The notes under the pieces are model-generated. The model worked only from the letters and a program-made list of their open reading frames with translations, had not been told where the DNA came from and did not search any database. Positions 1 through 61,489 of a stretch of DNA of 61,489 nt are shown here, in pieces. Location of the stretch: positions 1 through 61,489 of the IMG/VR virus record IMGVR_UViG_3300025070_000030; one strand, 5' to 3'. Source of the stretch: a virus. Numbering within the stretch: the stretch's first letter is position 1; the number at the start of each line of letters is the position of its first letter. The translations under genes and the position numbers were made by a program.

Positions 1-61
1 TGATTGCGTGTATTTTGTAGTCAATCTCTCCTGAGCCTATGGCAAAGGCCATTACAAGCAT
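1..61 (-). CDS. Partial small ORF running off the left edge
   Basis: An open frame on the minus strand begins with ATG at 61 (a second ATG lies at 52) and continues to the window edge without a stop. It starts 8 bases downstream of the stop of the two-TM protein gene, which fits the tight packing of this operon. The visible start reads MLVMAFAIGSGEID, mildly hydrophobic. No function can be assigned to about 20 residues. Confidence 0.3.
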   Translation of the reverse strand, partial: MLVMAFAIGSGEIDYKIHAI

Positions 62-69
62 CCACTGCA

Positions 70-273
70 TTACTTTTCATGCCCCAGCCAAACGGCAAAA
101 GCGCCTGTCATAGCGCCCGTTACGACGCTAACCAGCGCTGCCTGTTGGCTTGTTGGCTCCGGTATAAGCATGAACCACTCCACTACCCGCCAAGCCGATA
201 TTGACATCATAATCATCATCAAGCGGGGTAGTATCTTCCACTTGAGAAAGCGCTCCATTGTTAACTCTGCCAC
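70..273 (-). CDS. Small two-TM membrane protein, putative holin-like (alternative-branch copy)
   Basis: This 67-residue protein has a basic N-terminus and two hydrophobic stretches (about residues 15-37 and 45-64), the shape of a class II holin or other small lysis-associated membrane protein. It is about 87% identical by eye to the product of 14910..15116, differing at roughly nine positions. The start is GTG at 273, supported by GAGG seven bases upstream; the paralogue uses ATG. It is the last complete gene of the left-end cassette, after a nuclease-like gene. The holin role is inferred from size, topology and the lysis-cassette context of the paralogue, so the function is open. Confidence 0.7.
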   Translation of the reverse strand: MAELTMERFLKWKILPRLMMIMMSISAWRVVEWFMLIPEPTSQQAALVSVVTGAMTGAFAVWLGHEK

Positions 274-324
274 GGTTTATCCTCGCTTGCTCTTCAGTTG
301 TCCTCTGATGTAAGGCCCACATCT

Positions 325-744
325 TCACTTCAGCCTACCTTGCACAATCTGCACCGCCCTGTCCCAAGTGTCTTGTTCAAAAGACGGCGAATTGGCGTAA
401 CACAGCGGACGCCTTTGGCTGTACTGGCGCACCTGTTCGGCGGCGTAATACGCAACCCTTCGGTCATCCAGAAAACAGTGTGCCACAATGTCTATCTCCT
501 CTGTGTTTGGCAGTGTCTTTTTCTTTGAGCCGCTGCCGTTTTGAAAGTGGTAGTTGGGCCTCCTGCCATCTTTGTCCGCCGATATCTTGCTAGTCTTTAC
601 ACTTACGCGCAAGAAAAACGAACCATCAAAAGCCAGTACGTCTATCCTATCTTGGGGTGTGTGGACTACCTTCCAGTCACCCTCTAGCTGTAGGATTGAT
701 GAACAGACTATAAACTCCCCAGCAAGTCCGGTCTTTGTGGACAA
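325..744 (-). CDS. PD-(D/E)XK nuclease-like protein
   Basis: The 139-residue product opens with GLAGEF (Glu10) and continues with a core containing Asp35 in IDVLAF and Val-Ser-Val-Lys (Lys50) on the next strand. This matches the E...D...xxK layout of small restriction-endonuclease-fold proteins often annotated as group I intron endonuclease-like. The position before the lysine that is normally Glu or Gln is Ser48, so activity is uncertain. The start appears to be TTG at 744, two bases after the upstream TAG stop; no stronger start fits. It sits inside a membrane/lysis-type cassette and has no paralogue in the 12.9-15.1 kb cassette. A role in DNA degradation or exclusion is only speculation. 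Confidence 0.65.
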   Translation of the reverse strand: MSTKTGLAGEFIVCSSILQLEGDWKVVHTPQDRIDVLAFDGSFFLRVSVKTSKISADKDGRRPNYHFQNGSGSKKKTLPNTEEIDIVAHCFLDDRRVAYYAAEQVRQYSQRRPLCYANSPSFEQDTWDRAVQIVQGRLK

Positions 745-745
745 T

Positions 746-1207
746 CTACTTCAAGCTCTTCAAGAACGTAACAAGATAAAACAGTAGCGCAGCGCCTGCT
801 ATTACTATCAAAGGCACCACAGTCCACATTATTAGTCTGTCACGCATCTTCGCCCTGTGTTCAAGCTCCTCTTTCTGCAATGCACGTTGCTTAGCTATCT
901 CAGCCTGAAGCCGCTCCCACTGCCCAGGTTTTCCATAAAGGTTAAAGATTGAACGCATCTCTTTGCGCATATTGTCCAGCTCTTCTTTACGGAAGAACTC
1001 GTCGATGCCAGCCTGTTCAGCGCCAGTCATCTTGGAAAAGATGCTGTTCTTTTTTCTGGTAGCGCCGAAGTTCAGCTCGGCCTCTGCCTTAGCATACTTG
1101 GCAATAGGACCGCCAAGAGATGATAGGTCACGGCCTGCCTTGATAGCACTGGATATAGCGCCACTAGCTGCGCTGACTGCACTAAAAGCCGTGATAGGGT
1201 CAATCAT
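746..1207 (-). CDS. Single-TM protein with DPI-type N-terminus (alternative-branch copy)
   Basis: The 153-residue protein begins MIDPITAFSAVSAA, followed by an Ala/Gly/Ser-rich amphipathic stretch, a charged helical middle (about 45-120) and a strong C-terminal transmembrane helix (about 127-150). It is a divergent paralogue of 12931..13626, which begins MDPISAMATASAA and has the same order of parts. Start and upstream stop overlap as TGATG, so translation is probably coupled to the preceding small secreted protein, exactly as in the other copy. A role in lysis or virion membrane attachment is plausible but unproven. Confidence 0.75.
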   Translation of the reverse strand: MIDPITAFSAVSAASGAISSAIKAGRDLSSLGGPIAKYAKAEAELNFGATRKKNSIFSKMTGAEQAGIDEFFRKEELDNMRKEMRSIFNLYGKPGQWERLQAEIAKQRALQKEELEHRAKMRDRLIMWTVVPLIVIAGAALLFYLVTFLKSLK

Positions 1208-1389
1208 CAGTACACCTTCATAGTCTTGCTAACGGCTTCGGGGATGCAGTACGCAGTAATCTTCTTGCCTTGGGCGTGTAGCTTCTTTGCAAAGAAAGTA
1301 CACTCCTCAATGTTTCTAAAGCGCATGACCTCTGGCACCCGCTTGGTATCTACAAAAACATACAGCGCAAAAGCAACAATCGTTTCCAC
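1207..1389 (-). CDS. Small exported protein with N-terminal hydrophobic segment
   Basis: Sixty residues: a hydrophobic N-terminus (IVAFALYVFV) that could act as a signal peptide or anchor, then a short domain with the pattern F.NIEEC...AK.L and a second cysteine in AYCIPE. The gene starts with GTG at 1389; the ATG two bases away is out of frame. It is a paralogue of 13626..13817 and shares the two-cysteine pattern with that product. Its stop overlaps the start of the next gene (TGATG). The function is unknown; the location suggests envelope or lysis association. Confidence 0.7.
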   Translation of the reverse strand: METIVAFALYVFVDTKRVPEVMRFRNIEECTFFAKKLHAQGKKITAYCIPEAVSKTMKVY

Positions 1390-1390
1390 A

Positions 1391-1561
1391 TCAGTTGCTC
1401 ATTACCAAATTAAGTAAAAGCACAATCGTCGTGCCAGCAGTGCCAATCATAATATGTTCAATGCGCTTGATGCGTAGGATAGTTTCACGCCACCGCTCCG
1501 CACATACCGCTTCATGAGTGTCGATTTGAGCTTGCACAGATGTTGCTGTAGGCTTTGCCAT
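1391..1561 (-). CDS. Small XhlA-like protein with C-terminal TM helix
   Basis: A 56-residue gene with ATG at 1559-1561 and TGA at 1391-1393. The N-terminal half holds IDTHEAVCAERWRE, a short helix follows, and a hydrophobic helix (about residues 38-54) ends the protein. The same order, with a D.HE..C motif followed by RxxRxE and a TM helix, appears in 54686..54892, the gene downstream of the other fibre allele. The layout resembles haemolysin XhlA-type proteins that accompany lysis systems. Start and stop overlap neighbouring genes (TAATG upstream, next start downstream), typical of the operon. Confidence 0.75.
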   Translation of the reverse strand: MAKPTATSVQAQIDTHEAVCAERWRETILRIKRIEHIMIGTAGTTIVLLLNLVMSN

Positions 1562-1806
1562 TAGCTTGCTGTGTACCCGTTGCCAGCCGTGATAGCAGCG
1601 TTCACTGCTGTCATGTCCTCATCTGTCCAGTAGTCTTTAGCTACCATCAGTTCCAGATGCTCGACGTTGCGGTCTACGCAACCCTGACGTTCTTCTGCAT
1701 CATCGTCTGCCATTGCATTACCTGCAATCACGTCTGTGATGAGTTGCACGGAATGACCCATAGCGGTGTAGTGCTTTGCGATTTGTTCTGCTGTAAGTTC
1801 GTCCAT
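1561..1806 (-). CDS. Conserved acidic 81-residue protein following a fibre gene
   Basis: The product begins MDELTAEQIAKHYTAMG and contains a run of Asp/Glu (ADDDAEER). It is nearly identical to the product of 4124..4369 and of its duplicate at 57262..57507. In all three places it lies immediately downstream of a fibre gene carrying the S74-type chaperone domain, so the fibre tail and this gene behave as one cassette. It could be a fibre assembly factor or chaperone partner, which is inference from position only. No TM segment or known motif is seen. The ATG is preceded by GGAGATTAAA, a good ribosome-binding site. Confidence 0.8.
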   Translation of the reverse strand: MDELTAEQIAKHYTAMGHSVQLITDVIAGNAMADDDAEERQGCVDRNVEHLELMVAKDYWTDEDMTAVNAAITAGNGYTAS

Positions 1807-1807
1807 T

Positions 1808-4105
1808 TTAATCTCCTAATCTGGATTCTAACTCAGCCACCTTTGCTGAGAGTTCTTTGATTGAATTGAGCATGTGCCAAAACAATTCATCGCTATCCAC
1901 AGTCTTAACGCCTGTGCTTTCAGTCTTTACGCATCTGGGTGCAACTGCTTCTAGTTCTTGCGCGATGACGCCAAGCTGTGTTCCTGAACGCTCTATTGCG
2001 TCAGATGCTTGAAGTTCTGTAATTTCATCTGCTGTTCGATACTCAAAGTTACGAACCTGCACTTGGTTGATAATCGACAGCCCGTCATTGTTATCAACAA
2101 TGTTTTTCTTCAGTCGTTCATCTGATGTGGTTGACCAAGACGATGAGTTGTTACCTTGATACACGCCACCACCACTAGGGCTGATAAAGCCTGTGGAGTT
2201 GCCTTTACCAACAATGTTAGCAGTACCAATAACAATTTGGTTTTGACCGTCAACACCACTTGGCTCACAGTCGATGCCCATAATTATGTTGTAATCGCCT
2301 GTCGTAATAGATTCTCCAGCAAGATAGCCTACTAAAACATTGTGACCACCATCAGTAATAGAATTACCAGCATTAACGCCTATTGCAGTATTTTGTGCGC
2401 CAGTGGTGCTGTTGTACAGGCTATTCATACCCACAGAGGTGTTATTGTTTCCAGTGGTGTTAGACACCATTGCACCCTGACCGATAGCTGTGTTGTAAGA
2501 CCCAGAAGTGTTGTTTGTTAAAGACTGGTGTCCTACAGAGGAGTTCTGTGCGCCAGTGGTGTTTGCATCTAGCGCAGCACTGCCAACAGCAGTGTTGTAG
2601 GATGCGGTGGTGTTTGCGCCAAGTGCGTTAAGCCCCATCGCTGTGTTGTCAGATGCCGTAGTATTAGCATCCAGAGCCTGATGACCGACAGCCGTATTGT
2701 TAGAACCTGTGGTGTTCGCATATAAAGTTGTTTTACCGCAAGCAGTGTTGTTTGCTCCTGTTGTTGAAAGCATTAATGACGCATCACCGACAGCGGTATT
2801 GTTCGCAGCAGTAGTGTTAGCTGATAAGGCAAGTCTACCGACTGCCACGTTGTTCCCACCAGTGGTGTTCGCGTCTAAAGCATAAGCACCCACCGCCGTA
2901 TTTTCTGCGCCAGTGGTGTTTGCGGTTAGTGCGCCATAACCAACGGCAGTGTTGCCAGAAGCTGTGGTATTCGCCTCTAAGGCTTCTCGCCCGATGCCAG
3001 TGTTAAACTCGCCAGTTGTGTTTGCAGACAGTGCAAGAATACCAAACGCACTGTTATATATTGCTGTTGTGTTTGCATCTAGTGCTTGGTAGCCAACAGC
3101 AGTAACTAGCCCCGTGGTGTTTGCTGTACCAGCCTGATATCCTACTGCTGTGCTTCCTGCGCCAGTGGTGTTTACGGCGAGTGCCTGATGACCCACAGCA
3201 GTATTGTTGCTTGCCGTTGTAGCAGTGGTGCCTTTCAGTGCTTGATAACCTACAGAAGTGTTGCTTGTGCCAGTTGTGGTGTAGTATCCCGCCTCATAGC
3301 CAAAGCCAGTGTTAACGCCAGTAGTTGTGCTATTTAGGGCAGTGTGACCCATAGCTGTGTTACCGTTGGCTGTTGTAATTGCACCACCCGCATTTGTACC
3401 AACGAGATTATTATAACTACCTGTCGTAATAGCATCACCAGCTAATGTTCCAATAGCGGAGTTTTGCACTCCAGTCGTAGCTGTGAACAATGCGTTCTGA
3501 CCTACGGCAACATTCAACCCGCCTGTGGTAAGGTTCGTTCCAGCAAAAGAACCGATGGCAGTATTCTGTCCAGCAGAAGTATTATCTGTCAAAGCAGAGG
3601 CACCTACAGCAGTATTGTTGCTCCCGGAAAGAGAACCATCATCAAGTGCAGTGTCACCCAATGCCACGTTGTTTGAGCCTGTTGGGTAGTTACCGTCTAG
3701 CTTGATTGTACCGCCGTCTGTAGAAAAGTTACCAGCGTTGGTGATGCCATCTGTCGTGGCTTCGCCGTCAATGTCTATAGTGCCAGTGACAGTCAGATTA
3801 CCACCCACACTGAAGTCGCTGTTCACATTACCACTGAACACACTAAACACGTCATACACTACAATCTCAACTACATCGCTTGCAGTCAATGCCGACAAGC
3901 CAGCAATGGTGTTCGCTGTGCTTGTGTTGTAGTCCGTACCAGCTACTAGGGTCACACCATTCAAGTTCACGTCAACATAGTTGCCGTCAGTGAATGTCAG
4001 GGTGCCACCTGTCAGCGCACCGCTGATTGATGTCTCACCGCCTGATGCAGTGAAGTAGTAACGATTACGTACACCCTGTGATGGTGATTTGCCTAAGTAA
4101 GCCAT
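1808..4105 (-). CDS. Tail fibre with beta-roll repeats and S74 chaperone domain (allele A)
   Basis: The 765-residue protein starts MAYLGKSPSQGVRN, a virion-anchoring N-terminus also found in 54892..57243. Residues about 140-590 are a long array of units like NTAVGYQALDANTT, resembling the left-handed beta-roll repeats of trimeric adhesin heads. The C-terminus holds SDERLKKNI followed by GVIAQELE, the signature of the peptidase S74 intramolecular chaperone that trimerises and then cleaves itself off; in this family cleavage falls at the Ser-Asp of SDER. A coiled coil ends the chain. The first ~95 residues match allele B, whereas the last ~115 match the fibre at 4371..6455, so the gene is a mosaic. 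It is a likely receptor-binding fibre. Confidence 0.88.
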   Translation of the reverse strand: MAYLGKSPSQGVRNRYYFTASGGETSISGALTGGTLTFTDGNYVDVNLNGVTLVAGTDYNTSTANTIAGLSALTASDVVEIVVYDVFSVFSGNVNSDFSVGGNLTVTGTIDIDGEATTDGITNAGNFSTDGGTIKLDGNYPTGSNNVALGDTALDDGSLSGSNNTAVGASALTDNTSAGQNTAIGSFAGTNLTTGGLNVAVGQNALFTATTGVQNSAIGTLAGDAITTGSYNNLVGTNAGGAITTANGNTAMGHTALNSTTTGVNTGFGYEAGYYTTTGTSNTSVGYQALKGTTATTASNNTAVGHQALAVNTTGAGSTAVGYQAGTANTTGLVTAVGYQALDANTTAIYNSAFGILALSANTTGEFNTGIGREALEANTTASGNTAVGYGALTANTTGAENTAVGAYALDANTTGGNNVAVGRLALSANTTAANNTAVGDASLMLSTTGANNTACGKTTLYANTTGSNNTAVGHQALDANTTASDNTAMGLNALGANTTASYNTAVGSAALDANTTGAQNSSVGHQSLTNNTSGSYNTAIGQGAMVSNTTGNNNTSVGMNSLYNSTTGAQNTAIGVNAGNSITDGGHNVLVGYLAGESITTGDYNIIMGIDCEPSGVDGQNQIVIGTANIVGKGNSTGFISPSGGGVYQGNNSSSWSTTSDERLKKNIVDNNDGLSIINQVQVRNFEYRTADEITELQASDAIERSGTQLGVIAQELEAVAPRCVKTESTGVKTVDSDELFWHMLNSIKELSAKVAELESRLGD

Positions 4106-4123
4106 TAACGGTTCTCCGGTTTA

Positions 4124-4369
4124 TTATTCGGCAGTGTAGTCTTGACCTGCTGTGATTGCAGCGTTGACTGCTGTCATGTTCTCATCTGTCCAGTAGTCTT
4201 TAGCTACCATCAGTTGCAGATGCTCAACATTGCGGTCTACGCAACCCTGACGCTCCTCTGCATCATCGTCTGCCATTGCATCACCTGCAATAACGTCTGT
4301 GATGAGTTGCACGGAATGACCCATAGCGGTGTAATTCTGTGCGATTTGTTCTGTTGTAAGTTCGTCCAT
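4124..4369 (-). CDS. Conserved acidic 81-residue protein following a fibre gene
   Basis: This product (MDELTTEQIAQNYTAMG at the start) is identical to 57262..57507 because it lies in the long repeat, and differs at about ten positions from 1561..1806. It follows the fibre gene 4371..6455 by one base and has GGAGATTAAA before its ATG. The acidic cluster DDDAEER and the C-terminal DYWTDENMTAVNAAI region are conserved among the copies. No known domain is recognised. Strict linkage to S74 fibres suggests a fibre-related role. Confidence 0.8.
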   Translation of the reverse strand: MDELTTEQIAQNYTAMGHSVQLITDVIAGDAMADDDAEERQGCVDRNVEHLQLMVAKDYWTDENMTAVNAAITAGQDYTAE

Positions 4370-4370
4370 T

Positions 4371-6455
4371 TTAATCTCCTAATTTGGATTCTAACTCAGC
4401 TACTTTTGCTGAGAGTTCTTTGATTGAATTGAGCATGTGCCAAAACAATTCATCGCTATCCACAGTCTTAACGCCTGTGCTTTCTGTCTTTACGCATCTG
4501 GGTGCAACTGTTTCTAGTTCTTGTGCGATGACGCCAAGCTGCGTTCCTGAACGCTCTATTGCGTCAGATGCTTGAAGTTCTGTAATTTCATCTGCTGTGC
4601 GGTACTCAAAGTTACGAACCTGCACTTGGTTGATAATCGACAGCCCTTCATTGTTATCGACAATGTTTTTCTTTAGTCGCTCATCCGATGTAGTTGACCA
4701 AGACGATGAGTTGTTACCTTGATATACGCCGCCGCCACTAGGGCTGATAAAACCTGTGGCGTTGCCTTTACCTACAATGTTTGCAGTGCCGATAACAATT
4801 TGATTTTGACCATCAGCACTACTAGGCTCACAGTCAATCCCCATAATCATGTTGTAATCGCCTGTCGTAAGAGATTCGCCAGCAAAGTAACCTAACAAAA
4901 CATTGTGAGAGCCATCTGTAATAGAGTTACCAGCATTTTGTCCTATTACCGTATTTTGACCTCCAGTCGTACATACTTCTAATGATGCGTGACCAACAGA
5001 AACATTATTATTAGCCGTTGATAAAAGAAATGAACTTGCTTTGCCAATTGCTGTATTATTTGCACCCGTTGTAAGGCTAATCATAGCCGCGTCACCAATC
5101 GCCGTATTGTTAGATGGCGTGGTCAGTGAGCCTAGAGCATGTCTACCCACAGCAACATTGTTGGTTCCAACAGTGCAAGCGTCCAAAGCCGCAAAGCCAA
5201 CTGCCACATTTTCTGCGCCTGTGGTGTTTTCTGTCAGCGCGGCAACACCTACAGCAGTATTACTTGAACCCGTTGTATTTTTCTGTAACGCCCCACCATT
5301 TGTTTCATCATTGCCCCCGACAGCTACGTTTGAGTTGCCTGTGGTGTTTTCGCGTAAAGCATAAGAGCCAATCGCTGTAACGTGACCCGTTGTATTTGCC
5401 GACCCAGCCTGATAGCCAATTGCGGTATTGCGTGAGGCAGTGGTGTTTGCATCTAAGGCAAATGCACCAACAGATGTGTTCTGATTGCCAGTGGTGTTTG
5501 CAACTAATACTTGATACCCTAAAGCAGTGTTATTGCTTGCGGTAGTATTTGCCGCTAATGCCCCTTGACCTGCCGCTAAATTATTATTTCCTGTTGTGTT
5601 CGCAGTTAGTGCGCTTTCCCCCAATCCTGTGTTTCTGCTGCCCGTTGTATTTGTATCAACTGCACTTTTTCCTAACGCAACATTGCTTGTGCCAGTGGTG
5701 TTTTCGGCTAGAGAGTTATACCCAACAGCCGTATTGTTAGATGCGGTGGTGTTTTGTTTTAGCGCAAAGGAACCCAATCCCACATTCTGTGCGCCTGTAG
5801 TAGTAACGTACAGAGAACGATACCCCATACCTACATTGTTTCCATCACCAGTAGTAGTCGTGGTGAGTGCGTCTTTACCAACCGCTGTGTTGTTTGACGC
5901 TGTTGTATTATTGCCTAAAGCACTATGACCCATTGCAATGTTGTTACTGCCTGTCGTGTTTGATTGCAAGGCGTATGGGCCAACAGCAGCGTTGCTTGTG
6001 CCAGTGGTGTTTGCGGTCAGTGCATCATAACCAACAGCCGTATTGTTATTTGCTGTTGTATTGCTATCAAGCGCACCGTATCCACAGGCAGTGTTGTTCG
6101 CTCCCGTGGTTGTGGACTCTAAAGTTAAAGAACCAACACCCGTGTTTGAAAAGCCTGTTGTAAGAGATGTCAGAGAGTTGTAACCAACAGCTACATTAAA
6201 ATCGTTTCCGCTATCTGTAACATTATAGGTAGTCATAGCGTTTGCACCGATGGCAGTGTTTCTGCCGCCAGTGGTATTACTGTCTAATGCAGTATCTCCT
6301 AGTGCAACATTCTGTGTGCCAACAGGGTGATTGCCGTCCAGCTTAACCGTGCCGCTATCCTGCGAGATGTTACCGCCAATAGTTATATTGTCTACAGTAA
6401 CGGTGCCACTGAAGTCCTTATCGGCTGCATCTGCTAAGTCTCTTGCTCTAGTCAT
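4371..6455 (-). CDS. Tail fibre with beta-roll repeats and S74 chaperone domain
   Basis: A 694-residue fibre with a short N-terminus (MTRARDLADAADKDF) unlike alleles A and B, then about 24 repeat units of the type NTAVGYDALTANTTG up to residue ~560, and a C-terminal S74 chaperone domain with SDERLKKNI and GVIAQELE plus a final coiled coil. The C-terminal ~115 residues are nearly identical to those of 1808..4105. The start overlaps the stop of the upstream fibre as ATGA, so the two are co-translated. The repeats are predicted to fold as a trimeric beta-roll stalk or head that contacts the host surface. The gene is duplicated at 57509..59593 within the long repeat. Confidence 0.88.
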   Translation of the reverse strand: MTRARDLADAADKDFSGTVTVDNITIGGNISQDSGTVKLDGNHPVGTQNVALGDTALDSNTTGGRNTAIGANAMTTYNVTDSGNDFNVAVGYNSLTSLTTGFSNTGVGSLTLESTTTGANNTACGYGALDSNTTANNNTAVGYDALTANTTGTSNAAVGPYALQSNTTGSNNIAMGHSALGNNTTASNNTAVGKDALTTTTTGDGNNVGMGYRSLYVTTTGAQNVGLGSFALKQNTTASNNTAVGYNSLAENTTGTSNVALGKSAVDTNTTGSRNTGLGESALTANTTGNNNLAAGQGALAANTTASNNTALGYQVLVANTTGNQNTSVGAFALDANTTASRNTAIGYQAGSANTTGHVTAIGSYALRENTTGNSNVAVGGNDETNGGALQKNTTGSSNTAVGVAALTENTTGAENVAVGFAALDACTVGTNNVAVGRHALGSLTTPSNNTAIGDAAMISLTTGANNTAIGKASSFLLSTANNNVSVGHASLEVCTTGGQNTVIGQNAGNSITDGSHNVLLGYFAGESLTTGDYNMIMGIDCEPSSADGQNQIVIGTANIVGKGNATGFISPSGGGVYQGNNSSSWSTTSDERLKKNIVDNNEGLSIINQVQVRNFEYRTADEITELQASDAIERSGTQLGVIAQELETVAPRCVKTESTGVKTVDSDELFWHMLNSIKELSAKVAELESKLGD

Positions 6456-8011
6456 TCTCCGGCCTCCAACGTGGCTATACGAATTTCGAGTTCCTGAATG
6501 GTTGCCACAAGCAACGGAACCAGCTTCGATTGGTCGATGCCCTGATAGTCCGGCACAGAGCGCGTACCCATTTCTGCGGGTGTTACCTCATTGCCATCAT
6601 CGTCAAGAACCGCTGGTGTGACTTCGTATTGCTCTTCACACATAGCGTCTTTAGTTCCACTGACACTCTCCGGCACAACGGCCTGTGCCTCATGCGCTAA
6701 AAACCCGTCAACCGTTGTGTCTGCGTCAGAAATGAAGTTGAAGCGCACAGGATTGAGTTGTTTCAGCCTGTCGGTTGCGTTGGTGAGTGGCGTAACCGCT
6801 TCCTTTAGGCGATAGTCTGAGGATGTATTGTAGGCTGTTGAAGCGCCGTTGGTCTGTATTGACCCGACATTTGCGCCATTGCGTCTAAAGATGACTTGGG
6901 TATGTGTGTTTCCACTCGTGTCTGTGCTGTTCATCATCAGACCCGGACCATTATTTGAATTGTATTGGTGCGAAATATCCTCGCCTTGAATTGCACTGGT
7001 CGTGCCTTTACACATGCGCCCATCACTTTGGATGCGGAGGCGCTCCGTATTGCCAGTGCCGAATATAATTCTACCACTTTCACAATTATTCAGAATTGCA
7101 TCAGTGCCAATCAGCGCAAACTGTGCGCCACGATTAGAACCACTGGCTGGGTCTGAAAGTTTTAAATACGCGCCACTATCATCGTGGATATGTAGCACCC
7201 GTGAAGCACCAGCTACACTTACCCCAGCCAGTGAAGAGTCAATGGTTGGGTCATTCGTACCCATACCAATGCCCTTTGTTGCGCCTTCAACAACAAAAGA
7301 GTTGGCATCGCCAAGAGACTCAACACGGAAGTCTAGGTCTAATGAACTTTCGTTAAATACAGTTTCAGTAGCACCAAACTTAACGCTTTGCTCAACACTA
7401 CCGCCTTTTATCGTGCTTATATTTAGTGAGGAAGATTCATTGCCGTGAGCATTGTTGGTAATTATACTTTGAATATTTGCATATTGCTGGTCGTTGCCAG
7501 CGCCATCTTCACCGTGAAACAAAAGTTGACCTATTAGGTCGTTATCAGCAGGAGATGCACTGTTTCTGTAAAACTTTAATACTGGACCTTGAGTTGCATC
7601 CGCATCTGTAGACACAAGTGTGAGTTGCGGGTCGTTGTCGGCAGTGGTGATTGTGCAGCCGTCAGTTGCGGTGAACCCGCCCGTCACAGAAACACCAGAT
7701 GAGGTGGTTTCTAACTTTGGCACGTTGTTGAAGTTCAACTCAACTTTACCGTCCGACACACACTGTATCATTGTCTCGCCAGTGTACTTTTGAAGCGAAA
7801 TGTTATTGCCCCTGATTAGAAACGTGCCGTTAGCATATGTCTCATCAATATAGGCGTTTGTACCATCGTGGTACATTTCAAGTTTTCCAGAAGAAAAAGA
7901 AACCTTGTCACTGTCGCCAAAGTTAGCGTTGCCGTTGAACTCAGCATCACCAGTAACAGTCAGTTCGTCTGCCGTGTTAAATCTTGATATACCTGCGCCG
8001 ATATAACCCAT
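6452..8011 (-). CDS. Tail fibre/spike with classical S74 chaperone domain
   Basis: The 519-residue protein begins MGYIGAGISRFNTADE, a typical marine-phage fibre N-terminus, followed by beta-rich sequence (about 20-390) including a GRMCKGTTSAIQGE turn region. The C-terminus has SSDYRLKEAV, the S74 cleavage and activation motif, and a GFLAHEAQAVVPE core, followed by IQELEIRIATLE coiled coil. This is a different S74 subtype from the neighbouring beta-roll fibres. It overlaps the next gene by four bases (ATGA). It probably forms a self-processed homotrimer on the tail. It is duplicated at 59590..61149. Confidence 0.88.
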   Translation of the reverse strand: MGYIGAGISRFNTADELTVTGDAEFNGNANFGDSDKVSFSSGKLEMYHDGTNAYIDETYANGTFLIRGNNISLQKYTGETMIQCVSDGKVELNFNNVPKLETTSSGVSVTGGFTATDGCTITTADNDPQLTLVSTDADATQGPVLKFYRNSASPADNDLIGQLLFHGEDGAGNDQQYANIQSIITNNAHGNESSSLNISTIKGGSVEQSVKFGATETVFNESSLDLDFRVESLGDANSFVVEGATKGIGMGTNDPTIDSSLAGVSVAGASRVLHIHDDSGAYLKLSDPASGSNRGAQFALIGTDAILNNCESGRIIFGTGNTERLRIQSDGRMCKGTTSAIQGEDISHQYNSNNGPGLMMNSTDTSGNTHTQVIFRRNGANVGSIQTNGASTAYNTSSDYRLKEAVTPLTNATDRLKQLNPVRFNFISDADTTVDGFLAHEAQAVVPESVSGTKDAMCEEQYEVTPAVLDDDGNEVTPAEMGTRSVPDYQGIDQSKLVPLLVATIQELEIRIATLEAGE

Positions 8012-8020
8012 GATTATTCC

Positions 8021-8350
8021 TTACGTAATTTCAAGAATAGACAAAGCAACGTCTGCGCTAGATGCGACATTTGACGTAACTTTCAAGACATCACTTGCGT
8101 TCATAACTACTTTCTGTTCACCGCCCACAACAACAAGGCTGCTACCCACAGGAATAGGTGCATCCTTTACAATGTAGATATTGTCACCGTCATTGTTCTC
8201 AAGCTGTACATCTACCTCAATCTGTGAGGTGTGAATGTTTGCAATCGACATGCCAATGATTGTTGTTTCGGTAGAACCAGCACCAGTATGAACCGTGGCA
8301 GCGGAAGTGCCTACTCCAGTGTCTGTCACCAGTTTAAATGAGTTTGCCAT
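8021..8350 (-). CDS. Small beta-rich virion protein
   Basis: The 109-residue protein (MANSFKLVTDTGVG) is rich in Val, Thr and Ser with alternating hydrophobic residues, as expected for a small beta-sandwich. Its layout resembles the 119-residue product of 12301..12660, and both lie among tail genes. It is the first gene after a perfect consensus promoter (8371..8399) and has GAGGG before its ATG. It may be a tail or fibre-attachment protein. The identical copy at 61159..61488 is cut off from this promoter by the window end. Confidence 0.75.
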   Translation of the reverse strand: MANSFKLVTDTGVGTSAATVHTGAGSTETTIIGMSIANIHTSQIEVDVQLENNDGDNIYIVKDAPIPVGSSLVVVGGEQKVVMNASDVLKVTSNVASSADVALSILEIT

Positions 8351-8370
8351 TGGTATCCCTCTTCGGATAT

Positions 8371-8399
8371 ATTATAGATTGTTTTGCGTAGTTTGTCAA
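8371..8399 (-). promoter_or_regulatory. Consensus sigma-70 promoter upstream of the fibre genes
   Basis: On the minus strand TTGACA (8394-8399) and TATAAT (8371-8376) are separated by exactly 17 bases, a full match to the bacterial housekeeping consensus. The -35 box overlaps the last codons of the upstream fibre gene (stop at 8396). Transcription would start near 8364 and run into 8021..8350 and the S74 fibres. No phage RNA polymerase gene is seen, which fits use of the host enzyme. Confidence 0.85.
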
Positions 8400-10102
8400 C
8401 CCAAAGCAATCGCCATTGCTACGGCTGCGTTGTTCGCTTCTGTTACCGCAAAGGCTGTGGTGGCGATAGTTGTGTTGCTAGTCCCGGCAGACTGCGTTGT
8501 GCCTGTAACTGTGCTAGACAAAGAGCCGCCATTGATAGTTGGGCTGGTCAGGGTTTTGTTGGTCAGAGTCTGAGTGCCCGCTAGTGTTGTTACTGTGCTG
8601 TCGATAGCAAATGTAACAGTGTTACTGGACCCGCTGGTATCAATGCCGGTTCCTCCAGTAAAAGTCATAGTCTCGCTGTCAAGGTCAATAGACAACGCTC
8701 CACCACTATCCGCTTGGAAATCCAAATCAGATGCGGTGACCTGTGCGTCTACGTATGTCTTGATAGCTTTTGCAGAAGCAAGGGTGGTATCGGTGCCCGC
8801 TACGGATGACAGGTCAGTATCCAGAACACCAGACTTTAGGTTGTCCACTTCAATGTTGCTAACGGTGTTGTTGTCAGCATCAATGGTCTTGTTTGTAAGG
8901 GTGTCTGATGTTGCGCGACCTACAAGGGTATCTGTATCAGTAGGCAGGGTAATCGTCCCTGAGTTGCTAATGCTGCTAATTACAGGAGTTGTAAGGGTCT
9001 TGTTAGTAAGAGTCTGCGAACCTGCCAGTGTTGTAACGGTTGAGTCAATGGCAAAAGTAACGGCGTTACCTGAACCGCTTGTGTCGATTCCTGTACCACC
9101 AGTAAAGGTCATCGTTTCACTGTCGAGGTCAATCGACAACGCCCCGCCACTATCGGCTTGGAAGTCAAGGTCTTGTGCAGTTACTTGGCTGTCAACGTAC
9201 GCCTTGATAGACTGCTGCGTAGCCAGATGACTTGCGCTGTCTGATGACATATCATCTTCATCTTTGATAGACGTGCCAGATATGCTGCCGTTAAGAACTG
9301 CAGAAGTAAGAGTTTTGTTTGTTAGCGTGTCTGTAGTAGCACGTCCTACAAGTGTGTCTGTGCTAGTCGGCAGCGTAATCGTTCCGGAGTTGCTGATTGT
9401 AGCAATCACTGGAGCGGTCAAAGTTTTGTTGGTTAGAGTTTGCGAACCTGCAAGGGTTGTTACAGTAGAATCAATAGCAAAAGTAACGGCATTGCCGGAG
9501 CCGCTAGTGTCAATACCGGTACCACCAGTGAATGTGAGTGTTTCGCTGTCCAAGTCGATAGAGAGTGCGCCACCGGAATCCGCTTGGAAGTCAAGGTCTT
9601 CTGCTGTGAGTTGTGTATCGACGTAGGCTTTGATGGACTGTTGTGTGGCAAGCGCAGTAGCACTGTTAGACGACATGTTGTCTTCGTCTAGGATGTCCGT
9701 GACGGTTGTAGTCGGCATCGCAATGCTGTCTACATTTGCAACGCCGTCAATATACAGGTCTTTGAACTGCTTGCTAGACGCACCCAAGTCAATATCGTTA
9801 TTAGTTGTCGGCTCAACTACGCCGTCTTTGATAACAAGTTGTTCTACAGATGAACTAGATACGTCAATTGAAAATTCGATCTGATTGTTGGGGTTGTCGA
9901 TAACGACTTTGTTGAGTGGCGTGGTCTCTCCCGGATCACCAATGAGTCCAATGACCGGACCCTCGCCTGCCGTGCCATCGTGCTTGTGACCAGTAGTATT
10001 AACAAACGAAGCTAAAAGCTGGTTAAATTCGTCATTGGAATCTGCTGCATCAATAACGTCGCCATCAACGTAGGTTGACTGCCGTGCGGAATATCCTGCC
10101 AT
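8396..10102 (-). CDS. Tail fibre protein with three long internal repeats
   Basis: A 568-residue protein with a phage fibre N-terminus (MAGYSARQSTYVDGDVID, then NTTGHKHDG). From about residue 140 it carries three copies of a ~115-residue unit containing ATQQSIKAYVD, DLDFQADSGGALSIDL, TFTGGTGIDTSGS and LAGSQTLTNKTL; each unit reads as repeating beta structure. The C-terminus has the TIATTAFAVTEANNA motif common at the ends of fibre proteins. There is no S74 domain. The gene directly follows the nozzle gene and precedes the S74 fibres, so it may be the main fibre that anchors the others. The repeats are also similar as DNA, giving scope for copy-number change. Confidence 0.85.
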   Translation of the reverse strand: MAGYSARQSTYVDGDVIDAADSNDEFNQLLASFVNTTGHKHDGTAGEGPVIGLIGDPGETTPLNKVVIDNPNNQIEFSIDVSSSSVEQLVIKDGVVEPTTNNDIDLGASSKQFKDLYIDGVANVDSIAMPTTTVTDILDEDNMSSNSATALATQQSIKAYVDTQLTAEDLDFQADSGGALSIDLDSETLTFTGGTGIDTSGSGNAVTFAIDSTVTTLAGSQTLTNKTLTAPVIATISNSGTITLPTSTDTLVGRATTDTLTNKTLTSAVLNGSISGTSIKDEDDMSSDSASHLATQQSIKAYVDSQVTAQDLDFQADSGGALSIDLDSETMTFTGGTGIDTSGSGNAVTFAIDSTVTTLAGSQTLTNKTLTTPVISSISNSGTITLPTDTDTLVGRATSDTLTNKTIDADNNTVSNIEVDNLKSGVLDTDLSSVAGTDTTLASAKAIKTYVDAQVTASDLDFQADSGGALSIDLDSETMTFTGGTGIDTSGSSNTVTFAIDSTVTTLAGTQTLTNKTLTSPTINGGSLSSTVTGTTQSAGTSNTTIATTAFAVTEANNAAVAMAIALG

Positions 10103-11635
10103 TTAACGTCTCCCTCCCGGAGTAAATTCTAATTGATAGCCCTTGATTGAAAAGGGTGCGAGACCGCTACGGTCATCTACACGCACACCCACTGTAAATC
10201 CGCCGCCCTCTACAGACTGACGTACCAGAGGTGCGCCTGACGATCCATACACCGCAGTGCCATACTTACTGATTGGATCACCGTAGATGGCTGCACTACC
10301 GCCCGTAGCCAAAGCGTACTGAGCAGGCTGTGGCACGTCGGAAGAGTTAAAATCATATCTGATCCTGAAGTTAGAATCGACAGTGCCTTCGTTTTCGTAG
10401 TTCCAGATAATTCGCTGCATCAACTTGCGAATACCTGCATCTCCCATGTTCAAGTCAGGAGAACGATATCGTGCGGGTATATTAGTGCCATCAAAGCTGT
10501 TGCCATCATCGTGCTTGTACACGTATCCGTCGTGACCGCCGTGAACGATTGTTTCGGTGTTATCTATGAAGCCGGAAGCCATGCAGGCGGGTTTGATGCC
10601 CTGCAAGTCAGCGTACTCAAACCCCATGCCGCCGCCTTCTGCTGCCTGTTTCATTACGGCAGCTACGCCATTTGCTCCCGTCTCTACGGTAGCGTCCGCA
10701 GCAAAAAAAAGGCGGTACTGACTCTTGTTACGAATAACAGTAGAAGAAATTCTGTCGAGGCTGATATTAGTGAGCAGGAGTCTGTCCTGTATCTGCTTCG
10801 ATACGGTACCAAGTTCTACGTCTCCGATGCGGGCCGTACCAGCAAGAGTGCGAAGCCCGTCCGGAGCGAGATATATGATGTCACCACCAAGTTCTTGAAT
10901 GCTGTGCTGGCTTACGCAACCGATTCTGCGAGTTACGGGCTGCAGTTGAAAGTCAGCAATGGACGTGCCGGTAAGTTGATGAATTTGATCTTCACAAAAA
11001 ATAAACAACGAGTTACGAAAAGTAACTAGCTGTACGACTGCACTGTCTACCTTGATAGACCCTGCGCCGTTTGCTGCAGAAAAATCTGTTTCGCTAAAGG
11101 GTGCAGAAAACACGATCTCTTGGGGGTTAGATGACATGCCCGCAAAGAACATGTGATTCTTGTGTAAGGCTACCGTAGAGGGATCAGCAGGTGCGCCAGT
11201 AGTGTTTACAGCAGTAACGGAACTGTTATTAAATATAGCAGCGTTATTAACGCCGTCTACATAGATTATCTTTTCAGTGTTGTCAAAATTGTACGTAACA
11301 AAACTGTATCTTTCTGCATTGGTACGGCCTGTCTGAATAGCAGTCCACGATCCAGTCGTGCCACCCTTAAATACCTTTTCTCCCCGCGCAGCAATAATGT
11401 TGCCCTTGTATATTGCTACACCAAGAACCTTTTCTGTGGATGCGCTTGTCTGGGGTACAATATTGGAATTGTACTTAGAAAAACCATTAATACGACGGTA
11501 ACCACCCGAAATATCTGGCTCAAAATTGATAAGTTCAAGGGCCGCACCGGGAGGCATGGAAAACGAGTCCCTGTTGAGAATGAGTCCACCATTTAGCTTT
11601 ACAACAAAGGGACTTAATAGAGAAGTATCTGGCAT
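10103..11635 (-). CDS. Tail nozzle/tubular protein B-like (beta-propeller)
   Basis: The 510-residue product begins with a virion-type N-terminus (GGLILNRDSFSMPPGAALELINFEP, quoted in part: PPGAALELINFEPD) and continues with repeated beta-strand motifs such as GVAIYKGNIIAARG and NHMFFAGMSSNP, like the propeller of P22 gp10 and T7 gp12-type tail nozzle proteins. The C-terminus includes IKGYQLEFTPGGRR. It follows the gp11-like adaptor gene with a one-base overlap, the usual adaptor-nozzle order in podoviruses. It would close the tail tube and carry the fibres. The specific family is inferred from motifs and order. Confidence 0.8.
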   Translation of the reverse strand: MPDTSLLSPFVVKLNGGLILNRDSFSMPPGAALELINFEPDISGGYRRINGFSKYNSNIVPQTSASTEKVLGVAIYKGNIIAARGEKVFKGGTTGSWTAIQTGRTNAERYSFVTYNFDNTEKIIYVDGVNNAAIFNNSSVTAVNTTGAPADPSTVALHKNHMFFAGMSSNPQEIVFSAPFSETDFSAANGAGSIKVDSAVVQLVTFRNSLFIFCEDQIHQLTGTSIADFQLQPVTRRIGCVSQHSIQELGGDIIYLAPDGLRTLAGTARIGDVELGTVSKQIQDRLLLTNISLDRISSTVIRNKSQYRLFFAADATVETGANGVAAVMKQAAEGGGMGFEYADLQGIKPACMASGFIDNTETIVHGGHDGYVYKHDDGNSFDGTNIPARYRSPDLNMGDAGIRKLMQRIIWNYENEGTVDSNFRIRYDFNSSDVPQPAQYALATGGSAAIYGDPISKYGTAVYGSSGAPLVRQSVEGGGFTVGVRVDDRSGLAPFSIKGYQLEFTPGGRR

Positions 11636-12297
11636 TAGACGGCTCTCATGTAGTCCTTGCGATTAATCAGTTCGATACGCATACGAGACAATCCTTCTGT
11701 GTAATCTCGCAATGCAAGCTGTGAGAATTGTACGTCGGATCGTAGCATGTGTGCGTAGTACCTAGCGCGATTTACAATAACGTCGTGAAATCTTTCTGGA
11801 ATAGTAGGCGTGTCTGTGTTTGCGGACATGTCGGTGACTGTCTTATAGTAGTAGTACCTAACGGTGTAGGTGGACACGTCTGGTACAGGAGACAATCCTA
11901 GCTTTTGGTCAGGCGTTTTATAAATAAACTCCGGCAGGGCACGTGAACCCGTGTCAGGATTTGTATCGGCCTCATTGTGTCGATCTAAATACTCATTAAA
12001 TGAAAGATACCTTAGTTTTTTTTCTGCTGTTGATGCGGATTCTTGTACAGTAAAGCTGTCATAATTAACAGTCTTCGCATCTGATTCTCTGGCGTACTCT
12101 GCTGTTCCTGCAGTAGTTGTGAAAGATTGGCTAACAACGGTAAACGGCCACTCGACTTCAGAGTTGATAATGTCACGTTGAGCCTTGTTGATAAAATCAG
12201 AAACAGATGTTTGTATACCCCTAGTCGAAGCCACGTTAGTGATTTCAACCTCGTTGATCTCTCGAAGAACAGCATTGCAGAGTTGGAGATAGTTCAT
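11635..12297 (-). CDS. Head-tail adaptor / tail tubular protein A-like
   Basis: The 220-residue protein starts MNYLQLCNAVLREINEVEI and has the typical pattern of gp11-like adaptors: an N-terminal helical pair ending in AQRDIINSEVEWPF, a beta domain with a YTVRYYYYKTVTDM strand, and a C-terminal helix DVIVNRARYYAHMLRSD. These proteins form the dodecameric ring between portal and nozzle. Its position before the nozzle gene supports this. The start ATG at 12297 lies three bases after the upstream stop. Confidence 0.85.
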   Translation of the reverse strand: MNYLQLCNAVLREINEVEITNVASTRGIQTSVSDFINKAQRDIINSEVEWPFTVVSQSFTTTAGTAEYARESDAKTVNYDSFTVQESASTAEKKLRYLSFNEYLDRHNEADTNPDTGSRALPEFIYKTPDQKLGLSPVPDVSTYTVRYYYYKTVTDMSANTDTPTIPERFHDVIVNRARYYAHMLRSDVQFSQLALRDYTEGLSRMRIELINRKDYMRAV

Positions 12298-12300
12298 GTC

Positions 12301-12660
12301 TTACCTGTGAGGTTCATAAAATTCTTCGGCAGCAACGACGACTGTCAAAGTGTCAGCAGTACCTGCAGCTACGATAATCTTGTCACCCGCGTGGCAGTAG
12401 AGAGGTTTGTCTACTGTAAAAAGTGATTCAGAACCCTTGCCTGTCACTGCGTGGGACGAAAACAATGTGTATGTAGTCGAAGTATTAGCTTCGTGAAACT
12501 TTAGAGTGTAGTTACGATTACTAGAATCGCTGTTGGTTATCAGGACGTGTTCAATGTGAGACGAAAAGTTTGCCGGAACAACGTAGCAATCCGTATCATT
12601 CGTATTTGTCAACGCTTTTGCTTGGGTAACAAACTTGGAGCCTCCATTTAATACTGGCAT
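12301..12660 (-). CDS. Small beta-rich virion protein (tail/head completion)
   Basis: A 119-residue Thr/Ser/Val-rich protein (MPVLNGGSKFVTQAKALTN) with alternating hydrophobics, consistent with a single beta-sandwich. It resembles 8021..8350 in size and style. It stands directly upstream of the adaptor gene with a four-base gap, suggesting a virion component acting at the head-tail junction or as a decoration protein. No catalytic motif is seen. Confidence 0.7.
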   Translation of the reverse strand: MPVLNGGSKFVTQAKALTNTNDTDCYVVPANFSSHIEHVLITNSDSSNRNYTLKFHEANTSTTYTLFSSHAVTGKGSESLFTVDKPLYCHAGDKIIVAAGTADTLTVVVAAEEFYEPHR

Positions 12661-12672
12661 ATCTAGTACCCG

Positions 12673-12879
12673 TTAAGTTTCGCTATGAAGAACTTCAAGC
12701 GCATCCAGCTTGTCTTGAGCATCTGCCCAGTTTGCGACTGCCTTGTCCATTTCCTCAAGCAACTGCGGATGTTCACCGATAGCCGCCGGATTGTTTGTGT
12801 AATTTGCGTATACAAATAGCGCATCTTTTTTTTGAGCCTCGTACTTGTGCTTCAGGGCTTCGTAGGCAAGTCGTTTCAT
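12673..12879 (-). CDS. Small helical protein of unknown function
   Basis: Sixty-eight residues, mostly charged helix (KRLAYEALKHKYEAQKKDAL, then EEMDKAVANWADAQDKLDALE). The start is placed at ATG 12879 because GGGAG lies seven bases before it; an ATG at 12900 would place that ribosome-binding site inside the gene. It is the first gene of the adaptor-nozzle-fibre run, next to the membrane-protein cassette. A coiled-coil structural role is possible. Confidence 0.65.
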   Translation of the reverse strand: MKRLAYEALKHKYEAQKKDALFVYANYTNNPAAIGEHPQLLEEMDKAVANWADAQDKLDALEVLHSET

Positions 12880-12930
12880 GTCTGTCTCCCTGTTAGTCAT
12901 TATACACCTATTTATTTAAATTAGCAAGAA

Positions 12931-13626
12931 TTATTTTCTTGACTTTTCGATTGCTTCGAATGTTTCGCGCATTGTGGGAGGTTTTTCGTTTTTGGGGTCG
13001 TACTTGCACTGTATCTCTTTGGGAAAGAATTCGTGAAAGTCTATCCAGACTTGATCTACGGTGTTGTTGGCTCCGTGATATATACAGACTCGTTGGTTGT
13101 CTATCTTAGTGCAGCCCTTGAGCCTACAGGTTACATACTCTGGGTCTGCAGCGTTAGCAACTGTGCCTTTGAGAAACAAAACAAAACCGAAAAGAAGACC
13201 TATACCAAAAGTAACCATGACTATCCATGCTACAATCTCTACAAACTTGTGCCTACGTTGCCGTTGTTTGTATAATGTTTCTTGGCGTTGCTTGCGAATC
13301 TGGCCTTCCATGCGAACAAGTTCGTCCCACTTGGACTTACCCATCGTCATGCCAATCCAGTTTTGTAACTCTCTGCGCTGGCTTTCTGCCTTTTGTTTGG
13401 CAGCAAACGTCTCCATCGCTTCTTGTTCTACAGACTTACCGGCAAACAGCTTTTTAAAGATAGGAGGGTTTTTTGCCTCTTTCTCCAGCATGTCCAAATC
13501 AGACATGGCACCCATCCAGCGGGACAGATCAGAGGCCATTGCCTCAATATCACGTCCTACTTGAAAGCCCTTTTTGATTGCACCGAATGCAGCCGATGCG
13601 GTAGCCATCGCGCTAATGGGGTCCAT
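12931..13626 (-). CDS. Membrane-anchored protein with DPI-type N-terminus
   Basis: Read from ATG 13626 (TGATG overlap with the upstream stop), the protein has 231 residues: MDPISAMATASAAFG and an Ala/Gly-rich amphipathic N-terminus, a charged helical middle (about 45-135), a TM helix (about 140-162, IVAWIVMVTFGIGLLFGFVLF) and a C-terminal domain with four cysteines (TCRLKGC, VCIYHG, IQCKYD). That last part is absent from the shorter paralogue 746..1207. The topology suggests a cytoplasmic N-terminus and a disulphide-bonded periplasmic domain. It may belong to the lysis machinery; a spanin-like role is only a guess. Confidence 0.75.
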   Translation of the reverse strand: MDPISAMATASAAFGAIKKGFQVGRDIEAMASDLSRWMGAMSDLDMLEKEAKNPPIFKKLFAGKSVEQEAMETFAAKQKAESQRRELQNWIGMTMGKSKWDELVRMEGQIRKQRQETLYKQRQRRHKFVEIVAWIVMVTFGIGLLFGFVLFLKGTVANAADPEYVTCRLKGCTKIDNQRVCIYHGANNTVDQVWIDFHEFFPKEIQCKYDPKNEKPPTMRETFEAIEKSRK

Positions 13627-13817
13627 CAGTATACCTTTACGTTGCCGTCTGTTATGAACTTCGGCACACAATATGCCGTTATTAGGTTGCCTTGTTTGTG
13701 TAGGGTTTGTGCGTACCAAACGCACTCTCGTAGGTCTTTGAAGTGCATGTCCTTGCTGACCAGCTTCTTGTCATCTCCTACGCCTACGAAAACAAAAAGA
13801 AGAAAAACATGTACCAT
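13626..13817 (-). CDS. Small exported protein with N-terminal hydrophobic segment
   Basis: The 63-residue product begins MVHVFLLFVFVGVG, a likely signal peptide or anchor, followed by a short domain with HFKDLREC and ITAYCVPKF. The pattern matches 1207..1389. In both places the gene is translationally coupled to the following DPI-type membrane protein (TGATG), so the two products probably act together. No known domain is recognised. Confidence 0.7.
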   Translation of the reverse strand: MVHVFLLFVFVGVGDDKKLVSKDMHFKDLRECVWYAQTLHKQGNLITAYCVPKFITDGNVKVY

Positions 13818-13821
13818 TGAT

Positions 13822-14025
13822 TTAGGTAAAAGCTACAGGCTTACCCTTTTTCATAAGTTCTATAGCCTTTTTGGAGGGACGATCTGGACGAGTTATGCCT
13901 TTTCTACGAGTTGGGTACGGTCCACGTCTGTTTTTAATACCCTGCTGCATATCATGCCGTATGCTTCCCTGATCATAGCTTAAAGTTTTTTCAGCACTTT
14001 CTTCTGCAGGTCTACCTCTAGCCAT
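13822..14025 (-). CDS. Small basic protein
   Basis: The 67-residue product starts at ATG 14025, with GGAG nine bases upstream; the open frame extends further but overlaps the upstream gene heavily. It reads MARGRPAEESAEKTLSYD at the start and has a Lys/Arg-rich C-terminal half (RRGPYPTRRKGITRPDRPSK). The charge suggests nucleic-acid or envelope binding. It overlaps the preceding gene by eight bases. Confidence 0.6.
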   Translation of the reverse strand: MARGRPAEESAEKTLSYDQGSIRHDMQQGIKNRRGPYPTRRKGITRPDRPSKKAIELMKKGKPVAFT

Positions 14026-14266
14026 ACGTTTTTTCTCCACTGCCATGTGCCTTACGAGGCTGCGACTTAGAATACACCTTACCACCCATAGCCTGTTTTC
14101 TACGCATACCGTCAAACATACCCGCACCCTCAAATTGATGGAGAGAGTCAATCAGCACGTCTCTGTCAAGAACTTTACCATCCTTGTCTTTACCCGAAAA
14201 ACCTACGCTACGTGCAATAGAGAGTAGTTCACGGGTACTCATTTTTTCAAAAAATTCTAAAGACAT
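14018..14266 (-). CDS. Small protein with SAP/Rho-N-like helical N-terminus
   Basis: Eighty-two residues from ATG 14266, which overlaps the lysozyme stop as TGATG. The N-terminal half (FEKMSTRELLSIARSVGFSG, then LDRDVLIDSLHQFEG) has the helix-turn-helix spacing of SAP or Rho N-terminal-like domains; the C-terminal third is basic and disordered. That reading is tentative. The gene is embedded in the lysis cassette. Confidence 0.6.
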   Translation of the reverse strand: MSLEFFEKMSTRELLSIARSVGFSGKDKDGKVLDRDVLIDSLHQFEGAGMFDGMRRKQAMGGKVYSKSQPRKAHGSGEKTYG

Positions 14267-14751
14267 CAAAACTCTCCTGACTTCATTGCATCAGACAACT
14301 TCTTGGCCCGCGACTTTACTTGACGTGCCCAGCGGGAGTCCATCATCTCAATGCTGGCAGCATCAAAGTTGTTCTCGTGTATTGCATTCCACATCTTCTT
14401 GAACTTGCAGAGACGAGGCACACCCATGTTAAATGCCATGTCCATCAAGATAAGCTGGCGTACAGCATCTAAATCTTTGACGCAGGGATGTACCTGACAC
14501 AACTCGTTCTCTACAATCTTGATGTCGTTCATGGCAAGGTAACGTGCGTCTGCCTCACTAATACCGTTGGTGTACACGATGGCCATGTTAGGGATGTCCA
14601 TGTATTCCAGTTCTTCTGGGCTGATACCTCTGTCTTTGAGGTTGCGACCTATACCTATAGTCTCTATGCCCAAACTGTCTTCGTACACGGTAAGCACCAT
14701 GCCCTCGTGTTCGATTAGTTTGTCCAAGAAGTGTGATGCGTTGTACTTCAT
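14266..14751 (-). CDS. Endolysin, T4-type lysozyme (GH24)
   Basis: The 161-residue protein carries the full GH24 catalytic layout: Glu16 in HEG, Asp25 in YED and Thr31 in ETIGIGRNL, matching the Glu-Asp-Thr triad and spacing of T4 lysozyme. The length is usual for the family. It would cleave the N-acetylmuramic acid to N-acetylglucosamine bond of host peptidoglycan at the end of infection. No signal peptide is seen, so a holin is needed; candidates lie just upstream at 15243..15632 and 14910..15116. Its ATG overlaps the stop of the preceding small gene as ATGA. Confidence 0.92.
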   Translation of the reverse strand: MKYNASHFLDKLIEHEGMVLTVYEDSLGIETIGIGRNLKDRGISPEELEYMDIPNMAIVYTNGISEADARYLAMNDIKIVENELCQVHPCVKDLDAVRQLILMDMAFNMGVPRLCKFKKMWNAIHENNFDAASIEMMDSRWARQVKSRAKKLSDAMKSGEF

Positions 14752-14900
14752 TTTTTGTGTACCTTTTGTACGTCAAAAGACGCACGGGTTGATGCGCCTT
14801 TGTGTGGCTTGTATCCACCGGGAGGGTTTTTCATAAGTTTAAAAGTCTTACCGGATTTCATCCAGTGAAAGCCCTTTGGGGCTGGTACTGACTTCTTCAT
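14748..14900 (-). CDS. Small basic conserved protein upstream of lysozyme
   Basis: A 50-residue gene with ATG at 14898-14900 and TGA overlapping the lysozyme ATG. The ribosome-binding site AGGAG lies eight bases upstream and is one of the clearest in the operon. The product reads MKKSVPAPKGFHWMKSGK at its start and is basic with Gly/Pro turns. Similar short proteins occur in marine podoviruses, from memory. Coupling to the lysozyme suggests a lysis-related or simply co-expressed role. Confidence 0.7.
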   Translation of the reverse strand: MKKSVPAPKGFHWMKSGKTFKLMKNPPGGYKPHKGASTRASFDVQKVHKK

Positions 14901-14909
14901 TATTATCTC

Positions 14910-15116
14910 CTAATGCTTTTCATGTCCCAACCACACCGCAAATGCACCGGTCATGGCCCCCGTGACTACACTTACTAGACCTGCTTGTGCGTTTGTCGGA
15001 TCGGGCAGAGTCATAAACCACTCCACTACTCTCCACGCTGATACAGACATCATTAGCATCATCAAGCGGGGTAGTATCTTCCACTTGAGAAACCGTTCCA
15101 TTGTGACTTCGGCCAT
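14910..15116 (-). CDS. Small two-TM membrane protein, putative holin-like
   Basis: Sixty-eight residues with two hydrophobic segments (about 15-37 and 45-64) joined by a short Pro/Asp loop and ending in GHEKH. It lies between the 3TM holin and the lysozyme, so it may be a second holin, an antiholin or another lysis regulator. A close paralogue (70..273) occurs at the left end of the window. Start ATG 15116 has AAGGA upstream. Confidence 0.72.
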   Translation of the reverse strand: MAEVTMERFLKWKILPRLMMLMMSVSAWRVVEWFMTLPDPTNAQAGLVSVVTGAMTGAFAVWLGHEKH

Positions 15117-15126
15117 GTTGCATTCC

Positions 15127-15246
15127 TTACTTGCACAGGTCTTCGTATTTAGTCGAGTGCAATCTGTGCCGCGACAAGTCTCCTACGTAGTCAGGAGTAA
15201 TCACGTGCTTAAATACGGCGTTTAAAATCTTTTTTATCAAGGTCAT
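15127..15246 (-). CDS. Very small protein coupled to the holin
   Basis: A 39-residue frame starting with ATG 15246, overlapping the holin stop as ATGA. The sequence is MTLIKKILNAVFKHVITPDY and onward, with an amphipathic N-terminal helix and a polar C-terminus containing one cysteine. Its position between two membrane-protein genes and the start-stop overlap argue that it is translated. Function unknown. Confidence 0.55.
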   Translation of the reverse strand: MTLIKKILNAVFKHVITPDYVGDLSRHRLHSTKYEDLCK

Positions 15247-15632
15247 TTTTTTCCAAAGAATTTTGTTGCGCTGCGGACTCCAAAGCTTGCAGCAACAATA
15301 ACGCCCAAGCTGTACTGGTACCATTCAGGCATTTGCTCCAGTTGTTGAAATCCATGTGATACGACATCTTCCATTCCGGGTATAAAGGCTAGTATTAGTG
15401 GTACAGAAAACAAGATGACTAGCCATTCATCTTTCCACGAGTTTTGGGCACCCTTGATTGCTTCTAAATCCCAGTCAATCTCACCCGTCGCCTTTTTTTC
15501 CATAATAGCCGCTTCAGCTTTGGACGTTGCGACCTTCGCCATAGTCTTTGCTTTTTTTGTTTCAACCGTTCCTTCAAGCCACGTACCTGCTAGTTGTGTG
15601 ATTGGTCCGATAAGTAGGTTTAGCATTTCCAC
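15243..15632 (-). CDS. Holin of the 3TM family (GTA holin-like)
   Basis: The 129-residue protein fits the 3TM holin family described for gene-transfer-agent release: GTWLEGTVETKKAK near the N-terminus, a charged helix, then SWKDEWLVILFSVPLILAF and PEWYQYSLGVIVAASFGV as the C-terminal TM segments. These motifs (SWKDEW, PEWYQY) are characteristic. It would permeabilise the inner membrane so that the lysozyme at 14266..14751 reaches the cell wall. It overlaps the preceding small basic gene by 13 bases or lies just after it, depending on the start used. Confidence 0.85.
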   Translation of the reverse strand: MEMLNLLIGPITQLAGTWLEGTVETKKAKTMAKVATSKAEAAIMEKKATGEIDWDLEAIKGAQNSWKDEWLVILFSVPLILAFIPGMEDVVSHGFQQLEQMPEWYQYSLGVIVAASFGVRSATKFFGKK

Positions 15633-15883
15633 CTCTTTCGTGCTTGACGCAAACGGCTGTTAGGATTCTTTGCAGCTTTGGGAAACTTTTTCATCTGCCC
15701 AGCAGAGCGGGCACAAAATGACTTACGCCGCTTGGCTGCTTTACTTCCGGGTTTTACTTTGCCGGTAACCGCTGTCTTTAGTTTGCTGCCGGGATTCTTG
15801 CGTCGATACGCTTTTACCCCGGCCTCTGTCATACCTGCGCCCTTCTTTGTAGGACGAAAGTTCTTTTTGTTGCGGGCTGGCAT
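15620..15883 (-). CDS. Small basic protein, DUF6321-like
   Basis: From ATG 15883, just after the upstream stop, the product has 87 residues. It contains the conserved block GAGMTEAGVKAYRRKNPGSK, then LKTAVTGKV and AAKRRKSFCARSAGQ, which I recognise as the DUF6321 pattern common in marine phages. A GTG at 15904 would add seven residues. It is strongly basic and may bind DNA. It sits in a trio of small basic genes between capsid and lysis genes. Confidence 0.75.
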   Translation of the reverse strand: MPARNKKNFRPTKKGAGMTEAGVKAYRRKNPGSKLKTAVTGKVKPGSKAAKRRKSFCARSAGQMKKFPKAAKNPNSRLRQARKRWKC

Positions 15884-15887
15884 TTTA

Positions 15888-16136
15888 TCAGGCTTTCTTG
15901 CCACTGGCCTTTTTCCTTTTTCTACCTGAAGCCGTTACAGACCAGTTCACTCTGCGTGGTCCGGTCTTCTTTGATGCTTCTTTTTTTGTAATGCGCTTTG
16001 CAACTTTGGCTGGTCTACAGGCAGGATAGGGACGCTTCTTCTTTTCAGAACCAGAACGACCACACTTCTTGCCGGTCTTTACATCCCGCCAGTCCTCTTT
16101 GAACCACTTTGTTAAACCGCCCTTTGGTTTAGCCAT
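15888..16136 (-). CDS. Small basic protein, DUF5872-like
   Basis: Eighty-two residues from ATG 16136, two bases after the upstream stop. The N-terminus KGGLTKWFKEDWRDVKTGK and the cysteine pair in KCGRSGSEKK and YPACRPAK match DUF5872, a small domain widespread in marine phages and some hosts; the two cysteines could bind a metal or form a disulphide. The C-terminal half is Lys/Arg-rich. Function is not established. Confidence 0.78.
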   Translation of the reverse strand: MAKPKGGLTKWFKEDWRDVKTGKKCGRSGSEKKKRPYPACRPAKVAKRITKKEASKKTGPRRVNWSVTASGRKRKKASGKKA

Positions 16137-16138
16137 AC

Positions 16139-16315
16139 CTAGTACGTTCCACCACGCTTCTTGTATGTACGAACAAGCCAAGCATTTGCATATGCTGACG
16201 GGTAAACATCGAACTTACGCTTTGCTTCTGCTTTCACACGAGCGTACAACGCTTTGTTTTTAGGTGTTGCGCCCTTTGATTTCTTCTTTGGTTTAGCTGG
16301 TGCCTTAGGTGCCAT
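16139..16315 (-). CDS. Small basic conserved protein
   Basis: A 58-residue gene with ATG at 16313-16315 and TAG at 16139-16141. After a Lys/Pro/Ala-rich leader it contains YARVKAEAKRKFDVYPSAYA and ends RTYKKRGGTY, a recurring short domain in marine phages. It is the first gene after the promoter at 16342..16370 and starts the run of small basic genes. DNA binding or virion association is possible but unproven. Confidence 0.75.
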   Translation of the reverse strand: MAPKAPAKPKKKSKGATPKNKALYARVKAEAKRKFDVYPSAYANAWLVRTYKKRGGTY

Positions 16316-16341
16316 GGGTATATCCCCCGCAAAGGTTATTG

Positions 16342-16370
16342 CTTATAACATAAATTGAGTAAAGAGTCAA
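16342..16370 (-). promoter_or_regulatory. Sigma-70-type promoter after the capsid module
   Basis: On the minus strand TTGACT (16365-16370) and TATAAG (16342-16347) are spaced by 17 bases, one mismatch per box from consensus. It lies in the gap between the decoration-protein gene and the 58-residue gene and would drive the small basic, lysis and tail genes. It abuts the hairpin at 16371..16392, so termination of the capsid transcript and re-initiation appear to occur together. Confidence 0.65.
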
Positions 16371-16392
16371 GGGGGCAAGTTGCCCTGCCCCC
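16371..16392 (-). terminator. Hairpin, probable partial terminator after the capsid genes
   Basis: GGGGGCA (16371-16377) pairs with TGCCCCC (16386-16392) around an eight-base loop. It begins ten bases past the stop of the decoration-protein gene. On the minus strand it is followed by TTGACTCTTT, a weak T tract, so it is likely to attenuate rather than fully stop transcription. Confidence 0.55.
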
Positions 16393-16402
16393 AAGAGTAT
16401 TA

Positions 16403-16870
16403 TTATGTTCCTGTAGAAACTGTAGCAGATTCTACGGGGTTCTGCGACACGTCACATACAACAGCGTGTACACGGAAACGCAGTGCAGTTGTTCCAGATG
16501 ATCCGGAATCAAGCACAGTAACTTGAACAGAGTCAGCAGAAGTGACCATGTTGGTCGCCGCAGCCTTCAGGTTGAACTGAAGGAGTGCAGCAGCGTTACT
16601 TGCGCCACCGTCAACGAATGCGTCAACGTCAGCGCTGGTGCCTACGTCAAGCGTCACGGAGGCGTTGCCCGAAGCCTCAAGGACTTCCAGACAACCACCG
16701 ATTACCATTGTATCTGCAGGCAGATCAATCATCTTGACGATATCAGCCCCAGCAAGGGACGTGTTATCAACCGCGTCGTAAACCGGAGAGGTGATAACAT
16801 ACGGGCGAGGCAGGTTAGCCGGATGACCAACGGTTCCTCCACCGGTAATGGTACGATCATAAGTAGCCAT
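16403..16870 (-). CDS. Putative capsid decoration / head protein
   Basis: The 155-residue protein is Ala/Ser/Thr/Val-rich, with predicted beta strands (VKMIDLPADTMVIGGCLEVL, then SVTLDVGTSADVDAF). It directly follows the major capsid gene, 14 bases away, in the usual place of a head decoration or stabilising protein. No known family motif is recognised. The start ATG has GGGGAGAT upstream. Confidence 0.65.
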   Translation of the reverse strand: MATYDRTITGGGTVGHPANLPRPYVITSPVYDAVDNTSLAGADIVKMIDLPADTMVIGGCLEVLEASGNASVTLDVGTSADVDAFVDGGASNAAALLQFNLKAAATNMVTSADSVQVTVLDSGSSGTTALRFRVHAVVCDVSQNPVESATVSTGT

Positions 16871-16884
16871 TTATATATCTCCCC

Positions 16885-17862
16885 TTACGCAAAGTCGATG
16901 ACGCCGCGAACGACAGCTTCTGGGCGCAGAACTTTGCGACCAAAAACGTGCAGACCACGAATAACGTCAGAGAACGACTCAGTTGAACGAACCACTTCGG
17001 TCTTAGCAATGTGCGAAGCAGTGGAGGTGGACGACATGTGACCAGCGAGAATTACATTCTCAGAGGCGTCAGTTGCCACACCAGACAGAGTTACCTGATC
17101 GGTACCTGCTGTTGAGTTAAGCGCAGTAGACTTGTAACAGCGGAAACCAGCAAGGGTACCCGGAATAGCAAGACCGTTACGCAGTGGAGAAGTAGCGTCA
17201 CCAGTTACCTGAACTTCAGCCATCTTGTTTCCGGCTTGGAACATCTTCTCGTAGAAGATTGGTGGTGCTACAAACCAACGATTCTCTTCTGGCACAGACT
17301 GATCGTCCAGTGTACGTGCCATCAGCAGCATCAGGTTGATGCCAGCATCGTCAGTTTCTACGTTGATAGGAGCGGATGCAGTACCCAACGCACTGTTTGT
17401 AGTGGTAAGACCACCTGACAGTGAAGCGTCGTCAGCACCAGCGATACCTGCGCCATCAGAGATAGCTTGCAGGACGTTTGCATCGTACTTACGCTTCAGA
17501 GCAAATGCACCTGATGAGGTAGCAAGTGCTTCAAAGTTTACGTGCGAATGCCGCTCTTCGATGTCGTCAATCTTAAACGCGAAAGCGTTTGCGTTATCGA
17601 CAACCATCGTGATTTGATCGTCAGCCAAGTCTTGTGCGTTTACGACGGAACCCCGTGTATACGAACTGACTGTGACTGTTGGTTCTTTGATGATGCGAAC
17701 CGTGTCGCCAAAGTTTTCAATTTCGCCCGCGTAGTCGGTGTTTGTAATATCTTCTACAACCGAAGCACGACGGAAGAACTTGAGAACCTTTTGGCTAAAG
17801 ATTTCCGGTGCGAAGTTACCGGAAGGCAGGTTACCATAACCTGCAGCAGTACCAAATGCCAT
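16885..17862 (-). CDS. Major capsid protein
   Basis: The 325-residue protein shows the marks of an HK97-fold coat protein of marine podoviruses: N-terminal GNFAPEIFSQKVLKFF, an E-loop-like segment with NFGDTVRI, and a C-terminal region with GLAIPGTLAGFRCYKSTAL. It lies between a coiled-coil scaffold gene and a decoration gene, the standard order scaffold-capsid. It is the expected most abundant virion protein. Assignment rests on order, size and motif pattern. Confidence 0.88.
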   Translation of the reverse strand: MAFGTAAGYGNLPSGNFAPEIFSQKVLKFFRRASVVEDITNTDYAGEIENFGDTVRIIKEPTVTVSSYTRGSVVNAQDLADDQITMVVDNANAFAFKIDDIEERHSHVNFEALATSSGAFALKRKYDANVLQAISDGAGIAGADDASLSGGLTTTNSALGTASAPINVETDDAGINLMLLMARTLDDQSVPEENRWFVAPPIFYEKMFQAGNKMAEVQVTGDATSPLRNGLAIPGTLAGFRCYKSTALNSTAGTDQVTLSGVATDASENVILAGHMSSTSTASHIAKTEVVRSTESFSDVIRGLHVFGRKVLRPEAVVRGVIDFA

Positions 17863-17891
17863 TGGTTCTTTTCCTTCCCTCTGTTTGAGGA

Positions 17892-18785
17892 TTAGTTGTT
17901 AAGGTCGATCCGTCCCTCTTGACGTGCAGTGTCTAATTCGCTTTCCAGCTTTTCAAACTCCCACGGCTTGAGACTACGGATTTCAGAAGCTTTCCAAATT
18001 TTACCTTCTGTTTTAGTTGTAGCCACTTCTCTCGCGGAGGTTTTAGTGACTGCATCTGCTGCAGAAGCCCGTTTGGTTTTCTTCTTTGCCGATACGCCAG
18101 TATCAGCTTTGTAGAGGTCTATGACCCGTGCCGCCCATTTAGCATCCGTATTGTTTTTGTAGATGCCATCAGAAATAGATTCAGGCTGCTCTTCAAGCCA
18201 AGAAAGAAACTTTTCATCCACTTTGATTTCGTCGAAATCGGGATGGTGAGAAACAAGCTGCTGATACGCATTCTTTTTCTCTAGGTCTTTTTCTCGCTCT
18301 TTGATCGTTCCCAGTTCCTCGCGGAGTTGGGATACCTGTGATTCTGTTTGGAGCGAAGAAACGGTTTGTACGACATCAAACACTTCTGGATATTGAGACT
18401 TGAATTGTTCCAGTTCTTCCATCGTCTTTGGCATTGCTACGTTGTTTGGCATCTCTACCTCCCGCCGTTCCAGCGACTGCCTAAGTTCGTTGATTTCACC
18501 TTTGAACTCATTGACCTTAGTATCGTAGTGTCGTTTGAGATCGTCGTATCGTTTCTTGTAATCGTGTTCCGCTTCTTTTTTGTTTGAAACAAAACTGTCT
18601 GCACTTTCGGGAGTAGCCTCTTCGGGGTCCGCTTCTTGTGCTTCTACAGTCTCTTCCGCTTCGTTGTCTTCATCGTCATCTTTGTAGACATCTTCGCGGT
18701 GCTTTCCACGATATAACGAATCATTGTTGATTGTTCCGAATGAGTCGTTTGGTTTGTTGGCACGGTGGCCTCTTGGTTTTGCCAT
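17892..18785 (-). CDS. Capsid scaffolding protein
   Basis: The 297-residue protein is highly charged: an acidic N-terminal third (VYKDDDEDNEAEET), a long coiled coil (about 70-175, including DYKKRYDDLKRHYD and LGTIKEREKDLEKK) and a basic C-terminal stretch with AKKKTKRASAAD followed by a helical end. This acidic/coiled-coil/basic-tail layout and its position immediately before the capsid gene are typical of scaffolds, whose C-terminus binds coat subunits. Confidence 0.85.
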   Translation of the reverse strand: MAKPRGHRANKPNDSFGTINNDSLYRGKHREDVYKDDDEDNEAEETVEAQEADPEEATPESADSFVSNKKEAEHDYKKRYDDLKRHYDTKVNEFKGEINELRQSLERREVEMPNNVAMPKTMEELEQFKSQYPEVFDVVQTVSSLQTESQVSQLREELGTIKEREKDLEKKNAYQQLVSHHPDFDEIKVDEKFLSWLEEQPESISDGIYKNNTDAKWAARVIDLYKADTGVSAKKKTKRASAADAVTKTSAREVATTKTEGKIWKASEIRSLKPWEFEKLESELDTARQEGRIDLNN

Positions 18786-18877
18786 TTTATTACCTCTTGT
18801 TAGCGGGGCTACTTTGGCTTGTAGGTAGCCGCTTCGGTTGAGTCGGGGCCGTTGTTAGCGGGTAGCCGACGAATTCT
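18786..18877 (-). other. Intergenic gap with repeats and a weak hairpin
   Basis: This 92-base gap holds two copies of GTTAGCGGG (near 18796 and 18852) and an imperfect inverted repeat GCGGGGCTAC / GTAGGTAGCCGC. It lies after the stop of the large 840-residue gene and before the scaffold start, so the hairpin may attenuate or process the transcript. No good -35/-10 pair was found on either strand. Confidence 0.4.
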
Positions 18878-21400
18878 CTAATTTATTTCTTTACTACGAA
18901 ATTCTTCTCTATATCTAGCTGCTACTCTTTCTGCTAGTCGTTCATCACTCTTTGCTATTCTTTCAAGCACTTCATTTTTGCGCTGTTTATCTACAGCATC
19001 GTCAAATTTTTGTGAGGGATATTTTATGGGTTCAGCAGCTTTTAATTCTGGGTATTTTTTATACATAGCTTGTTGTATAACGGGTTCTGCATTATCCTGT
19101 AAGTACCGCCTAAATTGTGATAAGTAACCATCCCTAGTCATATTTGCAGTTTTTTCGTCTGTAGGAAACATGCCCCCCACTACTTTGAAAGCAATGTCTT
19201 TAGCTCTTAATTCTTCTCTAAGATCACTCTCTTCGTAGCCGAATGAATTTCCTATGTTAGCAAATTTTTCTGCATCAAGGTGTGCTATTTCTTCTGCTAG
19301 TACAAACAAATTAAATAGCGTCGGAGTCAAAGGCACGTTGATGTTGCTAGACCCTGCATAAAAATCTCCAAGTATGGGATTAGTTTTGTTTAGTCTAGCC
19401 ACTTCATTTGCGTATTCTAGATCGGCACCGCTGTAGTAATCGGAATCAACACTTAATTTAAAATCTTTATCTCGCATAACTTGAGCATCAGTAAATGTTT
19501 GAGCGTTCGTAAGCAACTCGTTCATCTTTCGATGCACTTCATCAGCTATAATCTTGTCTTCGTATTCGTCTACCTCACCGCCATCAGCTAACTTTTTTCT
19601 AGTGAGGAATCCACCCCCTGCTGCGCCCACAGGCTGCTGACCATTCTCTTTAATACGCTTAGACGTTTCTTTTTTACCGCGATTGTTGATCTTCTCTAGG
19701 CGGTCATAGCCAATAATCTTGGCGATAGCTGGCGGGACAATGACTTCTCCACGTGACACAGCTATGTCTATCTGTTCTTTTGACGGGGCACCCTTGCCTT
19801 GTTTACCTAGCTTTTTGTACGCAGTTTGTAGCATACGTGCTATGTCGTCCTCGCCCGCAAACTCTACGGCTGCTGCGTTGATAACAAACGTGCCGTCATC
19901 GACGCTCATAGGCTTGTCATCGGCCACTGTAGCAGCTTCAGATACCTGTGATGGCGGACGCTCTACAAAGCCCGCTGGTGCGGCTCGTGCGACCCCTCCG
20001 GGTGCATAGCCAACACGGCCACCCAGTGCGCGGTAGCCCCCACTACCGCCGACATTAGAGCCGCCCATGCCGCCATAGGAGCCACCGCTACCACCGGGAG
20101 CAGTGCCGCCGCCAGTAGCACCACTTTGTGTACCACCACTTTGTGTACCACCACTTTTTTCTTCGCTTTTAGAATCTTCTTTAGGTGGACCTGAAAAGTC
20201 AGACATTCCAAAATCGCCTGATACGTTACCTTTATCTGGCCCTTCATTAGCTAACACAGAAGCGGGATCAACACCGGGTTTTTGTTTCTTTTCTGAAGAG
20301 GCGTCACCTAACTTACTCTTCAAAAAATCAGACGAAAACTTTTTTGCCTCTTCCAAGTGCTTGTTGTAATCACCCAACGCTACATTACTTGTTTTATGAA
20401 ATATACCAGTTTTAAACTGCTTCATGTGTTCGTTGAGGGCTTGTTTTAGCTGTTGAGATAAGTCCCTTTTTCCTGCAGTAGCGGCACTAATTTGACTTGC
20501 GGTATATCCCATCTCCGTCATTAAATCAGTAGTGAACCTGTTTCGTGCTTTTGTGGCTTGAGTTGCACTAACATTTTGACTAGACCCATCAGACCCCACA
20601 ACAGTACCGTATGCGTCAACGGCAACGCCACTGGCTGTGGCTAGTGCTTTGTGACCGGTGTTGATGTATGTACCAACTGCATCAGGGCGAGAGTTGGCTA
20701 TTTCTTTCATCATGCCCGGAAGGAACCCCTTACTCATGTGTTCCAAGCCAGCCATTTGTCTTTGAGTGCCACTAAACACTCCAGAAAAAATTGTTTCTCC
20801 CGGCTTGCGGTAAACCAGTTGACCGTTTAGTTCAAACATGGAACCGCCACTGCCGCCTGTTGCGGCGATTGAGTCGGCTGTTTCTTTTTGTTTTTTGCGG
20901 TTCATTTCCGCCATAGCAGACAGGGCAGGTCCACCAAGCGGTCCAAGTCCCATCATAGTTCCTACAGCACTTCCAACAGCACCCTCTGGGGTTTTGTACA
21001 TGTCAGCGACGGCTTTACCAAACCCGCTAAGAGACTTATCTTTTTTTGCACCGTCTTGTATTGCTTTGCTAGGATCAACGTAGTCGTTTATGACTTCATT
21101 AAAGTCTTTTGTTTTAAAATCAAATGAACTTTCACCGCCCAGTGTGACCCCTGCGCCAAAGACAGTCGGTCTGTCTTCGTCGCTTCCTACGGGTGCAAGG
21201 ACGTTTGCCTGCACGTCCTGATCGTCGTCATCGTCGTCGTCATCGTCGTCAATAACCACGGGGTCAGTGATTGTTGGCATGTTGTAAAAATCAATGAACC
21301 GCGACTGGTACTCGTCTTGAGTCAACTCAGGAGCCGGATCAAAATACGGAGTGCCGCTAGTCACGGTAGTGGTGCCCGTTGTTGTGTCGTTTTCAGCCAT
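18878..21400 (-). CDS. Large glycine-rich virion-module protein with C-terminal zincin-like motif
   Basis: An 840-residue protein between portal and scaffold. Near the N-terminus it has a run of ten aspartates encoded by GAC/GAT repeats (about 21224-21255). The middle has Ser/Gly/Thr-rich linkers (about 395-455), then a domain with DDGTFVINAAAVEFAGEDDI and IDIAVSRGEVIVPP (about 500-580) that recurs in marine phage structural proteins. The C-terminal ~230 residues hold LAEEIAHLDAE (701-711) and REELRAKDIAF (728-738), arranged like the HExxH and downstream glutamate helix of ImmA/IrrE-type zincins but with the first His replaced by Glu. Virion location is inferred from order. It may be a head protease relic or an ejected enzyme. 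Confidence 0.7.
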   Translation of the reverse strand: MAENDTTTGTTTVTSGTPYFDPAPELTQDEYQSRFIDFYNMPTITDPVVIDDDDDDDDDDQDVQANVLAPVGSDEDRPTVFGAGVTLGGESSFDFKTKDFNEVINDYVDPSKAIQDGAKKDKSLSGFGKAVADMYKTPEGAVGSAVGTMMGLGPLGGPALSAMAEMNRKKQKETADSIAATGGSGGSMFELNGQLVYRKPGETIFSGVFSGTQRQMAGLEHMSKGFLPGMMKEIANSRPDAVGTYINTGHKALATASGVAVDAYGTVVGSDGSSQNVSATQATKARNRFTTDLMTEMGYTASQISAATAGKRDLSQQLKQALNEHMKQFKTGIFHKTSNVALGDYNKHLEEAKKFSSDFLKSKLGDASSEKKQKPGVDPASVLANEGPDKGNVSGDFGMSDFSGPPKEDSKSEEKSGGTQSGGTQSGATGGGTAPGGSGGSYGGMGGSNVGGSGGYRALGGRVGYAPGGVARAAPAGFVERPPSQVSEAATVADDKPMSVDDGTFVINAAAVEFAGEDDIARMLQTAYKKLGKQGKGAPSKEQIDIAVSRGEVIVPPAIAKIIGYDRLEKINNRGKKETSKRIKENGQQPVGAAGGGFLTRKKLADGGEVDEYEDKIIADEVHRKMNELLTNAQTFTDAQVMRDKDFKLSVDSDYYSGADLEYANEVARLNKTNPILGDFYAGSSNINVPLTPTLFNLFVLAEEIAHLDAEKFANIGNSFGYEESDLREELRAKDIAFKVVGGMFPTDEKTANMTRDGYLSQFRRYLQDNAEPVIQQAMYKKYPELKAAEPIKYPSQKFDDAVDKQRKNEVLERIAKSDERLAERVAARYREEFRSKEIN

Positions 21401-21617
21401 TGTTTTTTACTACTGCCTCGTAGCTATCCTTCAGTTGAAGGAGGGTTTCCAGTAAAGCCAGCTTCCCCTGCAACTGGCGCAGTTCCGACTCCGATTGTGC
21501 CGTTACCACGGCCCGAATCGTCAAGTCCTTGAGGTCCGCTAGGTACTCCCGGAGCGGCTCCCATTCCTTGCTGTTGAGCATCGGGGCCAGCTTGCGGGCT
21601 TGGTCCTTGTTGAGCAT
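21393..21617 (-). CDS. Small helical protein overlapping the portal gene 3' end
   Basis: A 74-residue frame (MLNKDQARKLAPMLNSKEWE, ending in a LQGKLALLETLLQLKDSYEA helix) that starts inside the portal gene in another frame and ends seven bases into the next gene. It overlaps the portal by 194 bases. AAGGA lies ten bases before its ATG. The product looks like a genuine amphipathic helical protein rather than a chance frame, and it fills the otherwise empty step between portal and the 840-residue gene. It may be a head-completion factor. Confidence 0.72.
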   Translation of the reverse strand: MLNKDQARKLAPMLNSKEWEPLREYLADLKDLTIRAVVTAQSESELRQLQGKLALLETLLQLKDSYEAVVKNNG

Positions 21618-23544
21618 TTTGCATCATTCCTTGTAACATCTGTGCGTATACTTGCGCTTCGTTTTGATCGTTGACTAGGCTGTCAGGATCAATGTCCTGT
21701 GAGATAGCCAGTTCACGCATCAAGTTTGGTATCTTTACGAACGGAGCAAGCATGGGGTTAGCTACAGTCTGTAGCAACGAGGTAAGACGCTGTGTGCGGA
21801 CTTCTTTTTGCATGACGGCTGCAACGCCACGCGGTTTGATTTCTAGGTCGCCTGTGATGTCCTCAATGTTTTCACCAAACTGCATGTTCCACTGAAAGAA
21901 CGCTTCACCGATTGGCTTGAGGAGATGGTCGTCAATGTTTTTAATGACGGTCTTCATGGACAGTCCAGCGGAACCCATCAGCATGGACAGACCTGCAGCG
22001 GTACGTCCTGTTCCCGTGACTCCTGTTTGACCGTGAGTGATGGATGGTATGCCCGTCTCTTCGTCAGCAAGCTGCCGTGATATCTGATACATCTGAATGT
22101 TTTCACCGGCTGTGTTTGGAAACTTGAGTCCGTTGACAGCGGTGCCAGTGACTCCAGACTGACGGCGGAATATCTTGCCGGGAAAGATGTCCATGTTTTG
22201 TCCGGGAACAAGGGACGCTTCGTCCACGTCAAATACAAGGTTGCCAGCGAGGGCAAGATTGTCGATTGCCATACGAACGTGACCATTCATCAGCATCTGT
22301 GCGTCTTCCATGTTTTCCGCAACGCCAACACCCCAGATTTGATAGGGGTTGATTTCAAACGGAAACGACTGGTAGGGTATACGTGCCGGTGTGAATGGAT
22401 TCAGCACACAACGAAGGATCATTGTACCACACACCCAGATGTTGACCTGCATTTGGTCAAACTCTGACATGTTCTCTGCGCCCTCAAAGCCTACTTCTTT
22501 TGCAAACTTAGAGTCAAGGACGCCCCAATACTCAAGAACTTCGTATCTGTTTTCAGAAATGTGTGGTTCTGTTTCGTCTTCACGAATGGTGTCTTCGTAG
22601 TATTTATCTTCGTAGTTTGGTCCTTTTGCAAGGCACTCTTCGATTGCTTGGGCGTCAAAGTGTGGGCGCATGACAAGGCTGCGTAGCTGCTGCCGGTTCA
22701 TACGGTGCCGTTCGATGACGTACTCGCAGTCTTCTACAGACGTGGCGGAGGGATCAGGGTGAAAGTCCCAACACGAAACGTGTTCAATGCGGGGCACAGT
22801 GCGTTCGTACGGGGTGTACTCCCGCTCACCCTCTTCGTTAGTTGTCCACTTGTGTACCCGCTTGTAAAAGTTAAACGGGCCTTTGATCACTCCCGTACCA
22901 AACAGTGCTGACTCAAAGATAGCTTTGCGAAACTCACTGACGGCGTTGGTGTCAAGCAACTGATCGTGGATACACTTTTCCATCTTTCGTGCTTGTTCTT
23001 TTGCAGGTTCAAACTGTGGTTCACCCACACGAGACTTGCCCGCAAGGATCATGTCACCAAAGTCTTTACCGTACGATCCCAGTTTATGTGGATCATCCGC
23101 CCTCATGGCACCGGGTGCTAAGTCACGGCCATCTCCCGGAAACCCGTATGGATCACTTGGTTGTTGGTCTAGTTCGTCAGCGGGGGTACGCATGTGAGCA
23201 AACTCTTCAATGCCTTCTGGCATCGGAGTTGACTCCACGACAAGTGGGAACTTTTTGTTGGCAAACAAGATGTCGATAATTTGCCCGTACGCAGCAAGGA
23301 CTTTTGTTTTGGTGATCTTGATGAACACCTTTGATCTCTCGCTGTCGCGGTACTGCGTTGTACTGTCGTAGATTCCACGAAAGTTTTTGTACGCTTGCAG
23401 CCATCGCTGTTCGTTTGAAAACCGTCCGTTCTCTGCGTCGTCAAACCGTGCCCGTATGTGACCCGCAAGTCCGGGCATCTGCTCGTCAGGATTGGTTATC
23501 GGAATCGCTCGTTCTTCTTCCGGTTCTAGAAAATTATCGGACAT
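21424..23544 (-). CDS. Portal (head-tail connector) protein
   Basis: The 706-residue protein has the layout of podoviral portals: an N-terminal helical part with RWLQAYKNFRGIYDS, a core including VSCWDFHPDPSATSVEDCEY and CVLNPFTPARIPYQSFPFE, a stem/crown region with TGVTGTGRTAAGLSMLMG, and a low-complexity Gln/Gly/Pro C-terminus. The HPDP and FPF motifs recur in portals of this group. It follows the terminase region and precedes scaffold and capsid. The final 194 bases also encode a second protein in another frame. Confidence 0.9.
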   Translation of the reverse strand: MSDNFLEPEEERAIPITNPDEQMPGLAGHIRARFDDAENGRFSNEQRWLQAYKNFRGIYDSTTQYRDSERSKVFIKITKTKVLAAYGQIIDILFANKKFPLVVESTPMPEGIEEFAHMRTPADELDQQPSDPYGFPGDGRDLAPGAMRADDPHKLGSYGKDFGDMILAGKSRVGEPQFEPAKEQARKMEKCIHDQLLDTNAVSEFRKAIFESALFGTGVIKGPFNFYKRVHKWTTNEEGEREYTPYERTVPRIEHVSCWDFHPDPSATSVEDCEYVIERHRMNRQQLRSLVMRPHFDAQAIEECLAKGPNYEDKYYEDTIREDETEPHISENRYEVLEYWGVLDSKFAKEVGFEGAENMSEFDQMQVNIWVCGTMILRCVLNPFTPARIPYQSFPFEINPYQIWGVGVAENMEDAQMLMNGHVRMAIDNLALAGNLVFDVDEASLVPGQNMDIFPGKIFRRQSGVTGTAVNGLKFPNTAGENIQMYQISRQLADEETGIPSITHGQTGVTGTGRTAAGLSMLMGSAGLSMKTVIKNIDDHLLKPIGEAFFQWNMQFGENIEDITGDLEIKPRGVAAVMQKEVRTQRLTSLLQTVANPMLAPFVKIPNLMRELAISQDIDPDSLVNDQNEAQVYAQMLQGMMQNAQQGPSPQAGPDAQQQGMGAAPGVPSGPQGLDDSGRGNGTIGVGTAPVAGEAGFTGNPPSTEG

Positions 23545-23553
23545 GTCGCTTCC

Positions 23554-23772
23554 TTAGTAGTCGCGTTCGTCTGCCATTTTAAAAAGTGAAGCTTCTACCG
23601 TAGCTTTTGTTTGCTTCTTTGGCATTGCTTCGATCATTGGGCCTGTCTGTACACGAGTGTCGAATTCCAAACCTTCGCGGTACAGTTGTGATGCGCCTTC
23701 GTCTTTATCAACGCTGGTCTTATCTGCGTTCATAATGTACGATGCACCGTAGTTGTAGTTATTACCGGGCAT
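23554..23772 (-). CDS. Small protein between recombinase-like gene and portal
   Basis: Seventy-two residues beginning MPGNNYNYGASYIMNADK, with a polar, largely unstructured composition and a basic KKQTK segment. It starts 29 bases after the recombinase-like gene and ends nine bases before the portal start. A good ribosome-binding site (GGGGAGA) precedes the ATG. The function is not recognised; small head-completion factors are often found here. Confidence 0.65.
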   Translation of the reverse strand: MPGNNYNYGASYIMNADKTSVDKDEGASQLYREGLEFDTRVQTGPMIEAMPKKQTKATVEASLFKMADERDY

Positions 23773-23801
23773 AGGTTTCTCTCCCCTATGGTTGTGGAAG
23801 C

Positions 23802-25640
23802 TTAGATAGTAATGCGAGGGTCAGCTTCTTTTTCCCTCTTTGGAACAAACCCCTGCTCGTCGTCGGGTATATTTCCAAATTCATCTCCAAAGTCGTACTG
23901 GCGGTCTTGCGCCTCTTGCATCATGGAGGGTATTTTCATATCTTGTTTTTCGCGGGAAAGTGCGCCAGTTGCCATTTCGACTACTACTCCTGCGCCGCCT
24001 CCCATTCTTGGCAAAAAGTCGGTTGTTTCTTGGCCTAATTTTTCAGCCACAAACTCCTCGCCTTTTCTTTGTGCAACATCGTAGGGGTCTTCTGCATCAC
24101 CAACAAATGTCTTTTCTATAACGGCTGCACTCAAGTCGGCAACAGGTCCGGGAACAACTTTCAAGGCTGCAAGACTTGCAAGGGAACCAGATTTGAGCGT
24201 AGAACTAAGCTTGTCCCACAATCCAAGTCTTTTTAATTTTTCTATAGTTTCGTCGCTGATGTTGCCTTCGGGTGTGTCGCCTGTTTGATCAAGCTTAGAT
24301 GCACGAACATCTGCCCGTATTTCTTTCTCGCGCATGCGGCGTAGTTCATCGGCTTTTACTTTTTCTATGTCAACTTCTGCTGCCCTAGCTATTTCTTCTG
24401 GGGTTACAGAAGCCTTTGCCTTTATTTCTTTGGCTTGCGCCTCTGCAACAGCAGCCCCTGCAGCAGCCCGTCTTGCTTTTTCTTCTTCAATTATTGTAAG
24501 CTTCTGATCTTCTATCAGTGCCGCCCTGTCCTCATCAGACAGAAGGTCTATATTGATATTCTTAGGCGTTGTGCCGAAATCTCCCACTGCAAAACTGGAT
24601 GGATTTTCAAGAAGTTTAGGAATATCTGTTGACGGCGCAAGACCTGCATAGTTTTTACGAAGAATGCTGTCATTGACATGCCCCATTACTCCCTGTACAA
24701 GTGCCTCTGGAATGTTGTATTGATCCAACATAATTTTAGGAACAATAGAGCGTATGGCAGAGGGGGTAGTAACTGGCTTTTCAGAAAGCTGTATTCCGTC
24801 TGGACCTTCAACTTTTATTTCTGCAAGAGGTAGTAACTCTGAATACTGTTCAAGACGAGGGGTAATATGCTTGGCAAACGCATCGTCAAAATTTGCAGTG
24901 CTAGTATCAAATAAAAATTCAGACTTAGTTGAGTCTAGATTTCTTTTAAGTAGTTGACCCGTTGGCGAATCTAAATCAAAAGTTAGAGGAGGGCGTCCCT
25001 TTTTATCAGTTTTTGTTACTTTTTTACCGGCTACTGTTATTGTGTTGTTTGAAACAGTAACGTCAGATTTCTTTAGACCTTGTAATTGAGAAGGTCTGTG
25101 AGATGTTGTCGCATGATACTTTGCAAGATCGGCGGTGGCTTGCCCGTACTCTGCTTGAATAAGGGGCACAGCTTCAGCGTACATCTTGGCAAAGTCTTCC
25201 ATTGGAAGAAGACCACGCATGGGACGCTCACCCGCCATGCCTGTGCGTTGAGTTCCAGCTACAGTCCCCGTGCCCGTAAGCTGTGGGTACATGGCTACTT
25301 CAATATCGCTGCCCGGAACTTTCTCCATTACACCGGAGATTGCATACTTACTAAACAAATCTTTTATGTTGTTTTCTAACGCTTGAAGGTTAGGCGCACG
25401 ATTTGATTTGTCTGGGCTATTTTCTTTAGTAAAAAGTGTTAAAACCTTATCGTCTTTAAGGTCTTTGTAGGGCATGGTAATATCCAAGCCCATTACCTTA
25501 AAGCCTGAAGTAAGTGTGCCTATTCTTTTTTTGGCGTTGGGGCTGGTTGTCGGACGTGATCTAGCAAAGCTGATAGCTTCTTCCACGGTAGCGGTGCCAG
25601 CCTTCATCTTTTCTACAAACTCTATTTCAGTGAGTGCCAT
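23802..25640 (-). CDS. Tyrosine recombinase-like protein with long C-terminal extension
   Basis: A 612-residue protein whose first ~340 residues carry the tyrosine recombinase pattern. A helical core-binding region with KDLFSKYAISGVME comes first. Then follow Arg182 in HRPSQLQGLKKSDV (box I), a beta hairpin ITVAGKKVTKTDKKGR with the expected Lys, Ser294-Ala-Ile-Arg297 in place of H-x-x-R, Gly-His321 in VMGHVND and Tyr331 in NYAGL. Only the box II His is changed, to Ser. The C-terminal ~270 residues add a charged coiled coil (370-450) and a hydrophobic segment near 475-500. It sits between terminase and portal, an unusual place for an integrase. It may act in genome-end processing, integration or virion assembly; the fold is supported, the role is not. 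Confidence 0.75.
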   Translation of the reverse strand: MALTEIEFVEKMKAGTATVEEAISFARSRPTTSPNAKKRIGTLTSGFKVMGLDITMPYKDLKDDKVLTLFTKENSPDKSNRAPNLQALENNIKDLFSKYAISGVMEKVPGSDIEVAMYPQLTGTGTVAGTQRTGMAGERPMRGLLPMEDFAKMYAEAVPLIQAEYGQATADLAKYHATTSHRPSQLQGLKKSDVTVSNNTITVAGKKVTKTDKKGRPPLTFDLDSPTGQLLKRNLDSTKSEFLFDTSTANFDDAFAKHITPRLEQYSELLPLAEIKVEGPDGIQLSEKPVTTPSAIRSIVPKIMLDQYNIPEALVQGVMGHVNDSILRKNYAGLAPSTDIPKLLENPSSFAVGDFGTTPKNINIDLLSDEDRAALIEDQKLTIIEEEKARRAAAGAAVAEAQAKEIKAKASVTPEEIARAAEVDIEKVKADELRRMREKEIRADVRASKLDQTGDTPEGNISDETIEKLKRLGLWDKLSSTLKSGSLASLAALKVVPGPVADLSAAVIEKTFVGDAEDPYDVAQRKGEEFVAEKLGQETTDFLPRMGGGAGVVVEMATGALSREKQDMKIPSMMQEAQDRQYDFGDEFGNIPDDEQGFVPKREKEADPRITI

Positions 25641-25643
25641 AGG

Positions 25644-27314
25644 TTAGTATCCGAATACTTCGTCTTGAACTTGGTGGACGTGGTTCTTGATTGCACCCAG
25701 TTGTTGGTGTATGGAAGCGTAGCCACTCATGCGTGTCATCATTCCGTAGCGCAACGCATCGTATGCGTGATCCTCTGCCTTTGTATCTACATCTTCGCTG
25801 TTTGTTTTGGAGAGCGGTATGCCAGCAATCTGTTTGACTATGTTGCTGCACGTAGAAAAGAAGCGGATGCGTGGTTCCTCTGTGTACGGATTGTCAGCTA
25901 GGCGGCGGTGTATTTCCATTTTGCCTTGAATGCGGTTGCGGTCTGCTGGTGTCCAGCGAACACCCTGTCGCATCATTACCTCTGCAATCGAAGGTCCAAA
26001 ACCTGTCTTGTTCCAGCAAGACGAGTCAAGGACCGTGTAGTGTGGTAATGGGTCTAGTTGTTCTGCTGCTAGTATTCTATCAGCTAATTGTTCTGCTGTC
26101 AAGTGTTTTTCGTATAATTCTCTGTAAATCCAAATGTTGTCGTCCCAGTCGATTGCACCCCACAGAACACACGAGGGTGCAGCGTACCCGTAGTCAGCCA
26201 TCCGTATGCGCGGCCAGTTGGTTGGCAGTTCGAACGGTTCAACGACGTGCTTGGTGCGGCTGAACTCTGGGAAGGCCGCTCCCTCTGCCACGTCCCAATC
26301 CCCTTCAAGAAGTCGCTTTCGTTCAACATCCGGGAGCGATCTGAGCATGGCCTCATACTGGCCGTCTGCCATCAGATGGGGATTGTCAGTCAACCGTGCC
26401 GGTACAAACTTACGAAAGAACAGCGGCTGACCTGCCTTTTCGTGGCCGGGGGGCCACACAAAGTCTTTTTTTGTCTCTATATCGAACGCAGGAAAAGGTT
26501 TGTTTTCTGGAGTTCCGTCGATGTAGGTTTTCTTGACCCACCAACCACCCACTCCTCCGGGGTTGGCAGTGCAGCGCATGTACAGGTGTTGCTGGAGTTC
26601 AGGATCAGTAGTACGAAGGCGAGAACGCAGGTAATCCCAGACGTAGGGTGTAGGATATTGGGTAATCTCATCAATGCCTATCCAGTTGAACGCTTGTCCC
26701 TGAAAGCGAGTTACGTCTTTGTCTTTGTCTAGGTAGGTGAACCAGATTGTTGCTCCGGAGGGAAAGTGCCACGTTGACTTGGACTCACGAAACTTTGCAC
26801 CGGGAAAAGCTTTTGTGTATAGCTGGCGTGACTTGTCGATCAGTTCGGTTAGTTCGTCCAGAGTGCGACGAAGCAGTAGACCGCGATGGTTGCTATTGTG
26901 ACAAAAGCGTAACGGGTCTGCAAGAAGCGCGAAACTTTTTCCACCACCGGCTGCACCACCGTATAGTACGTCGCGTTCACCAGCAGACAAAAACTCTTCT
27001 TGAGGCCCAGCGTTGGGCTGGAATACAATCTCACTGTCCTTGACCAACTCTGAAACGGCACTAGGCAGTTCAGACAAATCTCCTTGATCAACGACTTTAG
27101 TTTCCGTACCAACAAGTGCCTTTTCTACCTTTGTTATCTTTGCTTCAAGATTGCGGGCGTATCTGCGTTTGTCTTCGGCTGCTTTTGTTGTTTTGGCTGC
27201 GCGACGTTTGGCCCCGTTCAGTTTCTTTTGGGCAGCACGACGGGCACGTTCCTTTACGGACAGGTTGTACGAGGCTTTGGGTGCGTTGGGGTCTTTCTTA
27301 GGGCGTCCTGCCAC
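25644..27314 (-). CDS. Terminase large subunit
   Basis: The 556-residue protein has a basic N-terminal leader (1-65), then the packaging ATPase with Walker A GGAAGGGKS (119-127), Walker B IGIDE (212-216) and a coupling motif in CTANPGG. The C-terminal RNase H-like nuclease is marked by RMADYGYAAPS, YTVLDSSCW and a late EDHAYDALRYG acidic motif. It cuts and pumps DNA into the prohead through the portal. The next gene downstream begins three bases later. The motif set is complete. Confidence 0.95.
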   Translation of the reverse strand: MAGRPKKDPNAPKASYNLSVKERARRAAQKKLNGAKRRAAKTTKAAEDKRRYARNLEAKITKVEKALVGTETKVVDQGDLSELPSAVSELVKDSEIVFQPNAGPQEEFLSAGERDVLYGGAAGGGKSFALLADPLRFCHNSNHRGLLLRRTLDELTELIDKSRQLYTKAFPGAKFRESKSTWHFPSGATIWFTYLDKDKDVTRFQGQAFNWIGIDEITQYPTPYVWDYLRSRLRTTDPELQQHLYMRCTANPGGVGGWWVKKTYIDGTPENKPFPAFDIETKKDFVWPPGHEKAGQPLFFRKFVPARLTDNPHLMADGQYEAMLRSLPDVERKRLLEGDWDVAEGAAFPEFSRTKHVVEPFELPTNWPRIRMADYGYAAPSCVLWGAIDWDDNIWIYRELYEKHLTAEQLADRILAAEQLDPLPHYTVLDSSCWNKTGFGPSIAEVMMRQGVRWTPADRNRIQGKMEIHRRLADNPYTEEPRIRFFSTCSNIVKQIAGIPLSKTNSEDVDTKAEDHAYDALRYGMMTRMSGYASIHQQLGAIKNHVHQVQDEVFGY

Positions 27315-27316
27315 GT

Positions 27317-27520
27317 CTATTCTTTCTCTGCTGAACCTTCTGCAGAACGTCCCTTTGCATTGGGGTTAGCTTCGTTCCACATACGCATACCTTCAGTTAC
27401 TTTATCTTTGTCTCCACCGTAAACGCGATTCAAATGGTTGTATGCTTCACGCTTGGTCATTTCGGTAAAGTCAGTTGTCAAGTCTTTTGCGGCTCTAACC
27501 ACGTCTTTAAAAAATTCCAT
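27317..27520 (-). CDS. Small helical protein between terminase subunits
   Basis: A 67-residue protein (MEFFKDVVRAAKDLTTDFTE) made largely of charged helix with a polar C-terminus. Its start overlaps the stop of the small terminase gene by one base and it ends just before the large terminase gene. It could be an accessory packaging factor, judged only by position. Confidence 0.65.
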   Translation of the reverse strand: MEFFKDVVRAAKDLTTDFTEMTKREAYNHLNRVYGGDKDKVTEGMRMWNEANPNAKGRSAEGSAEKE

Positions 27521-27930
27521 CAGTCTGTTCCTTCTATCACTACTTCTTTTTTGGGCGGAAGGAGGACTACACCGTGAACCGCCGTTACGTTGTGGTTGAT
27601 TTGTTCCGCTTGTTTGACTCCTACGCGGTTCAGGAGGCTTTCGGCAGCTTTGAGACGTAGATCATCACCTCTTTCGGGGGCGGGATTGTCTATTGTCGCT
27701 ACAAGTCTGTTGGCTGCTTTGAATGCGTTCATAGATAGCACGTCTTTTGTGCGTTCTACTATCTCATCTGCCAATGTTTTGCGTAACCACGACGCACTAC
27801 CCACAGAATACCCTGCATCTGTGGCTGCAGCGGTGATATTTCCGCCGTTTTCAAACAGTATGTCAAGAAAAAGGGACTGTTGGGTGGTTAGTTCCCGTTT
27901 TTTGGCGGGTTGTTGGGGCATCAGGTTCAT
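27520..27930 (-). CDS. Terminase small subunit
   Basis: Read from ATG 27930 the product has 136 residues. The N-terminal half shows KKRELTTQQSLFLDIL followed by GGNITAAATDAGYSVGSASW, the helix-turn-helix DNA-recognition pattern of phage small terminases, then a helical oligomerisation region (LRLKAAESLLNRVGVKQAEQ). The C-terminus has a VVLLPPKKE strand. It recognises viral DNA and recruits the large subunit. The upstream open frame to 28038 overlaps another gene and is not used. Confidence 0.85.
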   Translation of the reverse strand: MNLMPQQPAKKRELTTQQSLFLDILFENGGNITAAATDAGYSVGSASWLRKTLADEIVERTKDVLSMNAFKAANRLVATIDNPAPERGDDLRLKAAESLLNRVGVKQAEQINHNVTAVHGVVLLPPKKEVVIEGTD

Positions 27931-27932
27931 TT

Positions 27933-28133
27933 TTACGTGGCTTCTCCAGCTTTGGTAGTGCATCGTGTGCCCGAAACAATCATAAACGGTGTTATTTCTT
28001 GTACGTTGCCTATCATCACCTCTACACGAGCCATACATTCCTCTTTTGTTTTGTATGGACCCCAGTCGTCAGTGACTACCATACATCCCTGCATGGCATT
28101 TATGTGACAAATGAGTAACATTGCTGTGTACAT
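27933..28133 (-). CDS. Small exported protein, first gene of the late operon
   Basis: Sixty-six residues: a hydrophobic start (MYTAMLLICHINA) that may be a signal peptide, then CMVVTDDWGPYKTKEECMAR and a C-terminal cysteine in SGTRC. The pattern of a hydrophobic N-terminus followed by a K.EEC motif and a later cysteine recalls the exported proteins at 1207..1389, 13626..13817 and 33025..33201. It is the first gene after the promoter at 28256..28284. Function unknown. Confidence 0.65.
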   Translation of the reverse strand: MYTAMLLICHINAMQGCMVVTDDWGPYKTKEECMARVEVMIGNVQEITPFMIVSGTRCTTKAGEAT

Positions 28134-28255
28134 GGTAATCTTTCGGGAAAATGAGGAGTGTAGACCGATTCACTGTAGCCACAATCTCGTGTGTTGTGCA
28201 AATATCGCTATGAAATCGGAGAGATGTGCTAAGTCTGAATACGACCTACGCACCT

Positions 28256-28284
28256 ATTATGGCTATGTAATACGCAAATGTCAA
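28256..28284 (-). promoter_or_regulatory. Late operon promoter (minus strand)
   Basis: TTGACA (28279-28284) and CATAAT (28256-28261) on the minus strand with a 17-base spacer match the sigma-70 consensus in 11 of 12 positions. The start point would lie near 28249, about 115 bases before the first gene of the terminase-capsid operon. The leader between start point and gene holds no convincing ORF. Confidence 0.75.
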
Positions 28285-28301
28285 CAAAAAAAATTTAACG
28301 C

Positions 28302-28330
28302 TTGACAAATTGTGAATACAACAGTACAAT
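28302..28330 (+). promoter_or_regulatory. Divergent orphan promoter (plus strand)
   Basis: TTGACA (28302-28307) and TACAAT (28325-28330), spaced by 17 bases, match the sigma-70 consensus in 11 of 12 positions. It lies 17 bases from, and divergent to, the late promoter. No plus-strand gene follows until 33644, so the transcript would be non-coding or antisense to the minus-strand genes at 28.8-33.5 kb. A small inverted repeat GGGTT/AACCC (28331-28343) lies at the expected start. Confidence 0.7.
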
Positions 28331-28369
28331 GGGTTTGTAACCCGCCGGGATATACCCCCCGACTACCCA

Positions 28370-28402
28370 CTGACTCCTCACTGACTCCCCACTGACTCCC
28401 CC
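28370..28402. repeat. Three tandem 11-bp repeats
   Basis: CTGACTCCTCA, CTGACTCCCCA and CTGACTCCCCC follow one another without gaps, and a partial unit GACTACCCA precedes them. They lie about 35 bases downstream of the expected start of the orphan plus-strand promoter. They could be protein-binding sites or an RNA element. Confidence 0.7.
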
Positions 28403-28807
28403 AAAGCATTGTTTTTAACCATATCGGTAACTATCCCGCCATAAAATCGAGGGGGATATTGCTAGCATATGCGGGGGTACCCCAGTGGCCCATGCGCGGG
28501 TACATAAGGGGAACAAATATCTTTCCCCATCGGTGATCCCAAGGCTGCCACCTTGCCGGTCTGATCCGCCAAACATCCCCGCCACATATCCCAAGACATA
28601 ACACATCGCCACATGCGCGAGCCGCGTATATTGGTTTGCCATCTGGATTACTATGGGGGTGGCCTGTTGCGATCAAAAAGCGCAGCATTCCCCGAACACA
28701 AGCCCCGCCAGTTTATCCCGCCAATACAAGCCGCTGATCTATTTACTGGTGCCCGCGCAAAACAAAACCCCCGCCACCATTGTTGATGACGAGGGTTAAG
28801 GGAGAAA

Positions 28808-28829
28808 GTGCGGTATTAGCCCCCCGCAC
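28808..28829 (-). terminator. Hairpin terminator after the early minus-strand genes
   Basis: GTGCGG (28808-28813) pairs with CCGCAC (28824-28829). On the minus strand the stem is followed by TTTCTCCCTT, a modest T-rich tail. It lies just past the stop at 28841, where the minus-strand block from 33.5 kb ends, so it probably separates that block from the late operon. Confidence 0.5.
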
Positions 28830-28840
28830 AGGGTAACCGG

Positions 28841-29089
28841 TTAATCGCTAGTTAATTCCTCATCCGCTGGCTTATTCTTGGGATTGTCCGGATGATTGTA
28901 AGCTAGACGGGTTTCCATCTCAAATTCCTGACCAATGTCCAGATGGAATTCGACTTTGAACTTGTTTCCAAATGAATCGGTGCCGTGCAGTGTGAAGCAG
29001 TCAAAATCTGCAAACTTGAGGCGCTCAGCACGCAATTTTGGGGTGATATCGTTATATTTGCTTTTTGATGCGTCGATTGATACTAGCAT
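28841..29089 (-). CDS. Small protein of unknown function
   Basis: Eighty-two residues from ATG 29089, with AAGGAAGGG upstream. The product (MLVSIDASKSKYNDITPKLR) has several beta-prone stretches such as FGNKFKVEFHLDIG and an acidic/polar C-terminus. It lacks recognisable motifs. It is the last gene of the minus-strand block and is separated from the HTH gene by a strong hairpin. Confidence 0.65.
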   Translation of the reverse strand: MLVSIDASKSKYNDITPKLRAERLKFADFDCFTLHGTDSFGNKFKVEFHLDIGQEFEMETRLAYNHPDNPKNKPADEELTSD

Positions 29090-29118
29090 TGGTCGTTTCC
29101 CTTCCTTTGGGTTGTTGA

Positions 29119-29138
29119 GGCGGGCAGCAGCGCCCGCC
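29119..29138 (-). terminator. Strong GC hairpin between two early genes
   Basis: GGCGGGC (29119-29125) pairs perfectly with GCCCGCC (29132-29138) around a six-base loop. No T tract follows, so it is more likely an attenuator or an mRNA stability element than a full terminator. It lies between the stop of the HTH gene and the start of 28841..29089. Confidence 0.45.
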
Positions 29139-29156
29139 CCATCGTTATGGCATGAT

Positions 29157-29606
29157 TTACGCAGACTTGGCAAGACGGTAAATCTTGATATAGCCGCCAC
29201 GATTGTTGCCGGTGTTGCGCGACTGGATATCATAACCGGCCCGTTTCAAGTGCTGCAGGTAATCATAAACGGTCTGTTTCTTCACATTGAGATGACCGGC
29301 AAGAGTAGGAACCGCAATATAACCCTGTTCCAAATAGCCAAGCATCCGCCGGTGGGATTCACACAACCCAGCATTGCGGGCCTTAGAAACAAGCCGGTTA
29401 TAGTCCAGCGATTCCCCGTGCATTCCCGTGTTCATGCCGACTGCCTGAGTCTTGCCGAATTCAGCGACGGGGAAAGTCCCGTTGCGAATGGCCCGCTGGA
29501 CCCGTGCGTGGATTTTCATGCGTTCGTCGGTCCGAATTGCCTCTTCAATATCGTTGGTCAATTCGGTGAAACGATTGATCAGATGATCAGGTAGTGTCTT
29601 TTTCAT
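29157..29606 (-). CDS. Helix-turn-helix DNA-binding protein, probable regulator
   Basis: The 149-residue protein has a helical N-terminal half (NRFTELTNDIEEAIRTDER) and a C-terminal winged-helix-like domain: VPTLAGHLNVKKQTVYDYLQ is the helix-turn-helix, followed by HLKRAGYDIQSR and a basic GNNRGGYIKIYRL wing. This is the layout of MarR/ArsR-like or replication-control DNA-binding proteins. It lies in the early minus-strand block and may control the nearby TTTGTCA/GTGTCAC sites; that link is conjecture. Confidence 0.75.
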   Translation of the reverse strand: MKKTLPDHLINRFTELTNDIEEAIRTDERMKIHARVQRAIRNGTFPVAEFGKTQAVGMNTGMHGESLDYNRLVSKARNAGLCESHRRMLGYLEQGYIAVPTLAGHLNVKKQTVYDYLQHLKRAGYDIQSRNTGNNRGGYIKIYRLAKSA

Positions 29607-29642
29607 TGTCGTGTTCTTTCTGCCCCGCAGGGCGTTGTTGTT

Positions 29643-29735
29643 CTACCAGTTGATGAAAATGATTAGTAGTAGAACAATGATTGCCGCGATCAAAACGCGG
29701 TAAGTCATAAACATGGCCTGTAGATATGATTCCAT
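29643..29735 (-). CDS. Thirty-residue single-TM peptide
   Basis: A 30-residue frame with ATG at 29733-29735 and TAG at 29643-29645. It begins MESYLQAMFMTYRVLI and continues as one uninterrupted hydrophobic helix to INW. It starts two bases after the end of the DUF932-type gene, a spacing typical of genuine operon members. Tiny membrane peptides of this kind often act in exclusion or modulate host envelope proteins; this is not shown here. Confidence 0.5.
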   Translation of the reverse strand: MESYLQAMFMTYRVLIAAIIVLLLIIFINW

Positions 29736-29736
29736 C

Positions 29737-30756
29737 CTATGCCGCCACCCTTTCGAAAGATTGCCAAGCCGGTGAAGCCAAAACAGACCGGACCATATCC
29801 ATCCGCTGCCGCTGCACGTTGTGGGTCTGAGCGGTCTTTTTCTGACCGGCTAATTCAACCCCCTTTTCATTGGTCCACCCCTTGTCGGTGTGAGTTGACC
29901 AATCTGTGAGGGCATTGTAACCGGCCCACATAGTGCTGCCCAGTTCCTCCCGTTCTTGCTGGAACCCATGCAAAAGCCGGTTGAGCAAAGTTTCGTTTAC
30001 TTGCGAACCCTGCCCCGCTGCTGCTGCTTCGGTCTTTTTCTTGCAAATTGTACCGGCCAAAACATTGGCAAAATCATCCCGCGACATAGTGGAACCGGAC
30101 CACAATTGCATTTGGTCCCTGTTGTTCTGCCAGACTTCCAGCCCCATTGTGGCCTTGTTGATGACGGCTTCCGGTGCCAGATTGCGGGTGTGTTTCCGCC
30201 GCTGGTGGTAAGCTTTTTCCCCGCCAAACACCAAAGTATTTCGGCACAGATCACGATAGGCACCGCTGAATATTTGGAAAGCCCAAGACATATCAACAGA
30301 GTTAAATATGTCCATGCGGCATTGTACGCGGTCCCCGTTTTTGCCGACATCACTTGCGAGATCGTCAAACAACACGGTTCGGTGGGCCTTTAATCCGCCA
30401 TCATACAGACGATCAATGACCCGTACCTTATCGGTGGGCAGTTCTGAATCCCGCAACATTTCAGCCTGTTTTGCAAACAAGAGATCGTGGGGGACCAGAT
30501 TGTAAGATTTGCCGATTGGACGGGTGTCGAGTAGTTCCCCGCTGGCGGCATTGATTAAGGCTGAATAGCCATCTAGTCGTTTAGGTGTTACAATTTCTTG
30601 GATTACTTCCCCGCTAGGTGTCAAATCGGGCTTGGATAGCAAGGCATCAATCGGCACCCGCCGGACCTTTCCCCGTTCCCGAAACAATCCGATATCATCC
30701 AGCCGGTTGTGTTCAAAAACATCGTTGGTTTTTTGTGTTACAATATCTAGTGGCAT
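29737..30756 (-). CDS. DUF932-family protein
   Basis: Read from ATG 30756 (GGAAAGGG upstream) the protein has 339 residues. It shows the DUF932 / phage-plasmid-like pattern: RVPIDALLSK early, RLDGYSALINAASGELLDTR and SYNLVPHDLLF, then RVQCRMDIFNSVDMSWAF and AYRDLCRNTLVFGG. Members are common on phages and plasmids and are sometimes linked to anti-restriction, though biochemistry is lacking. Base composition here is richer in CCGG and CCCCGCC than in the replication genes. Confidence 0.82.
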   Translation of the reverse strand: MPLDIVTQKTNDVFEHNRLDDIGLFRERGKVRRVPIDALLSKPDLTPSGEVIQEIVTPKRLDGYSALINAASGELLDTRPIGKSYNLVPHDLLFAKQAEMLRDSELPTDKVRVIDRLYDGGLKAHRTVLFDDLASDVGKNGDRVQCRMDIFNSVDMSWAFQIFSGAYRDLCRNTLVFGGEKAYHQRRKHTRNLAPEAVINKATMGLEVWQNNRDQMQLWSGSTMSRDDFANVLAGTICKKKTEAAAAGQGSQVNETLLNRLLHGFQQEREELGSTMWAGYNALTDWSTHTDKGWTNEKGVELAGQKKTAQTHNVQRQRMDMVRSVLASPAWQSFERVAA

Positions 30757-30973
30757 GGTAAGTGCCCTTTCCTTTGGTTGTTGCGCTGCCGGACAATCCG
30801 ACAACAAGTGAATCATGGCACAGAATTTGCACAAGTTGAACCCCTGAGCCAAAATTAATTCAGAAAAGTTGACCGGCTGGCCCCGCGACTCGCCACCGAT
30901 CCGATCATCCCGTCACCCCGCCCCCGAAAGAAACAAAAAAAAGAACGGAAACATCCGGACAATCCCCAAGTAA

Positions 30974-30987
30974 TCTATAGTGTCACC
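30974..30987 (-). promoter_or_regulatory. SP6-promoter-like 14-mer
   Basis: The minus strand reads GGTGACACTATAGA, identical to the core of the phage SP6 RNA polymerase promoter. It lies within a 274-base gap between 30756 and 31031, pointing at the DUF932-type gene 218 bases downstream. No single-subunit RNA polymerase is encoded in the window, so recognition by such an enzyme cannot be assumed. Related GTGACACTA sites occur at about 31009, 31820 and 31854. Confidence 0.4.
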
Positions 30988-31030
30988 CCGTTTGCCATTG
31001 CATTATTTAGTGTCACTTTGTTTGCCATTG
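30978..31030. repeat. Pair of 23-bp direct repeats
   Basis: TAGTGTCACCCCGTTTGCCATTG (quoted in two parts: TAGTGTCACCCC, GTTTGCCATTG) at 30978-31000 recurs at 31008-31030 with CCC changed to TTT, 20 of 23 bases the same and a 30-base period. The second copy ends exactly at the stop of the next gene. The remaining gap from 30757 to 30977 holds only a frame extension upstream of the DUF932-type gene and no further feature. Confidence 0.7.
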
Positions 31031-31645
31031 TCACGTGATCCCGTACCGATCCCGCCACACCCGCCAAGTGATGGCCTGTAGTTGATAGGGCATGATGTTG
31101 ATCTGTTGCGCTGCATCTTTGTAAGCATCCTGCAGCCCGCGATACTCCCGAACACCGATATTTGTCCGGTCATCGGTCAAGCCGATCCGCTCATTATAGG
31201 CAATGTTTCGTGCGTGGCCGTCGATTGTCACGTTGAATTCGCCCATTATGTCACAGAAAAAGGACGTTATCTTTTGTCCCTTGAGCATGGTTTTTGCCCC
31301 GTCATAATCAGGTTTAACCGCAAGAATGCCCCAAGCCTTATTTTTCATAGCGTGGTAAGTTGACACTTTCACCGAATCAATACCATCACCGCGAATAAAC
31401 GCACCGATTAAAGCATCCGCATTTTTGACATTACGCGCCCATTTATTGTTAGGCGACAACGCAGAAACAACCGCAACAACGATATACACCGGCACGTCAT
31501 ACTTTATGCCGATATCATATGCTGCATCGTAGGCGTTAGCGTACCATGCCATGCCACCGGCTATCTGTTCCGGTGTGGCGTCTAGATAGCAGTGGGTAAT
31601 GTTGCTGATCATTTTTGGTTGGGATAATTTTGTTGGGCGTTTCAT
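31031..31645 (-). CDS. DUF7178-like protein, possible HhH-GPD-type DNA-binding fold
   Basis: The 204-residue protein contains VVSALSPNNKWARNVKNADA, then a helical stretch with KAWGILAVKPDYDG, and VTIDGHARNIAYNERIG with a His-Ala-Arg centre. These blocks match a phage family known as DUF7178, whose helical arrangement recalls base-excision glycosylases. I cannot identify catalytic residues with certainty. It lies in the accessory minus-strand block between the DUF932-type gene and a zinc ribbon gene. Confidence 0.65.
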   Translation of the reverse strand: MKRPTKLSQPKMISNITHCYLDATPEQIAGGMAWYANAYDAAYDIGIKYDVPVYIVVAVVSALSPNNKWARNVKNADALIGAFIRGDGIDSVKVSTYHAMKNKAWGILAVKPDYDGAKTMLKGQKITSFFCDIMGEFNVTIDGHARNIAYNERIGLTDDRTNIGVREYRGLQDAYKDAAQQINIMPYQLQAITWRVWRDRYGIT

Positions 31646-31678
31646 GGTAGATCCTTTCGCTTGTTGTGTAAAAACAGA

Positions 31679-31855
31679 CTAGGGATAATATCCGGTGTGG
31701 TCAAGCTGAATTATTCGCCCACCCGTTTTTTTAAGATAACACACGGAACACAGCACGGTCTGTTCGACGTGGATCGTGGCCGGTTCGCCGCACCGCTCAC
31801 ACACTATATCATCACCTGTTAGTGTCACCTCATTTGTCAGAACTTCGGAATCCAT
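31679..31855 (-). CDS. Small zinc-ribbon protein
   Basis: A 58-residue protein with ATG at 31853-31855. It contains two CxxC pairs, Cys19/Cys22 in VCERCGE and Cys36/Cys39 in LCSVCYL, the classic four-cysteine zinc ribbon, with the tail GRIIQLDHTGYYP. It may bind DNA or partner proteins. Its start overlaps the previous gene by 19 bases. The start region overlaps one of the GTGACACTA sites and the first TTTGTCA motif. Confidence 0.75.
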   Translation of the reverse strand: MDSEVLTNEVTLTGDDIVCERCGEPATIHVEQTVLCSVCYLKKTGGRIIQLDHTGYYP

Positions 31856-32040
31856 AGTGTCCCCCGATTTGTCAGTGTCACAAGGTTTGTCAGTTTGTCT
31901 CGTTTGTCTTGTGTCACAGGTTTGTCATGCCAGTCGGCGTGGTCGATTTGTCTGCGTAGTTGTTTTGTCAGTGTCGCCACGCTTGTCAGGCGTGGGTCCA
32001 CGTCATTTGTCGGATACGTTATGGGTCGATACATTTGTCA
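31833..32040. repeat. Iteron-like cluster of TTTGTCA motifs
   Basis: On the plus strand the heptamer TTTGTCA or a one-base variant occurs at 31833, 31868, 31886, 31894, 31903, 31921, 31947, 31964, 31982, 32006 and 32034, eleven times in 208 bases and all in one orientation. GTGTCAC occurs between them at 31875 and 31911 and GTGTCGC at 31971. Density and uniform direction resemble replication iterons or operator arrays. The cluster coincides with the coding frame 31837..32034, giving repeated VTLT/DK residues there. Confidence 0.75.
31837..32034 (-). CDS. Small protein encoded across the iteron-like cluster
   Basis: A 65-residue frame beginning MYRPITYPTNDVDPRLTS, with GGAGCGAGG seven bases before its ATG. 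It contains repeated VTLTN/VATLTK pieces that are the translation of the repeated TGACAAA DNA motif. It is either a real small protein whose gene carries binding sites, or an open frame maintained by the repeats. The good ribosome-binding site favours the former. Confidence 0.5.
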   Translation of the reverse strand: MYRPITYPTNDVDPRLTSVATLTKQLRRQIDHADWHDKPVTQDKRDKLTNLVTLTNRGTLWIPKF

Positions 32041-32079
32041 TCCTCGCTCCGGAATAGATACGGGTGTGTATCTCTCTCA

Positions 32080-32250
32080 TCAGCTAATACCAAAGTGGAA
32101 TTCAAACTGCTGGTCACCCAAGTCGAGTTCGGCCCGTGTCTTGTTGTATATCTCTATGCAAGACTCGCCGTGCTTCTCTGTCCACTCTTCACGGGTCATC
32201 TCCAATGCGTCTTCTTGCATTTCAATGTGCCAATCGCTCATCTTACCCAT
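32080..32250 (-). CDS. Small acidic protein
   Basis: Fifty-six residues from ATG 32250, which has AAAGGAG eight bases upstream. The product is acidic and helical at the start (MSDWHIEMQEDALEMTREEW) and ends in QQFEFHFGIS. No domain is recognised. It overlaps the upstream cysteine-rich gene by eight bases. Confidence 0.6.
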   Translation of the reverse strand: MGKMSDWHIEMQEDALEMTREEWTEKHGESCIEIYNKTRAELDLGDQQFEFHFGIS

Positions 32251-32368
32251 CGTTGTCTCTCCTTTCGCAGTCACACCCCCACTCATCAAACAAAACCTCG
32301 CTCCATGTGCCGTCCTGTGTCAAGCCGCATTCGCAATTTTCTTCAGTTTCATCCATCGTCTCACCCAT
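32243..32368 (-). CDS. Small acidic cysteine-rich protein
   Basis: A 41-residue frame (MGETMDETEENCECGLTQDG) with two C-x-C pairs (CEC and CDC) that could hold one metal ion. Start choice is uncertain between 32368 and 32356. Its ends overlap both neighbours by eight bases, the spacing of a tightly packed operon. Function unknown. Confidence 0.5.
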   Translation of the reverse strand: MGETMDETEENCECGLTQDGTWSEVLFDEWGCDCERRDNDG

Positions 32369-32648
32369 CCCCTCGCATATTAAATTGATACCCAAATCTC
32401 TCCATAAGCAATTCAAGTTCCTGTAAGTCATAGGCCGACACATACTTGATGCCGCCGTTGTCTGAGTAGAGAGCCACTTCCAGCACTTCCCTTAATTGCT
32501 TGTACAGCCCCCACGCAACTGCTGTTTGTTCCTCTGACAAGTGAGACATAGCATCCTGCCGTGCTGCTCTTTTCTTTGCACGTTCCTTTTCCCAGTGTGC
32601 TTCACGCTCTTCGTAGGTCATGTCTTTTGTTTGTTTAGCTTTTGCCAT
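32361..32648 (-). CDS. Small charged helical protein
   Basis: Ninety-five residues from ATG 32648, with GGAAGGG upstream. The N-terminal half is a highly charged helix (DMTYEEREAHWEKERAKKRA), followed by HLSEEQTAVAWGLYKQLREV and a C-terminal SAYDLQELELLMERFGYQF helix. A regulatory or host-takeover role is possible; no family is recognised. Confidence 0.6.
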   Translation of the reverse strand: MAKAKQTKDMTYEEREAHWEKERAKKRAARQDAMSHLSEEQTAVAWGLYKQLREVLEVALYSDNGGIKYVSAYDLQELELLMERFGYQFNMRGDG

Positions 32649-32777
32649 TTGTTTAACCCTTCCGGTTTGTTTCAATACATAAGCCATATCGGTAATCGGT
32701 GTGGGTGTCAACACAAAAAAGAACGGGGCCAAGAAATTAATCTCAGCCCCGCTCCCCACAACAACGAAAGGTACCCC

Positions 32778-33035
32778 CTACGAACTACCAACCTCGTAAG
32801 GAATGCCTAGTTTTACCAGCACAGGTCTGTACCTGTCAAGCCACTTTTTGCATTCTTGTTCACTTTTTCCGACAAAGACAGTGACAAGGCGTAGATAGTC
32901 CACACGTTGTTTGCGTTTGACAAGATCACGGCTTGTCTCTCCAATACGGACGGACGACACTGGAGCAACAACCTCCCACCGCCACCGGTTGACAATCTCT
33001 ATCTCAAGAGGCTTGGTCTTCAGGTTATTTTTCAT
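32778..33035 (-). CDS. Small protein of unknown function
   Basis: An 85-residue basic protein (MKNNLKTKPLEIEIVNRWRW) with mixed beta and helical segments, including LVTVFVGKSEQECKKWLDRY. It overlaps the upstream exported-protein gene by 11 bases. The 129-base gap to the next gene (32649-32777) holds the frame extension of 32361..32648 and no clear signal. Confidence 0.6.
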   Translation of the reverse strand: MKNNLKTKPLEIEIVNRWRWEVVAPVSSVRIGETSRDLVKRKQRVDYLRLVTVFVGKSEQECKKWLDRYRPVLVKLGIPYEVGSS

Positions 33036-33201
33036 CGCGCACTCCTATGGGAAAACAAACCAGCTTTTCGTTTGGGGTGACAGCATCCCAGTCACGGATG
33101 GTCTTCTCGTAGTAACACTCAGCCATGTGATTGTATTTGTCTATCACGTCTACAGTTATCTCACCATCACTGATCATCAGAAATATCAGAATCCATTTCA
33201 T
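33025..33201 (-). CDS. Small exported protein with N-terminal hydrophobic segment
   Basis: Fifty-eight residues starting at ATG 33201, nine bases after GGAGG. The hydrophobic start (MKWILIFLMISDG) looks like a signal peptide, followed by KYNHMAECYYEKTIRDW and a later cysteine in LVCFPIG. The pattern is shared with 1207..1389, 13626..13817 and 27933..28133, suggesting one family of small exported phage proteins in different operons. Confidence 0.62.
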   Translation of the reverse strand: MKWILIFLMISDGEITVDVIDKYNHMAECYYEKTIRDWDAVTPNEKLVCFPIGVRDEK

Positions 33202-33379
33202 CGTCAAGTGCCTCCAAGTAAATGTCGATAGCTTCTCTCATCAAATCAGACACAGCTAACTGTTCCCTTGATTTCTTTTGCAGACGTTCAGAGTGTTCAG
33301 CTAGTCTGTCATACTGTTTGACTGACATTAACAGACTGTATGTTTTTGATGGTTCATCTATCTTCGCTGGTCTTGCCAT
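33167..33379 (-). CDS. Ribbon-helix-helix-like DNA-binding protein
   Basis: A 70-residue protein starting MARPAKIDEPSKTYSLLMS, followed by VKQYDRLAEHSERLQKKSR and SDLMREAIDIYLEALDDE. A short beta strand (YSLLMSV) then two helices is the Arc/MetJ ribbon-helix-helix arrangement. An acidic tail ends the protein. It could repress the early promoters in 33498..33643, close upstream. It overlaps its downstream neighbour and lies within the early block. Confidence 0.68.
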   Translation of the reverse strand: MARPAKIDEPSKTYSLLMSVKQYDRLAEHSERLQKKSREQLAVSDLMREAIDIYLEALDDEMDSDISDDQ

Positions 33380-33497
33380 CACGTATGTCCTTCTTAGCTT
33401 GTTTGTCTTTTAGTTTGTTACGTTTGTCTGGTATTACCTGTTTACCAAACTTTGGTAACAGTTTAGCTATAGGGTTAATTTTATTAATCTTTTTCAT
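33354..33497 (-). CDS. Small basic protein, first gene of the early minus-strand block
   Basis: A 47-residue gene with ATG at 33495-33497 and TGA at 33354-33356, overlapping the RHH-like gene by 26 bases. It begins MKKINKINPIAKLLPKFGKQ and is strongly basic (DKRNKLKDKQAKKD). Similar short NPxAK...QVIPDKR proteins occur in marine phages, from memory. It is the gene nearest the intergenic control region. Confidence 0.65.
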   Translation of the reverse strand: MKKINKINPIAKLLPKFGKQVIPDKRNKLKDKQAKKDIRDGKTSEDR

Positions 33498-33643
33498 AAC
33501 AGGGGTTTCCCTATAGGGTGTTGTTCTTTGTGTGTAGCTGATTTGTCAACAGCCGTCAACAAGTTTTTTTTGTTGTTGACAAGATTTACCATGTCGGTTA
33601 GTCCTTGTGTCACTGTCTTTGACAAACAAAGAGGAACACAACG
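33498..33643. promoter_or_regulatory. Divergent early control region with TTGACA-type inverted repeats
   Basis: This gap separates the minus-strand accessory block from the plus-strand replication operon. It contains GTCAACAA (33555-33562) and TTGTTGAC (33573-33580) as an inverted repeat, another TTGTCAAC at 33543-33550, and TTTGACAAA near 33620. Several TTGACA boxes could serve as -35 elements, yet no good -10 is found at 16-18 bases, so the motifs may be operators. CCCTATAGGG lies at 33510-33519. A ribosome-binding site AGAGG precedes the primase gene. Confidence 0.55.
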
Positions 33644-34444
33644 ATGAGATCACCAGCTTGGCTGACAGGATATGTTGAGTCGCTAGACTTTCCCGCACTG
33701 ACGCAGTACCGGTCTGACTGTCCTGTCTGCGGCAAGAAAAACACATTTAGCGTATCCGATGACGGATTGCAACGGCTGTGGTATTGTTTTCACGCAGACT
33801 GCAACGTGTCTGGTCGCACGGGTATCACGCTGACAAAAGATCACGCATCAAAAATGTTTAGCAAGCGCAAGGAACCGCCACCTGCTGCAGCCCAACAGTC
33901 TTTTGAAATGCCTGATACGTTTGTCAGTCTTTCTCGCAACTTAAACGCTGAACTTTATGTAAAGCGTGTACAAGCATACGATGCGTACCTTGCAGGTCGC
34001 GCAGACATACGCTATGACTTCAAGCGTAACAGAGCAGTATTTCTTGTAAAAGATGGAAACAGAGTCGTAGATGCGGCAGGAAGGTCGTTAGATGGACGGG
34101 CACCTAAATGGTATCGTTATGGCAGTAACAAACATCCCTTCGTATGTGGCAGCGGAACCCGCGCTATTCTTGTTGAAGATTGCGCTAGTGCTTGCGCTGT
34201 GTCTGAGTCCACGGTAGGAGTGGCCCTGTTGGGTACGAATCTTTTACCAGAACACATAGAAACTTTACGAAAGTTTCAAACTGTATACGTTGCGCTGGAC
34301 AAAGACGCCACCGACAAGGCGATAGACATGGTACGGACGTTGAGTCCTTACGTGTCAACGAAACTCATGGTATTAAAACACGACTTGAAAAACATGAAAA
34401 AGGACGAACGGGATGACTTCATACGATCCTACACAGATAGATAA
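33644..34444 (+). CDS. DNA primase (T7 gp4 N-terminal type)
   Basis: The 266-residue protein has an N-terminal zinc-binding domain with Cys26/Cys29 (CPVC) and Cys48/Cys53 (CFHADC), and a TOPRIM domain with Glu178 (ILVEDC) and the Asp219-x-Asp221 pair (VALDKDA). It would synthesise RNA primers for lagging-strand replication. In T7 the primase is fused to the helicase; here they are separate genes overlapping by 32 bases. It opens the plus-strand replication operon. Confidence 0.92.
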   Translation: MRSPAWLTGYVESLDFPALTQYRSDCPVCGKKNTFSVSDDGLQRLWYCFHADCNVSGRTGITLTKDHASKMFSKRKEPPPAAAQQSFEMPDTFVSLSRNLNAELYVKRVQAYDAYLAGRADIRYDFKRNRAVFLVKDGNRVVDAAGRSLDGRAPKWYRYGSNKHPFVCGSGTRAILVEDCASACAVSESTVGVALLGTNLLPEHIETLRKFQTVYVALDKDATDKAIDMVRTLSPYVSTKLMVLKHDLKNMKKDERDDFIRSYTDR

Positions 34445-35642
34445 ACAGATACTTGGCTTTTGTTTGAGTACAGATTTTTTCTCAAAGGTAGCCGATATCA
34501 TTGGGCGTGATATGTTCACGAAGGAAATGCGGGATGTGTTTGACGTGATTTTTCACTCTCACACTGAATACGCAAAGGACATCACGATAGGTGAGTTGGC
34601 AGTCATGTTCAATGACCGCAATCCTGCCATGCCCGACTCGACACGGGAAAAGGCACAAGAACTAATCTTGACGCTTGATCGGGGCAATCCTGAGAACACA
34701 GAGATGCACTTGGACATGGTGCGTAACTTCTGGTTACGGGACCGTGCGCGTATCATTGGCGAAAAGGCCATTGAGATATTCACCGGAGAAAGCGAAGAGT
34801 TTGGTGAGTTACGTACGCTGATAGAGGCGGTTGAGGATGGGCGCATATCTGACAAGACTACCTACACAAAGGTAGAGGCAGACATATCGGAACTGCTAGA
34901 CAGCCACACTGGACCCAAAGATTTTCCCTTTGAGTTTGATTTGATAAATGAGCGTATTGACGGTTTGGACAGAGGTAATTTAGGTATTTTGTTTGCTCGT
35001 CCGGAGGTAGGTAAAACAACCTTTTGTTGCTTTCTCGCCGCATCGTACATCCGACAAGGATTCAAAGTTACCTACTGGGCAAACGAAGAACCGGCAGAAA
35101 AAATAAAACTACGTATCATACAGTCATACTTTGCTTTGAAGCGGGATGAGATGGTAGAACAGCGCGAATCTCTTGCATCACGGTACAACGCAGAGGTCGC
35201 ACCTTACCTAACCGTCATGGACTCTGTTGGGACTTCTATGGAAGAGGCCAATGAATACGCCAAGCTAAACAATCCTGATATCATGTTCATGGATCAGCTA
35301 GACAAGTTTCGTGTCAACGGTGAATACAATCGTGGAGATGAGCGGCTTAAAGAGACGTATGTTCTTGCCCGTGAGATAGCCAAGCGAAATGATTTGCTTG
35401 TGTGGGCTGTTAGCCAAGCAAGCAACGATGCACATGACCGTCAATTTATTGACTACTCAATGATGGACAACTCTAAAACCGGTAAGGCTGGTGAGGCTGA
35501 CATCATCATTGGCATAGGTAAGACGGGTGCCAGTGACGTTGACAACATCGTGCGTCATGTTTGTATATCCAAAAACAAACTCAACGGGTGGCACGGTACA
35601 ATCAACACGCAGATAGACATACACAGAGGGGTGTATTACTGA
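34413..35642 (+). CDS. Replicative DNA helicase (DnaB / T7 gp4 C-terminal type)
   Basis: The 409-residue protein has a helical N-terminal domain (1-150) and a RecA-like motor: Walker A ARPEVGKTT (195-203), NEEP (224-227) with the catalytic Glu, Walker B IMFMDQ with Asp294, and the Gln335 sensor in WAVSQAS. It unwinds the fork as a hexamer and should pair with the primase just upstream. The C-terminus ends TQIDIHRGVYY. Confidence 0.92.
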   Translation: MTSYDPTQIDKQILGFCLSTDFFSKVADIIGRDMFTKEMRDVFDVIFHSHTEYAKDITIGELAVMFNDRNPAMPDSTREKAQELILTLDRGNPENTEMHLDMVRNFWLRDRARIIGEKAIEIFTGESEEFGELRTLIEAVEDGRISDKTTYTKVEADISELLDSHTGPKDFPFEFDLINERIDGLDRGNLGILFARPEVGKTTFCCFLAASYIRQGFKVTYWANEEPAEKIKLRIIQSYFALKRDEMVEQRESLASRYNAEVAPYLTVMDSVGTSMEEANEYAKLNNPDIMFMDQLDKFRVNGEYNRGDERLKETYVLAREIAKRNDLLVWAVSQASNDAHDRQFIDYSMMDNSKTGKAGEADIIIGIGKTGASDVDNIVRHVCISKNKLNGWHGTINTQIDIHRGVYY

Positions 35643-35944
35643 TGACTACGGACAGATACAAGAAATACAGACGTAGGCACTGGATAAGTATGTACAAGAT
35701 CAAGAAGGGATGCTCTGTGTGTGGTTACAATGAAGACCCCGTAGCCATGCACTTTGATCACAGAGACCCAAAGACTAAAAAGAAATCAATAGCGCACATG
35801 CTAGAGTATGCAATCAAAACGCTGATAGAGGAGATAAGAAAATGCGATGTTTTATGTGCAAACTGCCACTGCATAAAAACACACAGAGAACGTGTGTTGG
35901 ACGGAAGCCGACATGAGCAACCACCAAAACGAAGAGATACTTGA
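35642..35944 (+). CDS. HNH endonuclease-like protein
   Basis: From ATG 35642, overlapping the helicase stop as TGATG, the product has 100 residues. It contains a first zinc knuckle GCSVCGYNEDP, the His in MHFDHRDP, and a second knuckle VLCANCHCIKTH, the order of small HNH nucleases. The basic N-terminus (RYKKYRRRHW) would bind DNA. It may be a homing-type or a recombination/packaging nuclease. Confidence 0.8.
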   Translation: MTTDRYKKYRRRHWISMYKIKKGCSVCGYNEDPVAMHFDHRDPKTKKKSIAHMLEYAIKTLIEEIRKCDVLCANCHCIKTHRERVLDGSRHEQPPKRRDT

Positions 35945-36062
35945 AAACCTGTACGATGAGGAGTATCGTCGTCTTGAAACAAAGTATCCACAATTACGTT
36001 CGGATCAAGTAGCCACGTTGGCTCGTTACTTTGCAAAGAAACGATGGGAGGACATGGAGTGA
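35913..36062 (+). CDS. Small helical protein between HNH and exonuclease genes
   Basis: A 49-residue gene with ATG at 35913 and TGA at 36060-36062. It starts MSNHQNEEILENLYDEEYRR and continues as a charged helix to RWEDME. It overlaps the HNH gene by 32 bases and the exonuclease start as GTGA. The overlaps support translation. It may be a small subunit of the replication complex; no family is recognised. Confidence 0.6.
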   Translation: MSNHQNEEILENLYDEEYRRLETKYPQLRSDQVATLARYFAKKRWEDME

Positions 36063-36640
36063 ACGTACTGACGTTTGACGTGGAGACAACCCACACACAC
36101 AAGCCGTCCGGTGGCACCACTGCCCTGCCGTACTTTGGTAATCGTTTGGTTTCAATAGGTTACAAGTGGCTGGATGAGGAGCAGGTGTTCTACGACTGTT
36201 ACTATCACGAGACTGAGCCGCCCACACACAGCGCGGCAGAAGACTTTCAAACGTCTCTTGACTACGCCGATGTAGTTGTGGGACAAAACATCAAGTTTGA
36301 TTTATCGTGGATACGCGACTGCGGATTCAGATACACAGGAGACATCTATGATACTATGGTTGCAGAGTATGTTCTATCGAAAGCGCGGCGATGGCCTCTT
36401 GGACTTGCTGCTCTTGCAAAGAAGTATGACACGGTGCAAAAAGAGAAAGACCTCGTTGAGCCGTTTATGGCGGCGGGAAAAACCTTTTTCGAAATACCGT
36501 GGGAGATAGTAAAAGAGTACGGCATAGCTGACGTTGCAGCTACAGAGCAGATTGCTCTCAAGCAACTTGAAGCCTTTGGCACTACATTTGAGGAACTATA
36601 CAATGAACGATCTACTACCGACATTGCGTCTGTCGCTTGA
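36059..36640 (+). CDS. 3'-5' exonuclease subunit/domain of DNA polymerase A
   Basis: The start is set at GTG 36059, with GGGAGG seven bases upstream and overlap with the preceding stop; ATG 36044 would add five residues before the Exo I motif. The 193-residue protein has Exo I FDVETT (Asp7, Glu9), Exo II GQNIKFDLSW and Exo III YGIADVAAT, so all proofreading residues are present. It corresponds to the N-terminal exonuclease domain of phage family A polymerases, here separate from the polymerase ORF in another frame with a 38-base overlap. Confidence 0.88.
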   Translation: MNVLTFDVETTHTHKPSGGTTALPYFGNRLVSIGYKWLDEEQVFYDCYYHETEPPTHSAAEDFQTSLDYADVVVGQNIKFDLSWIRDCGFRYTGDIYDTMVAEYVLSKARRWPLGLAALAKKYDTVQKEKDLVEPFMAAGKTFFEIPWEIVKEYGIADVAATEQIALKQLEAFGTTFEELYNERSTTDIASVA

Positions 36641-38138
36641 GATGACTGACACACTGGCCCGCATCGAACGTAACGGGCTGCGTGTCAACCTAGACACACT
36701 GGACGAAATCGAAAAGCTGTACCAAGATGAGTTTGATGCGTTGGAGTTGCGTCTCAACGACATGGCCCGTGCAGCTATGGGGGACACACCCATCAGCCTG
36801 ACCAGTCCCGATGACAGGTCAATGCTGTTGTACTCACGCAAAGTCAAAGACAAAAAGTCTTGGGCATCTATGTTCAACTTGGGCATGGAGCAGCGTGGTG
36901 CCACAATGAAACCAAAGCAACGCACTCGTATGTCCGCCAAAGACTTTCGTATTTCTGTACGAAACAACACAGACGTGGTGTTCAAAACACGGGGTGAGCA
37001 GTGTCTTGCGTGTGTCGGTACAGGCCGTGTGCGTCCCGTACGTAAAGATGGCACACCAAGCAAAGCGTTGCGTGTTTGTAAGCAGTGCAGCGGCAAGGGC
37101 GTGATCTATCGGTCTACCGGTGAGGTGGCTGGGTTCAAGATGGTTCCACGCAACGTGCGTGACGTGGCGTCTGCTGGATTCAAAACAGACAAAGACACGT
37201 TGGCTGAACGCGAACTAGAACTGTCGGGTCCAGCCCGTGAGTTTGCATCTGCGTACGTGCGGTACAACGCACTGCGTATGTATCTTGGTACGTTTGTAGA
37301 GGGAATGAAAAACAATGTTGACGATCATGGTTTCATACATCCGGAATTCATGCAGTGTGTTACGGCGACGGGTCGCCTTTCGTCTCGCAATCCTAACTTT
37401 CAGAATATGCCACGAGGTAACACGTTTGAAATACGGAAGGTTGTGGAGAGTCGTTTCCCGCAGGGTAAGATTGTGGAGGGCGACTACTCGCAGTTGGAAT
37501 TCAGAGTCGCAGGATTCTTAGCCCACGACGATCAGGCGTATGCTGACGTAGAGGCTGGCACAGACGTACACAGCTACACTGCCAGCGTAATTGGCTGTTC
37601 ACGACAAGAGGCAAAGGCACACACCTTTAAGCCCCTGTACGGTGGCACTACGGGCACAGAGGCCCAACAACGCTACTACAGGGCGTTCAAAGAGAAATAT
37701 GGTGGGGTAGCCCTCTGGCATGAAGACCTCCAGCGAGAGGCCGTTGAAAAGCGTGTAGTGACGTTACCGTCTGGAAGACAGTATGCGTTCCCCGATGCGC
37801 GGTGGACAAAGTACGGCACAGCGACACACCGTACAAACATCTGTAATTATCCTGTGCAGGGCTTTGCAACGGCTGACCTGTTGCCCGCTGCACTGGTACG
37901 TTTGGACAAATTATTTCAAGAAAACGAACTGCAATCTGTCATCTGCAATACGGTACACGACTCTATTGTGTTGGACTGTCACCCTGATGAATTTAACATT
38001 TGTATCAGGCTGATGCGTGAAGCAATGCTGTCGTTACCTGAAGAAACAAAACGCAGATACGGTGTGACTTATGACATGCCTGTCGAAATTGAGATAAAAA
38101 GCGGCGATAATTGGCTTGACTTAACTGTCGTAGAGTAG
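36603..38138 (+). CDS. DNA polymerase A with partial DnaJ-type zinc finger
   Basis: Read from ATG 36603 (GAGG nine bases upstream) the protein has 511 residues. Near the N-terminus it carries two CxxC pairs, Cys134/Cys137 in CLACVGTGR and Cys159/Cys162 in CKQCSGKG, a partial DnaJ central domain. The polymerase follows: TATGRLSSRNPNFQNMP, motif A EGDYSQLEFRV (Asp294), motif B REKAK-like RQEAKAHTFKPLYGG and motif C NTVHDSIVLD (His452, Asp453). DnaJ-finger polymerases are the hallmark of HMO-2011-type phages. It would copy the phage genome together with the exonuclease upstream. Confidence 0.93.
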   Translation: MNDLLPTLRLSLEMTDTLARIERNGLRVNLDTLDEIEKLYQDEFDALELRLNDMARAAMGDTPISLTSPDDRSMLLYSRKVKDKKSWASMFNLGMEQRGATMKPKQRTRMSAKDFRISVRNNTDVVFKTRGEQCLACVGTGRVRPVRKDGTPSKALRVCKQCSGKGVIYRSTGEVAGFKMVPRNVRDVASAGFKTDKDTLAERELELSGPAREFASAYVRYNALRMYLGTFVEGMKNNVDDHGFIHPEFMQCVTATGRLSSRNPNFQNMPRGNTFEIRKVVESRFPQGKIVEGDYSQLEFRVAGFLAHDDQAYADVEAGTDVHSYTASVIGCSRQEAKAHTFKPLYGGTTGTEAQQRYYRAFKEKYGGVALWHEDLQREAVEKRVVTLPSGRQYAFPDARWTKYGTATHRTNICNYPVQGFATADLLPAALVRLDKLFQENELQSVICNTVHDSIVLDCHPDEFNICIRLMREAMLSLPEETKRRYGVTYDMPVEIEIKSGDNWLDLTVVE

Positions 38139-38183
38139 TAGTATCAATTCACTAACCCTAAATGCAAAGGAGATTTACGGATC

Positions 38184-39056
38184 ATGCTTGGGAACGAACT
38201 AATGGAAATGGACAACGATCTTGATAGCATCGTGGCAGCAATGTCTAGCGATAACGTCGAGGAGATGATGAAGCTTACTGGTCAGGGCGGTGCCGTGACA
38301 GAGAAGGTAGGACTGCCTCGTCTTAACATTAACTACGATCAAGAGACAGACGATGGTCACAACCTCACACGGGGTGACTGGAAGATGTATCTTGACGGAC
38401 GCTTTATCTTTGCAAAAGAGGTAAAGCTACGTGCGCTGCTGCGTACCTACGAGTACAGTATGTGGGATGCAGAGGCAAACGAAGGCAAGGGTGGATTCTC
38501 CTGCAAGTCAGTACAGAAGACATCCTTTGGGGGAATGTTCCCCGACACGCAGGGCGGCAACAAGTGTGGTCGTCTGACTCGTGACGAAGAAGACGCACTA
38601 GATAAGGATGATCATCGTTATCTAACCTCCCGTGCGGTGGTATGCAATCAGGTAATCTACGGACGTATCAGTGGTGAATTCACTGAGGCGGACGGAACTC
38701 CTTGTATTGTCTCAGACGAGCCTGTCATTGCATACTTCAAGCGTTCTGGTTTCAAACCAATCTCTGACTTCATTCAGGGTTTGACGAAGCAGAACAAGTT
38801 GATGGCACAGACATCTATCCTTCTGCGTACAAATAAGCAAAAGAAGGGCAGCGTGACGTACTGGACGCCTATGCCAACCTTTGAAAGCACTGTGTCTATC
38901 ACAGATGCGGACAAAGAGTTGATGGGCACCTTTGCGGAAACGGTCAAGGGTCACAACGAAAATGTTATGAACGGACATCGTGAAGCATTGAAACTTATGT
39001 CAGATGATGCAGACATTGATCTGGCGGCAGACTTTGCTGATGCTGACGCTGCTTAA
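38184..39056 (+). CDS. Putative single-stranded DNA-binding protein
   Basis: The 290-residue protein has a beta-rich central part (GDWKMYLDGRFIFAKEVKLR, CNQVIYGRISGEF) and a strongly acidic C-terminal tail (SDDADIDLAADFADADAA). An acidic tail on a beta-barrel protein right after the polymerase is the usual look of phage SSBs such as T7 gp2.5. Family membership is not certain. The start has AAGGAG eight bases upstream, the best site of the plus operon, consistent with high expression. Confidence 0.6.
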   Translation: MLGNELMEMDNDLDSIVAAMSSDNVEEMMKLTGQGGAVTEKVGLPRLNINYDQETDDGHNLTRGDWKMYLDGRFIFAKEVKLRALLRTYEYSMWDAEANEGKGGFSCKSVQKTSFGGMFPDTQGGNKCGRLTRDEEDALDKDDHRYLTSRAVVCNQVIYGRISGEFTEADGTPCIVSDEPVIAYFKRSGFKPISDFIQGLTKQNKLMAQTSILLRTNKQKKGSVTYWTPMPTFESTVSITDADKELMGTFAETVKGHNENVMNGHREALKLMSDDADIDLAADFADADAA

Positions 39057-39933
39057 CATTCAAGACTATATGTCTAAGGCTTTGCGGGGGGAGACTAGTG
39101 TTTCCCCCGCAGGTCTTTCTGAATTTGTAAACGACACAAAGTATTCTGTGGAGCGGCAGCTTACCGACAAGCGTGGTGAGTACCGTATCCGTATGTCTGG
39201 TTTGGGACGGCCCCTGTGTCAGCAGGTGCTAGACAAGCACGGCATCAAAGAGTCGATGCAGTACAACACACTGTTTCGTTTTTTGTTTGGGGATATAACG
39301 GAAGCCATACTCATGCTGGTGATGAAAGAAGCCGGTGTGGACATCGTGGACTCTCAGCGAGAGGTTGAACTCAAGCTGGGTGGACATACTATCAAGGGAA
39401 CGCTTGACGTAATCATACGAGATGAAACCGGCACAGAGAAAGTGTGGGACATCAAGTCTGCAAGCGACTGGGCATTCAAAAACAAATTCACTGGGTTCGG
39501 TGGCTACGATGGATTAAAAGAAGACGATCCGTTTGGCTACGTGATGCAGGGTTACTTGTACTCTGCCGCCACTGGTATGCCGTTTGGTGGGTGGATTGTA
39601 GTCAACAAGTCTAGTGGTGAGGTAGCCGTGGTTGAGGCTCCTGACTGGCAAGACGAGGATCGTGCCAAATATTTGGCGGATGCAGAAGAGCGTGTCAAGT
39701 TTTTGACAGATCCAAAGGTAGAGCCATTCAGGCCGTACTCTGATGAGTTTGAAACGTACAGACGCAAGGGTGAGACTTTGCGTACTGGAAACAAGGTGTT
39801 AGCAAAAGAGTGCAACCTGTGTGGATACCGGCAGCACTGCTGGCCCGACGCACAACTACACGCCCGTGTAACATCCCAAGCCAAGTCTCCACCACAAGTC
39901 TGGTACACACGCCTCAAAACAAAGGAACTGTGA
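39040..39933 (+). CDS. RecB/Cas4-like PD-(D/E)XK exonuclease with Fe-S cysteines
   Basis: From ATG 39040 the protein has 297 residues; an in-frame ATG at 39070 is an alternative. The nuclease core shows Glu89 (GDITEAI), Asp123 (GTLDVII) and Asp137-Ile-Lys139 (VWDIKS). One cysteine precedes it (Cys60 in GRPLCQQ) and three follow near the C-terminus (Cys258, Cys261, Cys267 in CNLCGYRQHC). One N-terminal plus three C-terminal cysteines is the iron-sulphur cluster pattern of AddB and Cas4 nucleases. It may resect DNA ends for recombination or degrade host DNA. Confidence 0.82.
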   Translation: MLTLLNIQDYMSKALRGETSVSPAGLSEFVNDTKYSVERQLTDKRGEYRIRMSGLGRPLCQQVLDKHGIKESMQYNTLFRFLFGDITEAILMLVMKEAGVDIVDSQREVELKLGGHTIKGTLDVIIRDETGTEKVWDIKSASDWAFKNKFTGFGGYDGLKEDDPFGYVMQGYLYSAATGMPFGGWIVVNKSSGEVAVVEAPDWQDEDRAKYLADAEERVKFLTDPKVEPFRPYSDEFETYRRKGETLRTGNKVLAKECNLCGYRQHCWPDAQLHARVTSQAKSPPQVWYTRLKTKEL

Positions 39934-39934
39934 T

Positions 39935-40315
39935 ATGCCGTACTTGTTTGTGCGTGACTACGAAGTTGAGTTGATGGAGATGAACAAAGAACTCCACCAC
40001 ATATACGTTGAAGCCCACAGGGGCGGTGGTGGTGAGCGTAAAATAGTGTACCTACGACAAAACGAACGAGGGCTTCCGCTGACGTTGCGAGATAATTACT
40101 CCAACATGGGTGACCTATCTTCCAACACAGAGAAGCGTGATATAACTACCGTTGAATCTGAACTACAGAAGATAGGAAGATTGTCTCAATCTGGAGTTAT
40201 TGTATGCGTACCACTGAACCGTTTGACAAACGAACTCACCACAGTAGAAAAACTTTCCCCAAAAGTGGCAGGGTACGTGATAAAAAGAATGGGATCAATA
40301 GGAATGCAAATATGA
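39935..40315 (+). CDS. Protein of unknown function in the recombination genes
   Basis: A 126-residue protein beginning MPYLFVRDYEVELMEMNKEL, with HRGGGGERKIVYLRQNERG and a C-terminal LSPKVAGYVIKRMG helix. No domain is recognised. It starts one base after the Fe-S nuclease gene and overlaps endonuclease I by four bases, so co-expression with recombination enzymes is certain if the operon is read through. Confidence 0.65.
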   Translation: MPYLFVRDYEVELMEMNKELHHIYVEAHRGGGGERKIVYLRQNERGLPLTLRDNYSNMGDLSSNTEKRDITTVESELQKIGRLSQSGVIVCVPLNRLTNELTTVEKLSPKVAGYVIKRMGSIGMQI

Positions 40316-40701
40316 AACGGAGTTCCGCTAGTAAGGCGGGCTTCCGTTCAAACTTTGAACTGGGCATAGCCCGCTCGTTAGGTAACAAGGCAGTGCCCTA
40401 CGAGTATGAAAACGTCAAACTAACGTACGTACCAAAGCCTCGCACATACACTCCTGACTTCTACCTTGTAGAGCAGGATATTTTTATTGAGGCAAAAGGG
40501 TACCTAGACAAATCAGATCGTGTCAAGATGCAGCTAATCAAAGAACAGCATCCTGATCTAGACATACGGTTTGTTTTCCAAAACGCACAAAACAAGATTT
40601 ACAGAGGCAGCAAAACCACGTATGCTAGGTGGGCTGAACGCTACAATTTCAGATGGGCTGAAGGTAGCATACCAGAGGAGTGGTTGAAGAATGGCGATTG
40701 A
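40312..40701 (+). CDS. Endonuclease I, Holliday-junction resolvase (T7 gp3-like)
   Basis: From ATG 40312 the protein has 129 residues. The catalytic set of T7 endonuclease I is present with similar spacing: Glu16 (SNFELGIA), Asp49 (RTYTPDF), Glu60 and Lys62 (IEAKGYLDK). It would resolve branched DNA before packaging and help degrade host DNA. The start overlaps the previous stop as ATGA, and the gene ends inside the start of the next one. Confidence 0.92.
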   Translation: MKRSSASKAGFRSNFELGIARSLGNKAVPYEYENVKLTYVPKPRTYTPDFYLVEQDIFIEAKGYLDKSDRVKMQLIKEQHPDLDIRFVFQNAQNKIYRGSKTTYARWAERYNFRWAEGSIPEEWLKNGD

Positions 40702-41023
40702 TGAGGGTGATTTTGAACGGGCGAGTCTGCTGCCCGATAGATGGTATGTTATCTTGCGCAAGGTGGATGAAGAAAGCTTTTCCATCTCTGCGTACGATAC
40801 CACTGCCGAAGAAGACGAAGAGTTTTACGAGGCTGGTACGGTTGTAATCAACGGCGTCATGGAGTTGCTTGAGTCTGACTTTGAGCGAGTAATGCAAGCA
40901 GGTATGGCACGGCTGGCGTTTGATCATGTCAAGGAAAGTCTGACTAAAGATGACGACGGCCCAACAGTAAAGCATGAAGAAGGAACCAACATAGTCAAGA
41001 TAGACTTTGGTAAAGTGCAATGA
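40691..41023 (+). CDS. Acidic protein of unknown function
   Basis: A 110-residue acidic protein (MAIDEGDFERASLLPDRWYV) with a beta-rich N-terminal half and a helical MELLESDFERVMQAGMARLA segment. It lies between endonuclease I and MazG with short overlaps on both sides. No domain is recognised. Confidence 0.65.
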   Translation: MAIDEGDFERASLLPDRWYVILRKVDEESFSISAYDTTAEEDEEFYEAGTVVINGVMELLESDFERVMQAGMARLAFDHVKESLTKDDDGPTVKHEEGTNIVKIDFGKVQ

Positions 41024-41355
41024 TTAAGAACAACTGGAACTTGAACAACTATCAGCGGCAAGCAAAAGAAACCGCCATATACCCTGAGAACTCCAAGATA
41101 GTTTATCCTGCGTTGGGTCTAGCGGGAGAGGCCGGTGAAGTTGCTGACAAGGTGAAGAAGACCATTCGTGACGGACGTAATGATGCGGAGTATTACCATC
41201 AAATTGCAAAAGAACTGGGTGACGTACTTTGGTATTGCGCCGTTCTTGCAGATGACTTAGGATACTCGTTACAGCAAATTGCAGAGATGAACGTGTACAA
41301 GCTGCAAGCCCGTAAGGTTATGGGTACAATAGGCGGTGACGGAGATGACCGATGA
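41020..41355 (+). CDS. MazG-like nucleotide pyrophosphohydrolase
   Basis: The 111-residue protein shows the MazG helical core: NNYQRQAKETAIYP, then GLAGEAGEVADKVKK (the E-x-x-E metal ligands) and KELGDVLWYCAVLA (E-x-x-D). It hydrolyses NTPs or (p)ppGpp-type nucleotides and is common in marine phages, where it may manage nucleotide pools or host starvation signals. Next come nucleotide-metabolism genes, supporting that role. Confidence 0.9.
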   Translation: MIKNNWNLNNYQRQAKETAIYPENSKIVYPALGLAGEAGEVADKVKKTIRDGRNDAEYYHQIAKELGDVLWYCAVLADDLGYSLQQIAEMNVYKLQARKVMGTIGGDGDDR

Positions 41356-41612
41356 GACATGAAGAATATATGAAGAAAGCAGGGCAAGCCAATGATAACG
41401 TCAATCACCCGCCACACTACAATCAAGCAGGTATCGAATGCCTTGATGCAATCGCGGCGGCGACAGGCGACGGCTTCGAACACTACCTGCAAGGAAACAT
41501 CCTCAAGTATCTCTGGAGATACAGATACAAAAACGGGCTTGAAGACCTCAAGAAAGCCCAGTTCTACCTCAACAGATTAGTAAAAGAAAAAGAAGGACAA
41601 GACAATGAATAA
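41352..41612 (+). CDS. DUF3310 protein (T7 gp1.7-like)
   Basis: The 86-residue protein contains NHPPHYNQAGIECLDAI and YLQGNILKYLWRYRYKNGLE, the two conserved blocks of DUF3310, found at the C-terminus of T7 gp1.7, a nucleotide kinase. Here it stands alone, between MazG and ribonucleotide reductase. It may bind nucleotides and contribute to dNTP synthesis. Confidence 0.85.
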   Translation: MRHEEYMKKAGQANDNVNHPPHYNQAGIECLDAIAAATGDGFEHYLQGNILKYLWRYRYKNGLEDLKKAQFYLNRLVKEKEGQDNE

Positions 41613-43533
41613 TCTACTACCCACACCCTACCAAGAATTTATCCACAAGTCTCGCTATGCTCGTTGGCTAGAAGACGAGGGACGCCGTGAAAACTTTGAT
41701 GAAACAGTTGATCGGTACGTTAACTTTATGGTCAACCAAGTCAAAGGCAAGTGCAACTACGACTTGCCCGCTGCAGACGTAGAGGACTTGCGTGAGGCTA
41801 TCCTCAATCTTGAGGTGATGCCGTCTATGCGGGCTATGATGACTTCTGGGCCAGCGTTGGCACGGGACAATATCAGCGGCTACAACTGTAGCTACATTCC
41901 TGTAGACAGCCCTCGTTCGTTTGATGAGTGTATGTACATTCTTATGTGTGGCACGGGCGTGGGCTTCTCTGTTGAACGAGAGAACGTCGAAAAGCTGCCA
42001 GTTATTTCAGACAACTTTCACGAGTCTGACACTGTAATCAAAGTGGGAGACAGCAAGCCGGGGTGGGCAAAGGCATACCGCGAGTTGATTGCTCTGCTTT
42101 ACGCTGGACAAATCCCAGAGATAGACACGTCTGCTGTACGTGCTGCAGGTGAACGCCTCAAGACTATGGGTGGCCGTGCGTCTGGTCCGCAGCCCCTGCT
42201 CGACCTGTTCAACTTTACCATTGAGACATTCAAAAAGGCACACGGACGCAAGCTGTTTCCGATCGAGTGTCACGATCTTATGTGCAAAGTAGGAGAGATT
42301 GTCGTGGTGGGTGGTGTACGTCGCTCTGCCCTGATCAGCCTGTCTAATTTAAACGACGATCAAATGGCACACGCCAAGTCCGGTATGTGGTGGGAGAACG
42401 AGGGCCAACGTGCCCTAGCTAACAACTCTGTAGCGTACAAGGGTAAGCCAGAGATGGGTACCTTTATGCGTGAGTGGGTGTCGCTGTACGAATCTAAGTC
42501 CGGTGAGCGTGGTATCTTTAACCGCCAAGCTGCAGACATACAGGTGGGCCGCAACGGACGCCGTGAGCAGGGTCACATGTGGGGAACAAACCCCTGCAGC
42601 GAGATCATCCTACGTCCATACCAGTTCTGTAATTTGTCAGAGGTGGTGGTGCGCGAGTCTGACACGCTCAAGACTTTGAAGCGCAAGGTACGCTTGGCAA
42701 CCATCTTGGGAACCATGCAGTCCACACTCACTGATTTCAAATACCTGCGTAAAGTGTGGAAGGACAACACAGAAGAAGAACGTCTACTTGGTGTGTCACT
42801 GACTGGCATCATGGATCACTCCGTCCTGTCCAAAAACGTGGACAGCAAGCGTTGGCTTGAGGAGATGAAACAAGAAGCAGTGGACACAAACAAAGAGTAT
42901 GCGGAGATGTTTGGTATACCTGTGTCTGCCGCCATCACGTGTGTAAAGCCCAGCGGAACTGTGTCACAGCTTGTTGATGCAGCCAGCGGTATCCATGCCC
43001 GTCACAACGATCACTACGTGCGTACTGTGCGCGGGGACAACAAAGACCCACTTACACAGTTTTTGATGGACTCTGGCGTACCTGCAGAGCGTTGTGTGAT
43101 GAAGCCAGACTCAACTGTTGTGTTTTCTTTTCCGATGAAGTCGCCGGATGGTGCTGTCACTCGTACAGAGACTACTGCTGTTGAGCAGCTAGAACTGTGG
43201 AAAACATACGCTCTGCACTGGTGTGAACACAAACCGTCTATCACTGTCACTGTCAAAGAAGACGAGTGGATGGAAGTTGGTGCGTGGGTGTACGACAACT
43301 TTGACGTGGCATCTGGCGTGTCGTTCCTTCCGTTCTCTGATCACACGTATCAACAGGCACCATATCAAGACATAGAGCCTGATGAATATCTGGAATGGAA
43401 AGACCGTATGTCATACGTCAACATTGATTGGTCACGTCTGCAGGACTTTGAAAAGGAAGACACCACCACAGGCTCACGGGAGTTGGCATGTACTGCCGGG
43501 GTGTGTGAAGTCGTTGACTTGAATGCAGCGTAA
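41605..43533 (+). CDS. Class II (B12-dependent) ribonucleotide reductase
   Basis: The 642-residue protein matches monomeric adenosylcobalamin-dependent reductases of the Lactobacillus type. Cys95 (SGYNCSYIP) is a candidate active-site thiol. NPCSEI (329-334) supplies the Asn-Cys-Glu set, with Cys342 nearby. The C-terminal redox pair is Cys629/Cys634 (CTAGVCEVVDL), five residues apart as in the L. leichmannii enzyme. It reduces ribonucleotides to deoxyribonucleotides for phage DNA synthesis without a second subunit. Dependence on B12 implies a host that makes or imports it. Its 3' end is duplicated at 43712..43744. Confidence 0.92.
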   Translation: MNNLLPTPYQEFIHKSRYARWLEDEGRRENFDETVDRYVNFMVNQVKGKCNYDLPAADVEDLREAILNLEVMPSMRAMMTSGPALARDNISGYNCSYIPVDSPRSFDECMYILMCGTGVGFSVERENVEKLPVISDNFHESDTVIKVGDSKPGWAKAYRELIALLYAGQIPEIDTSAVRAAGERLKTMGGRASGPQPLLDLFNFTIETFKKAHGRKLFPIECHDLMCKVGEIVVVGGVRRSALISLSNLNDDQMAHAKSGMWWENEGQRALANNSVAYKGKPEMGTFMREWVSLYESKSGERGIFNRQAADIQVGRNGRREQGHMWGTNPCSEIILRPYQFCNLSEVVVRESDTLKTLKRKVRLATILGTMQSTLTDFKYLRKVWKDNTEEERLLGVSLTGIMDHSVLSKNVDSKRWLEEMKQEAVDTNKEYAEMFGIPVSAAITCVKPSGTVSQLVDAASGIHARHNDHYVRTVRGDNKDPLTQFLMDSGVPAERCVMKPDSTVVFSFPMKSPDGAVTRTETTAVEQLELWKTYALHWCEHKPSITVTVKEDEWMEVGAWVYDNFDVASGVSFLPFSDHTYQQAPYQDIEPDEYLEWKDRMSYVNIDWSRLQDFEKEDTTTGSRELACTAGVCEVVDLNAA

Positions 43534-43585
43534 AATACGTCACAACGTGTAAATTCTACTTATCAGTTGTAGCGTATAAGATGTA

Positions 43586-43659
43586 GGGGTGTAACTTAAA
43601 TGGCTAGAGTATCTGTATACGTTCAGAAGTGTGCGGGTTCAAATCCCGCCGCCCCGCCA
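43586..43659 (+). tRNA. tRNA-like sequence, structurally defective
   Basis: A cloverleaf can be drawn: acceptor GGGGTG/CGCCCC, then TA, D arm ACTT/GAGT with AAATGGCTA loop (A14, GG), anticodon arm TCTG/CAGA, five-base variable region, T arm GCGGG-TTCAAAT-CCCGC, then G and an encoded CCA. Two defects stand out. The acceptor has six pairs (a seventh would be A-G), and the anticodon stem has four pairs with an eight-base loop, or five with a T-T mismatch and a six-base loop. The anticodon is therefore not assignable (ACG if T33 is 43618). It may be a decayed tRNA or an attachment-site mimic of a host tRNA 3' end. Confidence 0.5.
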
Positions 43660-43693
43660 ATTTTATGTTAACAAAGCGAAGGTTTCTTAACAG

Positions 43694-43744
43694 ATGAACG
43701 CAGCCGCTGTTGTGTGTGAAGTGGTAGACCTTAATGCCGCCTAA
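43694..43744 (+). pseudogene. Relic duplicate of the ribonucleotide reductase 3' end
   Basis: The frame reads MNAAAVVCEVVDLNAA and a stop. Its last ten residues equal the end of the reductase (VCEVVDLNAA). The 33 bases 43712-43744 differ from 43501-43533 at six positions, all silent, so this is an old coding copy rather than a fresh duplication. The next gene starts inside it (ATG 43734), as expected of the original gene junction. Confidence 0.75.
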
Positions 43745-43865
43745 ACAAAACAAACCACTTGTGTGGAAGCGGGGAGTAGACTATATTATCTACAATCCGC
43801 CACGCAAGTCGGAACAAACTGAAGAATGGAAGAAGGTAAAGGACAAAGATAATGACAGACAGTAA
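43734..43865 (+). CDS. Small basic protein overlapping the relic reductase end
   Basis: A 43-residue gene with ATG at 43734-43736 inside the relic reductase end and TAA at 43863-43865. It begins MPPKQNKPLVWKRGVDYIIY and has a charged C-terminal helix. It overlaps the next gene by 14 bases. At the intact reductase the corresponding ATG leads to only nine codons before a stop, so the downstream gene survives only here. Function unknown. Confidence 0.6.
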   Translation: MPPKQNKPLVWKRGVDYIIYNPPRKSEQTEEWKKVKDKDNDRQ

Positions 43866-44079
43866 AGAATCTGTAATCAACATTGACGACAAAGAATACT
43901 CGCTTGATGATTTAGATGACAATCAGCGATATCTACTTATGCAAGTACAAGATGTAACAAATAACATACGCAGCTTAAACATGAAGATAGAGCAGTCACA
44001 AGCAGCACTGAATGTGTTCAGAGACACTCTTGTTAGGTCCATAAAAGAGACAGATGATACAAGTCAAGATAACTCCTAG
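43852..44079 (+). CDS. Small coiled-coil protein, DUF6447-like
   Basis: Seventy-five residues beginning MTDSKESVINIDDKEYSLDD, followed by NQRYLLMQVQDVTNNIRSLN and a coiled-coil helix. This matches a small marine-phage family I know as DUF6447. The acidic N-terminus and helical middle suggest a protein-protein adaptor. It overlaps the next gene by 26 bases. Confidence 0.7.
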   Translation: MTDSKESVINIDDKEYSLDDLDDNQRYLLMQVQDVTNNIRSLNMKIEQSQAALNVFRDTLVRSIKETDDTSQDNS

Positions 44080-44542
44080 TATAATTAGTCGCGCCAAAAA
44101 GAAAGCCGCCACTGTAGGTAATCTACAGGGCAGCATCACTGGTAGCTTGAGTCATGTCGTGGGTGCGATAGGCGAGATCATTGTAGCCGATGCAATGGGT
44201 GCTAACGAGTCTAACACCTACGACTACGATTTGGTGAGGGACGGGGAGCGTATTGACGTGAAAACGAAACGCTGCAACACCCGTCCCTTTCCACACTACG
44301 ATTGTTCGGTGGCTGCACACGGGACCAACCAAAACTGTGACAGTTATGTTTTTGTTCGTATTCTTACTGACACATCTCGTGCGTGGATATTAGGTTCCAT
44401 ACCAAAACAAGATTTCTACACAAAGGCAACAAAGTATAAACGGGGCGACGTAGACCCCGCAAACGGTTTTACATTCAAAGCCGATTGTTACAATCTACCT
44501 ATTAGTGAGTTATCTGATGTCCAAAAAAGCGAAGCTGTTTAA
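44054..44542 (+). CDS. PD-(D/E)XK endonuclease-like protein
   Basis: The 162-residue protein carries Glu41 (GAIGEIIVADAM), an Asp near 57-59 (YDYDLV) and Asp68-Val-Lys70 (RIDVKTK) in the order of restriction-fold nucleases, then a strand SYVFVRILTD. The set is complete, unlike in 325..744. It may degrade host DNA or act in recombination or packaging. It overlaps its neighbours at both ends in the plus operon. Confidence 0.8.
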   Translation: MIQVKITPSIISRAKKKAATVGNLQGSITGSLSHVVGAIGEIIVADAMGANESNTYDYDLVRDGERIDVKTKRCNTRPFPHYDCSVAAHGTNQNCDSYVFVRILTDTSRAWILGSIPKQDFYTKATKYKRGDVDPANGFTFKADCYNLPISELSDVQKSEAV

Positions 44543-44732
44543 CTTCGAAGTGAATCTCATGCAAGACGGTAAACTTGAACTGGTCTGCGATTGTGTCAAT
44601 CCAGAGGAGTTTGAGAAAACAATGAACAGCGGGTTGCCAGAGTATGACGGCGCACACTCAATAGCAACCCTGCTTCGTTACGTCAAATCTATGTCAGATG
44701 AGATCATAGAGAAGTCAGGCAAGTACGTTTAG
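44517..44732 (+). CDS. Small protein ending the replication operon
   Basis: From ATG 44517 the protein has 71 residues (MSKKAKLFNFEVNLMQDGKL), with a likely two-strand N-terminus and a C-terminal helix (IATLLRYVKSMSDEIIEKSG). No family is recognised. Its stop overlaps the stop of the converging late gene by two to four bases, so transcription of the two operons meets here. Confidence 0.65.
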   Translation: MSKKAKLFNFEVNLMQDGKLELVCDCVNPEEFEKTMNSGLPEYDGAHSIATLLRYVKSMSDEIIEKSGKYV

Positions 44733-44741
44733 CTTTTGCCT
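44717..44741. terminator. Weak bidirectional hairpin at the convergent operon ends
   Basis: AGGCAA (44717-44722) can pair with TTGCCT (44736-44741) around a 13-base loop that contains both stop codons. There is no strong T run on either side, so any termination would be weak. It is the only stem seen where the plus and minus operons converge. Confidence 0.3.
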
Positions 44742-45016
44742 TTGCCGTCTGCGGCGTAAAACGGAACCATATCACCGGCCTTGTTCTTTACCATCTTTAG
44801 CTTGCCGCCGTCAGCCATCATTGGCATCTTTGGCTTTTGCATGGTTTGATTTTGCATCATGTTTTGTTGACCTTGTGTTGCGGTCATCATGCCCCCCGCT
44901 TGAGCCTTCTTGCGGGGTTTCTTTTTGGTTGCCATTCCGCCGTACATCATTGGCTTGCGCTTTGCAGCACCGCCGTACATCATGCCTTTGCGTTGGCCGT
45001 TAGTGTAAGTTTTCAT
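44729..45016 (-). CDS. Small Met/Gly/Lys-rich protein, last late gene
   Basis: A 95-residue protein with repeated MMYGG pieces (residues about 12-28), a Gln/Met-rich middle and a C-terminal ADGGKLKMVKNKAGDMVPFY. Such low-complexity basic proteins with MMYGG repeats end the late operon in related marine phages, from memory. It is one base from the 1621-residue gene. It may be an internal virion protein or processed peptide. Confidence 0.65.
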   Translation of the reverse strand: MKTYTNGQRKGMMYGGAAKRKPMMYGGMATKKKPRKKAQAGGMMTATQGQQNMMQNQTMQKPKMPMMADGGKLKMVKNKAGDMVPFYAADGKGKS

Positions 45017-45017
45017 G

Positions 45018-48000
45018 TTATATCTCCTCCACAGGATTTAATTCTTCGATTCTTTTTCTCTGTACTTCTTCTAGTCTTCTGTCGTCTTTTGTGACGATTT
45101 CGTCTTGTGACAGTATATTCTCTTCTCCTAGAATTTGTTCCAGTGTAGGAACTTCTCCACCGTTACGAATAATGTCACTCGCTACATAGTTTTGAATTCT
45201 CAAGTTAAACAGTTTTAAATCTTTGCGTGTGATTTCTTTTGGTCTGTTTAACATTTTTGACATGATTCTTGCAGCAACCCTATCGTTCAGTGCAAAAGAA
45301 ATTAACGACTGATTACGTTGCATCATAGTACGCACACTAACTTCAGTTGCGACGTAGATAGGACTAACCATTCCTCGTGCCAAGTTAAACACACGAGAGA
45401 ACACACTCTCCACAGACATGCCTTGCAGTTCAGGATTGGCCCTGAATCCCATGCCATTACCTATAGCAAAGTCAGCCCACTCTGATATGTTTTTCATTAT
45501 CTCAAAGTGTTCATCCCCCAAGACAGATCGCATTACCTTTGCGTGTCGTGGGGTGTTTACGTAGTCAATGAGTACGGATGAGTCTGCAATAACCTGTGCG
45601 GGTTCGTTTGCTACTATTTCTGTTTTCTTGCCTGATTTTATTTCAAGCCCACGAATATACATGTAAGCCATAGCAGAACGAACTTCTTTTTCGTTCATGC
45701 CCTGCGCTACAAAGCGTTGCACATGCCTATTAATACTATCCTCATTTGCGTTTTCAAACACAGTGTCAAAGAACTGTTTGGGGTTGTTAATTAGATTGTC
45801 ATATCCCCCCATTATCTTTAAAGTGTTGGCGGTAGCATCTACCTCTTGCTGTGCTGCAGTGCGTATTGCACTTTTGTTGTTGTTTAACGCTTCTTGTGTT
45901 TCTGTGTATGTTTTCCGTGTTACAGAATCGTGCTTTAGTAACTCGTCTAATTCTACAGAGAAATCTCGTATTTCAGGTAAAGCAAGATTACGAACTTCTA
46001 ACGGCCCTTCTGCACCATTTCGTGTAACCACTGATAAAGCCTCTTGCACTTGCAGTATTCTAGCTGCACGATCAAAGTCGTAGTCTTGACCCTCTCTTAA
46101 TCTTTGTATAGCCTCTGATTTTGATATGGGTCCAGTCTTTGCCCCTATGCCTATGGGGGTAGTCGCGTCCAATGCGTTGTTTAGCATTGATTGTGCTGAA
46201 TCCGCTACTTCTTTACCAATTAAAGTTTGTAGTAAACTTTGCATTGTGTCTGCAACTGCCCTCTGTTTACCATCTGACAAATCAAAACCGTAGCCTTTAA
46301 CGGCACCATCGTTCATGTACCCTGCGCCATACCAGTACATGATCCTATCTTTTTCGTCCATGATTTCTTTTAAAATCAAACCTCTTGCGGGGCCATCTGT
46401 TTCTTCTACAGCCTTTCGGGCAAGCACCGCTATATTTTTAAACGGTGCAATCGGTTTGTCAGCGGGTATACGGTAAAAATGACGACCTTCAGTTGGGTCA
46501 GCCGACTTGACATCTTTACGTGTTCTTCCGTTGAATACTTGACCAGCGTATCTACCCTTGTCTGAAGTTTCACCTATCAGTGTTTCATGGGTTTCTCTAG
46601 CTAGTTTTGCTAACCTAAGAAGTTCTCCAGAACTATCAGAAGCAGCGTATGCCTCATCAACTGCTTCTTTAAAAGTGTCATCTAATTCAGCTATGGTTTG
46701 ATTTTTAGCGGTTGCCTGATGATCCCTAAATGCACGATAGATATTCTCTGACTCTTCTACACTGGCTTTGAAGTAGTTGATTGAATCTGCTTGACCTTCT
46801 GCTGCTTCATCCATAAGATACAGGGCTAGGTCAGTATGATTCTTTATCTTGGGGTTATTCATCACAGCAAGATCAAATAGGTAAGGCAGGTCGTCTCCAT
46901 ACTCTTCTCGCAGCCCTCTCATTGCTGCAGATTCAAATGAAGCTTTTGCACGGGCACCGTTACCGGTGTTAAAAAACGATCCTGCTTGTCCAAGAAAAAA
47001 TGTAAACGGCTGGTCTTTAAATTCGTCAGTCTTGTTCATAAGGGTTTTAGCCATCACAGACAAGTCCACAGATATGCCCCTTTCGCCAGCATACGTGGTT
47101 ACATCCCCATATGCCTGACTGACCTTTGATCTGCGAACTCCCTCAGTTATATCAAATATCTTATCGGCAAGTACGTTTGCTTGTTTAAGAACTTCAGAAC
47201 CATCCAAAGTATTTCTGAATCTTTGTAGAGCAGCAGCCTGTAGTCTGCCGTTCTCTAAAATTTTAACTGCAACTTCTGCAGTAACTCTAGCTTGTTCAAC
47301 AGGATCACGTATGTCCTTTTCTGTAAGTTCCATCTTAAAAGAGACAATTCGTTTAAGTGTGTTTTCGTCTACCTCCCCTAGTTCATTCATGTACATATCA
47401 ACAAGACCGTCAGCCTGTTGTTTTTTAAGATTCAACTTCTCAAGACCATTAGTGGCTACGTTTTGTAGTTCAACCAACATGTTTTGCAGCATGTCATTTG
47501 AGTCCATGTCAATGCCAGCCTTTGTAACAAGGCTTTGTTGTAAGGTTTTAAGCAACGTGTCCAAACCCTTGTAGTTTTCTTCTTCCGCTGCTAACGATGC
47601 CATTAACTCGTCAAACTTACCAGCATTCCTTAAATCATCTGGTGCCAACCTTCTGCCATTCCTTGCTTGAATAGCAATGAGAGGGGCTATACCCGTAGCG
47701 TGGGCTAAAGACAGGTGCAGCGTGTTCATGTTTTTAGAAATCTCTGCATCAGAAAGGATAGGAGTTCCATCTTGTGATTTTAGATTTCTCATTGTGGTTT
47801 CGGCGTTTTCCATCACTTTGTTGTAACGCTGAATGGACTGAGTAAAACGAAGCTGATACTCCGGTTTCATTTGCTTGTACACGTTTGATAGTGTTTTAAA
47901 TGCTTCTACGTTTCTATCTGTTACGGCAATATCTGCCTCACTCATAATTTTACGCAGTTCTGCCTCGTCCCCTCTTGCAATAATTCCCGGAGTTACGTAA

Positions 48001-49883
48001 GGTATAAATGCAGCGTGTTGTAAAGTTTCAGCTATGTCTTGTGTTACTCCCGATGTAATTCTTTTAGCAATATTAGCACTTCCAAACAAAGCACCCCTAA
48101 CAACGGGTGGTGCGATCAGAGGGGAGACAAACATGGTCAAAGTTTCTGCAGTCTGTTGTTCCATACCAATTTTATCCCAGCTTAAAACTTGGGGAACATA
48201 ACCTACTGCAGTAGCTATAAGAACGTCGTCAGTTACCATGCTGCGTACGTATGGATTGTTAAACGCTGCAAGGCGTCCTCTTGATCCTCCCGCTCTTAGC
48301 TTGTACGCTGTGTAGCTTCCTTGCGTTGCTTTAAGTCCGTCTTTATCCTTTTTGATCTGATCCCTTGCAGCACGTTGTGCATCCAGAGAAGACGTTCCCG
48401 ACTTAATTATGGCTTCGTTTTTCTGTATTGATGACTTGTAAGCAGCAATCTGATCATCAAAATTTTCTAGGTTACTTAGGTGTTGATTCATCTGGGTGCC
48501 ACGATCCATAGCCCCTTTTCCCTTAAAACCAAATACCCCCAACGTACCTACTCCCAGAATAAACTGCGTAAATCTATTACGGGCTATGTTAATGCCTGTT
48601 GCAGCCTTATCCTTACTTATACTTGTCCAAACATCCCAGTCAGACATTTCAACGTACCTAGATGGGTCTGCATCTCGTGCGTTGTTAACTTCTCTAGCCA
48701 TTACGTTTCCACGACGCACTGCCCTAGCTGTAAGACCTAAAGTAAGCGGCACTTGACTACTTGCAAAAACAAGGGCTTTTTCGTTAGCCGCCAATTCGTT
48801 GTACGCCATGTCCATAAGATCAGACACTAATTCAAGAGAAAGTCCTCTGTCCCTCCTGACAGCAGTGCCGTCTTCGTTAAACTCTTGTACAACGTAAGCG
48901 TTACCAACACCATTTTCTTGTTCCGCTATAGCCTCATCGTAGTCATCGTCATTGGGGTTGACAAGTCTAAATACATCTTCCCTGTGCGCTTCGTCCCACA
49001 GGTCTTCACCGTGTTCTTGTATGAACTTGGCTTTGTACCACTTGTTGAAAGTTTGTCCTGCAGATTCAAGCAGTGCGGTCTTGTTTAGAGTTCCCTCGTA
49101 CCCTTTAATAAAGTCAGCCCAACTCGCCATACCCTCGCCAAAAGTCTTTTTAAACCTTTCACCGTATGTAGTGTCCATGCCGCCTTCTGAATCAAGGAAC
49201 TCCGCAGCTTCAACGCCAGCGTACGCAGCGTTAGTAACCATCGCTAAAAACGTAGGCATACGGGCTATGTCTCCGGGTATATTTCGGAATGCTTTACCGG
49301 CTTCGTCTATTAGTTCTCCAGTTTTAAAACTATCCAGTAGTATTTGTTTGCCAAGATAGTTTACTTCTTCAGGGGTGCCCTTGAGAGGCGTGAACAATTT
49401 AGCTACATTTTGTCTGTTTTTAATAGCAGCAAGAACAGGCTCTACCAGTTCTTCGGGTAAGTCTTGTAGTTCTTGAGGCAGAACAATCTTTTCGTATTGA
49501 GGCCCAGAAAACGGAACAGCCGACGCAAAGGGGTCTACCGTCTGGCGTTGTTGCATCTTCTTGTATTGATCAAATAGTTCCGCTTCATCTAATTTACCCC
49601 TGATGCTATTTATGTAGTCGGGCGTAATAAACGTATCACCTATCTTCGGTCCAACACCTGTCTGTTGTAATTCTTGTGCAGTTGTACTGGACATTATCTG
49701 CTGAAATTTTGCCTTTACCTCTTCGTCGGACGGTCCCAGTCTTTCCCCGTACTGTCTTTGAAGGTCTTCTTGGGCAAGTTTAGCAACGTCGATTGTCCGT
49801 CCACCGTAGTCAATAGTCTGGTCAAAACCAAACATAGGCTTGGGAGAATCAACTTCATTTGTAACAGTTTCAGTGGGCTGCAT
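45018..49883 (-). CDS. Very large internal virion protein (1621 residues)
   Basis: By position and size this is the counterpart of the largest ejectosome/internal core protein of podoviruses such as T7 gp16. It is predominantly helical, with several hydrophobic stretches (around 210-225, 470-490 and 590-640, for example FILGVGTLGVFGF and TMFVSPLIAPPVV) that could insert into the host envelope, and a C-terminal coiled, charged tail. No lysozyme or transglycosylase motif was found. It would be ejected with the DNA to form a conduit. The family is not identified by sequence. Confidence 0.75.
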   Translation of the reverse strand: MQPTETVTNEVDSPKPMFGFDQTIDYGGRTIDVAKLAQEDLQRQYGERLGPSDEEVKAKFQQIMSSTTAQELQQTGVGPKIGDTFITPDYINSIRGKLDEAELFDQYKKMQQRQTVDPFASAVPFSGPQYEKIVLPQELQDLPEELVEPVLAAIKNRQNVAKLFTPLKGTPEEVNYLGKQILLDSFKTGELIDEAGKAFRNIPGDIARMPTFLAMVTNAAYAGVEAAEFLDSEGGMDTTYGERFKKTFGEGMASWADFIKGYEGTLNKTALLESAGQTFNKWYKAKFIQEHGEDLWDEAHREDVFRLVNPNDDDYDEAIAEQENGVGNAYVVQEFNEDGTAVRRDRGLSLELVSDLMDMAYNELAANEKALVFASSQVPLTLGLTARAVRRGNVMAREVNNARDADPSRYVEMSDWDVWTSISKDKAATGINIARNRFTQFILGVGTLGVFGFKGKGAMDRGTQMNQHLSNLENFDDQIAAYKSSIQKNEAIIKSGTSSLDAQRAARDQIKKDKDGLKATQGSYTAYKLRAGGSRGRLAAFNNPYVRSMVTDDVLIATAVGYVPQVLSWDKIGMEQQTAETLTMFVSPLIAPPVVRGALFGSANIAKRITSGVTQDIAETLQHAAFIPYVTPGIIARGDEAELRKIMSEADIAVTDRNVEAFKTLSNVYKQMKPEYQLRFTQSIQRYNKVMENAETTMRNLKSQDGTPILSDAEISKNMNTLHLSLAHATGIAPLIAIQARNGRRLAPDDLRNAGKFDELMASLAAEEENYKGLDTLLKTLQQSLVTKAGIDMDSNDMLQNMLVELQNVATNGLEKLNLKKQQADGLVDMYMNELGEVDENTLKRIVSFKMELTEKDIRDPVEQARVTAEVAVKILENGRLQAAALQRFRNTLDGSEVLKQANVLADKIFDITEGVRRSKVSQAYGDVTTYAGERGISVDLSVMAKTLMNKTDEFKDQPFTFFLGQAGSFFNTGNGARAKASFESAAMRGLREEYGDDLPYLFDLAVMNNPKIKNHTDLALYLMDEAAEGQADSINYFKASVEESENIYRAFRDHQATAKNQTIAELDDTFKEAVDEAYAASDSSGELLRLAKLARETHETLIGETSDKGRYAGQVFNGRTRKDVKSADPTEGRHFYRIPADKPIAPFKNIAVLARKAVEETDGPARGLILKEIMDEKDRIMYWYGAGYMNDGAVKGYGFDLSDGKQRAVADTMQSLLQTLIGKEVADSAQSMLNNALDATTPIGIGAKTGPISKSEAIQRLREGQDYDFDRAARILQVQEALSVVTRNGAEGPLEVRNLALPEIRDFSVELDELLKHDSVTRKTYTETQEALNNNKSAIRTAAQQEVDATANTLKIMGGYDNLINNPKQFFDTVFENANEDSINRHVQRFVAQGMNEKEVRSAMAYMYIRGLEIKSGKKTEIVANEPAQVIADSSVLIDYVNTPRHAKVMRSVLGDEHFEIMKNISEWADFAIGNGMGFRANPELQGMSVESVFSRVFNLARGMVSPIYVATEVSVRTMMQRNQSLISFALNDRVAARIMSKMLNRPKEITRKDLKLFNLRIQNYVASDIIRNGGEVPTLEQILGEENILSQDEIVTKDDRRLEEVQRKRIEELNPVEEI

Positions 49884-49896
49884 TACCAGTAATTCC

Positions 49897-52320
49897 TTAC
49901 TTAATCTCGCGGTAGAAGGTTCGTTGTTGTCCGTTTACTTCTTTTACAACTTTACTAAATAGGCGGGGAGTTCCGTCGCCTTTCGAAAGATTATAGAACG
50001 CAGTGTAACCTCCCGACGTAAATGGTTTGTATCGTGCAAATTTTGTGGCGGGTATCAAATCATCGTCAGGCTGTGCAACAGCAGTGGCAGCGGCAGCAGG
50101 GCTAGCGAAACTACCGCTTGTATCTGCGGGCATTTCATTAGATTGTGTTGCTGATAAATTGCCTCGTTCATCAGGAAGCAACGCACCTGCAGCATCCGTG
50201 GTGGCTGCGGCTGATTGCGAAGACGGCGGCATATTGACTGCCCCCGCGCTTCCTGACATTTGTTGTCCGGAAACTTCATCAGGCTGTGCTTCTGGAATTA
50301 CTTCTGACATAGACTGATTGTAAGCCTCCATAAAATCTTCTGGAGTTACAACAGTTGGGTTGTTATCTTCTCCGATCATGTAGTATACTCTGCTACCTGC
50401 CGGTCCCATCTGATAGTATTTCACACCATTCACTGTAATTGTAGGGGTTTCATTCACAAAATCGTCTGCAGTCATAGCTTGTCCAGATTCTTGTGTTTGA
50501 ACTTCCATACCCGCTATAGACTGCATGTACATATTTCTAGCCTTGCGGGCTTGTTTGTCTGCAGCTAAAAATCTACGATCTTCACGGTTAATTACTCCAG
50601 TAGCCATTCCGTTTGTTGTAATTCTATCAATTACTGCAAGACTTCTATCTTGGTTATCAATAGTTCGTATCACTTCCTCAATCGCTCTAAGCTGGCCTTC
50701 TCTTGTGGTGGCACCAAATCCTCTAATCTTGTTTAAGTTACGCTGGATGTCAGCATCAGACAAACGACCCTGATCGTCTTCTGCACGGGCTAGGTCGGCA
50801 GCGATAATGTAGGCTAGTGCATCAGTAGCAGATATTAATGTTCCCGGAGTCCAGTCTGCGTTGCGCTTCTTTTGATCCGCTTCAATAAAAGCATCCATAC
50901 CATTGCCTTCGTACTCATCATCTGTAAATCCAATCAAGTTGGAAATTTGATCTATCTTACCTGTTTCTCCAAATATGGAATCTACAATACGAACAATCTG
51001 CTCTAAAACAGAGTCTTTTGTAACGGGCAATTCTTCTACCAGTGCTTTGTAGCGGGCAAGTTTTGTTTTTGCACCAGTTACACCAGACAGCTTTGTTTGG
51101 AATTTGGCGTAAGTTATACCAATAAGATTTTCAAATTGCTTTTTAAAGTCTTCGCCTTTTCCTATGGTCACTTCTGGATTGATTCCTGCATCAATCATAT
51201 CTCGTTCAGAACCACTCATGGCTAGTGGTTGAAATGCCATGAACACATTTGCTTGGGAATACACGTCATCTTTGAGTGCAGGACTAGTAGCTATGTATCG
51301 TCCTTGAGCGAGTATATCTTCTCCAGTTCTTGCGTTTCCTTTTGCTGCCCCTAGTTCTGCCAAGTCAGCTACAACATTCAGACTTGTTGTAAAGTCTTCA
51401 ACAGTGTTATACTTTTGAGAGAAGTTAAATATAAACTGACCAGTATCCATGCCCTGAAGTGCAGCGGCTTCACCTACTTTGCCCCAACGAACTTCGTCCA
51501 TGCCCTCAAGGTCTGTCCACAAAAAGGGAAGCATATCGTCCTTTGTATATCTAATAGCCTCTCCATCCGGGCGTGTAGCGTCAGCAAACAACGAACCAGA
51601 GAGAGGAATCAAAGCTTCGTTCTTTAGATTGTCTGAACCCCTGTCTTCCATTATTCCTTTAGTGGCATCCCACTGCTGCTGATACTGGGCAGTTTTGCTA
51701 ATGCTAAAGAAATTGTTAAAGTAATCGTTGTATCCGGGAAGTTCTTTTACGCTTACGTTGTAAGGCATGTCACCTTTAACATTTGATGAGGCGTAACGAA
51801 GCGCACCCTTGCCCAAGTTAACCATCTTATTACGTGCTTCCATAAACAAGCCCGGATTATCTCTAAAATGGTCGTTAAATTTTTGACCGTTATTAATCCT
51901 GTAGTTGTTTAAAGCTTCATACAACATAGATGATCCACGATTGGTACCTTCGTAGTCAGAATACTTTTCGGGAACAGGGATTTTCAAACCAAAGAAATCT
52001 GTTTGATACACGTCTTCTGCAGCGGCAGTTGAAAGGGTAGAAAGAACACCGGTAAAGTCTACGTTAACACGCTCTGCAGCTTGTCCAAAAATGTTAATGC
52101 GTTCACGATCATCCATCTTGCCCTGTGCGGCTTTTATCATGTCCCCTATTTTATCAGCGTTAGCCTTGTTAAAGTTTTTGTTTCCCACAGCGGCTTCAGC
52201 AATTATAGTGTTAAGTGCATCAAGCTTTTCTTGTTCGCCCAGACGCATTGCCTTTTCTTCTTGTATGTTTCGTGTGAAACCCTGCACTAGACCAGTGGCA
52301 AGTGAAATACCAATACCCAT
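49897..52320 (-). CDS. Large internal virion protein (807 residues)
   Basis: The N-terminus (MGIGISLATGLVQGFTRNIQ) is a short amphipathic/hydrophobic segment, followed by long helical regions and a Ser/Ala/Gln-rich low-complexity part (about 665-765). The C-terminus ends YFYREIK-like with GGYTAFYNLSKGDGTPRLFS. Its place in front of the 1621-residue gene corresponds to T7 gp15. It is a probable ejectosome component. Identity rests on size, order and helical nature. Confidence 0.72.
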   Translation of the reverse strand: MGIGISLATGLVQGFTRNIQEEKAMRLGEQEKLDALNTIIAEAAVGNKNFNKANADKIGDMIKAAQGKMDDRERINIFGQAAERVNVDFTGVLSTLSTAAAEDVYQTDFFGLKIPVPEKYSDYEGTNRGSSMLYEALNNYRINNGQKFNDHFRDNPGLFMEARNKMVNLGKGALRYASSNVKGDMPYNVSVKELPGYNDYFNNFFSISKTAQYQQQWDATKGIMEDRGSDNLKNEALIPLSGSLFADATRPDGEAIRYTKDDMLPFLWTDLEGMDEVRWGKVGEAAALQGMDTGQFIFNFSQKYNTVEDFTTSLNVVADLAELGAAKGNARTGEDILAQGRYIATSPALKDDVYSQANVFMAFQPLAMSGSERDMIDAGINPEVTIGKGEDFKKQFENLIGITYAKFQTKLSGVTGAKTKLARYKALVEELPVTKDSVLEQIVRIVDSIFGETGKIDQISNLIGFTDDEYEGNGMDAFIEADQKKRNADWTPGTLISATDALAYIIAADLARAEDDQGRLSDADIQRNLNKIRGFGATTREGQLRAIEEVIRTIDNQDRSLAVIDRITTNGMATGVINREDRRFLAADKQARKARNMYMQSIAGMEVQTQESGQAMTADDFVNETPTITVNGVKYYQMGPAGSRVYYMIGEDNNPTVVTPEDFMEAYNQSMSEVIPEAQPDEVSGQQMSGSAGAVNMPPSSQSAAATTDAAGALLPDERGNLSATQSNEMPADTSGSFASPAAAATAVAQPDDDLIPATKFARYKPFTSGGYTAFYNLSKGDGTPRLFSKVVKEVNGQQRTFYREIK

Positions 52321-52323
52321 CGT

Positions 52324-52878
52324 TTACTCCTCCATCTGGCCTTGCATGTTCATAAAGTTATCTTCTGTTGGGGGTGTAGGGGCGTTGCCCTGCCGGATAC
52401 CCTTGTTCAGTGCTTCTGCTACGTATGTAAACATGGCGGGATTGTTTTCAGCCATCATGTTAAAGAACGTCTGATCATCCATCTCGTCTTCGGTCAGTGC
52501 GTCTTCGTTTTCAAACATACGGTACGGCACGTCGTTTTCTTCAGCCATGTTAGCTATGTACATGGCAAGTGGTCCCTTGATAAGCAAACCCACGTCGGGC
52601 ATAAACTGTCCGTCCTGAAAGGCTTGGAAAATGTACCCCTCCACAAGAGCCTCAACAGATGCGCCAACCATCAACAGCTTCAGCATTTCTTCACGAGTCT
52701 GTTTGATTTCAAGGGAGTCGATTGCAGAACGTAGTGCAGCTTCAGGATTAACCTCACGAGGAGGTTGACCCCACGGCCACCGTTCGTTGTCGCTTATCAA
52801 ACCGTATCCCGGAGGAGCGGTTGCAAACGGGTCTTTTGCTTCAATGCTTCCCGGTGCGGGCATCATCTCTTCAGCCAT
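52324..52878 (-). CDS. Acidic structural-module protein
   Basis: The 184-residue protein begins MAEEMMPAPGSIEAKDPFAT and has a helical middle (AALRSAIDSLEIKQTREEML, LVEGYIFQAFQDGQFMPDVG) and an acidic C-terminal half. Similar proteins with the VEGYIFQAFQDG block occur between internal virion genes of marine podoviruses, from memory. It lies three bases before the 807-residue gene. Function unknown, probably virion. Confidence 0.65.
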   Translation of the reverse strand: MAEEMMPAPGSIEAKDPFATAPPGYGLISDNERWPWGQPPREVNPEAALRSAIDSLEIKQTREEMLKLLMVGASVEALVEGYIFQAFQDGQFMPDVGLLIKGPLAMYIANMAEENDVPYRMFENEDALTEDEMDDQTFFNMMAENNPAMFTYVAEALNKGIRQGNAPTPPTEDNFMNMQGQMEE

Positions 52879-52882
52879 GCTG

Positions 52883-53278
52883 TTACACCTCTGTCATTCT
52901 TGTTTTAGGTTGTCCGCCCTTTGCCGTAAAGTTTACGTTAGCGTACTTTGAAAACATGTCTATTACTTGCTGATTGCGGGCGTTTTGTACAAGGTTCATC
53001 ATTGCGCTGTCTAAGCGGGGATCACTCTGCATCAAGCGTTGTATTGGTTGCAGTTGGGGAGTGCTTGCCGTAGCTGCACGTGATCCAGATGCTAGTTGTG
53101 ATGCTGTTCTAGGTTGTATTGGTGCTGGTGATCTGCCAAATTTTTGATTACCTTTTTTGCCAGACTCCAAAAAGGACTGTGCAAGCTGGCTTGTAGTTGC
53201 GGGGTTGACGCTTCCACTTGACATGTATTGTATGCCCGCCATAGCTGCGATTGGAAGTAAAGATGAGAGTAATTTCAT
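52883..53278 (-). CDS. Small protein with hydrophobic N-terminus, virion module
   Basis: A 131-residue protein with a hydrophobic start (MKLLSSLLPIAAMAGIQYM), which may be a signal or membrane-insertion segment, a Ser/Thr/Gln/Ala-rich middle and a helical C-terminus (DSAMMNLVQNARNQQVIDMF). It lies between internal virion genes and may be a small ejected protein. Confidence 0.62.
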   Translation of the reverse strand: MKLLSSLLPIAAMAGIQYMSSGSVNPATTSQLAQSFLESGKKGNQKFGRSPAPIQPRTASQLASGSRAATASTPQLQPIQRLMQSDPRLDSAMMNLVQNARNQQVIDMFSKYANVNFTAKGGQPKTRMTEV

Positions 53279-53287
53279 TTGTTTTTC

Positions 53288-54682
53288 CTACTCGTTACTA
53301 CCGGTATTTTGATTTGTTCCGCTGCCAGCCATCCAAGCAGCCACCCAGTTGCCGATACCCAGCGCAAGGTCGTTCTTTTGCTGATCGTTGTACAACTCTT
53401 TGGTATTGGCAAACTCCATAGCCATAATGCCGACTTCGTGTTGCCGCTGCATGTACGATTCCGTCTTTTGAAAGTTCCACGCTGCGTTGTCACGGTATTT
53501 TTGCCACAGATTGTTTAGTGCGTTTTGGCTGGCGTTGAATTGATTTGCTACGTTGATACGGTTTGTTTCGTTTTGAATTGCCGTAGCTGCAGTGTTGACT
53601 TGCCGTCTCCACTGTACGTTTGATTGATCCACAGCAAACTGCATGTTAGCGTTGAACTTTTCGCGGTTGTCGCGCATGGCTGCGTTGAACTGCTGTTGTG
53701 CGTTTACTTCGCCCGCGTTAAACTGTGCTGTTGCTGCTTCACGATTTTTGTTAGCAGTCTCAACCTGTGATCCCAAATTTGCAAAGAACTCTTCTACCTG
53801 CAACTCGTTCTTGGCGTTAAACTGCTGACGGGCGTTGTCCTCTGCAGCGTCTTTGAACATGGCCTGTGTCAGTGCGTTGTACGACAGGGTGGCCCCTTGC
53901 TGACGAGCATCAAGATTCTTTGTTTCAGTGGCAAGAAGCATCTGGGCATTTGTTACCGCGCCCTGCAGTCGTGCAGACAGGTTTGCTTTGTCCATGCCAG
54001 CAACTACGGCGGCGTTAGCTAAAGCTGTTTGCTGTTGATTGTTGAGGTTTTGAAGTTGGATTGTTGCGTATTTGTTTGCATCTTGACTAGCAATTACGAT
54101 ACCAGACTCCATGACAGCCTGTGTCATTGCGGCTGCAGCCATTGACGATGCACCCAATCCTCGCGCTTGCATCACACCGGCTACTTTACGAACTGCAGGT
54201 GCAGCCCACGCTGGCATAGGCTTACCCTCTTCGATGCTACCTAGCAATTCACCCAGTTGATACTGAACTGTGGCTCGTTGGTCTAGTTCTTGTGTCGCGG
54301 CTGTAGCCTGTGATCCTGCAGATACGGTGCCCTCAACCTGTGAAATATCTATCTGTGGGCGACGAGCGTCTTCTATTTGTGCCGCTGTCATGTCGGTAAC
54401 GTCGGGGGCTATCTGCGTCGTAGTGGCAACTTGTCCCAGTGTAGGATCAGTAGGAACAGTAGGAACTGGAGCAGCTAATCCCGTAATATTTGCAGTAGAT
54501 GTACCAGCCAAAGGAGTTGCAGATGTAAGTGTGGTGTCTGCGCTGGGGACTAACAACTCACCTTCTTTTACAGTGGGAGTAACTGCAGTAAGCTTGGGAA
54601 CTCCTGTGTCTTCTCCCGCAGCCATTTCTCCTACTTGATTTAGCAGGTCTGCATCACTTGAAATTTTGGTAGCATCCGCCAT
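53288..54682 (-). CDS. Ala/Gln/Asn-rich internal virion protein (gp14-like)
   Basis: The 464-residue protein has an N-terminal Thr/Pro/Val-rich region (to ~100), then a long helical part rich in Ala, Gln and Asn (LQNLNNQQQTALANAAVVAG, and NAKNELQVEEFFANLGSQVE). The C-terminal WNFQKTESYMQRQHEVGIMA block ends in a hydrophobic IGNWVAAWMAGSG. Such proteins in podoviruses are the first ejected internal proteins and form an outer-membrane channel. The assignment is by order and composition. Confidence 0.68.
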   Translation of the reverse strand: MADATKISSDADLLNQVGEMAAGEDTGVPKLTAVTPTVKEGELLVPSADTTLTSATPLAGTSTANITGLAAPVPTVPTDPTLGQVATTTQIAPDVTDMTAAQIEDARRPQIDISQVEGTVSAGSQATAATQELDQRATVQYQLGELLGSIEEGKPMPAWAAPAVRKVAGVMQARGLGASSMAAAAMTQAVMESGIVIASQDANKYATIQLQNLNNQQQTALANAAVVAGMDKANLSARLQGAVTNAQMLLATETKNLDARQQGATLSYNALTQAMFKDAAEDNARQQFNAKNELQVEEFFANLGSQVETANKNREAATAQFNAGEVNAQQQFNAAMRDNREKFNANMQFAVDQSNVQWRRQVNTAATAIQNETNRINVANQFNASQNALNNLWQKYRDNAAWNFQKTESYMQRQHEVGIMAMEFANTKELYNDQQKNDLALGIGNWVAAWMAGSGTNQNTGSNE

Positions 54683-54685
54683 TAT

Positions 54686-54892
54686 CTATCCTAACTTCAT
54701 TACAACTGTAATAATCATAGCCACTACACCTATCGTAGACGCCATAATCAACGCCTCAAGACGCCACATGCGCTTATCCAAGTTGTCTAGCTTGCCGTTT
54801 ACCAACTCACGAAACATGGCGCACTCTTTTTCATGTGCGTCTAGTTCCATCTGTACCTTGAGTGCTGGCTCTACTTGCTGGGTCATTTTCAT
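54686..54892 (-). CDS. XhlA-like protein with C-terminal TM helix
   Basis: Sixty-eight residues: MELDAHEKECAMFRELVNGK, a coiled helix with DKRMWRLEAL, then a TM helix (about 46-66, ASTIGVVAMIITVV). It shares the D.HE..C and R-x-E then TM pattern with 1391..1561. In both the gene lies just downstream of a MAYLGKSP-type fibre or its 81-residue partner, so the synteny is conserved between the two branches. Its ATG overlaps the fibre stop as TAATG. It may be lysis- or membrane-associated. Confidence 0.75.
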   Translation of the reverse strand: MKMTQQVEPALKVQMELDAHEKECAMFRELVNGKLDNLDKRMWRLEALIMASTIGVVAMIITVVMKLG

Positions 54893-57243
54893 TATTCAGC
54901 TTCTAGCGTGGCTATACGAGCCTTTGCAGCATTTAGTTCTGCTGAGAGTTCTTTCACGGCATTTACAAGAGGCATAATCATCATGTCTCTACTCAACGCC
55001 TGTGTACCATCTGGCTCTGTTGACCATATGCCTTGTATTCCTGCGCTGGAATCATCAAGTGCTTGTTTGACTTCCTGTGCAATAAAGCCATTCATTACAA
55101 CGTCTGTATCCATTTGATTGGTTTCGTTGTATGAGTCTGTCAGTGTTTGTGGCACTTCATTGCTTGGCTTCCACTGGAATGTGCGAGGCTGTAGACGGTT
55201 GATAAAGTCTAGGCCAAGTGTGTCATTCTGAATATTTGTTTTAAGGCGTTCATCAGATGAGTGTGTCCAAGAAGCGTTGGATGTAAACTGGTTGTAAACC
55301 CTGTTTCCATTTCTTCCAAACGTGAAGTAGTTATCTCCAACAGATGCTATGTTATTACCAATAGTAATCCTGTGTGCCGCACTGCTTAGTCCTGTATCAG
55401 CTAAGTAACCGATACAAATATTATCGTTACCAGTGGTGTGTGAGCCACCAGTTTGATGGCCTAACATAGTATTTCTTGCGCCAGTGGTAATTAGATAACC
55501 AGCCGACCTACCTACCCCTGTATTTTGTGAGCCAGTGGTGTTTGCATTAAGTGCGTTAGTGCCTACTGCCGTGTTGTCGGCAGAGGTAGTATTTGCATCA
55601 AGGGCTAGTGTACCAACAGCCGTATTGTTTGACCCTGTTGTATTGTTATCAAGGGCTTGTCCACCAACAGCGACATTATTGATTCCTGTGGTGTTCAAAC
55701 TCAAAGCAAACACGCCCACGCCAGTGTTGTAAGCCGCTGTTGTATTAGCATCTAAAACATTAGTACCAACGGCTACGTTTCCAGAACCCGTGGTGTTTGC
55801 AAGAAGTGCCGCTAGACCGACAGCCGTATTGTTACTTGCCGTGGTGTTTGAGTATAACGCTTGATATCCAACAGCAACATTGCTCCCGCCAGTAGTGTTT
55901 GTCTCCATTGCAAGACCACCCACCGCTGTGTTTATTTCGCCAGTGGTGGTTGAGTTCAAAGCAGAGTATCCAATAGCCGTGTTGTAATCCACACCGCTAT
56001 CAGTGACGTTGTATGCCGCAAGCGCGGAATGACCAACAGCGGTATTGCGCCCACCCGTGGTGTTTGAAGTCATAGCGTTGTAGCCAATCGCCACGTTTCT
56101 AACACCTGTGGTGTTTGCGTCTAGTGATGATGTTCCTACGGCTACGTTTCTGTCGCCCGTGGTGTTTGCAGCTAATGCAGCACTACCAACGGCTGTGTTG
56201 TTGCTTGCGGTTGTACATGCTTCAAGCGCACTTTTTCCAACGGCTACATTAGATGAACCTGTAGTATGTGCGCTAAGAGAACTTGTGCCTACAGAGGTAT
56301 TGTTTGCGCCAGTTGTGTTTGCGGTTAGTGCGCCATAACCAACGGCAGTGTTGCTAGAAGCTGTGGTATTCGCCTCTAAGGCTTCTCGCCCGATGCCAGT
56401 GTTAAAGTCGCCAGTGGTGTTTGCAGACAGTGCAAGAATACCAAACGCACTGTTATATATTGCTGTTGTGTTTGCATCCAGTGCTTGATAGCCGACAGCA
56501 GTAACTAGACCCGTTGTATTTGCTGCACCAGCCTGATATCCCACCGCCGTGCTGCCAGCGCCAGTGGTGTTTGCGTTGAGTGCGTTATAGCCAACGCCAG
56601 TGTTGTTAGATGCAGTGGTGTTTGCTCCTAGTGACCCTGCACCCACCGCAGTGTTTGTGCCACCAGTTGTGTTTGCATCTAAAGCAATATAACCCACACC
56701 AGTGTTTAAAGTTCCTGACGTAAGAGCAGTAACAGCCGCATGACCTACCGCAACATTTCCTGACCCATCTGTAATGCTATCAAGAGCAGTATCACCTAAT
56801 GCTGTATTGAAGTTACCTGTCGGGTAGTTACCGTCCAGCTTGATGGTGCCGCCGTCTGTAGAAAAGTTACCAGCATTGGTGATGCCATCTGTCGTGGCTG
56901 CACCATCAATGTCTACAGTGCCAGTGACAGTCAGATTGCCACCCACACTGAAGTCGCTGTTTACATTACCGCTGAACACACTAAACACGTCATACACTAC
57001 AATCTCAACTACATCGCTTGCAGTCAATGCCGACAAGCCAGCAATGGTGTTCGCTGTGCTTGTGTTGTAGTCCGTACCAGCTACTAGGGTCACACCATTC
57101 AAGTTCACGTCAACATAGTTGCCGTCAGTGAATGTCAGGGTGCCACCTGTCAGCGCACCGCTGATTGATGTCTCACCGCCTGATGCAGTGAAGTAGTAAC
57201 GATTACGTACACCCTGTGATGGTGATTTGCCTAAGTAAGCCAT
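54892..57243 (-). CDS. Tail fibre with beta-roll repeats and a different S74 domain (allele B)
   Basis: The 783-residue fibre shares its N-terminal ~95 residues exactly and the next ~45 closely with 1808..4105, and then has its own set of NTAVGYxALxANTT beta-roll units. Some blocks (for example YNSAFGILALSANTTG) are shared with allele A. The C-terminal S74 domain (SDERLKTNIQNDTLGL, GFIAQEVKQAL) differs from that of allele A and 4371..6455 and ends in a KARIATLEAE coiled coil. It is the fibre that joins the shared block to the internal virion genes. Receptor recognition is its likely role. Confidence 0.88.
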   Translation of the reverse strand: MAYLGKSPSQGVRNRYYFTASGGETSISGALTGGTLTFTDGNYVDVNLNGVTLVAGTDYNTSTANTIAGLSALTASDVVEIVVYDVFSVFSGNVNSDFSVGGNLTVTGTVDIDGAATTDGITNAGNFSTDGGTIKLDGNYPTGNFNTALGDTALDSITDGSGNVAVGHAAVTALTSGTLNTGVGYIALDANTTGGTNTAVGAGSLGANTTASNNTGVGYNALNANTTGAGSTAVGYQAGAANTTGLVTAVGYQALDANTTAIYNSAFGILALSANTTGDFNTGIGREALEANTTASSNTAVGYGALTANTTGANNTSVGTSSLSAHTTGSSNVAVGKSALEACTTASNNTAVGSAALAANTTGDRNVAVGTSSLDANTTGVRNVAIGYNAMTSNTTGGRNTAVGHSALAAYNVTDSGVDYNTAIGYSALNSTTTGEINTAVGGLAMETNTTGGSNVAVGYQALYSNTTASNNTAVGLAALLANTTGSGNVAVGTNVLDANTTAAYNTGVGVFALSLNTTGINNVAVGGQALDNNTTGSNNTAVGTLALDANTTSADNTAVGTNALNANTTGSQNTGVGRSAGYLITTGARNTMLGHQTGGSHTTGNDNICIGYLADTGLSSAAHRITIGNNIASVGDNYFTFGRNGNRVYNQFTSNASWTHSSDERLKTNIQNDTLGLDFINRLQPRTFQWKPSNEVPQTLTDSYNETNQMDTDVVMNGFIAQEVKQALDDSSAGIQGIWSTEPDGTQALSRDMMIMPLVNAVKELSAELNAAKARIATLEAE

Positions 57244-57261
57244 TAACGGTTCTCCGGTTTA

Positions 57262-57507
57262 TTATTCGGCAGTGTAGTCTTGACCTGCTGTGATTGCAGC
57301 GTTGACTGCTGTCATGTTCTCATCTGTCCAGTAGTCTTTAGCTACCATCAGTTGCAGATGCTCAACATTGCGGTCTACGCAACCCTGACGCTCCTCTGCA
57401 TCATCGTCTGCCATTGCATCACCTGCAATAACGTCTGTGATGAGTTGCACGGAATGACCCATAGCGGTGTAATTCTGTGCGATTTGTTCTGTTGTAAGTT
57501 CGTCCAT
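57262..57507 (-). CDS. Conserved acidic 81-residue protein (repeat copy 2)
   Basis: Identical to 4124..4369 because it lies in the long repeat; here it follows the fibre 57509..59593 and precedes fibre allele B at 54892..57243. See the first copy for its features. It is a separate gene only if the repeat is a true duplication. Confidence 0.75.
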   Translation of the reverse strand: MDELTTEQIAQNYTAMGHSVQLITDVIAGDAMADDDAEERQGCVDRNVEHLQLMVAKDYWTDENMTAVNAAITAGQDYTAE

Positions 57508-57508
57508 T

Positions 57509-59593
57509 TTAATCTCCTAATTTGGATTCTAACTCAGCTACTTTTGCTGAGAGTTCTTTGATTGAATTGAGCATGTGCCAAAACAATTCATCGCTATCCA
57601 CAGTCTTAACGCCTGTGCTTTCTGTCTTTACGCATCTGGGTGCAACTGTTTCTAGTTCTTGTGCGATGACGCCAAGCTGCGTTCCTGAACGCTCTATTGC
57701 GTCAGATGCTTGAAGTTCTGTAATTTCATCTGCTGTGCGGTACTCAAAGTTACGAACCTGCACTTGGTTGATAATCGACAGCCCTTCATTGTTATCGACA
57801 ATGTTTTTCTTTAGTCGCTCATCCGATGTAGTTGACCAAGACGATGAGTTGTTACCTTGATATACGCCGCCGCCACTAGGGCTGATAAAACCTGTGGCGT
57901 TGCCTTTACCTACAATGTTTGCAGTGCCGATAACAATTTGATTTTGACCATCAGCACTACTAGGCTCACAGTCAATCCCCATAATCATGTTGTAATCGCC
58001 TGTCGTAAGAGATTCGCCAGCAAAGTAACCTAACAAAACATTGTGAGAGCCATCTGTAATAGAGTTACCAGCATTTTGTCCTATTACCGTATTTTGACCT
58101 CCAGTCGTACATACTTCTAATGATGCGTGACCAACAGAAACATTATTATTAGCCGTTGATAAAAGAAATGAACTTGCTTTGCCAATTGCTGTATTATTTG
58201 CACCCGTTGTAAGGCTAATCATAGCCGCGTCACCAATCGCCGTATTGTTAGATGGCGTGGTCAGTGAGCCTAGAGCATGTCTACCCACAGCAACATTGTT
58301 GGTTCCAACAGTGCAAGCGTCCAAAGCCGCAAAGCCAACTGCCACATTTTCTGCGCCTGTGGTGTTTTCTGTCAGCGCGGCAACACCTACAGCAGTATTA
58401 CTTGAACCCGTTGTATTTTTCTGTAACGCCCCACCATTTGTTTCATCATTGCCCCCGACAGCTACGTTTGAGTTGCCTGTGGTGTTTTCGCGTAAAGCAT
58501 AAGAGCCAATCGCTGTAACGTGACCCGTTGTATTTGCCGACCCAGCCTGATAGCCAATTGCGGTATTGCGTGAGGCAGTGGTGTTTGCATCTAAGGCAAA
58601 TGCACCAACAGATGTGTTCTGATTGCCAGTGGTGTTTGCAACTAATACTTGATACCCTAAAGCAGTGTTATTGCTTGCGGTAGTATTTGCCGCTAATGCC
58701 CCTTGACCTGCCGCTAAATTATTATTTCCTGTTGTGTTCGCAGTTAGTGCGCTTTCCCCCAATCCTGTGTTTCTGCTGCCCGTTGTATTTGTATCAACTG
58801 CACTTTTTCCTAACGCAACATTGCTTGTGCCAGTGGTGTTTTCGGCTAGAGAGTTATACCCAACAGCCGTATTGTTAGATGCGGTGGTGTTTTGTTTTAG
58901 CGCAAAGGAACCCAATCCCACATTCTGTGCGCCTGTAGTAGTAACGTACAGAGAACGATACCCCATACCTACATTGTTTCCATCACCAGTAGTAGTCGTG
59001 GTGAGTGCGTCTTTACCAACCGCTGTGTTGTTTGACGCTGTTGTATTATTGCCTAAAGCACTATGACCCATTGCAATGTTGTTACTGCCTGTCGTGTTTG
59101 ATTGCAAGGCGTATGGGCCAACAGCAGCGTTGCTTGTGCCAGTGGTGTTTGCGGTCAGTGCATCATAACCAACAGCCGTATTGTTATTTGCTGTTGTATT
59201 GCTATCAAGCGCACCGTATCCACAGGCAGTGTTGTTCGCTCCCGTGGTTGTGGACTCTAAAGTTAAAGAACCAACACCCGTGTTTGAAAAGCCTGTTGTA
59301 AGAGATGTCAGAGAGTTGTAACCAACAGCTACATTAAAATCGTTTCCGCTATCTGTAACATTATAGGTAGTCATAGCGTTTGCACCGATGGCAGTGTTTC
59401 TGCCGCCAGTGGTATTACTGTCTAATGCAGTATCTCCTAGTGCAACATTCTGTGTGCCAACAGGGTGATTGCCGTCCAGCTTAACCGTGCCGCTATCCTG
59501 CGAGATGTTACCGCCAATAGTTATATTGTCTACAGTAACGGTGCCACTGAAGTCCTTATCGGCTGCATCTGCTAAGTCTCTTGCTCTAGTCAT
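57509..59593 (-). CDS. Beta-roll S74 tail fibre (repeat copy 2)
   Basis: Identical to 4371..6455: about 24 beta-roll units and a C-terminal SDERLKKNI/GVIAQELE S74 domain in 694 residues. Here the sequence downstream leads to fibre allele B rather than allele A. It is probably the same gene seen twice in a circular map. Confidence 0.8.
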   Translation of the reverse strand: MTRARDLADAADKDFSGTVTVDNITIGGNISQDSGTVKLDGNHPVGTQNVALGDTALDSNTTGGRNTAIGANAMTTYNVTDSGNDFNVAVGYNSLTSLTTGFSNTGVGSLTLESTTTGANNTACGYGALDSNTTANNNTAVGYDALTANTTGTSNAAVGPYALQSNTTGSNNIAMGHSALGNNTTASNNTAVGKDALTTTTTGDGNNVGMGYRSLYVTTTGAQNVGLGSFALKQNTTASNNTAVGYNSLAENTTGTSNVALGKSAVDTNTTGSRNTGLGESALTANTTGNNNLAAGQGALAANTTASNNTALGYQVLVANTTGNQNTSVGAFALDANTTASRNTAIGYQAGSANTTGHVTAIGSYALRENTTGNSNVAVGGNDETNGGALQKNTTGSSNTAVGVAALTENTTGAENVAVGFAALDACTVGTNNVAVGRHALGSLTTPSNNTAIGDAAMISLTTGANNTAIGKASSFLLSTANNNVSVGHASLEVCTTGGQNTVIGQNAGNSITDGSHNVLLGYFAGESLTTGDYNMIMGIDCEPSSADGQNQIVIGTANIVGKGNATGFISPSGGGVYQGNNSSSWSTTSDERLKKNIVDNNEGLSIINQVQVRNFEYRTADEITELQASDAIERSGTQLGVIAQELETVAPRCVKTESTGVKTVDSDELFWHMLNSIKELSAKVAELESKLGD

Positions 59594-61149
59594 TCTCCGG
59601 CCTCCAACGTGGCTATACGAATTTCGAGTTCCTGAATGGTTGCCACAAGCAACGGAACCAGCTTCGATTGGTCGATGCCCTGATAGTCCGGCACAGAGCG
59701 CGTACCCATTTCTGCGGGTGTTACCTCATTGCCATCATCGTCAAGAACCGCTGGTGTGACTTCGTATTGCTCTTCACACATAGCGTCTTTAGTTCCACTG
59801 ACACTCTCCGGCACAACGGCCTGTGCCTCATGCGCTAAAAACCCGTCAACCGTTGTGTCTGCGTCAGAAATGAAGTTGAAGCGCACAGGATTGAGTTGTT
59901 TCAGCCTGTCGGTTGCGTTGGTGAGTGGCGTAACCGCTTCCTTTAGGCGATAGTCTGAGGATGTATTGTAGGCTGTTGAAGCGCCGTTGGTCTGTATTGA
60001 CCCGACATTTGCGCCATTGCGTCTAAAGATGACTTGGGTATGTGTGTTTCCACTCGTGTCTGTGCTGTTCATCATCAGACCCGGACCATTATTTGAATTG
60101 TATTGGTGCGAAATATCCTCGCCTTGAATTGCACTGGTCGTGCCTTTACACATGCGCCCATCACTTTGGATGCGGAGGCGCTCCGTATTGCCAGTGCCGA
60201 ATATAATTCTACCACTTTCACAATTATTCAGAATTGCATCAGTGCCAATCAGCGCAAACTGTGCGCCACGATTAGAACCACTGGCTGGGTCTGAAAGTTT
60301 TAAATACGCGCCACTATCATCGTGGATATGTAGCACCCGTGAAGCACCAGCTACACTTACCCCAGCCAGTGAAGAGTCAATGGTTGGGTCATTCGTACCC
60401 ATACCAATGCCCTTTGTTGCGCCTTCAACAACAAAAGAGTTGGCATCGCCAAGAGACTCAACACGGAAGTCTAGGTCTAATGAACTTTCGTTAAATACAG
60501 TTTCAGTAGCACCAAACTTAACGCTTTGCTCAACACTACCGCCTTTTATCGTGCTTATATTTAGTGAGGAAGATTCATTGCCGTGAGCATTGTTGGTAAT
60601 TATACTTTGAATATTTGCATATTGCTGGTCGTTGCCAGCGCCATCTTCACCGTGAAACAAAAGTTGACCTATTAGGTCGTTATCAGCAGGAGATGCACTG
60701 TTTCTGTAAAACTTTAATACTGGACCTTGAGTTGCATCCGCATCTGTAGACACAAGTGTGAGTTGCGGGTCGTTGTCGGCAGTGGTGATTGTGCAGCCGT
60801 CAGTTGCGGTGAACCCGCCCGTCACAGAAACACCAGATGAGGTGGTTTCTAACTTTGGCACGTTGTTGAAGTTCAACTCAACTTTACCGTCCGACACACA
60901 CTGTATCATTGTCTCGCCAGTGTACTTTTGAAGCGAAATGTTATTGCCCCTGATTAGAAACGTGCCGTTAGCATATGTCTCATCAATATAGGCGTTTGTA
61001 CCATCGTGGTACATTTCAAGTTTTCCAGAAGAAAAAGAAACCTTGTCACTGTCGCCAAAGTTAGCGTTGCCGTTGAACTCAGCATCACCAGTAACAGTCA
61101 GTTCGTCTGCCGTGTTAAATCTTGATATACCTGCGCCGATATAACCCAT
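59590..61149 (-). CDS. Tail fibre/spike with classical S74 domain (repeat copy 2)
   Basis: Identical to 6452..8011, with the SSDYRLKEAV and GFLAHEAQAVVPE motifs and the four-base overlap with the next fibre. It is duplicated only by virtue of the long repeat. Confidence 0.8.
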   Translation of the reverse strand: MGYIGAGISRFNTADELTVTGDAEFNGNANFGDSDKVSFSSGKLEMYHDGTNAYIDETYANGTFLIRGNNISLQKYTGETMIQCVSDGKVELNFNNVPKLETTSSGVSVTGGFTATDGCTITTADNDPQLTLVSTDADATQGPVLKFYRNSASPADNDLIGQLLFHGEDGAGNDQQYANIQSIITNNAHGNESSSLNISTIKGGSVEQSVKFGATETVFNESSLDLDFRVESLGDANSFVVEGATKGIGMGTNDPTIDSSLAGVSVAGASRVLHIHDDSGAYLKLSDPASGSNRGAQFALIGTDAILNNCESGRIIFGTGNTERLRIQSDGRMCKGTTSAIQGEDISHQYNSNNGPGLMMNSTDTSGNTHTQVIFRRNGANVGSIQTNGASTAYNTSSDYRLKEAVTPLTNATDRLKQLNPVRFNFISDADTTVDGFLAHEAQAVVPESVSGTKDAMCEEQYEVTPAVLDDDGNEVTPAEMGTRSVPDYQGIDQSKLVPLLVATIQELEIRIATLEAGE

Positions 61150-61158
61150 GATTATTCC

Positions 61159-61488
61159 TTACGTAATTTCAAGAATAGACAAAGCAACGTCTGCGCTAGA
61201 TGCGACATTTGACGTAACTTTCAAGACATCACTTGCGTTCATAACTACTTTCTGTTCACCGCCCACAACAACAAGGCTGCTACCCACAGGAATAGGTGCA
61301 TCCTTTACAATGTAGATATTGTCACCGTCATTGTTCTCAAGCTGTACATCTACCTCAATCTGTGAGGTGTGAATGTTTGCAATCGACATGCCAATGATTG
61401 TTGTTTCGGTAGAACCAGCACCAGTATGAACCGTGGCAGCGGAAGTGCCTACTCCAGTGTCTGTCACCAGTTTAAATGAGTTTGCCAT
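61159..61488 (-). CDS. Small beta-rich virion protein (repeat copy 2)
   Basis: Identical to 8021..8350. Its ATG ends one base from the window edge, so neither its ribosome-binding site nor the consensus promoter seen at 8371..8399 is visible for this copy. Confidence 0.75.
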   Translation of the reverse strand: MANSFKLVTDTGVGTSAATVHTGAGSTETTIIGMSIANIHTSQIEVDVQLENNDGDNIYIVKDAPIPVGSSLVVVGGEQKVVMNASDVLKVTSNVASSADVALSILEIT

Positions 61489-61489
61489 T

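Follow-up and report, generated by a model that had tools for sequence, protein, structure and literature searches.

A tyrosine recombinase encoded between the terminase and portal genes lies in a hypervariable slot of a viral clade

HMO-2011-type phages are a dominant and widely spread group of marine phages (PMC9038755). The early integrases of the group (HMO-2011, CRP-1/2/3) are about 300–320 aa long and are encoded upstream of the replication module (PMC6918029, PMC9038755). One phage of the group that has an early integrase, CRP-3, has been shown to integrate at a tRNA-Met (PMC6918029); subgroups without an early integrase have been inferred to be possibly obligately lytic (PMC9038755). 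In the literature covered, which was partial and consisted mostly of titles and abstracts, no title or abstract reports a recombinase between the genes for the terminase large subunit (TerL) and the portal protein.

The DNA analysed here is an IMG/VR record of 61,489 bp, and the whole stretch is referred to as the window. It comes from an uncultured, probably marine podovirus of bacteria that is of the HMO-2011 type. The nearest relatives of its TerL and portal proteins are found in the Pelagibacter phages HTVC115P and HTVC033P, the roseophages CRP-603 and CRP-2, and HMO-2011, at about 46–57% identity. Positions 3711–8351 are repeated exactly at 56849–61489, an overlap of 4.6 kb at an offset of 53,138, and the genome is therefore probably a circle of about 53 kb with a strain variant of the fibre locus at the contig start; alternatively, the overlap is a real duplication. 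The sequence flanking it diverges on one side (1–3710 versus about 53400–56848), and this part covers the tail-spike region. Two tail-spike-like genes (765 and 694 aa) lie at 1561–6455, each followed by an 81-aa ORF; they contain internal repeats with a 51-nt period and form a duplicated fibre cassette. Large late ORFs of 1621, 807 and 464 aa at 45018–54682 have no PHROG match.

The recombinase gene, its fold and its catalytic residues

The first-pass annotation had placed a tyrosine recombinase between terminase and portal, in the packaging module. This layout holds and the position is that of a late operon, with TerL upstream, the portal gene downstream and a 72-aa gene separating the recombinase from the portal. 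The features of the region are as follows.

27520..28038, minus strand: probable terminase small subunit
25644..27314, minus strand: TerL, upstream flank of the slot
23802..25640, minus strand: slot tyrosine recombinase (TYR), 612 aa, ATG at 25640
25281..25640, minus strand: N-terminal helical domain, presumed core-binding/arm, residues 1–120
24591..25202, minus strand: catalytic domain, residues 147–350
25095–25097, minus strand: R182
24999–25001, minus strand: K214, the beta-hairpin Lys
24759–24761, minus strand: Ser294, at the box II His position
24750–24752, minus strand: R297
24678–24680, minus strand: H321
24648–24650, minus strand: Y331
24291..24512, minus strand: long helices, Ala/Glu/Lys-rich, residues 377–450 in the AlphaFold2 model
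23805..24212, minus strand: hypervariable C-terminal module, residues 477–612, mostly disordered in the model
23554..23772, minus strand: 72-aa gene between recombinase and portal
21424..23544, minus strand: portal protein, downstream flank of the slot

The recombinase ORF starts 3 bp past the TerL stop. The 72-aa gene is also present upstream of the portal in HTVC033P, where there is no recombinase, and thus it is no dedicated partner of the enzyme; this occurrence, together with the lack of a family match, speaks against it as an excisionase.

The 612-aa protein matches Pfam Phage_integrase (PF00589) with E=1.8e-5 and 25.1 bits, below the curated cut-off of 27.1, while a six-frame search of the whole record gives 27.3 bits, above it; the match to the PHROG_1 integrase family is at 5.8e-9. 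Scores so near to the Pfam cut-off may explain why such slot genes get missed. An AlphaFold2 model built on a 26-sequence alignment has pLDDT of about 70–96 for most of residues 1–350, lower in the loop 123–137, and beyond residue 350 it gives long helices (377–450) and then an unstructured end. In a Foldseek search of the PDB the top matches are all tyrosine recombinases, most at probability 1.00, namely Tn1549 Int, XerH, lambda Int and XerA, then Cre and P2 Int, so the core fold looked for by the first-pass annotation, with lambda Int among its references, is present. A PDB profile search also found XerA, its catalytic motifs lining up with those of the recombinase, and the model of L062, the representative of a distant cluster, folds as a tyrosine recombinase as well (matches to XerA and Cre). 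Among cultured phages, tblastn found no relative of the protein.

Conservation was assessed in 13 representatives with less than 60% mutual identity, the relatives going down to about 17–20% identity (about 17% over the whole alignment). R182, K214, R297 and H321 are kept in 13/13 of these non-redundant relatives and Y331 in 12/13; the TerL–recombinase–portal order, too, is conserved in relatives. Just eight columns are shared by 12 or more of the 13 (T18, R182, K214, F244, R297, G320, H321 and Y331), and five of these are catalytic. The hypergeometric p for this is about 8e-11, an approximation in view of the relatedness of the sequences and the choice of K214 among invariant hairpin lysines. 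T18 belongs to a conserved motif of the N-terminal domain, GT-(A/L)-T-V-x-EA, in which it is invariant. The catalytic residues named earlier are thus in place, including the hairpin Lys, and the box II His is Ser294, a position that varies among relatives. The box II His is also missing in the HMO-2011 and CRP-603 integrases (MDLRR), and its absence is therefore not decisive. The dN/dS of the core is 0.10–0.23, indicating purifying selection. It can be stated firmly that the protein is a tyrosine recombinase, conserved and under selection, and its residues suggest that it is catalytically competent and enzymatically active. The loss of Arg or Tyr that would have spoken against this is not seen in the window's own family; in some distant slot proteins, Arg replaces the box III His (H321), and a few are without an aligned Tyr, so not all of them need be active.

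Turnover of alleles and tails in the terminase–portal slot

The survey of the slot took in 132 loci whose TerL and portal genes share one orientation, some of the loci coming from the same contig. The gap is at most 30 bp in 37 loci, 0.2–0.95 kb in 15 and at least 1.2 kb in 80, and in the last group it is filled almost always by one ORF of 319–1051 aa. Sinorhizobium phage phiM6 departs most clearly from this, having several genes in the gap. The cargo of rhizobial relatives includes an SGNH hydrolase in phiM6 (L017 5222–6829) and, in RHph_N3_19 (L018 7174–9723), an 850-aa protein judged by eye to be flavin-dependent oxidoreductase-like. When 56 slot proteins were scanned, PF00589 matched 20 and phrog_1 matched 20; in others, Arg-I, Arg-II, His/Arg and Tyr can be recognised as motifs. 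The remaining assignments were made by motifs only, for cluster 2 with the L062 model in addition. Profile–profile comparison links clusters 1 and 2 to the canonical cluster weakly, with E-values of about 5e-4 to 8e-4 and probabilities of 25–33%. On a TerL+portal tree, with labels that are partly motif-based, the slot states cluster strongly, with 14 changes where shuffled labels give 51 on average. The slot holds a recombinase in 37/37 crown-clade members, and the TerL–recombinase–portal order is fixed in one viral clade.

Two observations on the records themselves may be added. The 867-aa TerL ORF of L198 (6735–9335) has an apparent intein-like insertion after an NPGG motif. L193, L195, L194 and L197 are contigs of equal length with the same match coordinates, binned in a Flavobacteriales MAG and a Marinimicrobia MAG; because of such double binning the host labels of these contigs are unreliable.

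Beyond what the first-pass annotation had noticed, the slot proves to hold a hypervariable cassette. In phages whose TerL proteins are 92–99% identical, the recombinase cores share just about 20–25% identity: the values for TerL and slot protein are 98% and 24% for the window and L120, 99.4% and 20.6% for L141 and L078, 96.9% and 22.9% for L063 and L059, and 96.3% and 22.8% for L128 and L032. Between the window and G015, similarity is lost precisely at the TerL stop codon and picked up again where the 72-aa gene begins. L090 has no slot gene, whereas L147 and L101, with flanks 95–98% identical, carry two differing ones; the recombinase is therefore dispensable. Given isolates, these near-isogenic natural relatives make its role testable. 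The slot of L084 contains a canonical XerD-like core (31% identity to XerD over about 200 residues) within a 979-aa fusion, possibly a separate recruitment.

The C-terminal part is exchanged as well. The protein extends about 260 residues beyond the core, close to the 270 described earlier, and the extension is real; its hydrophobic segment (about residues 490–508) is modest, with a mean hydropathy of 1.57 over 19 residues, and the last 130 residues or so are of low confidence in the model and swapped between relatives. The tails of L061 and L102 are 70% identical while their cores have no BLAST similarity apart from a 16-residue stretch, showing that C-terminal modules are shuffled independently of the core. 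Sequence comparison with other ORFs of the loci found no similarity to the tails outside slot proteins. In 69/83 slot proteins the most hydrophobic peak is located among the last 265 residues, compared with 40/120 portals (33%), 28/124 TerLs (23%) and 49/175 other ORFs (28%). The peak values are equalled by portals and other ORFs and the enrichment is in C-terminal position only, so hydrophobicity by itself is a weak argument. Five short slot proteins without a recognised core (L086, L136, L094, L098 and L095) have a hydrophobic stretch at a comparable C-terminal place; in another, L091, there is none. Taken from sequence, this pattern suggests association of the tail with membrane or virion. 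Fixed position, wholesale replacement among near-identical phages and a shuffled tail make up an unusual evolutionary pattern.

Possible roles of the recombinase and its DNA substrates

The data suggest an enzyme whose class is known but which has taken on a new role, more than they suggest an ordinary integrase. Our leading explanation, a tentative one, is that the protein is an active, late-expressed accessory tyrosine recombinase which carries out site-specific strand exchange on phage DNA and is possibly carried in the virion. It would be expressed late together with terminase and portal, it would act on phage DNA at specific sites, and each allele may have a DNA site of its own; it may also stand in for the early-region integrase, which genomes with the slot recombinase lack. 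Part of the protein could be packaged, enter the next cell with the DNA and, hypothetically, circularise or integrate the incoming genome there. Our confidence falls along this series, from late expression through substrate and allele-specific sites to virion delivery. Packaging would be the most likely route because the enzyme would be made together with virion proteins and has a shuffled C-terminal tail, usually with a hydrophobic segment such as is also found in slot proteins without a recognised core. The fuller version, in which a capsid-packaged and co-injected recombinase allows integration or circularisation without new gene expression and phages diversify by swapping slot alleles, is on the unlikely side.

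Possible substrates within the window were considered. A tRNA-like element at 43585–43657, proposed earlier as an attachment site, genuinely matches the Rfam tRNA family (42.9 bits, missed by ARAGORN) and ends in an encoded CCA. On one side of it the RNR gene ends and on the other lies a partial second copy of the RNR 3' end; the element is absent from the three closest genomes compared, all of which have a slot recombinase of a different allele; nothing therefore ties it to the enzyme, and as attachment site it was rejected on these grounds. The fibre locus, also suggested as a target, has no inverted-repeat pair flanking the window's fibre genes, and its inversion by the recombinase is thus not supported. 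Packaged or concatemeric DNA, another target suggested earlier, is a possible one.

It is somewhat unlikely, in our judgement, that the gene is an ordinary lysogeny integrase moved into the packaging operon, which remains unpackaged and integrates at a host site, the alleles standing for differing sites. PF00589 is found in an early-type gene of about 300–390 aa in HMO-2011, CRP-603, G025 and ctYwJ313, none of which has a slot recombinase, and no record among those searched has both. This mutual exclusion fits such an integrase but is only suggestive, because it rests on few near-complete genomes and many records are fragments. The replacement of alleles would also resemble the exchange expected under selection for different attachment sites, and CRP-3 offers a precedent of integration within the group. 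Against this stand the late-operon position and the long shuffled tail. Moreover, a short peptide-pattern scan of 84,980 species genomes, in which the hosts are poorly sampled, found no prophage with a slot recombinase, and 0/20 portal-bearing genome contigs carry a copy. No attP or attB was found in our searches, no repressor was recognised, and among the proteins scanned no excisionase was recognised, the sole regulator match being a very weak one to a transcription regulator. The failure to find a prophage, an attachment site or an excisionase counts against the leading explanation as well. A clade with an easily missed recombinase in its packaging operon reopens the inference of an obligately lytic life for such phages, assuming that they belong to the subgroups concerned (PMC9038755).

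A late-acting resolvase, which would resolve genome multimers or shape concatemers for packaging in the producing cell, is improbable: the 3-bp distance from TerL and the XerD-like core of L084 would suit it, but L090 and the HMO-2011 clade, which packages without it, lack the gene, allele turnover is left unexplained, and a scan of the window for dif-like sites, made with one E. coli-type pattern that may not be that of the host and with up to 3 mismatches allowed, gave none. Least probable of all is a catalytically idle recombinase fold that serves the virion as DNA-binding pilot or ejection protein. The tail, the operon position, the occurrence in relatives of short slot proteins lacking any recognised core and the loss of His in distant members agree with it, but the catalytic residues are strictly kept in the window's family against a background of about 20% identity.

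Comparison with known systems

The slot protein shares its fold with the tyrosine recombinases (PF00589; Tn1549 Int, XerH, lambda Int, XerA, Cre), and Arg-I, Lys, Arg-II, His and Tyr follow one another in it as they do there, at matching distances. Unlike these enzymes, it has a variable box II position, Ser in the window, and an extension of about 260 residues with a hydrophobic, shuffled tail, and its gene lies between TerL and portal with alleles swapped among near-identical phages. The early integrases of HMO-2011-type phages belong to the same virus group and the same superfamily, and those of HMO-2011 and CRP-603 share the missing box II His, but their profile comparison with the window's cluster is not significant. 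Host XerC/XerD are approached by the slot core of L084, which however is part of a fusion in the TerL–portal slot. With podovirus ejection proteins the slot recombinase shares the late module, long helices and a hydrophobic C-terminal stretch; no sequence similarity to them was detected, and the slot gene is missing in some close relatives. The packaging proposed here for the phage recombinase may be likened to that in retroviruses, which carry their own integrase in the particle.
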